51,037 bases of DNA from a virus. The stretch's first letter is position 1. Each line of letters begins with the position of its first letter. The stretch covers positions 1 through 51,037 of IMG/VR virus record IMGVR_UViG_3300036851_000137; one strand, given 5' to 3'. Position numbers and translations under genes: made by a program. Below are positions 1-51,037 of this stretch, piece after piece. The notes below the pieces were generated by a model. The model ran no database searches, was not told the DNA's origin, and worked only from the letters and a program-made list of their open reading frames with translations.

Positions 1-150
1 CGAGGTCTCGTCCTTGATCTCGATCATCGCCGACTGACTCTTGCCGGTGAAGCGCATCATGTAGGTTTCGTGAAGCACCTCGACCGAGAGGCGCTTACTC
101 CACAACTTGACCGCCATGGCGTGATTCACGCCGTATGTGGTTACTGCCAC
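1..150 (-). CDS. Major capsid protein, N4-gp56 family (N-terminus only)
   Basis: Only the first 50 codons are inside the window; the gene runs off the left edge. The GTG start at 150 has AGGAG 7 nt upstream. The N-terminus MAVTTYGVNHAMAVKLWSKR, followed by an EIKDETS stretch, matches the opening of N4-gp56-family major capsid proteins (HK97-fold shell subunits), which usually begin with TTYGVN and AVKLWS and then a V-DETS segment. It is the last gene of a portal-scaffold-capsid series, the expected order. The gene is cut by the window edge; there is no sign that it is broken. Confidence 0.85.
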   Translation of the reverse strand, partial: MAVTTYGVNHAMAVKLWSKRLSVEVLHETYMMRFTGKSQSAMIEIKDETS

Positions 151-208
151 GATCTGTCTCCTGCATTTAAGGGGAATGCGCGCAAATGCACGCGGTGGTT
201 TCGACTTC

Positions 209-277
209 GCCCCATAACGCTGAGGCCCAGCGAAACCGCCCGATAACGCAGGACGGATAGCGTAGCCCGAATAACGG
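209..277 (-). repeat. Three spaced 12-mers in the capsid gene leader
   Basis: The 189-nt gap between scaffold and capsid holds no convincing gene. It carries GCCCCATAACGC (209-220), GCCCGATAACGC (238-249) and GCCCGAATAACGG (265-277), at 29 and 27 nt spacing. In the capsid transcript these read GCGTTATSGGGC. The position directly upstream of the most highly expressed structural gene suggests a transcript-level or promoter-level control element, but nothing proves a function. Confidence 0.5.
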
Positions 278-339
278 CTCGGGAGACCGGAAGCAGCAAT
301 TTAATAGACCGGCTTGCCGCTATGCCGGAACGCAGAAGA

Positions 340-1332
340 TTAAGCCCCCATAAGGTTCCGCATCTCCGTTGGATTCTTCGCCCACTTTTCGGCGAATTCA
401 TCGTCACTCAACTCAAGCAACCGCGCCGCAGTCAGCGGCGCAGGCACAGATCCCGGCATCGAACCGACCGTGCGCGCCTGCTGCTGGCCTGCCGCAATCG
501 TGCGAAGCTGCGCCTCACCCCCCGGTGGCGTGGTGCCATTGGCCGCCCCGTTACCGCTCTCTGCCGCAGGCGGCACATACCCCCTGAGTTTCGCCAACTG
601 GTACACCACCTCCGCCGGGTTCCGCCCCTGCTGTATGGCACGCGCCGCCAACCCGGTCGCCTCGTTCGCCATCATCGTCTGAATCTCGGCCGGATCGGTC
701 CACCCCGCTGCCATCAATTCCTGCCGGCGCATCTCGAACAGATGAGACGATGCCTTGTCGTAATCCGGGTTTGCGGTCGCAAATTCCCGCTCCATTGCCG
801 CCGCGCGCACCGTCAGTTGCTGGACACCCTGCGACGCCTCACTCTGCCGCGCTTGTCCAGTAACAGCCTGAACCAGCTCGCCGAGGATAGCCCCCTGCTG
901 CCGGACCTGCCCGAGAATGTGCCCCGCAGGGTCTTCCTCAAACGAGGGGATCGCTGGCGCTTGAGGCGCTGGCTGCGTTGGTACTGCTGGCGGGGCCGTG
1001 AACCGTTGCAGTATGAGGTTCGTCCGTTCCTCAAGCAGCCGCTCCTTGCGCTCCGCCTCAGCCGCGCGCGCTTCCGCCGACTTCAGTTTCTCCCGCGCCT
1101 CGTGCAATGCGGCATGCGGCACCATCCCTTGGCGCGCGGCCGGCTGCCCATCGGTTGCCGGCTCGGTCTCGCCGCCATCAGCTGGGAGCGTACCTTCGTT
1201 CGGCAGTGACGGCACATCCTCCGCCGCTGCTGTGCCCTCAGCCGCGCGGTCGGCATCCATCGCCGCTTGCTCGTCTGCCGTTAACGTCTCCGGCTCGATC
1301 CCTTCCTGGATCGCCGCAGATGACCTAGCCAT
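340..1332 (-). CDS. Head scaffolding protein
   Basis: 330 aa. The ATG at 1332 has a perfect AGGAGG Shine-Dalgarno. The protein is acidic and low complexity at the N-terminus (Asp/Glu/Ala-rich to about residue 60). A charged helix with coiled-coil character follows around residues 75-115 (AREKLKSAEARAAEAERKER), then a Pro/Gln/Ala-rich segment and a helical C-terminal half ending in a short WAKNP-containing tail. This composition and the place between portal and capsid are typical of procapsid scaffolds, which line the shell during assembly and leave or are cleaved before packaging. Sequence similarity of scaffolds is weak, so the assignment rests on architecture and gene order. Confidence 0.75.
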   Translation of the reverse strand: MARSSAAIQEGIEPETLTADEQAAMDADRAAEGTAAAEDVPSLPNEGTLPADGGETEPATDGQPAARQGMVPHAALHEAREKLKSAEARAAEAERKERLLEERTNLILQRFTAPPAVPTQPAPQAPAIPSFEEDPAGHILGQVRQQGAILGELVQAVTGQARQSEASQGVQQLTVRAAAMEREFATANPDYDKASSHLFEMRRQELMAAGWTDPAEIQTMMANEATGLAARAIQQGRNPAEVVYQLAKLRGYVPPAAESGNGAANGTTPPGGEAQLRTIAAGQQQARTVGSMPGSVPAPLTAARLLELSDDEFAEKWAKNPTEMRNLMGA

Positions 1333-1373
1333 AAATCCTCCTCATTGCGCTTCGCTCTCTCTGCGCTTGCGGA

Positions 1374-1574
1374 TCATAACCACCGGAAAAGCCGATCCAG
1401 AGCATCTTCAAGCGATATATTGACGTGACGATAGAACTTGTAGCTTTTTGCCGGCGTCCGCATCAATTCCAGCTTATAATCAGCTGTCTTAATTGTTGCT
1501 TTTGCTGAAATATCGTTAATATTGCCCGACATTAATGGTATCTGTTCCTTAACGATCAATTGCAAATGCCACAA
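1374..1574 (-). CDS. Small hypothetical protein with a problematic start
   Basis: From the TTG at 1574 it is 66 aa, but coding-like sequence continues upstream in frame (residues ILIVGGPHDGEWHNVAEG, codons 1628-1575), a segment resembling the opening of small phage proteins with a VGGPxDG motif. No ATG, GTG or TTG starts that segment. The best site is ATT at 1622, with AGGA 9 nt upstream; ATA at 1628 is the other choice. Either a rare start codon is used or a base has been lost. Function unknown. Confidence 0.5.
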   Translation of the reverse strand: MWHLQLIVKEQIPLMSGNINDISAKATIKTADYKLELMRTPAKSYKFYRHVNISLEDALDRLFRWL

Positions 1575-1689
1575 GCCTTCCGCAACGTTGTGCCACTCTC
1601 CGTCGTGAGGGCCGCCTACAATAAGTATATTTCCTGACTCATTACACCGCCGCCCCCTGCGCCTGTGACCTAGCCATCACTTATCCCCG

Positions 1690-2004
1690 TTATTCAATTC
1701 CGCCGCCAATATCGTCGAGAAGCGCAGCGCCGTCGGCGCGCAGCTTGCGGATATAGGCGCGGACATCAGCCATCAGTGCCGGATTTGCCCTGATCTGCCG
1801 GGCCTGTTCCAGCACATAGATAGCTTGCTGCGCGGCGCATTCGCGGGTGTGCTTCGCCATTTCCTCATTCGTCATAGCCCGAGGCTGACCAGCCGCGCCG
1901 CTCGCGTGTATGCCGTACGGGGTTAGCGGCAGCGGACATGCGTATTGCTGTGCCGCCCACCCAGAATCGCATGCCTGCTCGGTTTCAAAATAGTCACTAG
2001 CCAT
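1690..2004 (-). CDS. Hypothetical protein between portal and scaffold
   Basis: 104 aa from ATG 2004, preceded by GGAGGGTGAAA. The in-frame GTG at 2010 is too close to the Shine-Dalgarno to be preferred. The N-terminal third is rich in Cys, Tyr and Pro; the C-terminal half is a helical stretch (residues 45-95, EMAKHTRECAAQQAIYVLEQ and onward). No family recognised. It is co-directional with portal and scaffold, so a role in head assembly is possible but unsupported. Confidence 0.7.
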   Translation of the reverse strand: MASDYFETEQACDSGWAAQQYACPLPLTPYGIHASGAAGQPRAMTNEEMAKHTRECAAQQAIYVLEQARQIRANPALMADVRAYIRKLRADGAALLDDIGGGIE

Positions 2005-2020
2005 TTTCACCCTCCATGAA

Positions 2021-4141
2021 TTATTGAACCGCCATCCCTTGCGCTTGCGCCGTCTGCGCCTCGTGCCAACTCGCGAGCGTGTCTAACACGTCGATAATCG
2101 CCAGATACCGCTCGGTCTGCTGCCCGGCCTCGGCCGCTTCGGCCTTAGCAATGTTCAGCATCGCCGCCGAGCGCATCTGCTCGATCTTCGCCCGCGTCTC
2201 CTCGCCCGACATCGCCAACTTCGTCGCCTGCAACTGCGTCTCAGCATTCTCCGCCCGCGCTGTATGACTACCCAACACCGTATCCGCCTCAGCCTTTGCG
2301 GCCTGCGCATGCGCAAGATGCGCTTTCGCCTCGTTCAGCGGCACCAAACTCTGCGCTACCGCCATCTCTGGTGTCGGTTGCGGCGGCTTCAGCTGCGCCT
2401 GTTCGATGATCGCCCCAATCTTCGCCGTCACGCTCGCCGGCAACGGCGAGTATTTCAACAGCTCAAGGTAAACTTCCGGCGGAACCGGCATCTTGCCAAG
2501 CAATGGCATCATCTGAATCAGCGTTTCCCACGCCCGTTCCTTGATGTTCGGGCTGGTCGGCGTGTCGTCAACGATCACGTCGTACTCAGCAACGCCTTCC
2601 TGATGGACCAATGGCACATATTTTGCCCGATCCGCGCCACCAATGCGTATCAGCCGCCCATCAGACAAGAAATTCGTCATGTACCAGAGCATAAGCCGGC
2701 CCTGATCCTTGCGGTATCGACGCAAAGCATCGAAAAATCCCGCCAAAACGGTCATTCCAGCCTGTTTTCGCGCATGCTCAACGATGCCAGGCTGATCCCG
2801 CTCGACAAGCCCTAAAAGCTCCAAATTGATGCCCGTCCCGTCGCGGATCGTCGATAACGCCAGCGTCATCATCTCGCTAAGGGCTGGCGGCATCGGTGTT
2901 TGAGGCCGAGGCATGATCTTGCTGCCCGAAATTGCCCCCGGCGACACGTAAACGATCGCCTGCGGGTCGGCCCAATCATCCTCAGCCTTCCGAACATCAT
3001 CAAAAGCCGTCGTCTCGGCCATAATGCCGCCCTTGGCGCCCGTGTTCATGATGTGCATCATCTGCGAGAGCCACTTGTTGGCCCATCGCTGCGGATCGAC
3101 CATGCACCGCACGATCCCAAACCAGAAACCCTTGTTGCGATCCCGTTCCCCGGTCATCGCCTTCCAGGTAAACCCGCCCTCATCCGGCCCACGCCACACT
3201 TCCAGTACCTTCGACCCGAGCATCGCCCGCCAATAGCAGCGCTTCTTCTGACAAACTGCGAACGGCTCCGGTATCCCCATCATCTCGAAGCGTTCAAGCA
3301 GCTTGCGCCACTCTGCCTCGGAAAATGTCGCCTGTACCCCGGTAAACGGGTCAACCGCGCGGTAGGTAACCTGCCGCTCCCACCATTGTACCTCGACCAT
3401 GCGAACGGTCGTGTTCTCATGACCTAAATCCGGCTGCCCGTCCGCACGATAGAACCGCGCCTCATCCTGGTTCTCGGGCTTCTTCCCGCTGAGCGAGTCC
3501 TTCGCCCATCCGGCATTCAACTCGTCGCGCGTCGCGTCCGGGTACATCTCCTCCGCGTCGTAGCACGGCACGTCGCGTACCCGCCAAAGCCGGCGCGCAT
3601 CGCTCAAATTCTTCTTCGTCGCGTTCGCATCCCAGAACATCTCAAGCGGATCAATCCGCATGATCGTCAGCTTTCCATCCGGGTTCTCATCGTATGTCAA
3701 GGCTGAATCGCACCAACCCATGCCGGTCACTACAAGATCAAAGAACGCGTCCGACTCCTCATCCTCGGCGTCGCTCTCGTCCCTGATCCACCGTGCCGCC
3801 TCGGTCAGCAGCTCGTTGACCTCCACGTCCCCTTGCTCGCGCGGGATATACCTCACTTCCTGCCGATTACCGACCTCCAGGCCACAGACAATCTTGACCA
3901 TCGGCCCGATCCGGCTGAACGTCGCGTGCGGGCGGTTCTGCTCATCGAGATACGCCTTGTCCTCATCCGACCACTGCCGCCCAGCCACGAAGTCGTAGAC
4001 CTCAATCGTTTCGACCTCCCAATCGTGCCGGTGATCACGGTCGGTACGGAACCACGACTTGAAACGCTCAAGCAAGTCTTCTTCGTCGGCGGCTTCGTAT
4101 GTTGCTGGCTGCTGATACCCGGCGCTGCCGCCGTCAGCCAT
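2021..4141 (-). CDS. Portal protein (P22-type)
   Basis: 706 aa from ATG 4141; a GTG at 4150 is the alternative. The N-terminal region has RFKSWFRTDRDHRHDWEVET, then FVAGRQWS and RPHATFSRIGPMVKIVCGLE, followed by NRQEVRYIPRE. This arrangement is typical of podoviral P22-type portals, the dodecameric ring through which DNA is packaged and ejected. The C-terminal 150 residues are Ala/Gln/Glu-rich and predicted helical, like the portal barrel. Size fits the 600-750 aa family range. The start lies inside ATGGCTGA, overlapping the stop of the preceding gene, so translation is probably coupled. Confidence 0.9.
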   Translation of the reverse strand: MADGGSAGYQQPATYEAADEEDLLERFKSWFRTDRDHRHDWEVETIEVYDFVAGRQWSDEDKAYLDEQNRPHATFSRIGPMVKIVCGLEVGNRQEVRYIPREQGDVEVNELLTEAARWIRDESDAEDEESDAFFDLVVTGMGWCDSALTYDENPDGKLTIMRIDPLEMFWDANATKKNLSDARRLWRVRDVPCYDAEEMYPDATRDELNAGWAKDSLSGKKPENQDEARFYRADGQPDLGHENTTVRMVEVQWWERQVTYRAVDPFTGVQATFSEAEWRKLLERFEMMGIPEPFAVCQKKRCYWRAMLGSKVLEVWRGPDEGGFTWKAMTGERDRNKGFWFGIVRCMVDPQRWANKWLSQMMHIMNTGAKGGIMAETTAFDDVRKAEDDWADPQAIVYVSPGAISGSKIMPRPQTPMPPALSEMMTLALSTIRDGTGINLELLGLVERDQPGIVEHARKQAGMTVLAGFFDALRRYRKDQGRLMLWYMTNFLSDGRLIRIGGADRAKYVPLVHQEGVAEYDVIVDDTPTSPNIKERAWETLIQMMPLLGKMPVPPEVYLELLKYSPLPASVTAKIGAIIEQAQLKPPQPTPEMAVAQSLVPLNEAKAHLAHAQAAKAEADTVLGSHTARAENAETQLQATKLAMSGEETRAKIEQMRSAAMLNIAKAEAAEAGQQTERYLAIIDVLDTLASWHEAQTAQAQGMAVQ

Positions 4142-4367
4142 CGGTGGCACTCACCAATTTCCGCGTAGCGAATGCGACCGCTGGAGAGAGTTGGTTGACG
4201 CGAACATCGCGCGGCAGGCGCACCCTCTCAATATCACCGTGACAATGCGCCACAAAGGTCAACTCATCCTCCGCTTCGTTTCTATAAGCAACCAACTCAT
4301 CAACCGGACGGTCACAGATTGCGCAACGCGGACGAAGGGCATTTAAAATCGCCAGATGGTCAGCCAT
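4134..4367 (-). CDS. Small protein with Cys/His metal-binding motif
   Basis: 77 aa from ATG 4367. CAICDRP at residues 16-22 and HCHG near residue 45 would form a four-ligand zinc site; the spacing resembles a family of small phage CxxC...CHG proteins of unknown role. The gene starts and ends inside the octamer ATGGCTGA: its ATG overlaps the upstream stop and its TGA overlaps the portal start. In-frame ATGs further upstream lie within the preceding gene and are not needed. Confidence 0.75.
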   Translation of the reverse strand: MADHLAILNALRPRCAICDRPVDELVAYRNEAEDELTFVAHCHGDIERVRLPRDVRVNQLSPAVAFATRKLVSATDG

Positions 4368-4521
4368 CGGCGCCATCACGTATCAAAAATTCGCGAAACG
4401 AGCGTTCTAAATCAGCTTCCGCCTTGTCGAAATCGCTATCAAATCGCTTATCCGCAATCATCCCGTCTTGCAGGTTCTCGTAAAGCGCCGACACACAAAG
4501 GAGAACGTCGCCGTCAGCCAT
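4360..4521 (-). CDS. 53-aa hypothetical protein
   Basis: Starts at ATG 4521 in an ATGGCTGA overlap and ends in another at 4360. The product is acidic and helical (DSDFDKAEADLERSFREFLI). The open frame extends upstream to 4587, but that part lies over the end of the preceding frameshifted gene, so the shorter start is preferred. No family recognised. It is one member of a run of five coupled genes upstream of the portal gene. Confidence 0.65.
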   Translation of the reverse strand: MADGDVLLCVSALYENLQDGMIADKRFDSDFDKAEADLERSFREFLIRDGADG

Positions 4522-4761
4522 CGGACCACCAGCACTGCGTTGCCTGCCCTGGACGCGACCGCCAATGTGTCGGCCGCTCATCATCCCCTAAATATCTACC
4601 CGCTGCGATTTCCACCCACTGACCATGAGATCTTCAACCCAGCAGCAAGCAGACGCCAAGCGACTAGTGCCTAGCCGCTCGTCAATCACGAAAAGATCGA
4701 TCACCGTCCCATCGGCTGGCGCTGCCTCGATTGGCCACCGACGCTGCACCACGTCAGCCAT
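4514..4761 (-). pseudogene. W-P-I-x-APKDG (DUF551-like) protein, frameshifted
   Basis: ATG 4761 opens a frame with RRWPIEAAPADGTVIDL that stops at TAG 4588. The -1 frame over the same stretch reads GQWVEIAAGRYLGDDERPTHW and ends at TGA 4514 inside the next ATGGCTGA overlap. Family members, including the intact copy at 27094-27363, start with W-x-P-I-x-[AS]-APKDG and end with PTHW-x-P-x-P, so both halves belong together. The frame change must fall between about 4610 and 4590. The total is 248 nt, one short of whole codons, as expected for a single-base loss. I see no convincing slippery heptamer, so mutation or a sequencing error is more likely than programmed frameshifting. Confidence 0.7.
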
Positions 4762-4927
4762 TCGGCAGCCTCAAGTCCGGGCCGCGCCACCCTTCGTTGT
4801 AGAGACGTTTCCATGCCTCCCAATAATCGATGCCGCGATCGCGATACATTTCTACAATTATGTCGCGATACTGCGCACGACCAACAGGGAGATAGAAATC
4901 ACCAGCCGGCAGAACGAACTCAGCCAT
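4754..4927 (-). CDS. 57-aa hypothetical protein
   Basis: ATG 4927 and TGA 4754 both lie in ATGGCTGA overlaps with neighbours. The protein starts MAEFVLPAGDFYLPVGRAQY and ends in a helix containing DYWEAWKRLYNEGWRGPD. The compact, aromatic-rich sequence and clean coupling support a real gene below usual length cut-offs. No family recognised. Confidence 0.7.
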   Translation of the reverse strand: MAEFVLPAGDFYLPVGRAQYRDIIVEMYRDRGIDYWEAWKRLYNEGWRGPDLRLPNG

Positions 4928-5273
4928 CTTTCATCCCATACCGCGCCCAGCGCCCGCGCAACCCCGTCCCCTGAAGCTGCCGCTCCGGCGTCAGGATCAG
5001 CCCGCTACCGTTCCCGAAATGCGCCTTCCGCGCCGCTTTGAACTGCTCGGCAATCTCGTCGATCTCCTCGATCAAATGCCCATGCTCAAACGGGATCGGC
5101 AGATCAAACCGACTCATCGTGATCGGGCCATCGTCGATCGTCGCCACCAGTCCGACCGCGATATGATGCAGCCCCTTACCGAACTTGATGTCACAAATCT
5201 TAACGCCCAGCTCAAGATCGAGCCGTTTCATGATCGCATTTCTGATTGTCGGGGTATCTTCGTCAGTCAGCAT
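4920..5273 (-). CDS. 117-aa conserved-type hypothetical protein
   Basis: ATG 5273 lies two bases past the terminase stop. A longer frame (to 5438) would run across the terminase 3' end and is rejected. Sequence MLTDEDTPTIRNAIMKRLDL leads into a beta-rich core (KICDIKFGKGLHHIAVGLVA) and a helical C-terminus. The final DG-stop is in the first of five ATGGCTGA overlaps. No Shine-Dalgarno is evident, so coupling to terminase translation is likely. Function unknown. Confidence 0.7.
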   Translation of the reverse strand: MLTDEDTPTIRNAIMKRLDLELGVKICDIKFGKGLHHIAVGLVATIDDGPITMSRFDLPIPFEHGHLIEEIDEIAEQFKAARKAHFGNGSGLILTPERQLQGTGLRGRWARYGMKDG

Positions 5274-5274
5274 G

Positions 5275-7548
5275 CTACGCCGCCCACTGCGACCGCCCTC
5301 GGCGCGGCGGATGCGCCCGCGTATACCGATCCCCCGCCTGCACCGCAGCGCGGGGCCACACCGTCTCAATATCGAATATCCGCGACAGCATATCGAGCAT
5401 GTCATCGTGCGCCGGCACCGGGAACGCCCGATACTCATCGTTCAGGAACGACTGCACCAGATCATACCACTTCCCCTCATAGTCCACCTTACCGCACGTT
5501 TCCGGCAAGTACATCCGCCCCTGCTCGAACGTCGGCACCAGCCGCTTGATCCGATCCGGCTTCGGCATCTGCCCGCCAACCTTCGTGATCTCGAAATGGT
5601 AGTTTTCGCGCCGCATCCGATCCCGGAAATATTCGATATCCGCCATCAAACCATACGACTCGTACCCAACCCCCATCGGCTTCCACCGACGATGCAGAGC
5701 GAACAACGCATCGCCTCGTTCGGTCAGGTTCAACCGATCCCGCACTAGATCAAGAATGTAATAATTGTTGTCTGACCCCAACCCCACAACCCCAAGCGCC
5801 GTATAATCGCTATTCTTCTTTTTCTCGCTCGCCGCATCGCCGAGAATGTACTTGTTCATCGCCGAGCCATCGCCCGGCTCTTGATGATACCGCAGCCAGT
5901 CTTCCTTGAAACCCTGCGCGTGGCCGGCGGTCGGATTTAGGAGCATTTGGCTGTTCTTCGATAGCAGTCCATACGCGATATAATTCCCCGTTCCCGTTTC
6001 TATCCCAAAAACCGGGACGGTTGACTTCGCTTCCGCCGCCACCACCCTCACATGCCTTGACCGACGACCACGCAGCACGACGCGCTCCATGATCCGCCGT
6101 GCCTTTACCGGGCGACAAAAGCGCACGAAATCTATTTTCGCTTGGCGGCCGTCGTTGAGGTAGTAAGTTCTCCCCGCCTTATGGTTGCGACCAGCATAAA
6201 CCCCAGCCGCTCGTTCGTGTGTCCCATAAGGTAAATTGAGAACATCAAAGGCGTTTTCTATCGCTTCGCATATCTCGGGGTTATGCTCAGGGGATTGCGA
6301 GATACAAAGCGCCCCACCTGATGTCGTGCCTTCGCCATCGTATATTCCGCCCAACCATGCAGCAGAGCGCTCATCAGGGCACGGACGCGGTTCATACAGG
6401 CGATTTACGATTTTACGCCCGTGGTAATTACTCAACCCAAGTGCAGAATACAGCGACCGGCCATCCTCTTTCCGCCCGGTAAACCATTTGTGATCGACGG
6501 TGCATTCTATCTTGAAGCCGTCCGCCAGTTCGTATGCGACAATCTGCTTTTCCCCGATACAACCTGCCGCCTTCACCTCAGTAGCAATATATTTCCCGCG
6601 AGCCGGATAGTCGCAAATAGTAAACCCCACCACCCGATCACCCGCCTCAATTTTACCAATTGGCTTTTCACTGCCATCAGCCATCAGAATTGGCGCGTCA
6701 GCCGGCAAACATCCAAACGTATACGGCCCCATCATCCTGCGTTTCTCCGCGAGTGATTCCCGCGTCAAAAATACAGGTTCGCCGTCTTCAGTGCCATCAA
6801 TCGTTGCCGCATGCCGTCGCTCAATCGCAGCGCCTCGCTCGATAATTGTTTTGTACAAGTCCGCGTGGTGCCATCTCGTGCCCGTATAGCCGCGCTCGCC
6901 GCCCTCCGCCAACAACGCCAGCGAAGTCTCCCATGACCGTACCACCTTCGCTATCATCTCGGGTGTCGTGACACTCTCGGCAGTCACCGCGTCGTCGTAC
7001 TTGATCTTGCGAAAATGCTTCGATGTAGGCTGGGCATCGACCAATCCCCACGCCTCGATAGTGGACTCTTTCGGATTGCCTCTACGATTAACTATGATGC
7101 CATCATCCTCTGACCATTTCGGCGCATCGCGCTGCGGATTCTCCCATATGGTCTCGGGGAATAGTACGCGCAGCTTCGCGTTAGCTTCAAATTCACGTTT
7201 GATTTGGCGTAAGAACTGTTTGGCAATCGGTCGAGTGACCGACATTATGCAAAGCGTATCCTCGGGATCGCGCAGAATTTCTTGAATTGTATGGCCGAAG
7301 GTCGCGATGGTCGATTTGTAGTGGTCACGCGCCCATAGGTCCACATACCCATATGGGTCTTTTTCAAATTCTCGGCACCGCGCAAACAACCAATCGTGAT
7401 TAACATCAACCCGCCCGAGCGCCACCGTCAGCAGGTAGAACAAATCTCTGCGACACAGCGTCCGTTCGGCTTCCCACTCCAACCCCTCGCGCGCCGCTGA
7501 CCCGAGATAGAGTTTGTACCACGCGATTGCGTGCTCACGCGGCGTCAA
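5275..7548 (-). CDS. Terminase large subunit with in-frame intein
   Basis: 757 aa from a TTG start (7548) that overlaps the upstream TGA; GGAGG lies 9 nt before it. N-extein residues 1-279 hold the ATPase, with Walker-A-like ARDHYKST near residue 73. The C-extein holds the RNase-H-type nuclease (ILGDAAS and NSDYTALGVVG). Residues 280-532 are an intein; removing it restores GPYTFG-SQMLLNPTAG, a typical terminase motif. The spliced product is 504 aa, normal for the family. The enzyme cuts concatemers and pumps DNA into the procapsid. It lies beside the small subunit and portal, as expected. The non-ATG start and overlap suggest coupling to the gene before it. Confidence 0.92.
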   Translation of the reverse strand: MTPREHAIAWYKLYLGSAAREGLEWEAERTLCRRDLFYLLTVALGRVDVNHDWLFARCREFEKDPYGYVDLWARDHYKSTIATFGHTIQEILRDPEDTLCIMSVTRPIAKQFLRQIKREFEANAKLRVLFPETIWENPQRDAPKWSEDDGIIVNRRGNPKESTIEAWGLVDAQPTSKHFRKIKYDDAVTAESVTTPEMIAKVVRSWETSLALLAEGGERGYTGTRWHHADLYKTIIERGAAIERRHAATIDGTEDGEPVFLTRESLAEKRRMMGPYTFGCLPADAPILMADGSEKPIGKIEAGDRVVGFTICDYPARGKYIATEVKAAGCIGEKQIVAYELADGFKIECTVDHKWFTGRKEDGRSLYSALGLSNYHGRKIVNRLYEPRPCPDERSAAWLGGIYDGEGTTSGGALCISQSPEHNPEICEAIENAFDVLNLPYGTHERAAGVYAGRNHKAGRTYYLNDGRQAKIDFVRFCRPVKARRIMERVVLRGRRSRHVRVVAAEAKSTVPVFGIETGTGNYIAYGLLSKNSQMLLNPTAGHAQGFKEDWLRYHQEPGDGSAMNKYILGDAASEKKKNSDYTALGVVGLGSDNNYYILDLVRDRLNLTERGDALFALHRRWKPMGVGYESYGLMADIEYFRDRMRRENYHFEITKVGGQMPKPDRIKRLVPTFEQGRMYLPETCGKVDYEGKWYDLVQSFLNDEYRAFPVPAHDDMLDMLSRIFDIETVWPRAAVQAGDRYTRAHPPRRGRSQWAA
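5953..6711 (-). mobile_element. Intein with LAGLIDADG homing endonuclease in the large terminase
   Basis: 253 aa. It begins with Cys (CLPADAPILMADGSEKPI, the N-terminal splicing block), has a B-block-like CTVDHKWF, and ends VPVFGIETGTGNYIAYGLLSKN followed by Ser of the C-extein. A single LAGLIDADG-type motif (AAWLGGIYDGEGT) lies in the middle and marks a homing endonuclease. Cys1, the terminal Asn and Ser+1 fit class 1 splicing. The penultimate residue is Lys rather than the usual His, which is known in some active inteins but may slow splicing. The insertion is in the conserved stretch just before the QMLLNP motif. Confidence 0.92.
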
Positions 7549-7973
7549 CCTCGCGGCGCCTCCGCGCTCTGCTCCTGCTGCGCCTTCGCCGTCTCGATCT
7601 CGTCCATCAGCCGCCGCTCGCGCCAGCGCAGATCAACGTCAATCCCCAAATCCTGTGCTTGATCGCGAAGATCATTGAGCGCTGGCAGGGCGTCAACCTC
7701 GTGCCGTAACGCCTCACTCTCGGCTAATGCTCGCGCCGACGCCGTGCCACCGGCCGGCGACGCTACCGCTGCCTGAGGTGCTGGCAACGGCGGGATCTGC
7801 TTAACCGGAGGCGGCGTCAAGTAAGCATGAGCCTCCACCACGGCGAGGATGATTTCGTCAAAGCTCGCCCCGACCACGTTGCGACGCACCGCCGACGACC
7901 CGCCCCCGCCCTCGACCTCGGCAACCCACTTGCCGGGGCCAATCTGCTCGATTTCGACACGGGTTAGCGGCAT
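7545..7973 (-). CDS. Hypothetical protein with SAP/Rho-N-like C-terminus
   Basis: 142 aa from ATG 7973, in a TGATG overlap with the upstream gene and with GGGGAG before it; the longer frame to 8003 is not needed. An N-terminal beta segment (VEIEQIGPGKWVAEVEG) is followed by a Pro/Ala linker. The C-terminal 40 residues (LRDQAQDLGIDVDLRWRERR) resemble the helix-extended-loop-helix fold of SAP or Rho-N domains, which bind nucleic acid. It lies directly before the large terminase, so a packaging-accessory role is plausible. Confidence 0.7.
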   Translation of the reverse strand: MPLTRVEIEQIGPGKWVAEVEGGGGSSAVRRNVVGASFDEIILAVVEAHAYLTPPPVKQIPPLPAPQAAVASPAGGTASARALAESEALRHEVDALPALNDLRDQAQDLGIDVDLRWRERRLMDEIETAKAQQEQSAEAPRG

Positions 7974-8164
7974 CAGGCATCTCCCCACCGCTCCGGGGCG
8001 CACATCGATTGCCCCTCAAGAAATGCGATCTCGCGTTTGTCACGCATCACCGCCTCGGTGTAGACGCGCCATGTGCTATATGTCACATCTTCAGGCAGGG
8101 GTACGTTGTGCAAACGCAGATATTCGTCCACCTGCTTCTGCGACACGGATGCCCAATAACTCAT
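7973..8164 (-). CDS. 63-aa hypothetical protein
   Basis: ATG 8164 (MSYWASVSQKQVDEYLRLHN) to TGA 7973, overlapping the next start by TGATG. It follows the 58-aa gene by 4 nt. Mostly helical, with no recognised domain. The upstream extension in the same frame covers the neighbouring small gene and is rejected. Confidence 0.65.
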   Translation of the reverse strand: MSYWASVSQKQVDEYLRLHNVPLPEDVTYSTWRVYTEAVMRDKREIAFLEGQSMCAPERWGDA

Positions 8165-8168
8165 GGCT

Positions 8169-8345
8169 TTAGCGACCCCTCTTCTTGCTCGCCAGCATCC
8201 GCTTCGGCTTGATGATCCCGGTTCCCGCATCTGCACGGTTGAACTCCTGCGCCGTCTTTACCGGCACGCCAACCCGCTTCGCGAACTTTGGATCATGGGC
8301 AGCGGTAGCCATCATACGCGCCATCTTCGGGGATTTGGACGGCAT
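8169..8345 (-). CDS. Small basic phage protein (MPSKSPKMAR type)
   Basis: 58 aa, strongly basic. It starts MPSKSPKMARMMATAAHDPK, continues FAKRVGVP, and ends in a Lys/Arg-rich tail (KPKRMLASKKRGR). Small proteins with this SPKxARxMAxxAHxPxFAKxVGVP pattern recur next to terminase genes in proteobacterial phages. Their role is not established; the charge suggests DNA or RNA contact. ATG 8345 and TAA 8169. Confidence 0.8.
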   Translation of the reverse strand: MPSKSPKMARMMATAAHDPKFAKRVGVPVKTAQEFNRADAGTGIIKPKRMLASKKRGR

Positions 8346-8400
8346 TGCTCACCCACCTATTCCATCGCAGCATTCCGTGTCCGCTTTTGTATTTCGTTTG

Positions 8401-8904
8401 TCAAGCGGAAACGCGCCGAGCCAGCACTCCAAGCGCGGCAATCAGCACACCCGACGCCTCGTTGACCGAGCCGCGCCGGAACTCCATCACCCACCGCCGC
8501 AGCGACCATTCTTCCCCCAGCACATGCCACGCGCAACTCGCCGCCGGTGCCCGTCCACCTCCGAGCGCATCAATTGCCGCCATCACCGCCTTGCGCGCCG
8601 CTTCGTTGCCGTTGACGTGCGCGATATTCGACCCACCGCCTGCCCCCATCAGCGACGCCGCCTGCAGCCCATCGAGTTGCGCCAGCCGGAACCGATCGTG
8701 AAATTCCTCTCCCGCCGAGCGCATCTCCAGCGTGATCGCCCCACGCCGTCGCATCCCCTCCAGCAGCGGCACCACCCGCCACGGTGTGGCGACCTGGCCC
8801 GCGTCGTCGATCAACTCGCGACCCTCGACGCGCTCAATCAGATCATGCCGATAGCGCGCCCGTGTCGGCGCAATCGCCAGCGGATCACCGCGCGCCGCCC
8901 TCAC
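8401..8904 (-). CDS. DUF6456-like hypothetical protein
   Basis: 167 aa from a GTG at 8904 that overlaps the stop of the small terminase gene by GTGA. The core EEFHDRFRLAQLDGLQAASL, then VMAAIDALGG, SCAWHVLGEEWSLRRW and a helix with SGVLIAALGVLARR, resembles alphaproteobacterial DUF6456 proteins, some of which carry helix-turn-helix DNA-binding parts. The family call is from pattern memory only. Coupling to the small terminase suggests a role in packaging or late control. Confidence 0.6.
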   Translation of the reverse strand: MRAARGDPLAIAPTRARYRHDLIERVEGRELIDDAGQVATPWRVVPLLEGMRRRGAITLEMRSAGEEFHDRFRLAQLDGLQAASLMGAGGGSNIAHVNGNEAARKAVMAAIDALGGGRAPAASCAWHVLGEEWSLRRWVMEFRRGSVNEASGVLIAALGVLARRVSA

Positions 8905-9422
8905 TTCGACACATCCTCCGGCTTCGGCAGCGCCTTGAACGCATCATCGATCAGCGCCTCCGCACGAGCCTGGCGCTCGGCCCGCTCCGCTGGCGTCAGC
9001 ACCGCAAGCTCGACAGGACCGCCGCCCGCGCCGACATGCTCGTTTACAAGTCTATCCCCGTATTTCTTCGGCAGCATCTTGGACATCAGCCATTTGCGGG
9101 TGTCTGCCCGAAGCCTTGAACGCTGTATATGCTCGTGATCGGGAAGTTCTATTCCCTCCCGCTCGTACCAATCATTTGCGCCGTCATCAGCGATTTCTAC
9201 AAGCTCGTCCGCGAATTTCTCTGCCTGCACTTCGCGCGCGCGTGCGTACTGTGCGGCGAAGTCGTTGCTATGTCGCACCCAATCAGTAATCGCGCTGGCT
9301 TCACAGTCCAGTTCTTTGGCGATCTGGCGCAACGTGAAGCCATCTGCGATTTTGGAGCAGATAAACTCAGCGGTGGCTGGGTTGCGAATACGGGCAGTAG
9401 CGGGGTTTGGTGGGCGGCTCAT
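8901..9422 (-). CDS. Terminase small subunit
   Basis: 173 aa from ATG 9422 (MSRPPNPATARI); a GTG at 9443 is possible but has no ribosome site. Residues 20-55 hold a helix-turn-helix (ICSKIADGFTLRQIAKELDC, then SAITDWVRHSN). The helical oligomerisation part contains EKFADELVEIADDG and RLRADTRKWLMSKMLPKKYG, a signature of phage small terminases. It recognises packaging sites and hands DNA to the large subunit. A TTGACA at 9457-9462 (minus strand) may be its -35 box, with a weak -10. An inverted repeat array lies just upstream (9536-9642). Confidence 0.85.
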   Translation of the reverse strand: MSRPPNPATARIRNPATAEFICSKIADGFTLRQIAKELDCEASAITDWVRHSNDFAAQYARAREVQAEKFADELVEIADDGANDWYEREGIELPDHEHIQRSRLRADTRKWLMSKMLPKKYGDRLVNEHVGAGGGPVELAVLTPAERAERQARAEALIDDAFKALPKPEDVSK

Positions 9423-9535
9423 TGCGACGTTGGGCAATTTCACATTTCGGGTCCGGTGTCAAGGGGGTTGAGCGGGTGCCATTACAGGTTGCACCGGCGG
9501 ATGGGTTCGCAGTCCTCTGTACAAAAAATCCGGCT

Positions 9536-9642
9536 GGGTGACATGGGTGACATGGGTGACATGGATTTCGGTATTTTGTCTATAACGCGCATATAAAGCG
9601 AGTTTTGAAGATATCATGTCACCTCATGTCACCTTGTCACCC
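9536..9642. repeat. Iteron-like repeats arranged as an inverted repeat; candidate origin or packaging site
   Basis: The left arm (9536-9564) is three tandem GGGTGACAT units with an exact 9-bp period. The right arm (9613-9642) is CATGTCACCT twice plus TGTCACCC, the same units inverted. Between them are 48 bp, mostly A/T (TATTTTG, TATAAC, ATATAAAG). The array fills the 230-bp gap between the helicase and small terminase genes, which otherwise holds no gene. Iterons next to an AT-rich stretch beside replication genes fit an origin; the position before the small terminase fits a packaging recognition site. Confidence 0.75.
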
Positions 9643-9653
9643 GTCAGCATTGC

Positions 9654-11570
9654 TTACCTATTATAGGGGTCAGAGTAGGGGTCGCTGGTCTCGGGTTTAG
9701 GTTTCCATTCTTCCTTTAAATCCAAGCCCAAGCGGGACCAAACACCCTTCGCGCCACGGTGTGTTGCGAAGCCTTTTTCGTTCAGTTTTCCGCCGAATGT
9801 AGAACGCGATAGTTGTGTTTGCCCGGTCTCTGTACACCACTTTGTGTACACATCATACAGAGTATCCACACGGCACGAATAGGTATTTTGTATTTCTGTA
9901 CAGTCGGAGAGGAACCCGGCGACCAAATCCTGCTCGTAACGATACTGGCTCGTAGCGTTTTCTACGGCAACCGGCAGTTGTAATCCAATATCTTGCCAGT
10001 CGAGGCAGCCGCGCACGATCCATGCAAGGATTCCCGGCAATTCGGTCTGTAGGGTGTCTTTGAGGAGATCATCCTTGACTGGCTGCCCGAGGAGCGCCTT
10101 GTCGGGATCTAGGAATGTAACGAGGAAGGGGAGGAGGCGGATGCGGCGCCAGATGCCGTGATCGGTGCCGCGGATTTGCGGCTTGTGATTGGTCGCGAGC
10201 CAGAGCTTGAACTTTGGTGTGAATTCGAAAAATTCGTGGTGTAGGTAGCGGGCTGCCATCCGATCGCCGCCGGTAGCCTGCTTGATCAGGCTTTCGGCAA
10301 GGCGGTGTTCCTGATCGGTCTCGACGACGGAGACGAGGCGAGCGCCAGCGAGGCGTGCAATGTCGTTGGATATACCGCTACCGCCCTTGTCCTTTGCCGT
10401 GAAGGTATCGGATGGGCATTGGCGGGTGTAGTCGTCGAGTATGGCAGCGACGGTTTCGAGAAGGACGGATTTGCCGTTCGAGCCGGAGCCATGAAGGATA
10501 AAAATCACATGCTCGCGCGTGATGCCGGTCATTGAATAGCCGAGGGCGCGCTGGGTGAACGCGACCATTTCTGGATCATCGGCGAAGATCCCCGCGACGA
10601 AGCTATCCCAGGTCGGGCATAGCGCATCGGGATTGAAGACGACGGGCGACAGCTTGGTTATCAGATCGACTTGGGCATGGGCGCGGATGTTGCCGGAGCG
10701 TAGGTCGATTGTCCCGTTCAAGACGTTGAACAGCCACGGATCTTTATCGAGATCGTCGGCGGTGAGTGCCAAGTGTGGTTCAGCTTGGGACATCATCCCA
10801 GCGATACGGGCTGAATACCCCGAGCTGATCGCCCATTTTGCGCGAGCTTCTTGGGCTTTTGGATCAGCGAGAAATGCGACCTCGGCGAAGATGGCTTTCG
10901 CAGTTAGATGAGCGAAGCGTTTGACCGCGACCTCACCCTCATCAATCTTCCAGCGGCGCCCATCCCATGCATACCACCCGACGTTGACGACGTAGCGGAG
11001 CCGATCACCGAATTGATTGATGAGCCGCTGCGCGTTGCCGATGTCGTTCTGCTCGAATTGAGCCAGGTCGATCGCGGCTTCGGCGTTGTCTGGCAGGATT
11101 TCGCCGGTTTCTTGATCGTAGTGTCCGCTACCATTAGGGCGATGTTCATCGCGACGGCCGATGCGGGATATATCGAATGGCTGGGCTATGCCTGCAGTTA
11201 GGCCGCTGGCGATCGTCGCGCGGACCGCCTGCGGACCTTCGCGCCATAGCCCACAATCGGCACTTGCAGCCTCAAGAGTTTGCTCGACGGCGGCACGGGA
11301 GAGCACGCCGGCCCCGACGAAATGCCCGAGCGCCAGGGCTGCATTGTTGAGCGTCGCGTTGCGCGACCCTTCTCTCGCTGCGGCTACGCGTCGCTGCTCG
11401 TTTCGCAGGGCTGCGTCAACGTATCTGCCGATCAACTCGCTGTTATCACGATTGGTCTGGCGTGTAGGCGATGGCGGAGGTGCAGGAGGGTCTGGCCTCT
11501 TGACGATCAGGTCAATCAGCCATTCGGCGCAGGGTTGCGGCTTGTCAGTGGATTCCCGTTCCGCTGACAT
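9654..11570 (-). CDS. D5-type replicative helicase (SF3 family)
   Basis: 638 aa from ATG 11570, with AGGA 7 nt upstream; the frame is open to 11624. Residues 40-100 look like a primase C-terminal helical domain. The D5_N part includes PWLFNVLNGTIDLRSGNIR. The superfamily-3 AAA core has Walker A HGSGSNGKSV, Walker B RLVSVVETD and a sensor KLWLATNHKPQIRGTDHGIW with an arginine finger region WRRIRLLPF. The C-terminal 90 residues form a winged-helix-like segment. It unwinds DNA at the phage origin with the primase-polymerase encoded just upstream. In many phages the two are one polypeptide; here they are separate overlapping frames. Confidence 0.88.
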   Translation of the reverse strand: MSAERESTDKPQPCAEWLIDLIVKRPDPPAPPPSPTRQTNRDNSELIGRYVDAALRNEQRRVAAAREGSRNATLNNAALALGHFVGAGVLSRAAVEQTLEAASADCGLWREGPQAVRATIASGLTAGIAQPFDISRIGRRDEHRPNGSGHYDQETGEILPDNAEAAIDLAQFEQNDIGNAQRLINQFGDRLRYVVNVGWYAWDGRRWKIDEGEVAVKRFAHLTAKAIFAEVAFLADPKAQEARAKWAISSGYSARIAGMMSQAEPHLALTADDLDKDPWLFNVLNGTIDLRSGNIRAHAQVDLITKLSPVVFNPDALCPTWDSFVAGIFADDPEMVAFTQRALGYSMTGITREHVIFILHGSGSNGKSVLLETVAAILDDYTRQCPSDTFTAKDKGGSGISNDIARLAGARLVSVVETDQEHRLAESLIKQATGGDRMAARYLHHEFFEFTPKFKLWLATNHKPQIRGTDHGIWRRIRLLPFLVTFLDPDKALLGQPVKDDLLKDTLQTELPGILAWIVRGCLDWQDIGLQLPVAVENATSQYRYEQDLVAGFLSDCTEIQNTYSCRVDTLYDVYTKWCTETGQTQLSRSTFGGKLNEKGFATHRGAKGVWSRLGLDLKEEWKPKPETSDPYSDPYNR

Positions 11571-12066
11571 AGCACCGTCCTGATATGTGATTGCTCGGGG
11601 GGGCGATGACGTATCCGCCCTCACCCCGCACGTCTAAGCCTGGCCCGAGCGCATCGCTGCTGTTGGGGATTACGCGCCCATCAGTAGGCCAAGCGAAATA
11701 ATAATGCCAGCCCTGCCCACCAGTGCTAACCATCAAGGTAGTGGGAAGCCGGCTATGCGTGGCCTCAAGCTCGGCGAGGGCCGCAAGCCCACCCTTTGCT
11801 GGGTCGATGTCCAGCACCCATAGGCCGGATTTAGACCCGCACGCTATGGCAATGTTGGAGCGGGGCCAGCGCCGCCACCAACCCTTGATCTTGTTGATAT
11901 CGGTCGTGGCCGCTGATCCCCAGCGGACGCGCGGATGTTTACCTGCATTCTTGATGCATGTCGGATCGCCGCAGGCGCAACTGCGATCGGGCTTGACCTC
12001 GAAGGCTGGGAAGACGAGCCAACCATTCGCCGCATATGCCAGCGCGGCATCGAGAAGCGCGGACAC
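11545..12066 (-). CDS. Primase-polymerase (bifunctional prim/pol N-terminal domain)
   Basis: 173 aa from GTG 12066 with AAGGA upstream. It has ALAYAANGWLVFPAF, a Cys-rich insertion CACGDPTCIKNAGKHPR, the metal-binding WVLDIDPAKGG, the STGGQGWHYYFAWP block and GLDVRGEGGYVIAPPS. These are the sequential motifs of archaeo-eukaryotic-type prim/pol domains, which make primers and extend them. It stops shortly after the domain (SGRCYVSGTGIH) and overlaps the helicase ORF by 26 nt in the +1 frame. Related proteins usually continue into a helicase, so this may be a split gene, though the helicase has its own Shine-Dalgarno. Confidence 0.85.
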   Translation of the reverse strand: MSALLDAALAYAANGWLVFPAFEVKPDRSCACGDPTCIKNAGKHPRVRWGSAATTDINKIKGWWRRWPRSNIAIACGSKSGLWVLDIDPAKGGLAALAELEATHSRLPTTLMVSTGGQGWHYYFAWPTDGRVIPNSSDALGPGLDVRGEGGYVIAPPSNHISGRCYVSGTGIH

Positions 12067-12078
12067 CGCGCCGCGTCC

Positions 12079-12381
12079 TTAGTTTAGTGCTCCGGGGTGT
12101 TCGGTTGAGACAAGCCCCACGAGGGCATCCGAAAAGCGATCAGCGAGCGCCCGGTCCTTCCATTGCAGGATCGAGAGGTATTGCGCCTTGCCGTCTTTCA
12201 TCACAGGCGACCCGTCCTTTGCAATGTGCGGCTTTGCTGGCAAGGAAGCCCAAGACTTCCCATTGCTGGTGTGGAGCGAGATATCTTTGACGATGAGCCC
12301 GCTGGGCAACTCAACGGTCGCAAACCCTCGGAGGGAGTTTTTCGAGAGGGGGCGGAATTCGCGGAGGATCATGCCGGCCAT
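12079..12381 (-). CDS. Conserved phage protein of the replication block
   Basis: 100 aa from ATG 12381, with GAGGAATAG upstream overlapping the preceding stop. The beta-rich sequence LREFRPLSKNSLRGFATVEL, then IVKDISLHTSNGKSWASLP and LQWKDRALADRFSDALV, belongs to a small protein type found next to prim/pol genes in proteobacterial phages. The strand pattern recalls SpoVG-type nucleic-acid-binding proteins, a weak resemblance. Role unknown, probably replication-linked. Confidence 0.7.
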   Translation of the reverse strand: MAGMILREFRPLSKNSLRGFATVELPSGLIVKDISLHTSNGKSWASLPAKPHIAKDGSPVMKDGKAQYLSILQWKDRALADRFSDALVGLVSTEHPGALN

Positions 12382-12384
12382 CGG

Positions 12385-12693
12385 CTATTCCTCCCACCTT
12401 ATGAAGGTTATGCCCTTGTGTTGCCAGATTTGCAGCTTGAGGGTTTCATGATCGGGGCCGCTCTCCGCCTCGCAGGTCTCGCACCAAAAGCCGACACTCA
12501 AGCCTTGTCGACGGTCTGAGGGATTCCGGTTCGGATCGCCAGTTTTTGGCCCATAGCCAGGCCGTACCAGGACGGCGAGCGATAAAGCATCCTCTTGGGG
12601 GCGATTGAACACCTCGACGGTGCCCTGGTGCAGATTTTCGCCCCGGCATTTCGGGCAGCATAGAATATTGTCGGAATTGATTGCGACGTTCAC
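12385..12693 (-). CDS. Zinc-binding hypothetical protein
   Basis: 102 aa from GTG 12693, preceded by GGGAGGAGTCGC; the longer frame lacks a ribosome site. CCPKCRGENLHQG near the N-terminus and CETCEAE near residue 78 would give a four-Cys zinc ribbon. The middle is Pro/Arg/Asn-rich. No enzyme motif is visible. The place among replication genes suggests nucleic-acid binding. Confidence 0.7.
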   Translation of the reverse strand: MNVAINSDNILCCPKCRGENLHQGTVEVFNRPQEDALSLAVLVRPGYGPKTGDPNRNPSDRRQGLSVGFWCETCEAESGPDHETLKLQIWQHKGITFIRWEE

Positions 12694-12727
12694 GCGACTC
12701 CTCCCAACCTCCCCCAAAGAATAGAAA

Positions 12728-12821
12728 GAGCGCGGGCCTGCCCAGATGATACCGGCCGGGGAGGCTTCGGCGATGTAGCGGGCTAGTCGCTCGGTTAGCT
12801 AGACCGAACGGGCCCGCGCTC
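12728..12821 (-). other. Structured intergenic element closed by an 11-bp inverted repeat
   Basis: GAGCGCGGGCC (12728-12738) and GGCCCGCGCTC (12811-12821) pair perfectly. Inside, TCGGT (12791-12795) pairs with ACCGA (12803-12807) around a 7-nt loop. The 164-nt gap between the small genes at 12693 and 12858 is otherwise empty, apart from a weakly protein-like frame with no start codon. Read on the minus strand it could fold into a branched RNA leader for the replication genes. It does not fit a tRNA, having no T-arm. Confidence 0.4.
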
Positions 12822-12857
12822 GCGGCCATCATACGCGGTACGGCAGCGGACGCAATC

Positions 12858-13028
12858 CTAATCTGGCGGCAGGATCGCCCGGTTCATCAGCACCCGAAGC
12901 CGCGTCCGCTCGTAAAGCGAAAGGATGCCCGTGTCACGCTTGTGCAGCAGCGCCTCGCGCTCCATAACCTCGGCCATCGTGTTGTGGTTCCACGGGAACG
13001 AGTGGCGCCGGCAGGCCCATCCGGTCAT
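12858..13028 (-). CDS. 56-aa hypothetical protein
   Basis: ATG 13028 overlaps the exonuclease stop by ATGA; TAG at 12858. The protein begins MTGWACRRHSFPWNHNTMAE and continues with an Arg-rich helix (ERTRLRVLMNRAIL). Too short for many gene callers, but the coupling and amino-acid pattern support it. No family recognised. Confidence 0.65.
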   Translation of the reverse strand: MTGWACRRHSFPWNHNTMAEVMEREALLHKRDTGILSLYERTRLRVLMNRAILPPD

Positions 13029-13708
13029 TGCTGCGCCTGAAACTGCGCGGCGAGTTGGTCAAGCGCGAGTTGCCCCATCGCAATCCGCTCATCGAAGAAG
13101 CCGGTTGTGCGGGCGCGGCGCTCAATCTCGTCTTTCATGTCGTTGAATTCATCGAGCGCATGGCTGAGATCCGCGATAAAGCCGTCGTCGCGATCGGTCT
13201 TGACGAGGCGGGGCGGCATCTCGGGATGGAATGACCAACGCGCGACCCACTCGGCCTCCCCGACCATAATCTGGCCCTGTGCCTGTGCCATGTAGTCGGC
13301 TCCGAACCCATCAATGAGGTATTCAAGGTGGACCCACGGCGTTGGACATTTGCACTCCAGAAACGCTGGCATCCCAACGATGCGCCGATCAGGCGTGGCA
13401 CCGGCGCGCATATCATCCGTTGTCAGAAAGCCCACGGGCGCGGTCTCTACATCCTCGCAAGCCTCGTACATCCGAACCGCCATCGACTCCAAATCCTTGC
13501 CACGCTGGATGTGTTCGATGTGGTCGAGGCTATCGAGCGAGTAGTTGAGCAGCTTTTCGGCAACGAGCCGGAAGGCATAGCCACGCGCCTGTTTCGAGAA
13601 CTTGCGCGTGGCGGGGGTCAGTATTCGGTGGAAATTGCTTGCCGTGGCGATGCCGAGCCTGACTTGTAACCAGTCGCCAGATCCTGGAGAGACATTCCAT
13701 TCCTTCAT
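13025..13708 (-). CDS. YqaJ-type viral exonuclease (lambda-exonuclease fold)
   Basis: 227 aa. GSGDWLQVRLGIATASNFHR is the typical YqaJ opening (W-x-x-x-R-x-G-x-x-T-x-S). Catalytic residues of the PD-(D/E)xK core are seen in GATPDRRI (Asp) and LECKCP (E-x-K); ADYMAQAQGQIMVGEAEW is the conserved Tyr/Gln helix. It degrades one strand of double-stranded ends to give single strands for the ERF annealing protein encoded immediately upstream (ATGA overlap). Together they form a two-component recombination system. Confidence 0.9.
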   Translation of the reverse strand: MKEWNVSPGSGDWLQVRLGIATASNFHRILTPATRKFSKQARGYAFRLVAEKLLNYSLDSLDHIEHIQRGKDLESMAVRMYEACEDVETAPVGFLTTDDMRAGATPDRRIVGMPAFLECKCPTPWVHLEYLIDGFGADYMAQAQGQIMVGEAEWVARWSFHPEMPPRLVKTDRDDGFIADLSHALDEFNDMKDEIERRARTTGFFDERIAMGQLALDQLAAQFQAQQ

Positions 13709-14472
13709 TCTGATTTCTCCTTCGCCCGGCGGCGGCGCATATTGATGGCGTTGCGCGCGATGGCAAGTTGATCTTTGCGGACCTCCGGCAAGCCGGGCAC
13801 GCCGAGCAAATCGAGCATCCCTTGAAGAGGGAACCCCACGCCCGCCATTTCGCGGCTTAGCTCGGCGACCTGAACATCGGTGATCGTCTCTTGCCCACCG
13901 CGCAGACCGTCGTCGTCGTCGCCCTCGCGCACGATGTTGAGCAGCATTTCAGCCGTATAGCGCTTCCCATAACTGAGGGTCGAACCCATCGCCTGGAGAT
14001 TGTTGCGGCCGGGTCCGGTGTCGAGCGCAAGCGGCAGCGAGGCCGATTTACTATGCCCGTCGCGGTGGAGCAGCGTTCCGGTGACAACGAGGCCCCCGCC
14101 CTCGCCCTGGCGCGGCGCGCTGTCGAATATGAGGCGGAACCCGGCCGCCTGGAGCATCGGAGAGATGATGAGGTCAATATCCTCCCACCGTGCGAATGGA
14201 TAGGTGCCGCCATCCGTGCCGTCCTTGCGGATCAGCGTCACCCGCCCATTCTTCTTCACGCGGATGGGCGGTAGCCCGGCGAGCGCCCGGTTAAACTCGA
14301 TCTCGCCTTGCCGCGCCATCATGCGCTCTTGTAGTTCGAGCAGCGCCATCATCTTGGCCGGATCTATCGCCGGGTTTGCGGCGGCTCGCTCGATCACGGC
14401 GAGCATATTGCCAGCACCGTTCGGCTGCGGTTCCAGCGTGTCATCGCGGCCAGTACCTATAGCGTCGCTCAT
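13705..14472 (-). CDS. ERF-family single-strand annealing protein
   Basis: 255 aa from ATG 14472 with GGGGAG upstream; the long frame to 14724 runs over the regulator gene and is rejected. The ERF pattern is clear: residues 45-75 EIEFNRALAGLPPIRVKKNG, then YPFARWEDIDLIISPMLQAA, and GSTLSYGKRYTAEMLLNIVR followed by an acidic EGDDDDG. It anneals complementary single strands during phage recombination. It overlaps the YqaJ exonuclease start by ATGA and the Cro-like gene stop by ATGA, so all three are translated as a unit. Confidence 0.9.
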   Translation of the reverse strand: MSDAIGTGRDDTLEPQPNGAGNMLAVIERAAANPAIDPAKMMALLELQERMMARQGEIEFNRALAGLPPIRVKKNGRVTLIRKDGTDGGTYPFARWEDIDLIISPMLQAAGFRLIFDSAPRQGEGGGLVVTGTLLHRDGHSKSASLPLALDTGPGRNNLQAMGSTLSYGKRYTAEMLLNIVREGDDDDGLRGGQETITDVQVAELSREMAGVGFPLQGMLDLLGVPGLPEVRKDQLAIARNAINMRRRRAKEKSE

Positions 14473-14687
14473 GGATTCTCCCCATAGATATCCGGCCGCA
14501 GCGCATGCCGCGAGATGCCGGTAAGCCGCTCGACCTCGAGCACGCGCGTCGCCGGCACCCGGCCACGCAGGCGCCAGCTGGAGAGCGCTTGCGGCGTAAT
14601 CTCTAAGAGGCGAGCTAACCTGCCCAGCCCCCCGAGAGTGGCGGCGGCACGATCCAAAGCCTCGCGGCTGTTTTCTGTAACCATCAT
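14469..14687 (-). CDS. Cro/YdaS-like helix-turn-helix protein
   Basis: 72 aa. LGGLGRLARLLEITPQALSS is a YdaS/Cro-type helix-turn-helix with WRLRGRVPATRVLEVERLTG as the following helices. Proteins of this kind bind operators next to their own gene. It is the second gene of the leftward replication operon; the divergent promoter region lies at 14903-15032. ATG 14687 overlaps the preceding stop, and its own stop overlaps the ERF start. Confidence 0.8.
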   Translation of the reverse strand: MMVTENSREALDRAAATLGGLGRLARLLEITPQALSSWRLRGRVPATRVLEVERLTGISRHALRPDIYGENP

Positions 14688-14902
14688 GCGGCCCGATTAT
14701 CGACAATGCGAAACCCGCTCTCATGGCACAGCGTGCTGCAGCGTTTTTCGCCGTCGTACTTAACAGGCCACCAGCCGTCGCCGGGGAGCGGAAGCATGTC
14801 GGGCATGATCCGGCAGACCTTGGCCGGATACCAAACCGTCTCGTTGCTCATGCTGAACCCGCTGACTTCGATGCGTGTCCCGGCTTTGATCTTGCGTGCC
14901 AT
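14684..14902 (-). CDS. 72-aa hypothetical protein, first gene of the leftward operon
   Basis: ATG 14902 follows GAGGGGACGCGAC; an in-frame ATG at 14929 is possible but lacks a ribosome site. The beta-rich sequence MARKIKAGTRIEVSGFSMSN with WYPAKVCRIMPDMLPLPGDG suggests a small SH3-like or Tudor-like barrel. It ends with two Cys. No family recognised. It is the promoter-proximal gene of the replication block. Confidence 0.7.
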   Translation of the reverse strand: MARKIKAGTRIEVSGFSMSNETVWYPAKVCRIMPDMLPLPGDGWWPVKYDGEKRCSTLCHESGFRIVDNRAA

Positions 14903-14935
14903 GTCGCGTCCCCTCGGTGTCTGATCCATATCTGC

Positions 14936-14964
14936 ACCGTATCACAGGCAAAATCGTACCGCAA
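14936..14964 (-). promoter_or_regulatory. Leftward promoter for the replication operon
   Basis: Minus strand: -35 TTGCGG (14964-14959), 17-bp spacer, -10 TACGGT (14941-14936). The same -10 sequence is used by the promoter at 22825. It is divergent from, and 14 bp away from, the rightward promoter. Confidence 0.5.
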
Positions 14965-14978
14965 GCGAAAATTGATGG

Positions 14979-15007
14979 TTGACACCCTCGCCGCGCCTCG
15001 CTATGTT
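14979..15007 (+). promoter_or_regulatory. Near-consensus rightward sigma-70 promoter
   Basis: TTGACA at 14979-14984, a 17-bp spacer and TATGTT at 15002-15007. It lies 25 bp upstream of the first gene of the rightward accessory operon (ATG 15033, GGAGGACGCC). The consensus -35 and ideal spacing suggest strong host-polymerase early transcription. Confidence 0.75.
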
Positions 15008-15032
15008 CGGTGTCGAGAGAACGGAGGACGCC

Positions 15033-15383
15033 ATGAGCATCACATATAGCAACCCGCGCATGGAAGCCGCGATCGATGGGTGGCCGATCGGCAACAAGCG
15101 GACCACGGCACATTTCGCGATCGAGACCGACGCGAAGCGCGGCCAGCGCGGCACCCGGTTCACGATCGACCCAAGGACGGGCAAACCGAGCGCGACCAAG
15201 AAGCTTACCTATGGGCGGCAAGCGCGGATCGTGGACGGCAGCGACGGCAAGACATACATAGTCACGCATACCGGAATGTATGACTTCTATTACGTCATGC
15301 AGAGCAACATGCAGTACACGGCCGAAAGCATCATGGGCGACGATCCACGTTTCGCTGATATGCGCGCATTGTTCGCAGCCTGA
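15033..15383 (+). CDS. 116-aa hypothetical protein, first gene of the rightward operon
   Basis: ATG 15033 with GGAGGACGCC; an upstream in-frame ATG would lie in the promoter. The beta-rich sequence starts MSITYSNPRMEAAIDGWPIG and contains a KLTYGRQARIVDGSDGKTYI segment, then FYYVMQSNMQYTAESI. No family recognised. As the first gene after the strongest promoter seen, it is a candidate immediate-early host-takeover or defence-blocking protein. Confidence 0.8.
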   Translation: MSITYSNPRMEAAIDGWPIGNKRTTAHFAIETDAKRGQRGTRFTIDPRTGKPSATKKLTYGRQARIVDGSDGKTYIVTHTGMYDFYYVMQSNMQYTAESIMGDDPRFADMRALFAA

Positions 15384-15493
15384 CCCGCAACGCAACCGAG
15401 GGGATGAGACGATGAACTGGCCCGCTACCACGTAATCCGCGAACCAATGCACCGTACCTACAGCTCGGGCTGTCGCCGCGAAATACGCGCGTG

Positions 15494-15694
15494 ATGTGCC
15501 ACATCGACGGCGTGTCCCTCCGCTATCGACTGTTCCGCGAGGCGGATACGTGGTTGATTGGTATTGACATCAACTGGCGCGAGACGGGCGAGCGATCCGT
15601 CTACCGCGAATTCACGAGCTACCGCGATGCGTGTCGGTTTGCCAATGCCGATTGTCGTCGCCGTCAAACGTTTCGCATCGTTGGCGCTGCGTAG
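15494..15694 (+). CDS. 66-aa hypothetical protein
   Basis: ATG 15494 in GTGATG, where TGA of a small upstream frame overlaps it. The sequence MCHIDGVSLRYRLFREADTW leads into an IGIDINWRETGERSVYREFT beta-alpha segment. There is no good Shine-Dalgarno; coupling to the upstream micro-frame is possible. The gap 15384-15493 holds only that uncertain frame. Function unknown. Confidence 0.6.
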   Translation: MCHIDGVSLRYRLFREADTWLIGIDINWRETGERSVYREFTSYRDACRFANADCRRRQTFRIVGAA

Positions 15695-15732
15695 GCGAGT
15701 GCCGATAAATACCTTTATCAGCAAGGGGATGC

Positions 15733-15930
15733 ATGATGGGATATGACACCTGGAAAGCAACCAATCCAGACGACGACACGCTCGACCCCGCGCCGGAATG
15801 GCCCGAGGACATCTACGCGACCCAAGCTGAAGCGACGGCAGCGGCCCGTGATGCCGGTCTGGTTCCGCGCCAATATCGGCTTGCTCCGCTGCCCGTTGGT
15901 TGGTCGGTTGAGCCAGAGTTCTTCGGATGA
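15733..15930 (+). CDS. Conserved small phage protein (MGYDTWKATNP type)
   Basis: 65 aa. AAGGGG is followed by ATGATGG, so either ATG may be used. MMGYDTWKATNPDDD at the start is a pattern seen in small early proteins of proteobacterial phages. The rest is acidic then Pro/Trp-rich. A leader motif CTTTATCAGCAAGGGG precedes it. Function unknown. Confidence 0.75.
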   Translation: MMGYDTWKATNPDDDTLDPAPEWPEDIYATQAEATAAARDAGLVPRQYRLAPLPVGWSVEPEFFG

Positions 15931-16142
15931 TAAGCCCCGACGACAAACGGCTGGACGTTGCCCGGCAGAGTATCATAGCAGCGGACGCGGAGTTTGAGGC
16001 GTTACGAGGCGAGGCGGTGAGCAAGCGAGCGATGATCGAGCTTGATAACTGCATGGAGCTTTGCGACTCTCTGCTCGCCCGCATCGGCACGTGCCGCGCC
16101 GCGTTGGCTAATGAGCGTGCCGATAAAATGCCTTCTGAGTAA
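15927..16142 (+). CDS. 71-aa helical hypothetical protein
   Basis: ATG 15927 overlaps the previous stop by ATGA. It is almost entirely helical (VARQSIIAADAEFEALRGEA and onward), with Cys residues in the second half. It ends SE-stop within TTCTGAGTAAGGAA, a sequence repeated at the end of the kinase gene at 18999. Function unknown. Confidence 0.7.
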   Translation: MISPDDKRLDVARQSIIAADAEFEALRGEAVSKRAMIELDNCMELCDSLLARIGTCRAALANERADKMPSE

Positions 16143-16153
16143 GGAAACCAAAA

Positions 16154-16327
16154 ATGCAGTTCTATTTTCGTGTTCGGGTCATTCTTGAAGGGGTGACGAT
16201 CACCGTTGATGCCGAATCACGGGAAGAAGCAGAGGAAAAAGCGCGCGCTGGAAATTGGGCAGATATGGATACCGGGACAGCAGAGCTTACCGACTGGAGC
16301 TCTCTACGTTTCGCGGGGCATGAGTGA
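16154..16327 (+). CDS. 57-aa hypothetical protein
   Basis: ATG 16154 follows AAGGAAACCAAAA. It begins MQFYFRVRVILEGVTITVDA and continues SREEAEEKARAG, a beta-strand pair plus charged helix seen in many small phage proteins of unknown role. The terminal part is DTGTAELTDWSSLRF. TGA at 16327. Confidence 0.7.
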   Translation: MQFYFRVRVILEGVTITVDAESREEAEEKARAGNWADMDTGTAELTDWSSLRFAGHE

Positions 16328-16364
16328 CCTTAAACGCGCTTATCGGTAAGGGAAGAAACGGAAA

Positions 16365-16682
16365 ATGGCAAAGCTAAAATGGGTGCCGGGACCGTGGCTG
16401 GCGCGTGATAACGGAGTATGCTGGCAGATAGATGCCGCGCAAGACGCTGTGGCAACGACGCAATTTTGCTACGCTCGCGAGACTGCTGCCAACGCCCGCC
16501 TGATCGCCGCCGCGCCCGAGCTTTACGAGGCGCTATCCAAACTGGCTAACGAGGTGGCCGGAATTTGCGAGTTGGCAGAAGCGGCGATCCGCGAGGGCGC
16601 CGGGCACACGAATTATTCGGTACTCTGGCAGCGTCAAGCCGAAGCCACGCTGGCCCTCGCCAAAGCTAGAGGCGAGCCATGA
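16365..16682 (+). CDS. WTPGPW-type phage protein
   Basis: 105 aa. The opening MAKLKWVPGPWLARDNGVCW and the block AANARLIAAAPELYEALSKL mark a widespread phage family of unknown function. A second copy lies at 30245-30556; both end ALAKARGEP and both overlap the next gene by ATGA, so they look like duplicated cassettes. A TTATCGGTAAGGG leader precedes it. Confidence 0.85.
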   Translation: MAKLKWVPGPWLARDNGVCWQIDAAQDAVATTQFCYARETAANARLIAAAPELYEALSKLANEVAGICELAEAAIREGAGHTNYSVLWQRQAEATLALAKARGEP

Positions 16683-17185
16683 CCCGCGTCGCAACCGCGA
16701 TCCTCGCCGTGCTCATAGCCGCCGGCACGGTCGGCGCGCTGGCTGTCGCCGAGCCGTCGCCCGCGACGTTCAGCGGGGATGCTGTCGTGGTAGATGGGGA
16801 CAGCCTCCGCGTGGGAGGCGTGCGCGTGCGCCTCGCTTACATCGACGCGCCTGAGAGCGGACAGACCTGCTACGACGCTCAGCGGACGCCCTGGCGTTGC
16901 GGAGAGGCAGCTACACGGGCGCTGCAACGGATGATCGCCCTCGATTTGCGCGTGACGTGCCAAGCGAAGGCGACCGACCGCTACCAGCGCACGATCGCGG
17001 TTTGTCGCAATGGAGACGGGGATCTCGGCAAGCGCATGGTCGCGCTCGGCATGGCGGTTCGCTACGAGCGCTACGCCGACGACGCCTACCGCGACGAGCA
17101 GGCTGCGGCGAAGACCGAGCGGCTCGGGTTGTGGAACGGCGACTTTATGATGCCCGAGCAATGGCGCCGTAACGTACTCAGATAG
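16679..17185 (+). CDS. Secreted staphylococcal-nuclease-like thermonuclease
   Basis: 168 aa. Residues 1-24 form a signal peptide (VATAILAVLIAAGTVGALAV, ending AVA-EPSP). The SNase core has VDGDSLRVGGVRVRLAYIDA followed by PESGQ, giving the Asp and Arg metal/phosphate ligands and catalytic Glu; the second Arg is in RYQRTIAVC. YRDEQAAAKTERLGLWNG is the usual end of the domain. Export would place it in the periplasm, where it could degrade incoming DNA or scavenge nucleotides. The start overlaps the previous stop by ATGA. Confidence 0.87.
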   Translation: MTRVATAILAVLIAAGTVGALAVAEPSPATFSGDAVVVDGDSLRVGGVRVRLAYIDAPESGQTCYDAQRTPWRCGEAATRALQRMIALDLRVTCQAKATDRYQRTIAVCRNGDGDLGKRMVALGMAVRYERYADDAYRDEQAAAKTERLGLWNGDFMMPEQWRRNVLR

Positions 17186-17194
17186 GATAGGGCG

Positions 17195-17377
17195 ATGATT
17201 TGGGAACGTATGTGCTACAATTTGCACAAACAAGGTATGCCGCGCACCGCCATCGCGGCCCGGCTGGCTGATACCTATGGCGGCACAACCCACGAATGGC
17301 TGCTAGAGGATTTCGATTACGCGATCGAACTCTGCGAGCGTGGCCCGGTTCCCGGCTATGAACACCCTGACTGTTAA
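17195..17377 (+). CDS. 60-aa hypothetical protein
   Basis: ATG 17195 with AGGATAGGGCG upstream. The sequence contains LHKQGMPRTAIAARLADTYG, which looks like a short helix-turn-helix-like segment, and ends in an acidic helix and GYEHPDC. Followed by the leader GACTGTTAAT plus TTAAGGACACGC. Function unknown. Confidence 0.65.
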   Translation: MIWERMCYNLHKQGMPRTAIAARLADTYGGTTHEWLLEDFDYAIELCERGPVPGYEHPDC

Positions 17378-17398
17378 TCCCTCTTAAGGACACGCAAA

Positions 17399-17608
17399 AT
17401 GAATTGTCCGATAAAGTATCGCTCGCCGTTTGGTGAAAACTATTGTCTAGCATGGCTCATTTATCACGGGGCATTCACGATAATAGGCGCGGCCATGTTG
17501 ACTATCACGCTCGGGTGGTCGTGTGCTCCGATCGGAATGATCCCTGGTGTTGTTGCCGGCATAGGCAATTTCTTGATAGATCGGTCGTTTGACCGGCGTC
17601 GCTCATAA
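17399..17608 (+). CDS. 69-aa inner-membrane protein
   Basis: Two hydrophobic segments: LAWLIYHGAFTIIGAAMLTI (about residues 17-37) and APIGMIPGVVAGIGNFLI (about 43-60), with a basic DRSFDRRRS tail. ATG 17399 follows TTAAGGACACGCAAA. Small two-helix membrane proteins in early operons often act in superinfection exclusion or lysis timing; nothing here decides which. Confidence 0.7.
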   Translation: MNCPIKYRSPFGENYCLAWLIYHGAFTIIGAAMLTITLGWSCAPIGMIPGVVAGIGNFLIDRSFDRRRS

Positions 17609-17636
17609 TCGCTTTTAACAGCAAGGAGTAGGAAGG

Positions 17637-18239
17637 ATGGCAAAGGATGCAGTCGCGACGATGGGAAGTGTACTGCCAGACGATGCCGGCGGTCGCGACG
17701 CCGTGCATGTTGCGGTATTCTCGGCTACGTCGCCAGCGCGGTTACTGCCGGGACAGGCGGTCGGTATAGTTGAACCCGAGCCGAATGATCTCGGCGATAC
17801 GGTCGTGACGGGCAGCGGCGCGTCGGCGCCGGTCGGCATCGTTGATCCATTCATCGCTGGGGCGATCCCGGCGGGCGAACGGTTCTGGGTTTACCTGTTC
17901 CCGCGGACGATCACGGCGCTGTCGCACCGCTGGAGCCATCCGGCGTTTGAGGATACGGGCGGCAATGCCTACGCGACGCCAGGCAGCAAGGCTGCGTCTG
18001 AGAAGTGGCTACAGGATTTCTGCGAAGGTGCCGACTGCCCTGGCTATCACGCCGTCATGGGCAAGGCTGAGCACATCGCCAACGGCGGGTCTGGCTCGCA
18101 ATATGACGACGAATATATGCACTTTGACGGGCAGGATGCGCACGGCGAAATCCCGCCGGAGTTCTGGGATCATGTCGAGGTCGTGCTTGGGCGGAAGATC
18201 GCCGGAACGAAATCCAGCTATTTCAGCTGCTCGTGCTGA
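17637..18239 (+). CDS. Conserved phage hypothetical protein with FSCSC terminus
   Basis: 200 aa. MAKDAVATMGSVLPDDAGGR, then GRDAVHVAVF, GERFWVYLFPRTITALSHRW and the C-terminal block HGEIPPEFWDHVEVVLGRKI, ending YFSCSC, match a protein type common in accessory regions of proteobacterial phages. The clustered terminal cysteines suggest metal or disulfide chemistry. Function is not known. RBS AAGGAGTAGGAAGG. Confidence 0.75.
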   Translation: MAKDAVATMGSVLPDDAGGRDAVHVAVFSATSPARLLPGQAVGIVEPEPNDLGDTVVTGSGASAPVGIVDPFIAGAIPAGERFWVYLFPRTITALSHRWSHPAFEDTGGNAYATPGSKAASEKWLQDFCEGADCPGYHAVMGKAEHIANGGSGSQYDDEYMHFDGQDAHGEIPPEFWDHVEVVLGRKIAGTKSSYFSCSC

Positions 18240-18267
18240 TAACGTCACTTAACGGTAAGGGGAACCC

Positions 18268-19026
18268 ATGCGCGCTGTGATATTCGATATAGACGGTACC
18301 CTCGCGGATGCTAGCCATCGGCTGCACCACGTCACCGGTGGCAACCGAAATTGGGATGCGTTCTTCGCTGCGATGGGCGATGATCCTGTTGTTGAGCCGA
18401 TCCGAGACCTGTTGAATAGCATCACGCGCGGAAGTGATAACCCTATCGTCTTGTGTTCGGGGCGCCCCGAGAATTATCGGGACATAACTGAGGACTGGCT
18501 GCGCCGCCATCAGATCTCGTGGGCTGCTCTCTATATGCGTCCCGAAGGTGATCATCGCGCCGATCACATTGTTAAGGCCCAGTTGCTCACGGGGATGCGC
18601 GGGGATGGATTTGAGCCTTGGATCGCCGTTGATGATCGCCCGAGCATCGTAGCGATGTGGCGCGAGAACGGTATCACCTGCCTGCAATGTCGCGATTGGG
18701 ATGACCGCCACGCGAACCCGGCCAAGACCACGCCTGGACTTTTGACAATAATGGTCGGCCCTAGCGGCGGCGGGAAGACGACGTGGCTGCGCAGTGCGCA
18801 CGCGCTATTCCGAGGAATCGAGCCTCGACACGTCGTCAGCAGCGACGAAATCCGCGAAGATCTGTGCGGCGATTTCCGGTCGCAGGAACGCAACGATGAG
18901 GTGTTTGCCGCACTTCACGCGATCGTGAAGACGCGCCTCGCACGAGGAGATCATTTGTTGCGATTGTCTCAGCAAAGGCGACTGACGTTAATACGCTTTC
19001 TGAGTAAGGAATCGCCCATTGACTGA
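18268..19026 (+). CDS. Polynucleotide 3'-phosphatase/5'-kinase, kinase domain truncated
   Basis: 252 aa. The N-terminal HAD phosphatase begins MRAVIFDIDGTLADASHR (DxDGT nucleophile), with CSGRPENYRDITEDWL and IAVDDRPSIVAMW. From about residue 157 a P-loop kinase starts (IMVGPSGGGKTTW), followed by VVSSDEIREDLCGDFRSQER and EVFAALHAIVKTRLARGDH. Family kinases then continue through a VVDATN block and lid for about 100 residues; here the frame ends in an unrelated LLRLSQQRRLTLIR tail. The 5'-kinase is therefore probably inactive, while the 3'-phosphatase looks complete. It would pair with the RNA ligase at 27855 in RNA repair. Confidence 0.85.
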   Translation: MRAVIFDIDGTLADASHRLHHVTGGNRNWDAFFAAMGDDPVVEPIRDLLNSITRGSDNPIVLCSGRPENYRDITEDWLRRHQISWAALYMRPEGDHRADHIVKAQLLTGMRGDGFEPWIAVDDRPSIVAMWRENGITCLQCRDWDDRHANPAKTTPGLLTIMVGPSGGGKTTWLRSAHALFRGIEPRHVVSSDEIREDLCGDFRSQERNDEVFAALHAIVKTRLARGDHLLRLSQQRRLTLIRFLSKESPID

Positions 19027-19228
19027 TAGCGAGCAAATCAAGCTGTACGCCGAATTGCTGTGGTGGGTGCTCGCCCTATTGGCAGCGTTCTCACCCTTGG
19101 CGTTGGCCGGCATTATCGCTATGGCGCGACCGCCGTTTGGGAGCGCCTTGATGCAACCCCGATCACCGCCGCCAACATTCGAGAAATGGTTAGCTGCAAG
19201 AGACGATAAGGAGAAAGCCAAGTCGTGA
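19019..19228 (+). CDS. 69-aa single-span membrane protein
   Basis: TTG 19019 overlaps the kinase end by 8 nt, with TAAGGAATCGCCCA upstream. One long hydrophobic helix (LLWWVLALLAAFSPLALAGI) follows a short acidic N-terminus; the tail is Pro-rich then charged. It is the last convincing gene of the rightward operon. The gap to 19319 shows only weak, startless coding signal. Function unknown. Confidence 0.65.
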   Translation: MTDSEQIKLYAELLWWVLALLAAFSPLALAGIIAMARPPFGSALMQPRSPPPTFEKWLAARDDKEKAKS

Positions 19229-19319
19229 GTGGCTTGAAAACCGCGACCGCCGATGGGAGGTCAATCGCCCGCGCTGTTTGCGCCTTTCCGCGCCGGCTCC
19301 CCGCTTCCGCGATCGGCAA

Positions 19320-19850
19320 CTACGCTTTCATCCTCCGCTTGCGCTGGCCGACCAAATCGCTCATAGGAAAGTTAGGGGAGTTATCCGGAGACGCTAAGCT
19401 CCCCTCGAACCCGCGCCGGATGCGCTCGGTGCTCAGCTTCGCAACTGATAGGTCGAATGCCCATTCAGTGAGTTGTGCCTTCACCTCGTCGAGCGAGCGG
19501 CAGACGGCCACAGCATCACCCCACGACCGCAGGATATCGTGCATCTCAAGTTGGCTCGTTGGCACCGGCCGCTTTGGAATCTTCAACTCGATCCAGAACG
19601 TTGGCCATACCGCCCCGCTCAGGGCTGATGTTCCCCGAGGGCGCCGAAAGTAGAGGTCCGGCAAGTCGCGCTTAACTCCCATGTCTTTCGCTAGCACGCC
19701 GCGCAGGAACCCCGCATCGCCACCGCCCCTGCTACCATGTCCTATGGCGCTGAAGAACGCGGGCGGCCGCAGATGGCTGCGAAGATAGCCGGCGATCTTC
19801 GCTTGTAGTACAGCTTCGGGGTTCAGCGGCACGAATACCCAACGATACAA
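19320..19850 (-). CDS. VRR-NUC domain nuclease
   Basis: Up to 176 aa. The TTG at 19850 or the GTG at 19832 are the possible starts; both overlap the previous gene. Core: PEAVLQAKIAGYLRSHLRP, then GDAGFLRGVLAKDMGVKRDL with PDLYF, FWIELKIPKRPV and QLEMHDILRSWGDAVAVCRS. The Asp, the E-x-K pair and the following Gln are the PD-(D/E)xK active-site set of VRR-NUC, a structure-specific nuclease family that phages use in recombination or Holliday-junction-type processing. It converges on the plus-strand operon. Confidence 0.87.
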   Translation of the reverse strand: MYRWVFVPLNPEAVLQAKIAGYLRSHLRPPAFFSAIGHGSRGGGDAGFLRGVLAKDMGVKRDLPDLYFRRPRGTSALSGAVWPTFWIELKIPKRPVPTSQLEMHDILRSWGDAVAVCRSLDEVKAQLTEWAFDLSVAKLSTERIRRGFEGSLASPDNSPNFPMSDLVGQRKRRMKA

Positions 19851-20089
19851 TTCGACCGCGCGCTAAAGCATCCGGCCGGCCTCGGTTCGCACCGCATCTC
19901 GACGATGCGCAGGTCGACAAACAGCCCAAAGTCGCGAACGGCGGTCATGGCCTCACGGCATGTCGATAGGGACTTTGCGCAGATCGGCTCGGGTGCTGGC
20001 GGGGTAGTTATTAATTCATAATCCCCCGACCCCGCTGCCGCAACAACAAATGGAACGATGATTGATAGAAGGATAATTCTAAACAACAT
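19823..20089 (-). CDS. 88-aa exported hypothetical protein
   Basis: ATG 20089 overlaps the last 11 nt of the HNH gene. The N-terminus MLFRIILLSIIVPFVVAAAG is a signal peptide or anchor. The mature part has four to five Cys (PICAKSLSTC, MRCEP, AGCFS, SNCIVGYSC) that could form disulfides in the periplasm. No family recognised. It lies between two nucleases but shows no nuclease motif. Confidence 0.65.
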   Translation of the reverse strand: MLFRIILLSIIVPFVVAAAGSGDYELITTPPAPEPICAKSLSTCREAMTAVRDFGLFVDLRIVEMRCEPRPAGCFSARSNCIVGYSCR

Positions 20090-20666
20090 GGTGCCACTTC
20101 GTCCCATTGATGACACCCCAAACAGTGCCTTGGCAGACCCCAAATAGTTTTGCTATTTCACGTTGCGTTGCTTTAGTATTAGCAAGAATGCGTATCTTTC
20201 TCACGTCGTCGTCAGTGAGTTTTGCTTCTCCATGAGCCATACCTTTGCGACCGTCTCGCCCAAAATTAGGGTGCCGATTGCCCAACAACACGGTCCCATG
20301 TCGGTATCTGTCTGCCGTATTTTCTTTTGCTGTACCCCACCTGAGATTGGAAGGTGTGTTGTTTGCGCGCGCCCCATCATTGTGACACGCTTGGTGAGCG
20401 GGCGACGGACACGGACCAACAAATGCCTCTAAAACCAACGCGTGCACAGGGCGACGCTTTACTGTGGAGATCAGTCCGCTATAGATTTTGACATAAAGGT
20501 ATCCACCTCGACCTTTTGTGGGGCGCATCATTAGGCCGGGACGCGCTCCTCTTGGTAGCGAGCGAACACGTCCCAAATCGGAAACTTCATAGCGTCCATC
20601 ATGCCCAACGACAGATCGCCAATTTTCGGCGGTGCCGATCGCGGCGTAGGACGGGAGTGCGATCAT
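20079..20666 (-). CDS. NUMOD4/HNH homing endonuclease
   Basis: 195 aa. The N-terminal NUMOD4 motif (ENWRSVVGHDGRYEVSDLGR with VRS), an HNH core (VHALVLEAFVGPCPSPAHQA, CHNDGARANNTPSNLRWGT, ENTADRYRHGT) and a C-terminal helix-turn-helix (KATQREIAKLFGVCQGTVWG) are the standard layout of free-standing phage homing endonucleases. It cuts intron-less or endonuclease-less relatives and spreads by repair. The start overlaps the 35-aa gene by ATGA. Confidence 0.9.
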   Translation of the reverse strand: MIALPSYAAIGTAENWRSVVGHDGRYEVSDLGRVRSLPRGARPGLMMRPTKGRGGYLYVKIYSGLISTVKRRPVHALVLEAFVGPCPSPAHQACHNDGARANNTPSNLRWGTAKENTADRYRHGTVLLGNRHPNFGRDGRKGMAHGEAKLTDDDVRKIRILANTKATQREIAKLFGVCQGTVWGVINGTKWHHVV

Positions 20667-20770
20667 CGGGGTGCCAGGAATGCATTGCCGCGCGCCACTT
20701 GGCCCTTGGTCGGGCGGCGCGGTGGTACGTGTTTCGCCGGCTTGCGCGGCGGCTTCTTCGGGGATTTCAT
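20663..20770 (-). CDS. 35-aa very basic protein
   Basis: ATG 20770 to TGA 20663. MKSPKKPPRKPAKHVPPRRP followed by TKGQVARGNAFLAPR: nearly half Lys, Arg and Pro, with no acidic residue. It overlaps the HNH start by ATGA. The ribosome site is weak. It could bind nucleic acid. Too short for a family call. Confidence 0.5.
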   Translation of the reverse strand: MKSPKKPPRKPAKHVPPRRPTKGQVARGNAFLAPR

Positions 20771-20808
20771 CAGTGTAGCACCTGACCCTTAATGTTTGTT
20801 ATGAGCAA

Positions 20809-21631
20809 TTATACGCCGCAGATGCCTTCGCACTCGTTGTTGAACAAATCGCCTTGCCCGCGCTCCGCATCTGACCTGATGTCGGCGTGTTCGAGAGGGA
20901 CAAGACTGCGGTGCAAAAACAATTCGCTCCGCGTCTTGCTGAAACCGGGGCGGGATAAGGCGATCAACCGCAATGGCGTCCTCCCACTCCGCAGGATTCT
21001 GGCGGATCTGTCGCCAATGCTCATTCGAGTGGTACGGGCAACCGATGCACGAGCTTTTGGCTGGCGTGGGGAACCCGTTGCGCTCCATCCAAAGGAGGCA
21101 GTCGCTGCGGCTTAGGCGTTTCTCAATAAGCGGCCAGCGTCGCTCAATCCACGCGAGCGGCCCTGGCTTGACGCGGTAGATTTCATCCATCGAAATGCCG
21201 ATCCACATTTCGATCTGCGGTGTTTTCGGTTGCCGTTGGCGCGGCTTGATCCCGAGCTTTTCCTTCATCCGGCGCTCGATGGGTTCGATCTTGTAATGAC
21301 CCGTGCATTGCCTTCGGAGCGGAGCCGCAACCCCTCCCTTTCCCGCGACGAAGAATGGCGCCGTCGCCGCTCGGCCTTGCCCTCGGATAGCCTCGCCACG
21401 GGCCAATTTGTCGATGTCCTCGCGAATGTTGCCCTGCCTGACGATTTCAATGGGGAACGGTAGGACATTTGGCGACATGAGCCAGCGGAGGTGATCGTAA
21501 ACCGTCGCGGGTTCCCATCCCGTATCGGCGAAGATGGCGCAATCCGGCATTGGTCCTATCTCACCCGCCGCCGCCATGAGGGCAAGCGTGGTCGATTGGA
21601 CGCCGGCGCCTAGCGATAGGATGCGGAGCAT
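20809..21631 (-). pseudogene. PAPS-reductase-like PP-loop protein, frameshifted near its C-terminus
   Basis: ATG 21631 with TTAAGGG upstream. The PP-loop region MLRILSLGAGVQSTTLALMA, then FADTGWEPATVYDHL, RRQCTGHYKIEPI and SSCIGCPYHSNEHWRQIR, matches phage proteins of the phosphoadenosine-phosphosulfate reductase family. After AIAVDRLI the frame runs into Arg-rich junk and stops at 20789. The +1 frame instead continues FSKTRSELFLHRSLVPLEHA and ends FNNECEGICGV at TAA 20809, the normal family terminus. One extra C in the CCC run at 20952-20954 (GGG on the plus strand) explains it. Mutation or a sequencing error is likely; programmed +1 frameshifting is not excluded. Confidence 0.8.
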
Positions 21632-21650
21632 GGTCTGCCCTTAATCTTTT

Positions 21651-22235
21651 TTAACGGCCAGCGGCGGCGATGGCCGCTCGATATCGGCGCGCCGCCGCAC
21701 CGCGAGAGAACCTTGAAGGCGCAGGGATGTCGCGATTCGCACTCCAAGCGACCATGCTCATGCGACCTACTGCTGGCGCAATCTCGGCAGCTGGGATCAG
21801 GAACGGGACGAGATCCTTCCGCCACACATTGATTTGACGAGACCGCCTCCCGCCTCCCTGCTGCTGTGCGATGCAGCGATAGCCAAGCGCTCGCCAGAAA
21901 TCATTAGCATCGATGTCGAACGCGCATCGAAGCTGAATGGCCTCCGAGCCATCCGCGTCCGCCTCAAGCACCCGGATAAGTCCCTCGCCATACAGTCGCC
22001 GCCGCGCGTCGTATTGGATGCAAACCTGATGGCAAGAAACGATACCGCCGAAGGCTCCATGCCAGACGTAGCCGCACGGCTCGCCGCCGAGCAGCCCGAG
22101 CAAGATACGCCCGGCGCTCAGTTCGCGCTCAAACGTGACCCGTGGGTAGAATGACAACGCTGTGGCATTCTTCCGTTGAAGGCTATCCACATAGGTCAGC
22201 AGGTCCGGGTGCGCTCTGACGGCCACGAAATCCAT
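21651..22235 (-). CDS. GNAT-fold acetyltransferase-like protein
   Basis: 194 aa from ATG 22235. GRILLGLLGGEPCGYVWHGA is a GNAT-like strand pair. VCIQYDARRRLYGEGLIRVL aligns with the acetyl-CoA-binding motif A region, although the usual Q/RxxGxG/A is reduced to RRLYGEG. DIDANDFWRALGYRCIAQ matches the terminal FWxxLGF motif. Phages use such enzymes on bases, toxins or host proteins. The substrate cannot be read from sequence. The C-terminal 40 residues are Arg-rich and may be an extra binding tail. Confidence 0.7.
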   Translation of the reverse strand: MDFVAVRAHPDLLTYVDSLQRKNATALSFYPRVTFERELSAGRILLGLLGGEPCGYVWHGAFGGIVSCHQVCIQYDARRRLYGEGLIRVLEADADGSEAIQLRCAFDIDANDFWRALGYRCIAQQQGGGRRSRQINVWRKDLVPFLIPAAEIAPAVGRMSMVAWSANRDIPAPSRFSRGAAARRYRAAIAAAGR

Positions 22236-22240
22236 GACTG

Positions 22241-22531
22241 TTAATGATCTTTATCAGTAGGCGCAATTATTGGGTTCCTATACGACATCTCGGCGTACTT
22301 ACTCCATAACCCCTCCGCAACAATGAAACTCTCTGCCATAACAGCTCTAGTTTCAGCCATTTGATAATAGGGCATCTTGCGTCCGTTTAATAACTCGCGA
22401 ACAGCGACGACATACTCGTGCCCGTCCGGCGAGTCCCGCACTCCAAGCAACGAGCCGATATCCTCAATGATCGACCTAAGAATACGCTCTTGCGGCGGCA
22501 TTGTCGGATCTAGCAAATCAACGGATTTCAT
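22241..22531 (-). CDS. 96-aa hypothetical protein
   Basis: ATG 22531 (MKSVDLLDPTMPPQERILRS); AAAGG and GGGGAAT lie upstream, and two earlier ATGs are less well placed. A helical protein with a central SPDGHEYVVAVRELLNGRKM segment. No family recognised. It lies between the RHH repressor gene and the GNAT gene. Confidence 0.65.
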   Translation of the reverse strand: MKSVDLLDPTMPPQERILRSIIEDIGSLLGVRDSPDGHEYVVAVRELLNGRKMPYYQMAETRAVMAESFIVAEGLWSKYAEMSYRNPIIAPTDKDH

Positions 22532-22563
22532 ATTCCCCATACCTTTACCGAGAAGGATACTTA

Positions 22564-22785
22564 TCAACTAATTGGAACGTGAACGGCCTTGCGTGGGTCG
22601 CCCATCAATCGGCGCAATTCATCATTCGGATGATCCGCAGGTTCTGCTAACCCCCGTTCGATCAGATACCGCATCGCTGCCGCCCGCGTCGGAGGCACCG
22701 TCTGCCGCTGCCGCCACTCATCCACGCGGGCTAGAAGCTCCGGCGCAATCAGCATCTCAAAACGATTTTCTCTCATGCCCGGCAT
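22564..22785 (-). CDS. Ribbon-helix-helix repressor
   Basis: 73 aa from ATG 22785 or 70 aa from ATG 22776. The MRENRFEMLIAPELLARVDE strand and WRQRQTVPPTRAAAMRYLIE helix pair is a CopG/Arc-type RHH domain; RGLAEP follows. A paralogue-like protein (DEWRSGQLVPPSKASAIRCL) is encoded at 36734-36907. The divergent intergenic region carries dyads CGGAA-TT-TTCCG and TACGG-N6-CCGTA that it may bind. The candidate minus-strand -10 (TATCAT) reaches the start codon, so the transcript could be leaderless. Confidence 0.8.
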   Translation of the reverse strand: MPGMRENRFEMLIAPELLARVDEWRQRQTVPPTRAAAMRYLIERGLAEPADHPNDELRRLMGDPRKAVHVPIS

Positions 22786-22787
22786 GA

Positions 22788-22840
22788 TACGGAATTTTCC
22801 GGTTGACGCAAGCCAAAAATCTGCTACGGTACATTCCGTA
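22788..22840 (+). promoter_or_regulatory. Promoter and operator dyads between the RHH gene and 22918 gene
   Basis: Plus strand: TTGACG (22803-22808), 16-bp spacer, TACGGT (22825-22830). Dyad 1 is CGGAATTTTCCG (22790-22801). Dyad 2 is TACGGTACATTCCGTA (22825-22840), covering the -10 box. Inverted octamers TACGGAAT (22788-22795) and ATTCCGTA (22833-22840) link the two. The arrangement fits repression of both divergent genes by the RHH protein. Confidence 0.6.
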
Positions 22841-22917
22841 ACGTCATCAGAATGGCACGGCACACACGGGAGTAGCCTTGCACTGAATGGCATAGACTTC
22901 AGCGGAAAGGCTCAACG

Positions 22918-23493
22918 ATGGACACGATAAAATTCCATTTCAAAGGCTCGGCGCCAGCAATGATGCAGAGCGAACGGTTGGCAAACCCAATCGACCCGTT
23001 GACGAAAACGCTCAAGGCGATCACTGGCAAGCGGAAAAAGACCGACGCTGATTACGAGGAAATCGCCCGCATCAAGTTTCTGGGGAGCCTCTACTATGAC
23101 GAAAGGCTCGGTCCATATTGGCCGGCTCAGAACGTTGACCGCATGTTCTACGATGCGGCGAAACTGTCAAGGCGTGGCCCGGACGTGAAGCGGGCATTCA
23201 TGACGCTCGATGACAAGATCCCCATTATCTACGAAGGTCCACGCACCCCCGAAGCCATGTATGCTGTGCGGGATCGCTTCGTCGATGAACGCTCGGTCGT
23301 AGTGCAAAAGTCGCGCATTATGATGACGCGGCCCATTTTCCGAGAATGGGAAATCAAATTTGAGGCAGCATATGATCCCGAGGTTATCAATCGGGATGAC
23401 GTGATCGCTTTCGCACAGTTGGCGGGGCAGATGATCGGTCTCTCGACCTATCGCCCCCGGTTCGGCCGGTTTCAAGTTGTGTCTGCGGAATAG
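22918..23493 (+). CDS. Conserved phage protein (ITGKRKKT type)
   Basis: 191 aa. It begins with a strand FHFKGSAPAMMQSERLANPI, then DPLTKTLKAITGKRKKTDAD and a YYDERLGPYWPAQNVDRMFY block, and ends in a beta-rich half (FREWEIKFEAAYDPEVINRD). Proteins with this order are frequent in phage early regions and have no proven function. It is transcribed from the repressible promoter 90 bp upstream. Confidence 0.8.
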   Translation: MDTIKFHFKGSAPAMMQSERLANPIDPLTKTLKAITGKRKKTDADYEEIARIKFLGSLYYDERLGPYWPAQNVDRMFYDAAKLSRRGPDVKRAFMTLDDKIPIIYEGPRTPEAMYAVRDRFVDERSVVVQKSRIMMTRPIFREWEIKFEAAYDPEVINRDDVIAFAQLAGQMIGLSTYRPRFGRFQVVSAE

Positions 23494-23551
23494 CCGTGGC
23501 GAGGAATTGATAACCGAGGCACAGATAACATACAGGCGAGGGTAAAACAGC

Positions 23552-23739
23552 GGATTGGTTCATTACATAGGCGCGCACATGCGATGAATGCAGCCGATGA
23601 CACGGGCGACGAGATCATACGACGCCACGAGAGTCGATCAGCAATCAGGACAACGGATTGGTTTATCAAATTGGCGGTGATTACATTTGAGCCGACACGA
23701 AGCTACCGGACCCGATCACAGAGGATTGGTTTATTACAT
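23552..23739 (+). repeat. Three copies of GGATTGGTTYATTACAT in a gene-free stretch
   Basis: GGATTGGTTCATTACAT (23552-23568), GGATTGGTTTATCAAAT (23655-23671) and GGATTGGTTTATTACAT (23723-23739), all in the same direction. They lie in the 326-nt gap 23494-23819, which has no convincing gene. Spacing is 103 and 68 bp. The copies could be protein-binding sites, phage promoters, or the remains of duplicated small genes. Confidence 0.65.
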
Positions 23740-23819
23740 CGGAGCGGACCAGCAATGAGCAGTCGCATCTGCACTCAGCAGATCGCAAGTGATAACCGCA
23801 GAGTGGAAAGGAATGGGTT

Positions 23820-24323
23820 ATGTCAGAACACCTTTTGCAGCAATATCCGGCATGGCGCGAAGCGATCAAGGCATTCATGCAGGAGCGTTTCGCGGCTGGA
23901 GATACCGTAACGTTCGATTGGCTCTATGAACATTTCCTGATCCAGCGCCCCGCTGGCTCGACCTTGCTCGCCGATGCGCAGAAGGCCGAGTTGCAATTCC
24001 TTAGCCAGTTCAAGAACTTTGAGGATGCTCTTCTAACCGAACATCAAATCGCGTTGACCAACGTGCGCGGCGTCGGATACCGCATCGTGCCGGCGGCAGA
24101 GCAAACGCGATGGGCCGAAGAGGAGGGCGTCGGCCAAGTTAAGAAGGCGATCCGCAAACTCGGCGATCGGCTTACCAACGTTGATCTCGTGCAGATCACC
24201 AACGAGCAACGCAAGGAGAACGCCGACGCTCTCGCTCGCCTAGCAATGCTGTCAGGAATGGTCAAGAGCGCGGTAGAACGGAAGTCCGCGCTTGAAATCA
24301 AGAAGCCAAAAGGTGACTGTTAA
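23820..24323 (+). CDS. 167-aa hypothetical protein
   Basis: ATG 23820 with GGAATGGGTT upstream. The N-terminal half has a winged-helix-like pattern (FDWLYEHFLIQRPAGS, NFEDALLTEHQIALTN, VRGVGYRIVP). The C-terminal half is a long charged helix with RKENADALARLAMLSG. The end overlaps the convergent gene at 24320 by 4 nt. Control by the three upstream repeats is possible. Function unknown. Confidence 0.7.
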   Translation: MSEHLLQQYPAWREAIKAFMQERFAAGDTVTFDWLYEHFLIQRPAGSTLLADAQKAELQFLSQFKNFEDALLTEHQIALTNVRGVGYRIVPAAEQTRWAEEEGVGQVKKAIRKLGDRLTNVDLVQITNEQRKENADALARLAMLSGMVKSAVERKSALEIKKPKGDC

Positions 24324-24724
24324 GTGTTCTTATCGGCAATCTGCCCTGTAATCCATGCATGCATTCGCGTAAAGCGATCCTCGGGTGTTTCTCGGGAGTA
24401 CCACTCATCGTTCAGCCACATGATTTCCGCAGCCAATGCCGGGGCAATGCCGAATCTGTCGGCAATCGTTTCTAGATCCTCGGGGTCAATCTCGCGCATG
24501 TTGACGCCGCGCGCCTTCCCGACCGCACCGATTGAGCATACTTCGCCTTCTTGTTCTAGTTCATTTTGGATAAGGCACTTGCGCTCCATGCCATCAAAGG
24601 CAACCAACATCTCTCGTAGGAACGCCTGTCCCTTTCTTCCTTTGATGGCGCTAGCAACAGCGCCCCGCCACCGGATCAGCGACCATTGATCGTCGTAATC
24701 TTCGCTATATCCCGACCGGCTCAT
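24320..24724 (-). CDS. Conserved phage protein (GAVGKARGV type)
   Basis: 134 aa from ATG 24724. MSRSGYSEDYDDQWSLIRWR, GRKGQAFLREMLVAFDGM, then EVCSIGAVGKARGVNM and IDPEDLETIADRFGIAPALA, ending in an acidic helix. This family is common in phages of alpha- and betaproteobacteria. Its function is not known. Helical, soluble, with two Cys. Confidence 0.8.
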   Translation of the reverse strand: MSRSGYSEDYDDQWSLIRWRGAVASAIKGRKGQAFLREMLVAFDGMERKCLIQNELEQEGEVCSIGAVGKARGVNMREIDPEDLETIADRFGIAPALAAEIMWLNDEWYSRETPEDRFTRMHAWITGQIADKNT

Positions 24725-24751
24725 TGGCGTGTCCTTAAAGTTTATTAACAG

Positions 24752-25882
24752 TCAATCAGCCGCCACATCGGCAAACAAGGGGCACTCGTCCTTGATCCGC
24801 CGCCGCGCCATCTCAGCATAAATGGGGTTTAGTTCGATGCCTATTGCATTGCACACTAAGCGATCGGCAACGAGTAGCGTAGTCCCGGCTCCGGCGAATG
24901 GATCCAGCACCGTCCCGCCTGATGGCGAACCCGCACGAATGCACGGCTCAACCAAGGCCGGCGGGAATGTAGCGAAATGCGCCTCCGGAAACGGTTGCGC
25001 TCCCACAGTCCAAACCGACCGCTTATTGCGCGTCCCGAGAACGGTGTATTCCGATTCTAGGAAGATCGCTGTACGCCGATCATTGACATCGCTCACATCA
25101 TCCCTTGCCGCAGCCGAATGAGCACCCACAATGCGCCCCTCGGAGACAGTCGGCTCGGCAATCGCCGCCGCATCAAAATAGTACCGATCGCTCTTGCTCA
25201 GCAAGAATAGGTACTCGTGCGCCTTCGTGCAGCGGTCGGTGACACTTTCCGGCATCGGATTCGGCTTCGCCCAAATAATGTCCTGCCGGAGCCACCAGCC
25301 ATCGGCGCGCAACGCGAAGGCTAGCATCCACGGGATGCCGATCAGATCCTTGCCTTTGATGTCGCCGCCTACCGGACCAACGCCATCACGGTTGCGCTGC
25401 CCGCGTTCGTCAACGATTCCGTCAGCTGTGTTCGTCGCCTGCTTGCCTGCGTCAGGATTGCCACCCTTGCCGCTCCCCGCGTAGCTGTCGCCAATGTTGA
25501 GCCAGAGCGTGCCGTCACTCCGCAGCACGCGGCGGACCTCGTGGAACACTGCGACCATTGCCGCCACGTATTCGTCGGGCGTCGATTCGAGACCGAGTTG
25601 CGCGTCAATTCGGACGGCACCGCATTTCGCGCACGTCTGACCCTGAGGCATCGTGTGTGTTCTAACTTTCACGGTTTCGCTAGTGTAGCCCGCTAACGAA
25701 GACGACGACGACGCAAGAGCCATACCTTTATGATCGCACGCCGGGTCGCCGCCCTCCCACGAGGCGGTGCCGTAATCCCTCAACCCATAATACGGCGGCG
25801 AGGTCACACAGCAATGCACGCTCTCGGCCGGCAGCTTCGCCAGCTCGGTTAGCGCGTCGCCTGTGATGACGCGAACGGTCAT
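24752..25882 (-). CDS. DNA methyltransferase, SPPY type
   Basis: 376 aa. Motif IV SPPYYGLRDYG lies at residues 28-38. Motif I-like DPFAGAGTTLLVADRL is near the C-terminus, so the order is beta class, typical of N4-cytosine and some N6-adenine enzymes. An inserted CxxC region (TCAKCGAVRID) and IPWMLAFALRADGWWLRQDI precede a target-recognition stretch. No cognate nuclease is nearby, so it probably protects phage DNA from host restriction. ATG 25882 overlaps the upstream methyltransferase stop by ATGA. The leader GACTGTTAAT plus TTAAGGACACGCC lies downstream, before 24724. Confidence 0.9.
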   Translation of the reverse strand: MTVRVITGDALTELAKLPAESVHCCVTSPPYYGLRDYGTASWEGGDPACDHKGMALASSSSSLAGYTSETVKVRTHTMPQGQTCAKCGAVRIDAQLGLESTPDEYVAAMVAVFHEVRRVLRSDGTLWLNIGDSYAGSGKGGNPDAGKQATNTADGIVDERGQRNRDGVGPVGGDIKGKDLIGIPWMLAFALRADGWWLRQDIIWAKPNPMPESVTDRCTKAHEYLFLLSKSDRYYFDAAAIAEPTVSEGRIVGAHSAAARDDVSDVNDRRTAIFLESEYTVLGTRNKRSVWTVGAQPFPEAHFATFPPALVEPCIRAGSPSGGTVLDPFAGAGTTLLVADRLVCNAIGIELNPIYAEMARRRIKDECPLFADVAAD

Positions 25883-27093
25883 AAGCCTTTGTCGCTTAGG
25901 AAAAAATCCGGCACCGGAGCGCCCGCTTTGACGCGCTCGCCAATCGCTTGGACGGCCAGATCATAGGACTCCTTGGAGTCGATCGCTTCGTCGAATGGGC
26001 GATGCTCAAACAGCGGTAATTTTGCGCGTTCCTGAGAGACGGCGGCAGTCCTGCCGCCGTCTCTCAGGGCACCAATGCCCTCTGGCTGATGCCGGTTCTT
26101 GGCGACAACGCTATGCCGCCCCTCCCCCTTATAGTGCGCCATGCGCTCGCGGATGTCGGCGACATAGGCATCCTCGCGCTCGATCAGGATCGCGTTACGT
26201 CCAGTCGCGAGTGCAGCAACTCCGGTCGTACCGCTGCCGGCGAACGGGTCGAGCAACAGGCCGCCAGGAGGACAGACCAGCGCGGCGAGCCACTTCATCA
26301 ACTCGACCGGCTTCACAGTCGGATGGCGGCTGCCCCAGCGGTCTTGCCGCCCAGCCTTAGCCGAGAAGAAGAAGCGAGCGGCCGATCCGCCGTCGTCTTT
26401 TCCGTTTCGCTTGGCTGCGACACTGGCCGCGCTATCGGGGAACGCCACCAGCACCTCGTCGGAACCGTCGTGACAGATGTTCGCGGGCCAGCGGCCGACG
26501 TTAGGATCGAGGTCGGCATTGACGCCAACCATTCGAGAAAACGGCGCATTGCCGTTTGGGGTTTTGTCCTTCGACAAACTCGCTGGCACGCCTCGGGACA
26601 CGCCGATCCGGCACTCATCGATCTGCATCATCCGCTTGCCGCCCGGCTTGTAGGCGAGAACCAGTGGCTCGTAGGCGGGTTTTAGCATGTCCCGACGCTT
26701 GGGAAACCCGGTCGCGAATAGCCACATAATGCAATCCTGAATGACGAACCCGCCATCCTCGATCGCACACGCCAGCCGGTGATAGGTGCGGGTGCCGCCG
26801 AACGCGACAAGGAACGCGCCAGGGCGCAGGATCGTCGCTACCGTGGCCCATGTCTCAGGGCGGAAGGCGATGTCGCCACCGTCCCATTGCTGACCCATGA
26901 AGCCGCCTGAGAGGCGTACCATAGCGCCATCGCGACCGTGCTGAGCCGGAGCCGCATCGACCGCGCCAAAGCGCTTCTGCGTTGCCGTCAAGTGATAGGG
27001 TGGATCTGTCACGATCGCATCGCACGCCACGCCCTCTACGACGAGACGCGGGATCGCTTCTAGCATGTCGGCATGTTCGATGCGGATGGTCAT
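25879..27093 (-). CDS. DNA methyltransferase, DPPY type (adenine-N6)
   Basis: 404 aa. Catalytic DPPYHLTATQK lies at residues 31-41. HPTVKPVELMKWLAALVCPP and LLLDPFAGSGTTGVAALATG give the AdoMet-binding motifs, so the order is beta class, as in phage N6-adenine enzymes. FFSAKAGRQDRWGSRHP is a frequent block in this group. The C-terminal tail contains ALRDGGRTAAVSQ, encoded by a perfect 38-bp palindrome (26031-26068) that interrupts an otherwise ordinary tail. It acts beside the second methyltransferase, with which it overlaps by ATGA. Confidence 0.9.
   Translation of the reverse strand: MTIRIEHADMLEAIPRLVVEGVACDAIVTDPPYHLTATQKRFGAVDAAPAQHGRDGAMVRLSGGFMGQQWDGGDIAFRPETWATVATILRPGAFLVAFGGTRTYHRLACAIEDGGFVIQDCIMWLFATGFPKRRDMLKPAYEPLVLAYKPGGKRMMQIDECRIGVSRGVPASLSKDKTPNGNAPFSRMVGVNADLDPNVGRWPANICHDGSDEVLVAFPDSAASVAAKRNGKDDGGSAARFFFSAKAGRQDRWGSRHPTVKPVELMKWLAALVCPPGGLLLDPFAGSGTTGVAALATGRNAILIEREDAYVADIRERMAHYKGEGRHSVVAKNRHQPEGIGALRDGGRTAAVSQERAKLPLFEHRPFDEAIDSKESYDLAVQAIGERVKAGAPVPDFFLSDKGL
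26031..26068. repeat. Perfect 18-bp inverted repeat with 2-bp spacer inside a coding sequence
   Basis: CCTGAGAGACGGCGGCAG (26031-26048), TC, CTGCCGCCGTCTCTCAGG (26051-26068). All 18 positions pair. It is in frame within the adenine methyltransferase gene and encodes ALRDGGRTAAVSQ. No T-run follows on either strand, so it is not an ordinary terminator. Confidence 0.9.
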
Positions 27094-27363
27094 TTACCGA
27101 GAACTACCCTTCTGAACACTTCTTGGCAACGCCGGAAGTGGCCTCCAATGGGTTGGTGGATCGTCGCGCCCAACGCAATCGAGCATAGACGATCGCTCAT
27201 AGTCGCTCCCGTAATAGACATCCTCATCCATACATAGATACCAACACCAGCACGTTTTCGGTTTATCTATCGAAACACACTTGGCGATGTTAATGAACTG
27301 CCCGTTAGATACCAACACGGCGGTATCCTTCGGGGCGCTCGCAATTGGTAGCCATGCGCTCAT
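27094..27363 (-). CDS. W-P-I-x-SAPKD (DUF551-like) protein
   Basis: 89 aa. MSAWLPIASAPKDTAVLVSN at the start and DDPPTHWRPLPALP at the end define the family; a Cys/Trp-rich middle (CWCWYLCMDEDVYY) may bind metal. Widespread in phages, function unknown. It is the intact relative of the frameshifted gene at 4514-4761. Its TAA directly abuts the methyltransferase ATG. Confidence 0.8.
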   Translation of the reverse strand: MSAWLPIASAPKDTAVLVSNGQFINIAKCVSIDKPKTCWCWYLCMDEDVYYGSDYERSSMLDCVGRDDPPTHWRPLPALPRSVQKGSSR

Positions 27364-27381
27364 AATTTACATTCTCGGCGG

Positions 27382-27720
27382 TCAATGCTTCACGTCGGCA
27401 ATCCGTTCGTCCCAATCGAATAGCTCGAACTGCACCGCCCGCCCGATGCGCTCTAGCGCCTCAAGCTGGTCGCGCGCATCACTTCGCTGATCTTTGAGCC
27501 AGATGCGGGCAATCTTCTTCATCGCCTTGATATCATGCGGGCCGAACTCAGCCTCGGTCGCGTCGGCGCAGACCTGTTTCAGATCATCGGCGGCCACCTG
27601 TTGCTGGCGCAGGCATTCTTCCATGCGATCGACGAAGCTCTTGGTGAGCGTCGAGCGATCAAGGTCAAACATCTTGTCGAATTCGCCGGTCGGCTTGCCG
27701 TCTTCGTGCAACGATTCCAT
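27382..27720 (-). CDS. GapR/DUF2312-like nucleoid-associated protein
   Basis: 112 aa from ATG 27720 with GGAGATTGAAG. RMEECLRQQQVAADDLKQVC, then ADATEAEFGPHDIKAMKKIA and a Leu/Glu-rich terminal helix, follow the pattern of GapR (DUF2312). GapR is an alphaproteobacterial coiled-coil protein that clamps overtwisted DNA ahead of forks. The central RIWLKD replaces the usual IRLRK and the N-terminus is longer, so it is a divergent homologue. A phage version could help its own replication or compete with host GapR. A strong hairpin lies in its leader. Confidence 0.65.
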   Translation of the reverse strand: MESLHEDGKPTGEFDKMFDLDRSTLTKSFVDRMEECLRQQQVAADDLKQVCADATEAEFGPHDIKAMKKIARIWLKDQRSDARDQLEALERIGRAVQFELFDWDERIADVKH

Positions 27721-27786
27721 CTTCAATCTCCTGTGCGGGGCTTCATTGTTTTCTCGACGAGCTACCCCCGCTCTCTCCCGTCAAAG

Positions 27787-27823
27787 CCGGGTACTGCCGT
27801 GGGATTAGCACGGTGGAGCCCGG
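27787..27823 (-). other. Two-part hairpin in the leader of the GapR-like gene
   Basis: CCGGG (27787-27791) pairs with CCCGG (27819-27823), and CCGTG (27797-27801) with CACGG (27809-27813). The stems are separated by symmetric 5-nt internal loops and capped by 7 nt. A second inverted repeat, GCGGGG and CCCCGC, lies at 27735-27771. The 134-nt gap has no gene. It could be a structured leader of the GapR-like gene or a terminator of the RNA ligase side; no T-run is seen. Confidence 0.45.
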
Positions 27824-27854
27824 TCTACCTCGTACTCAGAATAGGCATTAACGG

Positions 27855-28397
27855 TTAGCGCTTGATACCGAAATCACGACCTTTGATCTTTGCCATTCGA
27901 CCATCGGGATGATGCCATACCACCCCTTCGTAATCGTGCCAAGCAAGCCACGCTGCCAAACCATCGTAATCCCGAGGAACATTAGTCAATCGCAAACCAA
28001 AAGAATCATGTGCAACCAACTGATGCGTATCCCACTTCTCGGGGTTGCCCTGCACTTTGGGGCCGACCAATTCATAAGTCCCATCAAGAATCGGCAACGA
28101 TGCCTCGCGATGATACCGATCCTCTGGGCCATCACCGACTGGCACCCAGCCAACTGTATTCTTCGTTTCCTCATCGAGCCCAGCAGGCTCAAAGCCCACA
28201 GGGGGAACCTCGCCAGCGCGCAACTCACGCCGCTTGAACAGCTTATTATCGCGAATTAAGCAGCAAGTGCCGTCCAACTTTCGTGTTGGGGCACCTTCAC
28301 CGGCGATTACCCATTCACATCCTTCATGCACAGAGCGCGTAACACGGCTACGGTCGCCGTTCCAGTCGCGTTCAAAAAGTGTCGGGATTTTTTGCAT
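27855..28397 (-). CDS. RNA ligase, DUF5565 family
   Basis: 180 aa. Nucleotidyl-transfer motif I is RKLDGTCCLIRDNKLFKR (Lys nucleophile near residue 40). GWVPVGDGPEDRYHREA and DGTYELVGPKVQGNPEKW give the middle motifs. DYEGVVWHHPDGRMAKIKGR carries motif IV and the paired lysines of motif V. This is the complete set for a small ATP-dependent RNA ligase of the DUF5565 type. It would seal ends healed by the PNK-type protein at 18268, countering host tRNA-cleaving defences. RBS lies in ATTAAGGACATTC. Confidence 0.88.
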   Translation of the reverse strand: MQKIPTLFERDWNGDRSRVTRSVHEGCEWVIAGEGAPTRKLDGTCCLIRDNKLFKRRELRAGEVPPVGFEPAGLDEETKNTVGWVPVGDGPEDRYHREASLPILDGTYELVGPKVQGNPEKWDTHQLVAHDSFGLRLTNVPRDYDGLAAWLAWHDYEGVVWHHPDGRMAKIKGRDFGIKR

Positions 28398-28411
28398 CTT
28401 TCAGAATGTCC

Positions 28412-28600
28412 TTAATGGCTGTTCTGATCAGCAATGATCTGCCGCCCGAGCACCACCATCGCCTCGCCGAGACGGATCGCTACATCCGGGGTTAAGACAG
28501 TCTCGCGCAGGGTATCTCCCCACTCGCCGCCTGGTTCAGCGTCAACGAGCAGAACGTAACCCCCGTCACGCTTGACTGACATCGTGTAAACACCGCGCAT
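28412..28600 (-). CDS. 62-aa hypothetical protein
   Basis: ATG 28600 in a TGATG overlap with the upstream stop. A beta hairpin (MSVKRDGGYVLLVDAEPGGE) is followed by a helix (PDVAIRLGEAMVVLGRQIIA). No family recognised. An internal ATG (MSVKRDGG) could also serve as start. Confidence 0.65.
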   Translation of the reverse strand: MRGVYTMSVKRDGGYVLLVDAEPGGEWGDTLRETVLTPDVAIRLGEAMVVLGRQIIADQNSH

Positions 28601-28878
28601 CAGTGCGCTCCCATGCTGGCGCGAATTCTGGCTTTCATATCGGGAAGCAGTTTCTCCCAGCGAGCCCGCAGTTCGCCAGGATCGCTTTCGTGTCCCATTT
28701 CGTGTGGTTTTGCGGGCGCATCGTGATAATCAGCGATACCAGCCTCTTCCAGTACCCGGATAACCGACCTTGATTGCAGCAATTGTTTGGTGTCTCTGGC
28801 GATGATCCGTTTGATCATGTCGACAGAAAAGCCACGATTGCCTAGAGCGGTAATCGCGAGAGCTAGGTCTTTGTTCAT
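28600..28878 (-). CDS. 92-aa hypothetical protein
   Basis: ATG 28878 in a TGATG overlap; the longer frame to 29157 runs antisense-free over the zinc-finger gene in another frame and is rejected. MNKDLALAITALGNRGFSVD and MIKRIIARDTKQLLQSRSVI suggest two short helix bundles, perhaps DNA-binding. A Trp-containing terminal helix ends ARIRASMGAH. Function unknown. Confidence 0.65.
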   Translation of the reverse strand: MNKDLALAITALGNRGFSVDMIKRIIARDTKQLLQSRSVIRVLEEAGIADYHDAPAKPHEMGHESDPGELRARWEKLLPDMKARIRASMGAH

Positions 28879-29354
28879 CACGCCACCCCCGCCGTGTATG
28901 CCGCCGAGCAGCCGGTGTAACTGCGAGCGTCGGCTCGAACGATCTTGAACCCGAAGCCGCCATCGCGCGGGGTAATCTCGTGCGCCGAGAAGTCGGCCTC
29001 GATCGGCCCCATCACCTTGGGCCATTGCAACTCGCGCTCGCCGTCGAAATACCCGTCGCACTTCATCGCTGCCGAGAAGCCACGGCACTGACGCCGGCCG
29101 CATGTCTTGCGCCGGGAGCGGTTCGCTGCAATGTGGACCGGCTTGCCGCAAGCGCACAAGCCAGCGGCGGCGCGACGGCTCAGCTCGGCCTCGTCGATCC
29201 CGTAGATCCGCATCGCGCGCTCGACTAGGCGTTTATGCCCCAGCTTCACACCGCAGGATACGTCGCAAGTCTCGCGGGCGTTGAACTTGCCTGCCCGCTC
29301 CCCCTCGCGTTGGACGAGCGGCTTGCCGCAATTGGCGCAGAGGCGGGCGGTCAT
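28878..29354 (-). CDS. Two-zinc-finger hypothetical protein
   Basis: 158 aa from ATG 29354 with GGAGAGGCCGC. Finger 1 is CANCGKPLVQREGERAGKFN with CDVSC; finger 2 is CACGKPVHIAANRSRRKTCG with RRQC. Between them is KRLVERAMRIYGIDEAELSR. The arrangement resembles recombination NinG-like or HNH-related zinc proteins, but no catalytic HNH residues are visible. It overlaps both neighbours, so it belongs to the regulator operon. Confidence 0.7.
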   Translation of the reverse strand: MTARLCANCGKPLVQREGERAGKFNARETCDVSCGVKLGHKRLVERAMRIYGIDEAELSRRAAAGLCACGKPVHIAANRSRRKTCGRRQCRGFSAAMKCDGYFDGERELQWPKVMGPIEADFSAHEITPRDGGFGFKIVRADARSYTGCSAAYTAGVA

Positions 29355-29602
29355 GCGGCCTCTCCCGGCGGCTGGGGATCAGTGGAGATGGTGCGTTTCG
29401 CGCGTATAAGACGGCCCAGAACATCGAAGCTGATGCCATCAATGCCTCGGCGCTGTGCGCCATCAACGACCCAATTCCAATAGGCGGCTGGAATCGTATC
29501 GCGGCTTTTCCACACAGCAACCAAAGCCGGGCTGACGCCGCAATCCTCAGCCAGTTTGGAGGGATGCGGCCATGCGTTGATGATTTCGGTGAAGCTCTGC
29601 AT
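29351..29602 (-). CDS. Cro/YdaS-like regulator of the divergent switch
   Basis: 83 aa from ATG 29602. HPSKLAEDCGVSPALVAVWK is the helix-turn-helix; SRDTIPAAYWNWVVDGAQRR and FDVLGRLIRAKR follow. There is no ribosome site, but a -10-like TATAGT (29612-29607) sits just upstream, so the message may begin at or near the ATG. Three operator dyads TTGCA-N3-TGCAA lie at 29613-29666, which makes autoregulation likely. The divergent gene starts at 29773. Confidence 0.82.
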   Translation of the reverse strand: MQSFTEIINAWPHPSKLAEDCGVSPALVAVWKSRDTIPAAYWNWVVDGAQRRGIDGISFDVLGRLIRAKRTISTDPQPPGEAA

Positions 29603-29612
29603 GGACACTATA

Positions 29613-29666
29613 TTGCACGGTGCAAAAAAAGATTGCAACGTGAAAAATATCTCTTGCAATCTGCAA
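29613..29666. promoter_or_regulatory. Three operators TTGCA-N3-TGCAA at about 20.5-bp spacing
   Basis: O1 TTGCACGGTGCAA (29613-29625), O2 TTGCAACGTGAAA (29633-29645, right arm one base off), O3 TTGCAATCTGCAA (29654-29666). Centres are 20 and 21 bp apart, two helical turns, so bound dimers would lie on the same face and could contact each other. The set fills the space beside the Cro-like gene and would act on leftward and rightward transcription, as in lambdoid switches. An imperfect GC-rich inverted repeat at about 29723-29762 follows on the rightward side. Confidence 0.85.
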
Positions 29667-29772
29667 TGCCCCGTGGCATCGTCTCCCCCGCCGCCGGTTC
29701 CGCCTTACCCTCCCAAGTGGGCGTCGCCGGTTCCCCTTTCCGGCAAGAGCCGGCGGCGACGGGAGAGAGATA

Positions 29773-30000
29773 ATGTCGATAGCCGATGATCTGGTCGCCA
29801 ACATCCGCGCCGGCAACGAGCTTTTCCTTGCCGGTGTCCAGGCAGCCGACGAGAACAGCCCGAGCGCGCGGAAGCTGGCGGCATTGATCGCCGACATTGA
29901 AGAAATATCAACCGATATTACGGCAGCAACTAAGAACCCCGCCATGATAGCACTGCGCAATCGATTGCGCTTCGCCATCGCCGAGGCTCGCAAGTCATGA
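29773..30000 (+). CDS. 75-aa helical hypothetical protein, first gene of the second rightward operon
   Basis: ATG 29773 with GGAGAGAGATA. It starts MSIADDLVANIRAGNELFLA and continues as an amphipathic helical protein (ARKLAALIADIEEISTDITA). It is the first gene across from the Cro-like regulator, so it is probably made early. No family recognised. Confidence 0.7.
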   Translation: MSIADDLVANIRAGNELFLAGVQAADENSPSARKLAALIADIEEISTDITAATKNPAMIALRNRLRFAIAEARKS

Positions 30001-30248
30001 CCAGCGACCGCCTCCGGGACGAGCGCGACTCAATCCAAGCGAAGATCGAAGCGCTGATGCTCCGGCGAGCGGCCCTCTCCGACGCGCTTATAACAGCGAC
30101 CACGCACGAACAAATTGACCGTGTGACGGAAGCCTTCGATGCGGATGGAGATAGGATCGCCGCGCTCGAAGCCGTGCTGGACGAGGCCGACGCTGCCGTT
30201 GCGCGGGACGATCCTGAGCGGCGTCTGTGGGGGCATGACGGGATATGA
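29997..30248 (+). CDS. 83-aa coiled-coil protein
   Basis: ATG 29997 overlaps the previous stop by ATGA. The sequence RDERDSIQAKIEALMLRRAA with DRIAALEAVLDEADAAVARD is heptad-like throughout. Its TGA overlaps the next start. Function unknown; such small coiled coils often bind a host or phage partner. Confidence 0.7.
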   Translation: MTSDRLRDERDSIQAKIEALMLRRAALSDALITATTHEQIDRVTEAFDADGDRIAALEAVLDEADAAVARDDPERRLWGHDGI

Positions 30249-30556
30249 GCAAACCAAAATGGACACCTGGGCCTTGGCCGGTTGTGCGAGAAGATTTGCG
30301 CGGCGGCTGCTATTGGTGCGGCGTCGTGATCCCTGGTCTGGAAGAGGGGTTTGCCCTGCACGCAGACGATAACGGCGAAGCCAATGCTCACCTGATCGCC
30401 GCCGCCCCGGATCTCTACGATGCACTACACAAGATCATCGAAGGGTCAGTTACGGTCGCAGCATCACCAGATACGGTGTCAGCTATTGAGGATCTGATGG
30501 AGCTGTTTCGCACTATTGGTCAACCCGCTCTTGCCAAAGCCCGAGGTGAGCCATGA
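30245..30556 (+). CDS. WTPGPW-type phage protein, second copy
   Basis: 103 aa. MSKPKWTPGPWPVVREDLRG with CYWCGVVIPG and ANAHLIAAAPDLYDALHKII. Same family as 16365-16682, and both end ALAKARGEP followed by an ATGACC overlap. This copy has a CYWC pair absent from the other. The role of the family is unknown. Confidence 0.85.
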   Translation: MSKPKWTPGPWPVVREDLRGGCYWCGVVIPGLEEGFALHADDNGEANAHLIAAAPDLYDALHKIIEGSVTVAASPDTVSAIEDLMELFRTIGQPALAKARGEP

Positions 30557-30616
30557 CCTACCGTTTCCCGCGAAGGGCGCGACGAGATTTATCCAAACGC
30601 ACGAGGTCGCCACAAA

Positions 30617-30793
30617 ATGCCAGAACCTAAGGTCTGGACGAAAGCTGAAATCATGCATGTTATGATGACGGAATGGGAGGAGGCGATGAACGATGCGATT
30701 GCTCGCGGTATTAAGCGACCAGTAGCAGTTGAGTTGATCGAATTGATGTATCTCGCGCTTGAGGAACGCGGGTTGATCCAAGAGCAGCCATGA
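30617..30793 (+). CDS. 58-aa hypothetical protein
   Basis: ATG 30617 in CACAAAATGCC, with no strong ribosome site. An acidic helical protein (KAEIMHVMMTEWEEAMNDAI, then VAVELIELMYLALEER) with five Met. Its TGA overlaps the HNH gene start. A 25-codon frame at 30553-30630 precedes it and may couple translation. Function unknown. Confidence 0.65.
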   Translation: MPEPKVWTKAEIMHVMMTEWEEAMNDAIARGIKRPVAVELIELMYLALEERGLIQEQP

Positions 30794-31452
30794 CCGCCAA
30801 CGAGAAGGCGCCCTACGATTGGGAGAACGAGATATCGACATTAACCGGTCCCGATCGCCGCAAAAGAAATAGGCTGGTAATAGAGTTACGGCGGCAGGGC
30901 AAACCGCCCACGTGCGAACATTGTGAGAAAGCCATACCTGCCCGCAACCGTTTTTGCTCTATGAGATGTCGCGTTGATTTCGCAGCAAGCCCCGAACGCA
31001 TCGTTGAGCGCTTTTGGCACGGGTTCAAAACGGGTGCGCCAGAAGATTGTTGGTCATGGCAGGGGATGATAAGCCACGGCGGCTATGGCATACTTTCGCA
31101 ACCCCCTCGTCGATTGTGGGTAGCCTCGCGAGTAAGCTGGGAAATACATTTCGGCGTAATTCCCACCGGATTATTCGTTTGTCATCATTGCGATAACCGC
31201 CGATGCGTTAATCCCTCTCATTTATTTTTAGGCACGGCAAAAGACAATACGCAAGATATGTTGAGGAAAGGACGGCATCGAGCGCCAATGACGCGCGGTG
31301 AAAAAATAGGTCTCGCGAAATTGACGGAAGCACAGATCCCATTAATACGTTCTGATCCCCGATCATCTCGTAAAATAGCGCCAGAATACGGCGTTAGCTA
31401 TAGAACGATTGTTTCAGTCAAAAGCCGGGAGACATGGGGCCACGTGCCGTGA
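30790..31452 (+). CDS. HNH endonuclease with N-terminal zinc finger
   Basis: 220 aa. A treble-clef-like finger CEHCEKAIPARNRFCSMRC lies at about residues 42-60. The HNH_3 core is WEIHFGVIPTGLFVCHHCDN followed by RRCVNPSHLFLGTAKDNTQD; the catalytic His-Asn-His set is visible. A C-terminal helix-turn-helix (RSSRKIAPEYGVSYRTIVSV) follows. This is the build of free-standing phage homing endonucleases. Unlike most, it is coupled to both neighbours (ATGA and GTGA overlaps), so it has been domesticated into the operon or inserted precisely. Confidence 0.88.
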   Translation: MTANEKAPYDWENEISTLTGPDRRKRNRLVIELRRQGKPPTCEHCEKAIPARNRFCSMRCRVDFAASPERIVERFWHGFKTGAPEDCWSWQGMISHGGYGILSQPPRRLWVASRVSWEIHFGVIPTGLFVCHHCDNRRCVNPSHLFLGTAKDNTQDMLRKGRHRAPMTRGEKIGLAKLTEAQIPLIRSDPRSSRKIAPEYGVSYRTIVSVKSRETWGHVP

Positions 31453-31667
31453 CGAAAATTGATTGGAACGAGGAAATGAAAATCCTAGAAGCCCGCCTCG
31501 CGGGCCATCTAACCGACGAAGAGACAGCCGCGCGGCTGGCGGCGATCGACCGGCTGACCGCGCCGCTGCATCGCATACATCGCGAGCGTGTATGGCAATC
31601 GGTCCTCGGGCTGATCGGCTCCGGTGTGATCGCGGTCCTCACCGTGCTCGCGTTCGTGGCGCTATAA
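31449..31667 (+). CDS. 72-aa tail-anchored membrane protein
   Basis: GTG 31449 overlaps the HNH stop by GTGA. A helical charged part (DWNEEMKILEARLAGHLTDE) is followed by a C-terminal membrane helix (VLGLIGSGVIAVLTVLAFVA) with no tail, so the bulk faces the cytoplasm. Function unknown; the topology is that of small exclusion or anti-holin proteins. Confidence 0.65.
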   Translation: MTKIDWNEEMKILEARLAGHLTDEETAARLAAIDRLTAPLHRIHRERVWQSVLGLIGSGVIAVLTVLAFVAL

Positions 31668-31679
31668 GCGAATTCAAGT

Positions 31680-31844
31680 ATGCCTGATATTTTTTCGCGA
31701 TGTTACGGTTGCGGCCGAAAATTGAGTTGGTGGTCTCACTATATCAGTCCCAACATCTATTGTGAGGAATGTAATGGCAGACATCGGAAAGCCGATCAAG
31801 CGTTACACGGTAGTTCCGCTATCGGAGCCAGTACCGGAAACTAA
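31680..31844 (+). CDS. 54-aa zinc-finger microprotein
   Basis: ATG 31680. CYGCGRKLSWWSHYISPNIY and CEEC give a four-Cys site of the kind seen in small phage zinc proteins. The last 71 nt overlap the next gene in another frame. No ribosome site is obvious. The Cys spacing (CxxC-N16-CxxC) supports a real product. Confidence 0.6.
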   Translation: MPDIFSRCYGCGRKLSWWSHYISPNIYCEECNGRHRKADQALHGSSAIGASTGN

Positions 31845-31905
31845 GGAACCACAGCAAGCGCCGGCCCCGGAGCGCGAACGGCAGCCAGAACGGCAGCCAG
31901 CATGA
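31774..31905 (+). CDS. 43-aa proline-rich microprotein (MADIGKPIKR type)
   Basis: ATG 31774 with GAGGAATGTA upstream. MADIGKPIKRYTVVPLSEPV, then PETKEPQQAPAPERERQPER. Short proteins with this start and a Pro/Glu tail occur before similar neighbours in other phages. It overlaps the zinc-finger gene by 71 nt in a different frame and the next gene by ATGA. Confidence 0.65.
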   Translation: MADIGKPIKRYTVVPLSEPVPETKEPQQAPAPERERQPERQPA

Positions 31906-32405
31906 CACCGGAACAATTATACGCACAATATCTAGCACTACAACACACGCAAGCCTTTGGCATTCCCTCTGCACAGCTTGCGCAATCTGCGCAAAATACG
32001 CCAGCCATACCTTTGCCGCGCGTCGATATGCAAGTGCTTGATCTGATCGGCTGGCGCGCATGGCGGATCACGCCGACCGGCTACCTTCAAAGCGCCGTTG
32101 TCGAAACGATCTGGCTGCCAGGCTCACCAATGATCGGCGAGGTCGGTGATCACAATGGGAAGGGCGTTCACGCTTACAAGACGCGAAACGATGCCCTCGC
32201 CTACGCTATGAGTGGCGCACGTGTGGCTCTAGGTTCTGTGCTGCTTTGGGGAGAAGTCGTCGAGCATGAACGCGGCTATCGCGCGGCGCGGGCCAAAATT
32301 CATTCAATCGATGACATAACATGGGATACCGAACCACCGTGGAGCGATACTGTGGGAAAGGCGCTCGCTTTTCTACGGAAGCGTTACGTCGTATCCGGCG
32401 AGTGA
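31902..32405 (+). CDS. Conserved phage hypothetical protein (GWRAW type)
   Basis: 167 aa. LIGWRAWRITPTGYLQSAVV, IWLPGSPMIGEVGDHNGKGV with HAYKTRNDALAYA, and VLLWGEVVEHERGYRAARAK followed by IHSIDD. This block order is common in phage early genes; the function is unknown. The C-terminal 30 residues form a basic helix. A TTAAGGACACC leader follows for the next gene. Confidence 0.8.
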   Translation: MTPEQLYAQYLALQHTQAFGIPSAQLAQSAQNTPAIPLPRVDMQVLDLIGWRAWRITPTGYLQSAVVETIWLPGSPMIGEVGDHNGKGVHAYKTRNDALAYAMSGARVALGSVLLWGEVVEHERGYRAARAKIHSIDDITWDTEPPWSDTVGKALAFLRKRYVVSGE

Positions 32406-32436
32406 CGATAAGCGGTATTAAGGACACCTATTCCTA

Positions 32437-32733
32437 ATGGCCACATGTACTACCGAATCGATTGCTATATGGTTCAATCAATGGTTAGCGCGACCTATTG
32501 ACGATAGGGATCGGGTTATTATACAGGGGACCCTGCATTGTCTTGACCACCCCGAAGATGTAGAACGTGCTAACGACAGATATAGGCCAGAAACTGCGGT
32601 CGTTAGACTTCTGTCTGTAATTTGCACCTGCGGTCGCATCGTTCATGTCGGGGAAGTTCTGGAGAATACCCGCGAAGTTGATTGTATATGCGGACGGCGG
32701 TATCAGGTCACACCCGCTCATAATCAACGCTAA
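32437..32733 (+). CDS. 98-aa protein with zinc-ribbon C-terminus
   Basis: ATG 32437. A helical N-terminal part (IWFNQWLARPIDDRDRVIIQ, LHCLDHPEDVERAN) is followed by CTCGRIVHVGEVLENTREVD and CICGRRYQV, a four-Cys ribbon. It is the last gene of the rightward operon; genes converge on it from 32840. The 106-nt gap that follows shows no terminator with a T-run. Confidence 0.65.
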   Translation: MATCTTESIAIWFNQWLARPIDDRDRVIIQGTLHCLDHPEDVERANDRYRPETAVVRLLSVICTCGRIVHVGEVLENTREVDCICGRRYQVTPAHNQR

Positions 32734-32839
32734 GAGCACGATACCGAGATGAGCATCCGAGAAGCGCAGGACGAACGGGGTTCCTACCTGATTGTTCGAT
32801 GCCCGAACTCGCGGTGAAGCTGGGCGAGGCGCGGAGTCG

Positions 32840-33019
32840 TCAGGACGCCTGAAGCGCCTTGTGAGCCTCGTCGAGCGCGGCGTCAAACGCGGCCCGTTCC
32901 TCGGGCGTCGGCGCGGTCTCGCTGCTGAAGAGATCCCAAATCTGTTTGACGGCCTCGATTGTCTGTGGCATCGCGGCGAGGATCTGGAGCAGAAGCGGCA
33001 GGAGCACGGCGATAGGCAT
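32840..33019 (-). CDS. 59-aa small membrane-associated protein
   Basis: ATG 33019 with GAGGTAATCAGCC. MPIAVLLPLLLQILAAMPQT is an N-terminal hydrophobic helix; the rest is an acidic helix (APTPEERAAFDAALDEAHKA). It is the last gene of the lysis block. The type is common near phage lysis genes; function unproven. Confidence 0.65.
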   Translation of the reverse strand: MPIAVLLPLLLQILAAMPQTIEAVKQIWDLFSSETAPTPEERAAFDAALDEAHKALQAS

Positions 33020-33025
33020 GGCTGA

Positions 33026-33346
33026 TTACCTCACAGGAATAACGGATTGAAGGTTCTTGATCGCGGTGAGCGCGGACCCTAGCATGGCCTCGTTCTGTTC
33101 GGCGGCCTTGACCGCAGCATATGCCTGGTTATCAGCGTCCTTGATCCGCTGGACAGTCGCCGGATCGGAACACGGCGGCGGCGCAACCGTGCAGCGCGGC
33201 TGGCTGGTGTAGATCAAAGCCAACCGCTCGGCGGTCGTAAGACTGACGACGGCGGCCGCGACCTTGGAGCTGACGCTACCGCCGCCCGTACCGGCACAGT
33301 TTGCCAGAATGAACAATACAGGGAGCATAACGGCAAGGCGTTTCAT
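33026..33346 (-). CDS. Lipoprotein
   Basis: 106 aa. The signal peptide MKRLAVMLPVLFILANCAGT has lipobox LANC, Cys at residue 17. The mature part is Gly/Ser-rich then helical (TVQRIKDADNQAYAAVKAAE). Its ATG overlaps the stop of the Acb2 3' remnant by ATGA, so before the LAGLIDADG insertion it was coupled directly to the Acb2 gene. It might act at the outer membrane, in lysis or exclusion. Confidence 0.78.
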   Translation of the reverse strand: MKRLAVMLPVLFILANCAGTGGGSVSSKVAAAVVSLTTAERLALIYTSQPRCTVAPPPCSDPATVQRIKDADNQAYAAVKAAEQNEAMLGSALTAIKNLQSVIPVR

Positions 33347-33408
33347 GTGCGCGGACTCCCATCGGGATTGCGGGTGACCGCGATGTTGATAAGTTCAGGC
33401 TGCTTCAT
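33343..33408 (-). pseudogene. Displaced 3' end of the Acb2-type gene
   Basis: 22 codons from ATG 33408: MKQPELINIAVTRNPDGSPRT. The last 15 codons (NIAVTRNPDGSPRT-stop) repeat the C-terminus of the Acb2 homologue upstream (NQAITRNPDGSPRS-stop) at the protein level, with many synonymous differences in DNA. Family members read MWANIAVTRNPDGSPR, so this is the original terminus, cut off by the LAGLIDADG gene. It still overlaps the lipoprotein start by ATGA and may be translated as a coupling peptide. Confidence 0.8.
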
Positions 33409-33820
33409 TATCGGTGCCCCTTCGGTTGTGGTGCCGAATTTGCTGTGCTAGAGCACCGCGATACGCGACGATGTTCTCCGGCACAACCTTTCGAGTAGTT
33501 GTGGATGTCGCTGCGTGCGCGATAAAAAGCTCGGCCTGCAAACTCTTGATTTTCAGGTAGGGAAGGCAGGCAGCCAAAATAATGGCCCCAGCCTGTGGCC
33601 CCACCTTCCAGACAAATTCCTGCTTCCATCGCAGCGGGCGCTTCCCCACTCTATGCACGCGGCCACCAAATGTCTGCTGTATCCAAAGCAACGCGCCCTC
33701 ATGGCTGTTGTAGACACAGCAAATCGGATGATCCCGGCCCCTGTGGGAAACGATCGTAACGGACCCCTCGCCGTCTATTAAGCCGGCCAAGTAGGCAAGG
33801 TCCGTCTCGGCCCAGTTCAT
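33395..33820 (-). CDS. LAGLIDADG homing endonuclease inserted at the Acb2 gene
   Basis: 141 aa with one LAGLIDADG motif (LAYLAGLIDGEGSVTIV, residues 8-24), so it would act as a dimer. GALLWIQQTFGGRVHRVGKR and WKQEFVWKVGPQAGAIILAA are the usual later blocks. ATG 33820 overlaps the Acb2 stop by ATGA; its TGA (33395) lies within the displaced Acb2 terminus. It is a free-standing mobile gene that brought a replacement 3' end for its target. Confidence 0.9.
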   Translation of the reverse strand: MNWAETDLAYLAGLIDGEGSVTIVSHRGRDHPICCVYNSHEGALLWIQQTFGGRVHRVGKRPLRWKQEFVWKVGPQAGAIILAACLPYLKIKSLQAELFIAHAATSTTTRKVVPENIVAYRGALAQQIRHHNRRGTDNEAA

Positions 33821-34038
33821 GATCTCGGAGACCCGTCAGGGTTCCTCGTAATTGCTTGGTTTGCCCACATACCGCAGTCGCGAAGCTGGCGCAGCAGGTA
33901 GGTTTTGTCGGGGCCGTCTGGTATCCAAGGTTCGATCGTGTCCGTAAACGCTTTGAATGCATCGCGTATTGCACCCATTGTGTTCATCTGTTCATCGGTG
34001 GGCTTGAGATATTGGAATGTCGAGTGATGCAGGGCCAT
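33817..34038 (-). CDS. Acb2/Tad1-type anti-CBASS protein homologue
   Basis: 73 aa from ATG 34038 with GGAGATCCG. FQYLKPTDEQMNTMGAIRDA, then IPDGPDKTYLLRQLRDCGMW and NQAITRNPDGSPRS. This matches the helical-hairpin family (DUF7681) annotated as Acb2/Tad1-like. Characterised Acb2 proteins form hexamers that sequester cyclic di- and trinucleotides made by CBASS, and some also bind Thoeris signals. The penultimate block differs from relatives (NQAITR instead of NIAVTR) because the 3' end was replaced during LAGLIDADG insertion. Whether it still binds nucleotides cannot be read from the sequence. Confidence 0.82.
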   Translation of the reverse strand: MALHHSTFQYLKPTDEQMNTMGAIRDAFKAFTDTIEPWIPDGPDKTYLLRQLRDCGMWANQAITRNPDGSPRS

Positions 34039-34049
34039 CGGATCTCCTT

Positions 34050-34157
34050 TCAGTTTCCATAGAGAGCGAGCGGCCCGCCAGCGGCGAACACCAGCAGCAG
34101 CACGAGCACGACGGCGAGGCCGATGAGGACGTAAAGCCAGTAAGGGCGCTGGTTCAC
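34050..34157 (-). CDS. 35-aa membrane microprotein
   Basis: GTG 34157 overlaps the preceding TGA by GTGA. NQRPYWLYVLIGLAVVLVLL followed by LVFAAGGPLALYGN: one membrane helix and little else. Part of a run of small membrane proteins before the holin-like gene. Function unknown. Confidence 0.6.
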   Translation of the reverse strand: MNQRPYWLYVLIGLAVVLVLLLVFAAGGPLALYGN

Positions 34158-34312
34158 CGGATCGGCGCTCCGAAGACCCCCCAGCCGAGTAGCCCGAGCA
34201 GAATGTAAATCAGTAGCCAAGGCGCGTGCCCCTGATTGAGCGGCCAATTCCAGAATCCGGTGAACACTAGCGAGATCACGTACAAGATCCAGAACCATAT
34301 GCCTGCGGTCAT
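34154..34312 (-). CDS. 52-aa two-helix membrane protein
   Basis: ATG 34312. MTAGIWFWILYVISLVFTGF and APWLLIYILLGLLGWGVFGA are membrane helices joined by a short polar loop (WNWPLNQGH). Overlaps the next gene by GTGA. The size and topology fit an accessory holin or exclusion protein; no family recognised. Confidence 0.65.
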   Translation of the reverse strand: MTAGIWFWILYVISLVFTGFWNWPLNQGHAPWLLIYILLGLLGWGVFGAPIR

Positions 34313-34322
34313 AGCGGTTCTC

Positions 34323-34733
34323 CTATGGGGTCACGGGCGCTGGTTGCGGTCGCACGTCAACCGGCACGGACGGTGCGGCAGCGGCCTCGGTCGCCGGCAC
34401 TCGCGTCGCGATGTTGTCTAGCCCCTTAGCCGTGACCGTGACCGTGACCGGCATCGGCGTTCCCGCCTTCATGGTGGCCTCAGCCGACGCCTTTGCCGCC
34501 GCGACCTCCGCAAGCCGTGCTGCCTTGATCGCGGCGATTTTCTGCCAGGCCGACCATACCAGCGTCGCGAGCATGGCGGCAGCCGTGACGGCCATCTGGA
34601 TCTGGTCCCCGCTCACCGTCAGTGCCCAGGTGAACCCGAGCCCGCTCGCGATCTGGAGAAGACCTCGGACGACCGCCCCCATGATCGGTAGATAGGGCTT
34701 GATCCAATCGGCGATCGTCAGGTCGTTACCCAT
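34323..34733 (-). CDS. Holin-like membrane protein
   Basis: 136 aa from ATG 34733 with GGAGAACGGAA. MGNDLTIADWIKPYLPIMGA, VVRGLLQIASGLGFTWALTV and MAVTAAAMLATLVWSAWQKI form two to three membrane segments ending in the W-S-x-W-x-K motif seen in Pam3-gp28-type putative holins. A 65-residue Ala/Thr/Pro-rich tail follows, with a GACCGT triple repeat in the DNA encoding TVTVTA. It would form the lesion that releases the lysozyme encoded at 35601. The tail is longer than usual. Confidence 0.65.
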   Translation of the reverse strand: MGNDLTIADWIKPYLPIMGAVVRGLLQIASGLGFTWALTVSGDQIQMAVTAAAMLATLVWSAWQKIAAIKAARLAEVAAAKASAEATMKAGTPMPVTVTVTAKGLDNIATRVPATEAAAAPSVPVDVRPQPAPVTP

Positions 34734-34900
34734 TTCCGTTCTCCAGAAAGGTTCAAACACCAAACGCGAGCCCACGGCAGCCAAATCGGGTAGAAGACGA
34801 TATACCGCATCGACCAGATTGCCCATGCAATCGCCACCCAGCACAGCACGTCAGCCTGAGCGTCAAGAACGGCAGGGTCATGGAGCCAGCGACGGATCAT
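34718..34900 (-). CDS. 60-aa membrane protein
   Basis: ATG 34900, in an ATGA overlap with the small lipoprotein gene. ADVLCWVAIAWAIWSMRYIV and FYPIWLPWARVWCLNLSG form one long or two short membrane segments rich in Trp. The 3' end overlaps the holin-like gene by 16 nt. Function unknown. Confidence 0.6.
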   Translation of the reverse strand: MIRRWLHDPAVLDAQADVLCWVAIAWAIWSMRYIVFYPIWLPWARVWCLNLSGERKWVTT

Positions 34901-34998
34901 CGTCCCTCGCAATAGATCGGCCCGATAGGCTGCACTCGCTCGCAGGAGCAGCCGGACAGGATGAGTAGAAGACTTAGGATGGCTGCGAGGCGGATCAT
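34897..34998 (-). CDS. 33-aa lipoprotein, outer-spanin-like
   Basis: MIRLAAILSLLLILSGCSCE: signal peptide with lipobox LSGC (Cys at 17), followed by a 16-residue mature peptide VQPIGPIYCEGR. A tiny mature lipoprotein in the lysis block is typical of Rz1-type outer spanins, though the Pro-rich region is short. ATGA overlaps on both sides. Confidence 0.6.
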   Translation of the reverse strand: MIRLAAILSLLLILSGCSCERVQPIGPIYCEGR

Positions 34999-35087
34999 CT
35001 CAGCCGTGGGAACACGACGAAGATCATCAGGATCTCCGCACCTACGATAGACAGGGACACGGCCGCGATGAGCAGATCGTAGGCCAT
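34995..35087 (-). CDS. 30-aa membrane microprotein
   Basis: ATG 35087: MAYDLLIAAVSLSIVGAEIL followed by MIFVVFPRLR. One membrane helix with a basic end. It is coupled to the lipoprotein gene by ATGA. Too short for family recognition. Confidence 0.5.
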   Translation of the reverse strand: MAYDLLIAAVSLSIVGAEILMIFVVFPRLR

Positions 35088-35089
35088 GA

Positions 35090-35347
35090 CTATTCGCTCG
35101 TCCCGTTACGCTCGGAGGTGAACTGCGGCGGGTGCAGCTCGGGGAACGCCTCGACGATTGCGTGGGCTACCTCGCGATAATGGTCGGCCTGACATTTTGA
35201 GCACGTATATGAGTGGGGATCGCTGACGAAGGGGCAATCGCCGGAATGCTCGATCGCGGCCAGGATTGCGTCGGCGTTGCCGCCATCATCTGCGATTATC
35301 AACAAGCGAGCGATCTTTTCGGCGTTGATCTCGGCTACGGTCTTCAT
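35090..35347 (-). CDS. 85-aa hypothetical protein with Cys motif
   Basis: ATG 35347 with GAGGACAGTGAG. MKTVAEINAEKIARLLIIAD, then DCPFVSDPHSYTCSKCQADH, which gives three Cys and a His for a possible zinc site, and a helix HYREVAHAIVEAFPEL. Soluble; function unknown. Confidence 0.65.
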   Translation of the reverse strand: MKTVAEINAEKIARLLIIADDGGNADAILAAIEHSGDCPFVSDPHSYTCSKCQADHYREVAHAIVEAFPELHPPQFTSERNGTSE

Positions 35348-35357
35348 CTCACTGTCC

Positions 35358-35588
35358 TCACTCCCTCGGCGGATTCCTGGCCCCGGCAAACAGTGCCAAT
35401 GCAGCGGCCAGGGCTGCCGCCAACGCCTCGGACAGGCGATTCTCGGCATCGCACTTCCGTCCGGCCTCGATCATCGCCGACAGGTTCCACCAACAGGTGA
35501 CGACGCTGCCGACGACGATCACCACGTAGGCCAGGATAACCGCCGCCACCAGATAGAACGACCAGCGGAGAAGGTCGAAGGGCGGCAT
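35358..35588 (-). CDS. 76-aa membrane protein, possible inner spanin
   Basis: ATG 35588. The first 35 residues hold a membrane helix (SFYLVAAVILAYVVIVVGSV). The remainder is an Ala/Leu-rich helix (AENRLSEALAAALAAALALF) after GRKCD. An N-in anchor plus a periplasmic helix is the layout of inner spanins, but it is short. It follows the lysozyme gene, where spanins usually lie. Confidence 0.55.
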   Translation of the reverse strand: MPPFDLLRWSFYLVAAVILAYVVIVVGSVVTCWWNLSAMIEAGRKCDAENRLSEALAAALAAALALFAGARNPPRE

Positions 35589-35600
35589 CGGTTGCCACGG

Positions 35601-36329
35601 CTATTTCTTCGCGAGGTCAGCGGGTGGCAGGAACCCTGCAGCGGCATCAATCATCCGTTTCAGCAGTTCGACCTGCTCTCGGGTCCGCACGACCATGTAG
35701 ACGACGAAGTGGTCCTCGTGGAGAGAGATGATCGGATCAATCACTGGTGGAAACAGCGGAGTCGGTTCTGGAGGAACAGGAACCGGGACAGGCACGAGAG
35801 GTGGTTCTGGCAACGGCGCTGGTTCCTGCACGATCGGGAGTGCGGCAAGCCCTGCCGCGTACCGGGCCGGGAATGTCTTGTCGGACAGGGAGGTCCAGGT
35901 CGGCTGAAGAATACCGCCGATATCATCCAACCGACCGGCGATCAACTCCGCCCGCAGCGACAATCCCGTTCGCGCTCGGAAGTCACTCTGGGCCAGCAGC
36001 CAGCAGCCCCAATCCTGATCCCCAGGATTGCGAAAATTCGGCACCGAGCCGGTTGGGAACATCGCCACGGTGCCCTTCCAGGTTCTCGGCTGGAATTGGT
36101 AGCGACCCGAAGCATGCGAGTTGTCTTTGCCAGCCCAATCAGGAAAGCCGAAATGTCCCTTCAGGTCAGGAAATTTCTCGAACGATCCACCGCCATAGAA
36201 GATGAAGTAGGGCGAGATGCCCTCTGCCTTCGCGGACGGATCGCTCTCTCCTCTCGCGATGGCGATCAGAAGTGCCCGCGCCTCACGCGGGAGATTGGCC
36301 GCCGGCAGGATGATACCTGGATCACTCAT
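35601..36329 (-). CDS. Endolysin: lysozyme-like domain with Pro-rich linker
   Basis: 242 aa. Residues 15-105: LLIAIARGESDPSAKAEGIS with the catalytic-type Glu, YFIFYGGGSFEKFPD, SHASGRYQFQPRTWKGTV. This matches lambda-R-like muramidase/transglycosylase folds (GxYQ...TW block). Residues 170-205 are a VPVPVPVPPEP linker, followed by a C-terminal helical segment (REQVELLKRMIDAAAGFLPP). No signal peptide is seen, so release depends on the holin. Cuts cell-wall glycan at lysis. ATG 36329 overlaps the upstream stop by ATGA. Confidence 0.82.
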   Translation of the reverse strand: MSDPGIILPAANLPREARALLIAIARGESDPSAKAEGISPYFIFYGGGSFEKFPDLKGHFGFPDWAGKDNSHASGRYQFQPRTWKGTVAMFPTGSVPNFRNPGDQDWGCWLLAQSDFRARTGLSLRAELIAGRLDDIGGILQPTWTSLSDKTFPARYAAGLAALPIVQEPAPLPEPPLVPVPVPVPPEPTPLFPPVIDPIISLHEDHFVVYMVVRTREQVELLKRMIDAAAGFLPPADLAKK

Positions 36330-36664
36330 TTAGTGTCCTCTTCGCGAGCGACTGAACACATTATTTCAAAAATTTCCCCGGCTCCGCTTTCATATGAATC
36401 AAAACGGTTATCGTACCTGATAAGCTCTAACGCCCCTGCCTTGATCATCGGCGGGGTTGGCTTACGAGGCACGATTTCATAGCCCGCCTCGGCCAGCGCT
36501 GCCTCATATGCGTCAATTGCTGCACAACTCAGATACGGCCAAGCATCACCCAGCGATCCGACAAGTACGCGCTCCAAAGAATGTAAGTTAAAGAAAGGTT
36601 GTGCCGCACGTATCTTCATTGCCTTCGTCACTTTTTGCGCGATCATGCTTTCTGGATCACTCAT
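36326..36664 (-). CDS. 112-aa hypothetical protein
   Basis: ATG 36664 overlaps the micro-membrane gene stop by ATGA. MSDPESMIAQKVTKAMKIRA, then WPYLSCAAIDAYEAALAEAG and YEIVPRKPTPPMIKAGALEL. The YEIVPxxPTxxM block is frequent in phage-encoded small proteins with no known function. Ends in an acidic segment. Confidence 0.7.
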   Translation of the reverse strand: MSDPESMIAQKVTKAMKIRAAQPFFNLHSLERVLVGSLGDAWPYLSCAAIDAYEAALAEAGYEIVPRKPTPPMIKAGALELIRYDNRFDSYESGAGEIFEIMCSVAREEDTK

Positions 36665-36741
36665 CTTCCGAACACCGCAATTGCAACGATAAGCGCAAGC
36701 AGAAAGCCGACTCCGAGCACGGTTGCGTAGCCGTCACTCAT
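36661..36741 (-). CDS. 26-aa membrane peptide
   Basis: ATG 36741 within ATGAGTGA, overlapping the RHH stop by 8 nt. MSDGYATVLGVGFLLALIVA followed by IAVFGR: a single membrane helix. Tight coupling to genes on both sides supports translation. Function unknown. Confidence 0.5.
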   Translation of the reverse strand: MSDGYATVLGVGFLLALIVAIAVFGR

Positions 36742-36907
36742 CGTCAACCTCGAAAATCGGCACCGCTGTCGCAGCCATGCCCGCTTCCAGTAGGCACCGG
36801 ATCGCGGACGCTTTCGATGGCGGCACCAATTGCCCCGATCGCCACTCGTCAATCCGACGCAGCAGATCTTCGGGCACGCGCACGTCCAAGCGTTTGTCGT
36901 GTCTCAT
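36734..36907 (-). CDS. Ribbon-helix-helix repressor, autoregulated
   Basis: 57 aa from ATG 36907. MRHDKRLDVRVPEDLLRRID forms the strand and first helix; EWRSGQLVPPSKASAIRCLL is the second helix of an RHH domain. Closely similar in pattern to the protein at 22564. Its promoter and a 10-bp inverted repeat surround the start codon (36891-36942), so it most likely represses itself and the downstream lysis genes. Confidence 0.82.
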   Translation of the reverse strand: MRHDKRLDVRVPEDLLRRIDEWRSGQLVPPSKASAIRCLLEAGMAATAVPIFEVDDE

Positions 36908-36942
36908 TCCGACATTGTACGACAAACGCAGGGCCGCATCAA
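36891..36942 (-). promoter_or_regulatory. Lysis-block promoter with RHH operator
   Basis: Minus strand: -35 TTGATG (36942-36937), 17-bp spacer, -10 TACAAT (36919-36914). A perfect inverted repeat CGTTTGTCGT (36891-36900) and ACGACAAACG (36919-36928) spans the start codon; its right arm begins at the -10 box. A dimer pair bound here would block both initiation and early elongation. Confidence 0.78.
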
Positions 36943-37229
36943 TCCTTCTCAATCAACGGAGCCTCGCCCGGCGCATCCCGCAGCGCCCGCTCGGGGAACG
37001 ACTTGATCGGAGCCGGACAGGCCACCTTAACGGGCGGACCCAGCTTTTGGAACCCGAAGAACTTGTCTACTTGACGGCCGATCTCGTGCTCGGTCTCGCC
37101 GTGCTGCTGCTGGATGCGGTCACGGACATCCTGCTCAGTCTCGGTCATAAAGGTCTCCCGCTCTAAGTATGCCCGCCATTGCCTATCCAGAAACGCCCGC
37201 CACGCCGGACCTGAAAAATCCCCTTCCAT
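36939..37229 (-). CDS. 96-aa hypothetical protein
   Basis: ATG 37229 in a TGATG overlap; an internal ATG at 37148 has its own GGGAGACCTTT and is an alternative start. MEGDFSGPAWRAFLDRQWRA, then ERETFMTETEQDVRDRIQQQ: helical and charged, ending PVKVACPAPIKSFPERALRD. No family recognised. Confidence 0.65.
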   Translation of the reverse strand: MEGDFSGPAWRAFLDRQWRAYLERETFMTETEQDVRDRIQQQHGETEHEIGRQVDKFFGFQKLGPPVKVACPAPIKSFPERALRDAPGEAPLIEKD

Positions 37230-37483
37230 CACCCGGCACCCCCGGTGAGAACCTGCTGCTCGACATAATCCGCCATCTCCGGTGGAACCCGGCAGCGCGC
37301 GACGGTTGCCGCCTTGCGGCGCTCATCCATGCGCGCCTCCTCGATCATCATGTACAGTTGACCGAATTGCGGATCCGAGCCGGTGTGCCGCGCATCATCC
37401 AGCCGCCGAAACAAGAATGCCGTATCGACGTTCCTGATCCACCTGTTATTGCGAACAAATGTCTCGCGCGCGTCGTCGGTCAT
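37229..37483 (-). CDS. 84-aa hypothetical protein
   Basis: ATG 37483 with GGAGAGCGCG. MTDDARETFVRNNRWIRNVD, AFLFRRLDDARHTGSD and MMIEEARMDERRKAATVARC. An Arg-rich helical protein. No family recognised. Coupled to the next gene by TGATG. Confidence 0.65.
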   Translation of the reverse strand: MTDDARETFVRNNRWIRNVDTAFLFRRLDDARHTGSDPQFGQLYMMIEEARMDERRKAATVARCRVPPEMADYVEQQVLTGGAG

Positions 37484-37493
37484 CGCGCTCTCC

Positions 37494-37640
37494 TTATTGC
37501 AGGGCGATTCTCTCGTATTGCGCCAGGGCCAGCACCCCGAACGCGATCGCCGGGGTACAGTACGCCGTCAGCGACGCCGTTACCACCTGCGGGCATACGG
37601 CCGCTAGGAGGGGAAGCGCGACCGCGACAACAAGGGTCAT
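37494..37640 (-). CDS. 48-aa exported or membrane protein
   Basis: ATG 37640 overlaps the coiled-coil gene stop by ATGA. MTLVVAVALPLLAAVCPQVV followed by TASLTAYCTPAIAFGVLALA: either a signal peptide plus short product or two membrane helices. Two Cys. Function unknown. Confidence 0.55.
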   Translation of the reverse strand: MTLVVAVALPLLAAVCPQVVTASLTAYCTPAIAFGVLALAQYERIALQ

Positions 37641-38170
37641 GGCTTCTGTATCTCCGCCTCGGCGAGCCTGAACTGTGTCATCCGATCGGCGATGATCGCC
37701 TCAAGCTCCGCGATCCGCTGTTCCGTGCGCTCAATCTCCGACAATTCCGCCGATGTTATATCACGTCCCGCTGCCTCGGTCAGCGCCACGATCCGGCGCA
37801 GCATGACCAGCGTTAGCCTAGCCTGGTTAAGTTCCCCCTGCCGCGCCGCCGTCATGTCGCTGTTGACCAGGGTATGGATCTGCTTCAGCTGGGCGTGCGT
37901 CTCCGAGACATCGGCCTTGGTCGCCGCCGCGACTGATCGAGCTACCTGAGCCGCCACAGCCGCCACCTCGTCAGCCTTCTCGATAGTCAGCCGCTGTGAC
38001 GCTTGAAGCAGACTCGCCGTCTCATCCGCCTTTCTCGCCACCTGATCCTGCCGGGCGATGTCCTCGGCCCTCTCCCTGGCCCTAGTCCGTCGCTCGATAA
38101 GCGCGACGATGATCGCTGGCGCAGGCGCCAGAACCCAGATAACAAAAATGCCAATCCAAACGGGGTCCAC
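37637..38170 (-). CDS. Membrane-anchored coiled-coil protein
   Basis: 177 aa from GTG 38170. The N-terminal membrane helix is MDPVWIGIFVIWVLAPAPAI, then a basic stop-transfer (ERRTRARERAEDIARQ) and a long Ala/Glu/Gln coiled coil with VNSDMTAARQGELNQARLTL. Similar proteins are frequent near phage tail and lysis genes. The topology would suit an inner spanin, but at 177 aa it may instead be a structural linker. Confidence 0.65.
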   Translation of the reverse strand: MDPVWIGIFVIWVLAPAPAIIVALIERRTRARERAEDIARQDQVARKADETASLLQASQRLTIEKADEVAAVAAQVARSVAAATKADVSETHAQLKQIHTLVNSDMTAARQGELNQARLTLVMLRRIVALTEAAGRDITSAELSEIERTEQRIAELEAIIADRMTQFRLAEAEIQKP

Positions 38171-38171
38171 T

Positions 38172-38501
38172 CTACCTGCTCTCCAGCCGCTCTTTCATCC
38201 ATTGCACCTGCCCAGGAATATCGGGGTTGGGCTTCTGCTTGTCGATATCTCGCAACTCTGGCCGATGATTGACTGGTGCCCGTAGAGTTGGCGGCGGCGG
38301 CGCAGGCAGATATCTCTGATGCGATGTGTAGTATGACGCGGGAACCACACATAGCGACGGTGGCCCATCCGGGCACGCGGATGCGCATCCACTTAGGATC
38401 ACCAAGAGTATCAAACCGACGAAATAGAGTCCTAGAGATACGCAAGCACCTTGAAGACAGGTTAAAGTGCATTCTACCAATTCAGACTTAATGCGACTCA
38501 T
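38172..38501 (-). CDS. Lipoprotein with Pro-rich segment, possible outer spanin
   Basis: 109 aa. CVSLGLYFVGLILLVILSGC is a signal peptide with lipobox LSGC (Cys about residue 39), then CASACPDGPP, a Pro-rich stretch (RYLPAPPPPTLRAP) and a charged tail. Outer spanins are Pro-rich lipoproteins, and it immediately precedes the membrane coiled-coil gene, a possible inner partner. The leader before the hydrophobic segment is unusually long, so an internal start may be used. Confidence 0.6.
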   Translation of the reverse strand: MSRIKSELVECTLTCLQGACVSLGLYFVGLILLVILSGCASACPDGPPSLCVVPASYYTSHQRYLPAPPPPTLRAPVNHRPELRDIDKQKPNPDIPGQVQWMKERLESR

Positions 38502-38797
38502 TTCTTCCCTCCCGGCTGAGCTGCCCGGATCGCATTCGACACCGCCAAGTCAGTCTGGAGCCGGGCAAGCGCAGTCCGCATCTCGGTGGTGAACAGCTTG
38601 TCGTCGGTCTTCGCCTGCACGAACTGCGCCGTCAGATCATCGAACTTCGTCGACAGCAAAACCTGCTTGGTAGATAGTTCGTTGAGGGTTCGCAGATCCT
38701 CGTTGCGCATGACGACTAGGCCGACCGCCGCCGACCCGATGATTGCGACGAGCGTGCCAATGGTCGCGAGGTTCAGAGTGGTGTCTACTTTCAGCAT
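38498..38797 (-). CDS. 99-aa membrane-anchored coiled coil
   Basis: ATG 38797. TLNLATIGTLVAIIGSAAVG is a membrane helix, followed by a heptad-like region (RTLNELSTKQVLLSTKFDDL, EMRTALARLQTDLAVSNAIR) and a basic tail. Its TGA overlaps the next ATG by ATGA. The layout is that of small phage membrane proteins placed between tail-fibre and lysis genes. Confidence 0.65.
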   Translation of the reverse strand: MLKVDTTLNLATIGTLVAIIGSAAVGLVVMRNEDLRTLNELSTKQVLLSTKFDDLTAQFVQAKTDDKLFTTEMRTALARLQTDLAVSNAIRAAQPGGKK

Positions 38798-38806
38798 CGG
38801 CTGCGT

Positions 38807-41554
38807 TCATGCTGTATTCTGTAACGCCCAGCCGACACCATCGTCAAAGTCTCCGGTGAATTTCGCCATCGCCGCCGTATAGGCCGCATCGCTATTTGCT
38901 GCCCCGCCAAGGGCGACGGACGACAGGGCCATCGCCGCAATCGCGTTCGCCACATAGCCATCTGTCGCACTTGCATTATCCGCGCTGCCCGCCACCCCGG
39001 ATGAGGGACAGGAGGTATCGTGCCACACACCGCCGACCCCCGAGGGACTGGTGGCATAGGTAATCGCCGTTCCACCTGGAGTCGTCGCGATTTTGAACGT
39101 TTTGGCCCCGATATTCAGATCCCGGACATAATACCGCCGTCCCTGCGTCAACTCAGCCGGGGGTGTCGTCGCGGCAACCCCCGACTGCGTAAGGCGATCG
39201 TAGGCATAGAAGTGATCGCCATCGACAAGGGTAAAGAGCGCATCCGAGCCCGACCATGTAATCGTCCCGTCAGTCGCGAACGCATACGAGGTATTGCTGC
39301 CGGGTACATTGCCAACATCGTCCCAGGAGGCTGCGTAATCGCTCTCGGTAAAGAGCGGCCCATACTCGTATCCTGTCCCAAAGAACGGGCAAAAGGTGCT
39401 GTAGATGTTCGCCATCCATGTATCGCAGAAGTTCGACAGAAACGTGTTGAGCGGGGTCGCAAGGTCCGGGTCGTCTCCGAGCAGCATCCCGGTATAGCCC
39501 AGCGTCGCCGCCGCGTACCAGCTCATGTAGTTCGACATGATTGTCAGATCGCGCCGGGTTGACGGAATGTCCGCGTCGAACACATAAAATCCCATCGTCT
39601 GGTAGTTGGTCCCTTTCGCCGCCCGGTCAGCGACATACCAGTCGAGGATATTCTTCAGCACTTGAATGAGGTACGCCTTCTCGTCCGACCCGTCCGGCGC
39701 GACGAAGGCGGCATAGGCGATATCCCGCAAGGCCCAGAACGCAATACGGAGATTCAACCCCCCTTCGGTGATGACCAGCGCGTAATAGGTCGTGCCGGTT
39801 CCCCCGACCTGCCTATTGCGATTGGCAAGAAAGGACTTTTGCAAAATCCCGGCGTTCCCCGCGAAGTAAAGCATCTCCCGCAGATAATCCCCGCCCTCCA
39901 TCAGCCACGTTGCGAAGATCGGGGCCGGTGTATGACTCGTATTCGGCGTGAAACTCTGCGTGAATTGGCCGCCGCCCCCGGTGAATGTCCCGGTCCCCGC
40001 CCCGATCTGCGTCGAACAGCTACCCCCAAGCGCGAACGCCGTTTCCAGTCCCGTCCCAAGTCCCGCCGGGAGTTGCGCGGTCGGCAGCAGACCAGGAATC
40101 TTTCCCGTCGCGCTATTCCTCCAAGCCCGCCCTATTGCCCCCATGCCATAGGCCGAAACCCGCGCCCAGCGTTGCGCCGCCTGGTCGTTCTTGACCAGCA
40201 TCGCGGAGGACCATTCGGTCAGAAGGCCGATATCGTCTCTGTTTCCCGTGGCACCAAGATCACGGCAGATGCTCGCCCGCGCCAAGGGGCCACAGCAGAG
40301 CCGCACGAAAACGCTCGTCCCGGCACCGGTCGGGACTAACTTGCCGGTAGCGCCCCCCGCGATCGCGTTGGGCAGCGTGTCATAGAGTTGGAATGTGTTC
40401 GCGTCGATGAAATCCGCCCAATACACGTTACCGTCTGCGAACCCCGTACCTGACGGCAGCACCGTCCCTCGGAAGTCTATCGCGGTCGGGAACGCGGTCG
40501 AGTTCGCCCCGAAGATCGCCGTCATGTTCCCGGTAGAGGTCACGATCCCGGTGCTGGTGCTGATCGTACATGCCCACTCGGCCGCCTGCGTGTACACGAG
40601 CCCGGTCTTGAATGGCGGGATCTTCTTGGTCGCTCGAACGAGATTGTAGTCCTGAGTGACGACCAGCGACGGCTCGTTTGTTGACCAATCGCCCTGCCCG
40701 TCCACCCGGCATCCCGCCGCGATCGCGCCACAATGCAACTCGACCCCGACCCGAGTCCGCTGCGCCGCGCCACCACGCTTCCAGGTCATATCGAAGTTGA
40801 ATCGGCTCGGATCGGTCAGATCCATCAGGGTGTTCTCGATAAACGGTCCCCTCGAACGAACAGGGCCGAGGCTGGTGTCTGCCTTCTGGCAAACCCAATA
40901 CTCCATGACCGCCTGGAGGAAGCGGTGCGTCGATCCGGTGTTGACGAAGGCAGCGCGGACCAGAACCTTGAGCCCACGCGGCCCCTGTCCCGTGATCGTG
41001 ATCGTGTTGGTGCCGCCAGCATCAAAAGCCGCCGTATACGTCCCCGCCTTGTCCATGTTGTTGCCGCTGGTGCCGGTCGTTGTCATGTTCGTCAGCTCGA
41101 CCGTATCGACGAGCCCGGTCCAATCCGCATTGGTCCGCGCAGTCGTCGTGCTCCAGCTTCCGGCGGTCGATGTCAACACCAGATCGGAGCTTGCCGCAGC
41201 GGCCAGCGAGATGCCCGACAAGTCCACCAGCAACTCGGTCCAGGCGAGGGAGCCATCCGCGTGGGTGATCGACCCGACGCCCTGCACTGGCACCGAGACG
41301 CCGCCAACCGTACCCGTAACGATGCTCCCACTCGGCACCTCGCCCTCGATGAACGGGTGCCCAATCGACCAGAACGCCGTCGCCGGCAGGGCCGACCCCG
41401 AGACGTTGGTAAATGTCCGTTCCAACGGGATCGTCGCCGGCGGCGGAGCGCTTCCGGCGGCCCCGCCACGCCAAAACAGCCGCGCACCAGCATCCGCTTG
41501 ATACAGCGCCGCCCCCGCGACACCCCCAAGAAGCGCTCTCCGACGAGAAATCAC
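38807..41554 (-). CDS. Large tail-fibre or depolymerase-like protein with Tat-type signal
   Basis: 915 aa. MISRRRALLGGVAGAALYQA is a twin-arginine-type signal. Residues 45-125 (FWSIGHPFIEGEVPSGSIVT, HADGSLAWTELLVDLSGISL) resemble the RIFT-barrel start of PcRGLX/YetA-type polysaccharide lyases. Residues 370-410 and 840-870 hold ANTFQLYDTLPNAIAG and AKTFKIATTPGGTAI repeats typical of phage fibre proteins. The middle is rich in Gly, Trp and Tyr (FATWLMEGGDYLREMLYFAG), like an alpha/alpha barrel. It may degrade a surface polysaccharide. The signal peptide is unusual for a virion protein. Confidence 0.7.
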   Translation of the reverse strand: MISRRRALLGGVAGAALYQADAGARLFWRGGAAGSAPPPATIPLERTFTNVSGSALPATAFWSIGHPFIEGEVPSGSIVTGTVGGVSVPVQGVGSITHADGSLAWTELLVDLSGISLAAAASSDLVLTSTAGSWSTTTARTNADWTGLVDTVELTNMTTTGTSGNNMDKAGTYTAAFDAGGTNTITITGQGPRGLKVLVRAAFVNTGSTHRFLQAVMEYWVCQKADTSLGPVRSRGPFIENTLMDLTDPSRFNFDMTWKRGGAAQRTRVGVELHCGAIAAGCRVDGQGDWSTNEPSLVVTQDYNLVRATKKIPPFKTGLVYTQAAEWACTISTSTGIVTSTGNMTAIFGANSTAFPTAIDFRGTVLPSGTGFADGNVYWADFIDANTFQLYDTLPNAIAGGATGKLVPTGAGTSVFVRLCCGPLARASICRDLGATGNRDDIGLLTEWSSAMLVKNDQAAQRWARVSAYGMGAIGRAWRNSATGKIPGLLPTAQLPAGLGTGLETAFALGGSCSTQIGAGTGTFTGGGGQFTQSFTPNTSHTPAPIFATWLMEGGDYLREMLYFAGNAGILQKSFLANRNRQVGGTGTTYYALVITEGGLNLRIAFWALRDIAYAAFVAPDGSDEKAYLIQVLKNILDWYVADRAAKGTNYQTMGFYVFDADIPSTRRDLTIMSNYMSWYAAATLGYTGMLLGDDPDLATPLNTFLSNFCDTWMANIYSTFCPFFGTGYEYGPLFTESDYAASWDDVGNVPGSNTSYAFATDGTITWSGSDALFTLVDGDHFYAYDRLTQSGVAATTPPAELTQGRRYYVRDLNIGAKTFKIATTPGGTAITYATSPSGVGGVWHDTSCPSSGVAGSADNASATDGYVANAIAAMALSSVALGGAANSDAAYTAAMAKFTGDFDDGVGWALQNTA

Positions 41555-42630
41555 TGCGGGTCGATCTCGAATGACCAGCGCATCCCGCGTGCGGTAGGAG
41601 TGTTGGAGGGCACGGAACGTACCGCCACAAGATCGCCAGCAGCAACATTCATCGCGTTTGCGCCGTTGGTGTCGTTACAGGCAGTCGCCGCATCAGCGAC
41701 GGTGCAAGTCAGGAGCGTGCCCGGCGTGGCCGCATTGACTCGGATACTGAAGGCCCAGCTCGTCCCTGCCCCGGGCGATCCGCTGTTCAAGCCGATGTAG
41801 AGGTTCTTGAGCGTTGCGGCATACGGAATGATGATCTGGGTGACCGCCTCCGTCGCGCTGATCGTCATAATCCCGGTATAGTTCGTTGCCGAATTCGAGA
41901 GCGTTGTGGCGCCTGTGGCACCCGAGAGGGCCGCCTTGGACGTGCCACTCGTCCCGTTGCTGGCCGCCGTGATGCGGCCCTGCTGATCGACCGTAAGGTT
42001 CGTGCTCGTATAACTCCCCGGCGTGACCGCCGTATTGGCAAGGGCCGGTGCTGCGTCCGACCGCATGAACGTCGCGGCCGATCCGTTGACCGCGCTGCCG
42101 CTCACGGTGGCGCTTGGGTTTGCCGTCGCCACCGTTGGCAGACCGATTGCACAGTGATAATTGGCTCCGTCCGACCAGCAATCGACGGTCTGCTGCGGAC
42201 CGATCGCGATCCCTGTGGCCCCGGCAATTCCGTTGATGAGACTCGTCGTGGCGGTGAGCGTATTGCCAACACTCCGAGTCTTGTAGGTAAACCCGAACCC
42301 GGCCCCGAATCCTGGATCAGTCGCGACCGGGATAACATCGGTCTGCGTGATCGAGTTCGCCCGATCAATAATATTGCCAGCGTCTGTCGTTTGAATCGTG
42401 TAGGCGCTATTCGCACTCTGAAGTGCAGAAGCTGCCTTCGTCCCGACCGTGAACGTGCCAGTGCCTGGCGTCGGGTCAATGACGATATTCGGAGTCGCCG
42501 CTGTCACGCTGACCGAGCCACCCGCTCCCCCCGCGCCACCTGAGACCAATTGTGCATATGCTGGTGCCCCCAAAAAACAACTCGTGAGGCATGCGAGTAC
42601 GATCGCAATATGATATATCTTTATGCGCAT
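41551..42630 (-). CDS. Tail-fibre-like protein with Sec signal peptide
   Basis: 359 aa from ATG 42630 with GAGAAATAAT; the longer frame lacks a ribosome site. MRIKIYHIAIVLACLTSCFL then GAPAYAQ is a Sec signal with AYA-Q cleavage. The body is Thr/Ser/Ala/Gly-rich beta sequence: VSGSAVNGSAATFMRSDAAP with LTVDQQGRITAASNG is a common phage fibre shaft repeat. The C-terminal 120 residues could be a binding domain. Start of the next gene overlaps by ATGA. Confidence 0.75.
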   Translation of the reverse strand: MRIKIYHIAIVLACLTSCFLGAPAYAQLVSGGAGGAGGSVSVTAATPNIVIDPTPGTGTFTVGTKAASALQSANSAYTIQTTDAGNIIDRANSITQTDVIPVATDPGFGAGFGFTYKTRSVGNTLTATTSLINGIAGATGIAIGPQQTVDCWSDGANYHCAIGLPTVATANPSATVSGSAVNGSAATFMRSDAAPALANTAVTPGSYTSTNLTVDQQGRITAASNGTSGTSKAALSGATGATTLSNSATNYTGIMTISATEAVTQIIIPYAATLKNLYIGLNSGSPGAGTSWAFSIRVNAATPGTLLTCTVADAATACNDTNGANAMNVAAGDLVAVRSVPSNTPTARGMRWSFEIDPQ

Positions 42631-42701
42631 ATTATTTCTCACTGGCCCAAAAATGTCAGCATGGCGCATCATCGCATCAACTCCGTCTATGCGCGCTCCG
42701 G

Positions 42702-43574
42702 TCACTTGTATATAAACGTCATGTTGCCACCATTCGCCGTAGCTGTTACAACAGTTAATCCAGTCGCAAATGCCAACCCCGTAGTACCGAACGATAGCGT
42801 GACCGGGATCGTCGCCGTCGTAACCGCCGGGATGGCGATCACTGTCCCTGACCCAGCCGTATTGTCGTAAACGGTCGTGACGTTAGTTGCGGTTGCAGCC
42901 GAGTTGAGCACGATGGCATAGAGCGTCCCGGCACCTGATTTAACGACGGTGGTTGCCTGCCCCGCCACAACATTCAGAAAACTCGCACCAGCTCCCGTTG
43001 ATGCCGTTGGAATGGCATTGACACCAGAGGTATTGCCGCGAAGCCGATCCCAGGTAGTTCCGTTGAAGACTATTGGTGCGACCGATAGCGACAGCGTGGA
43101 GTATCCACCAGCATTCGCCACCGCCGCCAATGCGGTATTTGCGACGGCATCGGCTCCTGTGAGCGTGCTTCCCACAAGGCGCACGCGAAAATTTGCGTTG
43201 GCATCAAGTTGTGCATCCCCGCGCTGCCCCGTCGTTATCGTCGGAGGCGACGTGGTAAAGACACCACCAATCTTCAGCGGATTGCCACTATCCGTCGCTC
43301 CCGATGCAACATTGCCGATCGCGACAACCGCGTTCGTCGTGCCCGGCGTGGTCTGATCGATCGCGACGGTGCCACCAGAGGCGCCGGCCGCATCCGTTCT
43401 TAGCCTGCCATCAACGGTTAGCGTGAGAGGATGCTGCCCCCCATTTGCTATGGTCGGCGCCGTGCTGAGATACCGGCCTGAAACCAGAGTTTGCGCAGCA
43501 ACCGGACCGGATGTGGCCGCGATCAGCAGCGCGGCTGCCCAAACGCCAGTCGCGGCGACATGACGCCTTGTCAT
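42702..43574 (-). CDS. Structural or tail protein with Sec signal peptide
   Basis: 290 aa. Signal: VWAAALLIAATSGPVAAQ, cleavage after AAA-type VAA. The mature part is beta-rich with TTSPPTITTGQRGDAQLDAN and FRVRLVGSTLTGAD, a block seen in phage tail proteins, and a C-terminal beta domain (TTVVKSGAGTLYAIVLNSAA) of a kind often found in virion decoration or fibre proteins. Follows the 120-aa exported protein by 2 nt. Confidence 0.72.
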   Translation of the reverse strand: MTRRHVAATGVWAAALLIAATSGPVAAQTLVSGRYLSTAPTIANGGQHPLTLTVDGRLRTDAAGASGGTVAIDQTTPGTTNAVVAIGNVASGATDSGNPLKIGGVFTTSPPTITTGQRGDAQLDANANFRVRLVGSTLTGADAVANTALAAVANAGGYSTLSLSVAPIVFNGTTWDRLRGNTSGVNAIPTASTGAGASFLNVVAGQATTVVKSGAGTLYAIVLNSAATATNVTTVYDNTAGSGTVIAIPAVTTATIPVTLSFGTTGLAFATGLTVVTATANGGNMTFIYK

Positions 43575-43576
43575 TA

Positions 43577-43939
43577 TTACCTAATCCCTTCCCGAATTGT
43601 CATCGGTTGAGACCCAGAGGCAGAGATAAAACAAAACCCGTCACGCGGCGCGGACTCTGCCGGCCAAAAGTGCAAAGTGCCTAAAGCAAGCGTCGTTGTG
43701 CCGGTGACTCCTATCGCAGCAGTACATGTAGCCCCCTGGCAATACCCGATATTAGCAGCTGACCCCGTCGCATCCAACGTAAGGGATGAGCGCGCGGTAC
43801 GCGCGGCCAGACAATTGCCGGATGTTACAGTAATTGTTGCTGCTGTCGTAATAATGCTTACGCCAGCCGCTATCCCCGGCAACGCCACCAACGTCAGCAT
43901 TACTACAGCGAGCAGCCCTTCCACCAATAGTTTTCTCAT
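43577..43939 (-). CDS. 120-aa exported beta-rich protein
   Basis: ATG 43939 has AAGGA at proper distance; ATG 43948 is too close to it. MRKLLVEGLLAVVMLTLVAL followed by PGIAAG is a signal peptide. The mature part has four Cys (GNCLAARTA, GYCQGATC, DGFCF) and Thr-rich strands. Looks like a small periplasmic or surface protein; no family recognised. Confidence 0.65.
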   Translation of the reverse strand: MRKLLVEGLLAVVMLTLVALPGIAAGVSIITTAATITVTSGNCLAARTARSSLTLDATGSAANIGYCQGATCTAAIGVTGTTTLALGTLHFWPAESAPRDGFCFISASGSQPMTIREGIR

Positions 43940-43954
43940 ATTGCTCATTCCTTT

Positions 43955-44215
43955 TTACCCTCCGAACGGATGCCAAAGCCGCCAATCGCGCAGCATACAC
44001 CGCCCGTTACGCGGCTTCCAGCGGCCCACCTCTTGCCCATTCCGATCCTGATCGACAGCGACGCACTCGGTGCCGTTCCTCGCCACCATGAGGCTCGATG
44101 CCATGTAGGACGAGATGTAAACCCCTCCGACGACCCCCGCTATAAAGAGTCCCGCACCGAGCAGAAGAATGCGACCTATATCTCTTGCTCCGGCATATAA
44201 AGCCCAATCGCTCAT
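43955..44215 (-). CDS. 86-aa membrane protein
   Basis: ATG 44215 overlaps the tailspike stop by ATGA. ILLLGAGLFIAGVVGGVYIS is a membrane helix; the C-terminal half is basic with two Cys (GTECVAVDQDRNGQEVGRWK, NGRCMLRDW). Possibly a chaperone or anchor for the neighbouring exported fibre proteins; unproven. Confidence 0.6.
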   Translation of the reverse strand: MSDWALYAGARDIGRILLLGAGLFIAGVVGGVYISSYMASSLMVARNGTECVAVDQDRNGQEVGRWKPRNGRCMLRDWRLWHPFGG

Positions 44216-46206
44216 CGGATCTGATACCTCCCGAACAGATCAACTCTCATATCCGTCGTACTCGCCGGGAAACTGGCAACCCCCATGAGGCCGCTCGCGG
44301 CTCCCGAGACAAAGGTTGGGAAGGTCCAGTCTACCGTTCCAGCCGTTCCCGCGATATGACACATAGCTTGCACCGCACCCGCCAATGACACTTTGCTGAA
44401 CAGGCTCGGAGTACAGCCCGAGTGCATGGTTGCCGGGTTGCTCGGGCTTGGTAATGCGGTACTCAGCGTAAACGTGCCCGCCGCCGTTGTGTAAGCGTTG
44501 GTATCAAATTCGTAAGACAGCTTGTATTCGGCATGGTCCCCGCGCAACCACCATCGGCCAGCCGATACGATGTTTGCCGGTACAAAGTCGCCCAGCGTCC
44601 CGAAGGACGGGGTAATCGTCCCCATCGTGAACGGGACATCCGGGAGGTCATAAAACCCATCCGTTGTCGTGTAGCACCATCCCCCGGTCGTGGCGCCACA
44701 CCCCAGCGAAACCGGCCATCCACCAAACTTATTACCGGTGATCCAGTTTCCAGCTGAATCCAGGGTTGTCTCCAAGACGACGCCTGTCTGTCCAGCGTTG
44801 GTAGTCACAGAATTGTTCTGGAAAACTAGGTTCCCGCCAGTTTGCTTAACTACCGCGATCGTTCTATTTGTGCCTCCTGTTGCAAAGTTGACATTCCGTA
44901 TCCGCGCAGTGCCGCTTGTCACCAATACACTCGCAACGTCTACGCCGGGGCTTGATATACTGCCCCCTTGGAGATTTAAAACGCCGCCGCTGACACCTAT
45001 AGCCGGCACCGCTGTTATATGATTCGGTCCAACGTTGGAGAGATTGAGCAGACCCCCCTGGACATCAATCAGGTGAGGATACGCCGGAGTAGGCCCCGCC
45101 GAACCGCTGAAGTTGCTGATCTCAAGATGATCGGTGTCTTCGATAATTAGGCTGCCGTGGTCGAGGCTGACATTCGACCACTCTCCGACCAACGCGAATG
45201 GCGCCAACGCCTCATTCAAAAACTGCGAGGAAACTGTGCGGATCGCCGTGTCATGACAGAAGATATTGGTAAACAACGAACCGTCCTGCCGACCGATATT
45301 GATGCAGTCAGTATCGCCGTCCGCCATAATCGTCATCAGGCCGAGATGCGTTCCGTTCATGCCGAATGTCCAGAAATGGAACCCGGAGATCATCGACTGA
45401 TCGGCTACGCCATCAATCCAGAGTCCTTTATTGAGCGCCGAGATTTCCAGGTTGTAGATTTGATAAATCTGATTACCAAACCCATTGGGGCTGTTCACAG
45501 TCCCGACAGCATCGCCCGCAATCCCGTCCCAGGCCCGCTCGATCCGTAGATCATTAAACGTATTCCGGCCGCCCGACCCCGCCGCCGTGCCAAGCATCAA
45601 GATGGCCGGCGGATACTTGCATCCCGGCCCACCCGTAATGCTACATCCTGTAGTAACATTTACAAATCCCGCCCGTCCGCCGGATGGCGTGGGCGGCTGG
45701 TCAAAAGTGATATACAAATCGCGAATGGTTTCTCCAACCCCATAGTGCATGGCGGTAGTTCCAAGAACGAACACGCCACGAGCGGTTGGACTGAATGTAT
45801 CTCGCACCCGAATACCTGTTAAGCCGCGCCCATCTCCGGCGAAAACCTGTGATCTGTCCAGCAGGGTTTCGTTCGTGACGTAATAAAGTCCTGCTTGAAG
45901 GCGCACCTCGGGGGCCGCACCATTGACAATGACCGCAGCCGCAAGGTTGATCGCCGTCGTGCAATCGTGCGCGATCGGCGGGGTAAGCGCGATTTCCGCC
46001 TCGGTCGTCTGACCGCCACATAGCGCATCGTAATCGACGGGGGCCACGATGTTGCCCGAACCGCCCAGCGCCTTGTTCAGCTCAGCCGCCGGCAGTGGGC
46101 AATTCGCCTCGAATGGATAGGTATTGGTTGCAGGGCAGACCGCACGGGCCGGCGATGCCAGGACCAGCAACGCAGCGGCGAGGATCGACACGGCGACATT
46201 TCTCAT
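44212..46206 (-). CDS. Right-handed beta-helix tailspike with Sec signal peptide
   Basis: 664 aa. MRNVAVSILAAALLVLASPA then RAVCP is a signal peptide. The region 80-480 follows the pectate-lyase-like beta-helix pattern: AAVIVNGAAPEVRLQAGLYY, VFAGDGRGLTGIRV, FNDLRIERAWDGIAGDAVG, YNLEISALNKGLWIDGV, ISNFSGSAG and VVKQTGGNLVFQNNSVTT. The C-terminal 150 residues are a beta-sandwich-like domain. Such spikes bind and often cleave surface polysaccharide. RBS AGGAG lies 12 nt before the ATG. A weak promoter is at 46237-46266. Confidence 0.82.
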   Translation of the reverse strand: MRNVAVSILAAALLVLASPARAVCPATNTYPFEANCPLPAAELNKALGGSGNIVAPVDYDALCGGQTTEAEIALTPPIAHDCTTAINLAAAVIVNGAAPEVRLQAGLYYVTNETLLDRSQVFAGDGRGLTGIRVRDTFSPTARGVFVLGTTAMHYGVGETIRDLYITFDQPPTPSGGRAGFVNVTTGCSITGGPGCKYPPAILMLGTAAGSGGRNTFNDLRIERAWDGIAGDAVGTVNSPNGFGNQIYQIYNLEISALNKGLWIDGVADQSMISGFHFWTFGMNGTHLGLMTIMADGDTDCINIGRQDGSLFTNIFCHDTAIRTVSSQFLNEALAPFALVGEWSNVSLDHGSLIIEDTDHLEISNFSGSAGPTPAYPHLIDVQGGLLNLSNVGPNHITAVPAIGVSGGVLNLQGGSISSPGVDVASVLVTSGTARIRNVNFATGGTNRTIAVVKQTGGNLVFQNNSVTTNAGQTGVVLETTLDSAGNWITGNKFGGWPVSLGCGATTGGWCYTTTDGFYDLPDVPFTMGTITPSFGTLGDFVPANIVSAGRWWLRGDHAEYKLSYEFDTNAYTTAAGTFTLSTALPSPSNPATMHSGCTPSLFSKVSLAGAVQAMCHIAGTAGTVDWTFPTFVSGAASGLMGVASFPASTTDMRVDLFGRYQIR

Positions 46207-46236
46207 GATCGGAAGACTCCTGTCATCGCCGAATTA

Positions 46237-46279
46237 ACCATATCGCAGGCTTGCGCCGCCGCCCAAGGCGACGTATCTA
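46237..46279. promoter_or_regulatory. Overlapping divergent promoters
   Basis: Plus strand: TTGCGC (46251-46256), 17-bp spacer, TATCTA (46274-46279), 32 bp before ATG 46311. Minus strand: TTGGGC (46266-46261), 18-bp spacer, TATGGT (46242-46237), 31 bp before the tailspike ATG. The two share the same 43 bp, so they would interfere with each other. Confidence 0.45.
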
Positions 46280-46310
46280 AAATTAAATTTACCGTTGAGC
46301 GGAGCCGCCG

Positions 46311-46490
46311 ATGATCTGGGCAGACCGAGTTGGCGTCATGTGGATGATCTTCGCCGCAATTGCCTCCCTCGGGGTCGGCAATCCGCCCTTCCGTGGCGAC
46401 GCCGTCTTCTGGATAGGCTTCGGCCCATGGATGGCGATGCGTGCCCTCGATTGGATTTTCAGCGGCGAGTTCCGACACCATTTTTGGTGA
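46311..46490 (+). CDS. 59-aa two-helix membrane protein, the only plus-strand gene among late genes
   Basis: ATG 46311 with GGAGCCGCCG. VGVMWMIFAAIASLGVG and DAVFWIGFGPWMAMRALDWI are hydrophobic segments; the tail is FSGEFRHHFW. The Trp-rich pattern resembles small phage membrane proteins that start MIWADR. The antisense frame here (46203-46481) is polar and lacks features, so the plus-strand gene is preferred. Its own promoter suggests early or lysogenic-type expression, for example exclusion. Confidence 0.7.
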   Translation: MIWADRVGVMWMIFAAIASLGVGNPPFRGDAVFWIGFGPWMAMRALDWIFSGEFRHHFW

Positions 46491-46495
46491 TCGCG

Positions 46496-48019
46496 CTAGA
46501 ATGCGCCGAACGACCGCTGCGGCTGCTGTTGGTTCGCCATCAGCCCAGGCAACAGCGCGCGCAGCATAGCCACGTCGCGGGCGTTTAGGCCATTTGCCGC
46601 CTGCTCCTGATAGAGCGGCGAGCGCTGACGAACCATCGTATCAACCCCGCGCATGTCGCGACGCGCCAGGGCGTTTTCGAGTGCCTTCGCCGCCGTGCCG
46701 ACGACGATCGGCGCGACCATTGCGGCTCCCACCTTGGGGCTCCCGGCCCCCGCCACAGCTGCTCCGCCACCCGCAGACATCGCAGAGAATAGTTGCGCGA
46801 ACCCCCCGCCGCCACCCAGGAAATTGCCAACTTTCCGAGCGGCGTTTCGCGCAGGGCCGCCCTTACGGAGACCTTCCAGCGCAGCAATCTCGGCGTCGGA
46901 GAAGCCGAACACATTTTTGTCCTGCTCCAGAAACGACGCTACTTTTTGCCGGAGTAGGTTATCAAAGTTGCGACCGGAATTTGAGGCTTCTGATCTGGCT
47001 TCGGCGCGCCCGAAGATCCCTGTATTGCCCCGGTCGAGTTCCCCGGTGAGATCGTTCGATCGCTGCGCCGCGGCCCAATTCCCTCGCGCCTGGCGATAGG
47101 TGTCCGCGACGGCCGCCACGTCTCCTGGCGTGCCCGCCAAGACGTGCTTCGGCTGGAGGTCGTCAAAAAATTTATCAATGCTACGAACAGCGAGGCCAGC
47201 AGCCTTGCGCTCCGCCTTAGGTTGGCCGAAGTCCGAACGGACCTCGTTAAGACGGACACGCATCGCCTCAATTTGAGGGATGGTAACCATCTTGATCGCG
47301 CCGGCGGGAGGAGGAGTGGCGGCATCCTTGGCGACCTCACTCAAAATATCGTATGTGACGGGCGCAGCTTTGTTGAGAATAAGGGTTTTTTGCAGGTCCG
47401 CAACGATGCCGTTCGCCATGTCGGCAACAGCCTCGGGCCTCACATCGATCTTGAAACCCTGCGCGGTTTGGTAGGCTTCTGTACCAGCATCCTTTATCTG
47501 TTTTGCCGATGGCGCCGACGCGCCTCTCATGGCGGAAATAGCCAAACCAGGAGTAAATCCGGCAGCCGCAGCAAGGCGCTCGGTGTTCTCCGATAGAGGC
47601 AGCAACTCCCTGACGGCTTGTGCCGCGCCGCCGCCTGCCGCAGATGCCGCAGCGCCCAAAGGCCCCAGAGGTAGACCAGCGACACCCCCCGTTGCCGCGT
47701 TCAACCCTATACGCCCAAGCGGCGACGTCGGCTTGTATTCCAGCACACCGGTTGCCCCGAACAGGGCGCCGCCTGGATCCGCAGAACCACTCTCGATCCG
47801 CTCAAGTGACGGACTGATCATGTGCCGCAGGGGTGCGAGCGGATCAGCGACAGCGCCAACAAACCCCGTCGCGCCGCGCACCCCCATCGTCATAGCTGCG
47901 CGAAGCGCCTGATTGAGTGCGCTTTCCTGCGGCTCAAGATTAAAGTCGGGCGGTAAATTCGATGCATCCACACGCGGGGTGGCCGGCTCAAGAACAAAGC
48001 CAGGAGGCAGATCACTCAT
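46496..48019 (-). CDS. Virion internal (ejection-type) protein
   Basis: 507 aa from ATG 48019, in an ATGA overlap with the next gene upstream. The N-terminus has a duplicated motif, LPPGFVLEPATPRVDASNLP followed by PDFNLEP. Then come Gly/Ala-rich hydrophobic stretches (ATGGVAGLPLGPLGAAASAA), a helical middle (IEAMRVRLNEVRSDFGQPKA, FDNLLRQKVASFLEQD) and another Gly/Ala segment. This composition is typical of podoviral ejection proteins that cross the cell envelope with the DNA. No enzymatic motif seen. Confidence 0.68.
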   Translation of the reverse strand: MSDLPPGFVLEPATPRVDASNLPPDFNLEPQESALNQALRAAMTMGVRGATGFVGAVADPLAPLRHMISPSLERIESGSADPGGALFGATGVLEYKPTSPLGRIGLNAATGGVAGLPLGPLGAAASAAGGGAAQAVRELLPLSENTERLAAAAGFTPGLAISAMRGASAPSAKQIKDAGTEAYQTAQGFKIDVRPEAVADMANGIVADLQKTLILNKAAPVTYDILSEVAKDAATPPPAGAIKMVTIPQIEAMRVRLNEVRSDFGQPKAERKAAGLAVRSIDKFFDDLQPKHVLAGTPGDVAAVADTYRQARGNWAAAQRSNDLTGELDRGNTGIFGRAEARSEASNSGRNFDNLLRQKVASFLEQDKNVFGFSDAEIAALEGLRKGGPARNAARKVGNFLGGGGGFAQLFSAMSAGGGAAVAGAGSPKVGAAMVAPIVVGTAAKALENALARRDMRGVDTMVRQRSPLYQEQAANGLNARDVAMLRALLPGLMANQQQPQRSFGAF

Positions 48020-50013
48020 CGCACAGGCTCCCATTTGCCGTTGCGCAGGATCAATCTCTCATTGGTACTGGGGTTGATGGCAGTCCGCCCATCCTCGATA
48101 GCAGGCACCTCATCCACATCGGAATAACGATTTTTCTCACGCCGAGCTATCGCGGCGTCAAACTGTGACCTACTAAGTTTCCCCTCTTTCACCGCCTTTT
48201 CCAGGTCAGCAGGAGCGCCATTGATGACATCCTGGAAGAGATTGGAAAGCCGCTTGAGCGTCGTTTCAAATTGCGCGCGGCTCTGCGATTGCTCAAGGCT
48301 GCCCATCGTTGATTGCAGCAGATTGATATCCCGGTCTGACACCGCACCGAGCGCAGCACCAGTCTGATTGGAGTTTCGCATTTGCGTAATGCGATCAAAC
48401 GCTGTATTTGCCTTGATCGAGTCAAGCATTAGCCGCAAATCATATGCAGCCGTACCGGGAACACCTTGAAACAAGGCCCCCTGCACGCCGGTAGACCTGA
48501 ACATTCCACCTGCGTTATTAGAGAGAGTCAGCGCCCGGCTAATATCCTGTTTCATGATATCGGCAGCCTGCTGCCGTTCCCCCTGCGCCTGCTCTCCAGC
48601 CTGTGCCGCTGGGCTGCCAGGGATCCGCTCTTGCCGGGTGCCCCCACCACCCGGCGGCGTCACCAATTGATAACCCTCTGGCGTCGGACCTATCCCAACA
48701 GGTTTCCCGAAGATGCCAGTGCCAAACGGCGTCGGCTGTGCGCTCGGAACTGTTGGTGTTGCGCCCGCCCCGAGTTGCGGTGCCGGAGCGACCCGCCCCG
48801 CCAATTCCGCGCGGGTAATCGGCCGCTCGACCATACTGCCACCAGGCAGCCGCTCGGTAACAGTCGTCACGTCAAGCGTTGCTGCAAGACGCTGCTTCTG
48901 ATCATCGTTCGCCCGATCAAGCATCGCCTGCTTCTCTTTCAGAGAAAGGTCGATGCCGCCTTGCACCTGCTTCAACTGCGTCTGCGTGAATAACTCCGGC
49001 GCGACCTTCGCCCACCCCTTCGTCGCCTCGATCGCGGCGATATACTCTGGCGACATCGAGCCGCCGGGCGCCATCTTGACGCCCTCCTCGGCCCACGTCG
49101 GCATCTTCTTGCCGAGAATGCCGTACACGTTCTCCATACTGCGGGCACGAGCAAGAGAGGCATCGTCGAGGCGTGGCATACCGCCCGCCAACCCTTGCGG
49201 CACAGCCGGCATGGACGGCGGCATACCCGGAGCAAGCGACATAGGGGCGCCGCCGACCGGCGCACCGCCGATAACGGCATCCGGCCCTCGCACGACATCG
49301 GCAGTCAGATGCTCGCCGCGCGCTAGCGCCGCCGCCAGCTTCGGATTGTATGGCGCCCACGGCTTGACGCCCTGATCAAGATACGCCGCACGCGCCACCG
49401 CATCCTGTGACTCTTTCGAGAAATCCTTGATCCCGAGCGGGGCCGCATATTGCCGCCATGTCGCGGGCTGGAACTGGTAGGCGCCAGCCGCGTGGCTGTT
49501 CCCTTTGCCCTCCCAAATCGGGAAACCGAATTCATCACGAGGTGCCCTGGAAAGGTCGGTTCCCCCGGTTCCGACATTGTAATCGTCACCGCTCTCATAT
49601 TTCCTGATCGTCGAGAATATGCCGCCGCCTGACGGATTAATGTCTGGCCCCTCTGCCGGGGACGGCCCGGCGAGTGATCCCCATGCACTCGGCGCCGCCG
49701 GCGGTGCCGCTCCGCCCGTGGTGTAAGTCGGCCCCGTGCCGCCCAACTCCACTGCCGTCTTGAACAACCCCGCCGTTGCCCGCGCCTGTTCCGCCTGCGC
49801 CTCGCGAAGCTGGTTCTCATACCGCGCATTACCGATCGCGGTCAGCGCGTTCATCAGCTCGGCGGGGCTCGACAACGGCTGCCCCTTCGGCGGCGCCACA
49901 CCTGGAATGCCAGTAGATGTCGCATTGCTCTGCGCCTTCGGCAAAATCGGGATCGTTGGTCCACCGAACATCGGCTGAACGATGTACCCGAGCATTTCGG
50001 CGAGAGAGGGCAT
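48016..50013 (-). CDS. Virion lytic transglycosylase / ejection protein
   Basis: 665 aa. Residues 125-230 carry a lysozyme-like domain: FSTIRKYESGDDYNVGTGGT with a catalytic-type Glu, FPIWEGKGNSHAAGAYQFQP then ATWRQY, and AYLDQGVKPWAPYNPKLAAA. It shares the GNSHAxGxYQFQPxTW block with the endolysin at 35601. A Pro/Gly linker region precedes a helical C-terminal part (GALFQGVPGTAAYDLRLMLD, QSRAQFETTLKRLSNLFQDV). It would open the peptidoglycan locally during DNA entry. ATGA overlap with the 46496 gene. Confidence 0.8.
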   Translation of the reverse strand: MPSLAEMLGYIVQPMFGGPTIPILPKAQSNATSTGIPGVAPPKGQPLSSPAELMNALTAIGNARYENQLREAQAEQARATAGLFKTAVELGGTGPTYTTGGAAPPAAPSAWGSLAGPSPAEGPDINPSGGGIFSTIRKYESGDDYNVGTGGTDLSRAPRDEFGFPIWEGKGNSHAAGAYQFQPATWRQYAAPLGIKDFSKESQDAVARAAYLDQGVKPWAPYNPKLAAALARGEHLTADVVRGPDAVIGGAPVGGAPMSLAPGMPPSMPAVPQGLAGGMPRLDDASLARARSMENVYGILGKKMPTWAEEGVKMAPGGSMSPEYIAAIEATKGWAKVAPELFTQTQLKQVQGGIDLSLKEKQAMLDRANDDQKQRLAATLDVTTVTERLPGGSMVERPITRAELAGRVAPAPQLGAGATPTVPSAQPTPFGTGIFGKPVGIGPTPEGYQLVTPPGGGGTRQERIPGSPAAQAGEQAQGERQQAADIMKQDISRALTLSNNAGGMFRSTGVQGALFQGVPGTAAYDLRLMLDSIKANTAFDRITQMRNSNQTGAALGAVSDRDINLLQSTMGSLEQSQSRAQFETTLKRLSNLFQDVINGAPADLEKAVKEGKLSRSQFDAAIARREKNRYSDVDEVPAIEDGRTAINPSTNERLILRNGKWEPVR

Positions 50014-50025
50014 CGGCGTTATCCC

Positions 50026-51037
50026 CTAAGCCGTCGCGCGGCCGTAATCAACGACCTTCATCCCGGCGAGATGCCCGAACGCCGGCGGCAGCGTCGCCAC
50101 AGCCTCGGGATGCACGTCCTCAACCTCATCCGCCATCACACCAATATGCTTCATCTCGCCAGGATCATCCTTGTAGCGGTAAGAGTAGACCATCAACCCG
50201 TTATCAAGCTTCCCGACCTTGCGAATATCGTCCTTCATCCGCCGATCGGAGCCTCCGAACAATCCGAACAGCGACGACAACACCCCGACACCCTGCCCAA
50301 TCTGACTGAGTGGGGAAGCGGACGGCGGAGCAAAATACGGCTGCGTCAATTGCGAGTTGCCGCCATAATTGCCGCTCACCGCGCCGAGGTACTGATTGAG
50401 TTTCTGGTAAGGCAACTCCTGCCCAAAATTCCACCGGGCAACGGCATCGTTAATCGCCTGCTGTTGCCATTGTTGATGAGCGCCACCCGCAGCGAGTTGC
50501 CGATCATAAGGCGCATAGGCTGCCGCATCCGTCGCTGGAGCCAATGCGAGCGCTCGCAGCATATCGTTCGTGTCACCGGCCCACGTCGTTTGCAGCCCCG
50601 TCCCAGCCGCCTGTCGTCTCTGTCCACTTTGCTGAGCCGCCGCGATCTGGTTCTGCTCTTCCTGCTGCTGTTGAGCGAACAGCAACGGCGCCAGCGCCGA
50701 CGTAGCACCCGCCGCCGTTGCGCGTGCTGCCTCCGGACTCGACAGTGTACCACCACTGATGAATTTTGATTGTATGCCCGGCACCACCCGCGATATCACG
50801 CTCTGGCTTAACGCATCGGTATAAGGATTTCCCGCGCCCCCAAGCCGCTCGCCGCTCATATATGATTTTAACGCCTGCCCTTCCGGGCTTGCATCAGATG
50901 CCAATGAGCCGAACGTCGCGTATGCCGGATTATATTTGAACCAGTCGCCACGGAGAAGCCCGGCACTCGTATTGCTAGCAATTCCCGGTAGAGCGTCTTG
51001 CTCCGGCCGCATCATTATATCTGTGGCAGCTAACTGT
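50026..51037 (-). CDS. Virion protein with C-terminal intramolecular chaperone domain (5' end outside window)
   Basis: At least 337 codons; the frame is open to the window edge (QLAATD precedes the ATG at 51015), so the true start is probably outside. The N-terminal part is Gln/Ala-rich (QQQQEEQNQIAAAQQSGQRR). The C-terminal 80 residues, SDRRMKDDIRKVGKLDNGLM, VYSYRYKDDPGEMKHIGVMA and DEVEDVHPEAV, match the peptidase-S74/endosialidase chaperone domain, which trimerises fibres and cuts itself off. The catalytic Ser of SDRR is present. Probably a stem, needle or fibre protein. Confidence 0.78.
   Translation of the reverse strand, partial: QLAATDIMMRPEQDALPGIASNTSAGLLRGDWFKYNPAYATFGSLASDASPEGQALKSYMSGERLGGAGNPYTDALSQSVISRVVPGIQSKFISGGTLSSPEAARATAAGATSALAPLLFAQQQQEEQNQIAAAQQSGQRRQAAGTGLQTTWAGDTNDMLRALALAPATDAAAYAPYDRQLAAGGAHQQWQQQAINDAVARWNFGQELPYQKLNQYLGAVSGNYGGNSQLTQPYFAPPSASPLSQIGQGVGVLSSLFGLFGGSDRRMKDDIRKVGKLDNGLMVYSYRYKDDPGEMKHIGVMADEVEDVHPEAVATLPPAFGHLAGMKVVDYGRATA

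Follow-up and report, generated by a model that had tools for sequence, protein, structure and literature searches.

A Cro-like gene beside three regularly spaced dyads: a candidate lambda-type switch for early genes in a phage that is probably virulent

The window analysed here, a 51,037-base record from a phage of a podovirus-like group whose genome is incomplete by a few kb, carries three related dyads in the gap between a leftward gene for a Cro-like protein and a divergent rightward operon. We think it probable that this gap holds a lambda-type switch operated by Cro alone, which would provide autoregulated timing of early transcription in a phage that is probably virulent. The pairing of this protein with these sites is predicted from the sequence of the gap and its homologues.

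Results

The dyad cluster

The genes and candidate operators at the boundary are as follows.

28878-29354, minus strand: gene that follows cro in its operon, for a 158-aa protein with a zinc-ribbon-like motif
29351-29602, minus strand: cro-like gene for an 83-aa helix-turn-helix protein (weak repressor and CI helix-turn-helix matches, Cro-structure profile matches, fold)
29613-29625: O1, exact dyad TTGCACGGTGCAA, centred at -16.5; 10 bp separate its end from the cro ATG, and it falls within the spacer of the candidate cro promoter
29633-29645: O2, dyad TTGCAACGTGAAA with one mismatch; its cro-proximal half would form the candidate cro -35
29654-29666: O3, exact dyad TTGCAATCTGCAA, the most distant from cro and the closest to the rightward gene
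29773-30000, plus strand: 75-aa protein, whose gene opens the divergent rightward operon

The dyads start 20 and 21 bp apart, which bears out the spacing of about two helical turns seen in the initial annotation. The same annotation had TTGCA-N3-TGCAA occurring three times: three dyads are indeed present, but the pattern is exact only at O1 and O3. No further match with up to one mismatch exists in the whole record, where chance would supply a mean of 1.47 genome-wide, and all three fall within 54 bp. Because the pattern had been chosen after looking, we added a pattern-free test for any 70-bp stretch containing three dyads (5-bp arms, gap 0-8 bp) whose arms agree and of which two or more are exact. 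It returned this cluster alone in the window and nothing when the entire record was dinucleotide-shuffled 60 times. The dyads might still have arisen by chance, or be a structural repeat belonging for example to a replication origin, and not serve as operators, and tandem TTGCA repeats do occur in 22 unrelated viral contigs. We regard this explanation as very improbable given the empty shuffles, the location in a divergent gene gap and the conservation of position in homologues described below; the cluster is real and well placed. The 22 contigs, retrieved with a DNA pattern for tandem dyads, contain mostly direct or low-complexity repeats and were rejected as relatives of the switch.

The Cro-like protein

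The assignment of the 83-aa protein draws on several lines of evidence, each of them modest. Against curated libraries the matches were weak (PHROG 35 repressor, E=0.083; Phage_CI_repr, E=0.013), those to Pfam and PHROG lying below the cut-off. A six-member family profile matched the Cro structures XPH1 (5w8y, E=0.013), Xfaso 1 Cro (3bd1, E=0.027) and P22 Cro (1rzs, E=0.21), all with marginal E-values and through its N-terminal part; designed helical repeat proteins outscored them in the same search, through the C-terminal helices. The AlphaFold model has five helices (mean pLDDT 71, core over 80) in a lambda-repressor-like helix-turn-helix fold. Its best fold match is again Xfaso 1 Cro (3bd1), over 62 aligned residues at a Z of 6.4, which is under 8, and the top matches are Cro and c2 proteins, N15 Cro among them; the Foldseek E-values were above 0.5 (0.6). 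By gene order, cro is the first leftward gene at the gap and so the predicted first gene of an early lytic operon at a divergent boundary. Taken with this position and with the neighbourhoods of the homologues, which mostly lie opposite CI/LexA-type repressors, the predicted profile and fold matches make Cro-like a sound label, as the initial annotation had it.

Homologues and the position of the dyads

No close homologue was found, the best reaching about 40% identity. A search of viral and genome contigs with the 83-aa protein gave no match, and a two-member profile recovered three viral loci and none in genomes. The relatives, at about 30-45% identity, belong to ctOK67 (Caudoviricetes sp., MW202613; 38% over 66 residues), Tetraselmis viridis virus S20/SI1, Microcystis phage Mwe-JY08, Rhodoplanes serenus plasmid 1, Azospirillum plasmids and three viral contigs, and the family occurs mostly in phages and plasmids of Alphaproteobacteria. 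At the nucleotide level, the 27-33 kb region matched nothing among phages, and an Rfam search returned nothing credible.

A CI/LexA-type repressor lies opposite the cro homologue at six of seven distinct loci (ctOK67, Mwe-JY08, the Rhodoplanes plasmid, Azospirillum, contig L131 and contigs L132/L133), the exception being S20/SI1; the window itself has no CI. The records of ctOK67, L131 and L133 also contain a tyrosine integrase, and Mwe-JY08 has a weaker match below the cut-off. In S20, as in the window, neither CI nor integrase was detected.

In a position test at eight loci, we took the best dyad within 40 bp upstream of the start codon; the presence of dyads there had a combined p of 3e-5. 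The centre of the proximal dyad lies 16.5 bp before the start in the window, 15.0 bp in ctOK67, 15.5 bp in Rhodoplanes, 16.5 bp in Azospirillum and, once its start had been corrected, 16.0 bp in L131; the best dyad does not follow this register in three of the eight loci (L103, L105 and L132). Thus, in these distant homologues the sequence of the dyad is not conserved and its position is kept in several. A proximal dyad at 15-16.5 bp in five loci, despite differing sequence, supports a cro promoter with an operator inside it and an mRNA almost without a leader.

These data also bear on the possibility that another factor, either a phage Arc/CopG-like ribbon-helix-helix protein or a host regulator, occupies the sites and that the Cro-like protein binds elsewhere. 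The phage does encode two similar Arc/CopG-like proteins of the repressor-like family phrog_4738, at 22.6 kb (22564-22893, minus strand) and 36.8 kb (36661-36852, minus strand), which are possibly further repressors, and proximity and homologues are what link the protein to the sites. Yet no such sites occur outside the cro gap, and their register is common to several cro homologues in unrelated elements, which makes this explanation improbable in our judgement.

Candidate promoters and the leader hairpin

A strict consensus sigma-70 scan found no promoter, and candidates were therefore sought with a looser weight matrix built on approximate sigma-70 frequencies.

29607-29638, minus strand: candidate cro promoter from the looser matrix, with a similar -10 register in homologues
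29682-29766, plus strand: GC-rich hairpin in the leader of the 75-aa gene, pairing the Shine-Dalgarno sequence GGGAGA (29761-29766)

The cro candidates, which score modestly, share a -35 of TTGCAA (29638-29633, minus strand) and differ in the -10, which is either CAATAT (29615-29610; spacer 17, ending 7 nt before the ATG) or TATAGT (29612-29607; spacer 20, ending 4 nt before the ATG). With this placement O1 would fall within the spacer and O2 over the -35, and the cro transcript would probably have no leader or almost none. The earlier proposal that transcription starts at or near the ATG gains support from the homologues, both in the position of the proximal dyad and in the -10 register: in ctOK67, S20, Mwe-JY08 and, with its start corrected, Azospirillum, a -10-like hexamer ends 6-8 nt ahead of the start codon, with a -35 box of the TTGAC- or TTGCA-type 17 bp upstream of it. 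A leaderless cro mRNA has been mapped in phage PY54 (PMC4488713).

No rightward promoter was recognisable in the window. The leader on that side (29657-29800) folds with an MFE of -61.4 kcal/mol (z -2.64), and its hairpin may be a second regulatory layer on the rightward operon.

CI, integrase and lifestyle

Neither tyrosine integrase (PF00589) nor serine recombinase (PF00239) has a match in the record, with control genomes positive, which agrees with the earlier remark that the window shows no integrase; a few kb are missing from the record. Searches of the record for S24 peptidase (PF00717) and HTH_3 gave no match, and the CI proteins of the relatives found nothing in it better than E=0.36. 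No CI-like repressor was found opposite cro or anywhere else in the record. The place that CI takes in temperate relatives is occupied by the 75-aa gene, in whose product no helix-turn-helix was detected.

One could suppose that the phage nonetheless has a complete temperate switch, with CI and integrase unassembled or too diverged to detect and with the sites serving both CI and Cro. The homologues of this Cro are mostly paired with CI, an integrase is present in several of the phages concerned, and the record is a fragment: contig L084, 99.7% identical across window positions 1-10975, extends 1.57 kb (L084:10976-12550) beyond window base 1. Against this, the relatives have their CI directly opposite cro, where here there is a protein without a helix-turn-helix, and neither their CI proteins nor the integrase families have a credible match. 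The L084 extension of about 1.6 kb encodes capsid genes, the major capsid gene among them. In KLEP18-1, RHph_Y1_10 and G002, some 4 to 7 kb lie between capsid and the following shared tail gene, and this stretch contains no integrase. This synteny suggests that the rest of the missing segment is structural (capsid and tail), and it is unlikely that the few kb still missing encode an integrase or repressor. The search for an integrase beyond the window covers the gap in part, through the L084 capsid genes and the syntenic intervals.

A complete temperate switch is therefore an unlikely reading, and the suggestion that the phage is temperate with its integrase elsewhere is disfavoured; the other suggestion of the initial annotation, a switch that times two early operons, is better supported. 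Given the lack of integrase, recombinase and CI matches, the 75-aa gene opposite cro and the integrase-free syntenic interval, the phage is probably virulent. Most of the major capsid gene and the sequence beyond it are absent from the record at window base 1, the near-identical contig supplying 1.57 kb. By its portal, the nearest relative is G002 (55%), which is without this cro gene.

Other genes of the record

The leftward early operon contains cro, an RNA ligase and methyltransferases, with replication genes farther along the same strand; no relatives of the 158-aa neighbour were found. With the RNA ligase as search anchor we recovered 79 loci, none with the switch, so the ligase belongs to a mobile family, one that is widespread in viral contigs. 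The phage encodes both this ligase (27855-28397, minus strand) and a polynucleotide kinase (18268-19026, plus strand), which suggests an RNA repair pair. A 73-aa protein (33817-34038, minus strand) matches the Acb2/Tad1 hairpin family (PF24729, 34 bits, above the cut-off) and is likely to be an anti-CBASS/anti-Thoeris nucleotide sponge. Two small phrog_1273 proteins are encoded at 16365-16682 and 30245-30556 (both plus strand), and local DNA repeats are common to about 16.5 and 30.4 kb, at these genes. A PAPS reductase-like gene (phrog_424) lies at 20789-21631 (minus strand); a PAPS reductase is annotated in Rhizobium phage RHph_I3_18 too.

Discussion

We infer that the 83-aa protein binds the three TTGCA-N3-TGCAA sites, most likely as a dimer, between the cro gene and the divergent rightward operon. 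Leftward early transcription would produce Cro, which on accumulating would fill O1, between the -35 and -10, and O2, overlapping the -35, and so shut the leftward promoter and repress its own early operon. Filling of O3 would also repress or damp the rightward early operon. With no CI, such a circuit would provide negative feedback and timing rather than a decision between lysis and lysogeny, and the phage probably could not lysogenise.

The immR region (OR) of lambda and P22 resembles the window in its small helix-turn-helix Cro-like protein, divergent units and three similar dyad operators, and here too three related candidate operators lie between divergent promoters, themselves predicted. 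The window differs in having no CI (no divergent cI gene) and no integrase found, and in its 13-bp dyads 20-21 bp apart. The lambda OR sites are 17 bp long with centres about 23-24 bp apart. The lambda-type geometry read into this region earlier therefore stands as regards three dyads in a divergent gap, whereas the spacing is similar rather than the same.

Among the systems with a homologous Cro, ctOK67 and Rhodoplanes serenus plasmid 1 share the distance from dyad to start codon with the window, but these two and Mwe-JY08 keep a CI/LexA-like repressor opposite, ctOK67 has an integrase as well, and the operator sequences of the group differ from those of the window (e.g. CGCTACAAATGTAGCG). 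S20/SI1 is a further parallel, with its homologous Cro at a divergent early-gene boundary and neither CI nor integrase detected; there, however, the opposite gene encodes a 391-aa protein (as annotated) of the RecT operon, and one visible dyad, GAGTCAACACGTTGACTC, lies over the -35 in place of three sites. The PY54/N15 switch, which has CI, combines a leaderless cro mRNA, as predicted for the window, with palindromic operators between cI and cro; PY54 Cro acts through just one operator, adjacent to cI, and presumably does not repress its own gene (PMC4488713). The closest precedent is found in virulent Streptococcus thermophilus phages, dairy streptococcal phages that also keep cro-like genes without an integrase, which has been taken to suggest prophage descent (PMC5338259 and references therein); the likeness to the window drawn here is one of gene content.

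A more tentative idea, which we regard as possible but rather doubtful, is that the three-operator array was retained after loss of CI and integrase, is more regular than in temperate relatives, and lets Cro alone, perhaps with the Shine-Dalgarno-sequestering hairpin, act as a two-sided early timer. If true, the switch would have been turned from a decision maker into a clock.

Virulent phages with a cro-like gene and no integrase are already known, and this phage adds one more. It offers a compact natural case of the role that Cro and multiple operators may have when no CI competes, and, together with its homologues, it adds predicted operator-protein pairs, the same in position and different in sequence, from which the recognition rules of a little-studied Cro family may be read.
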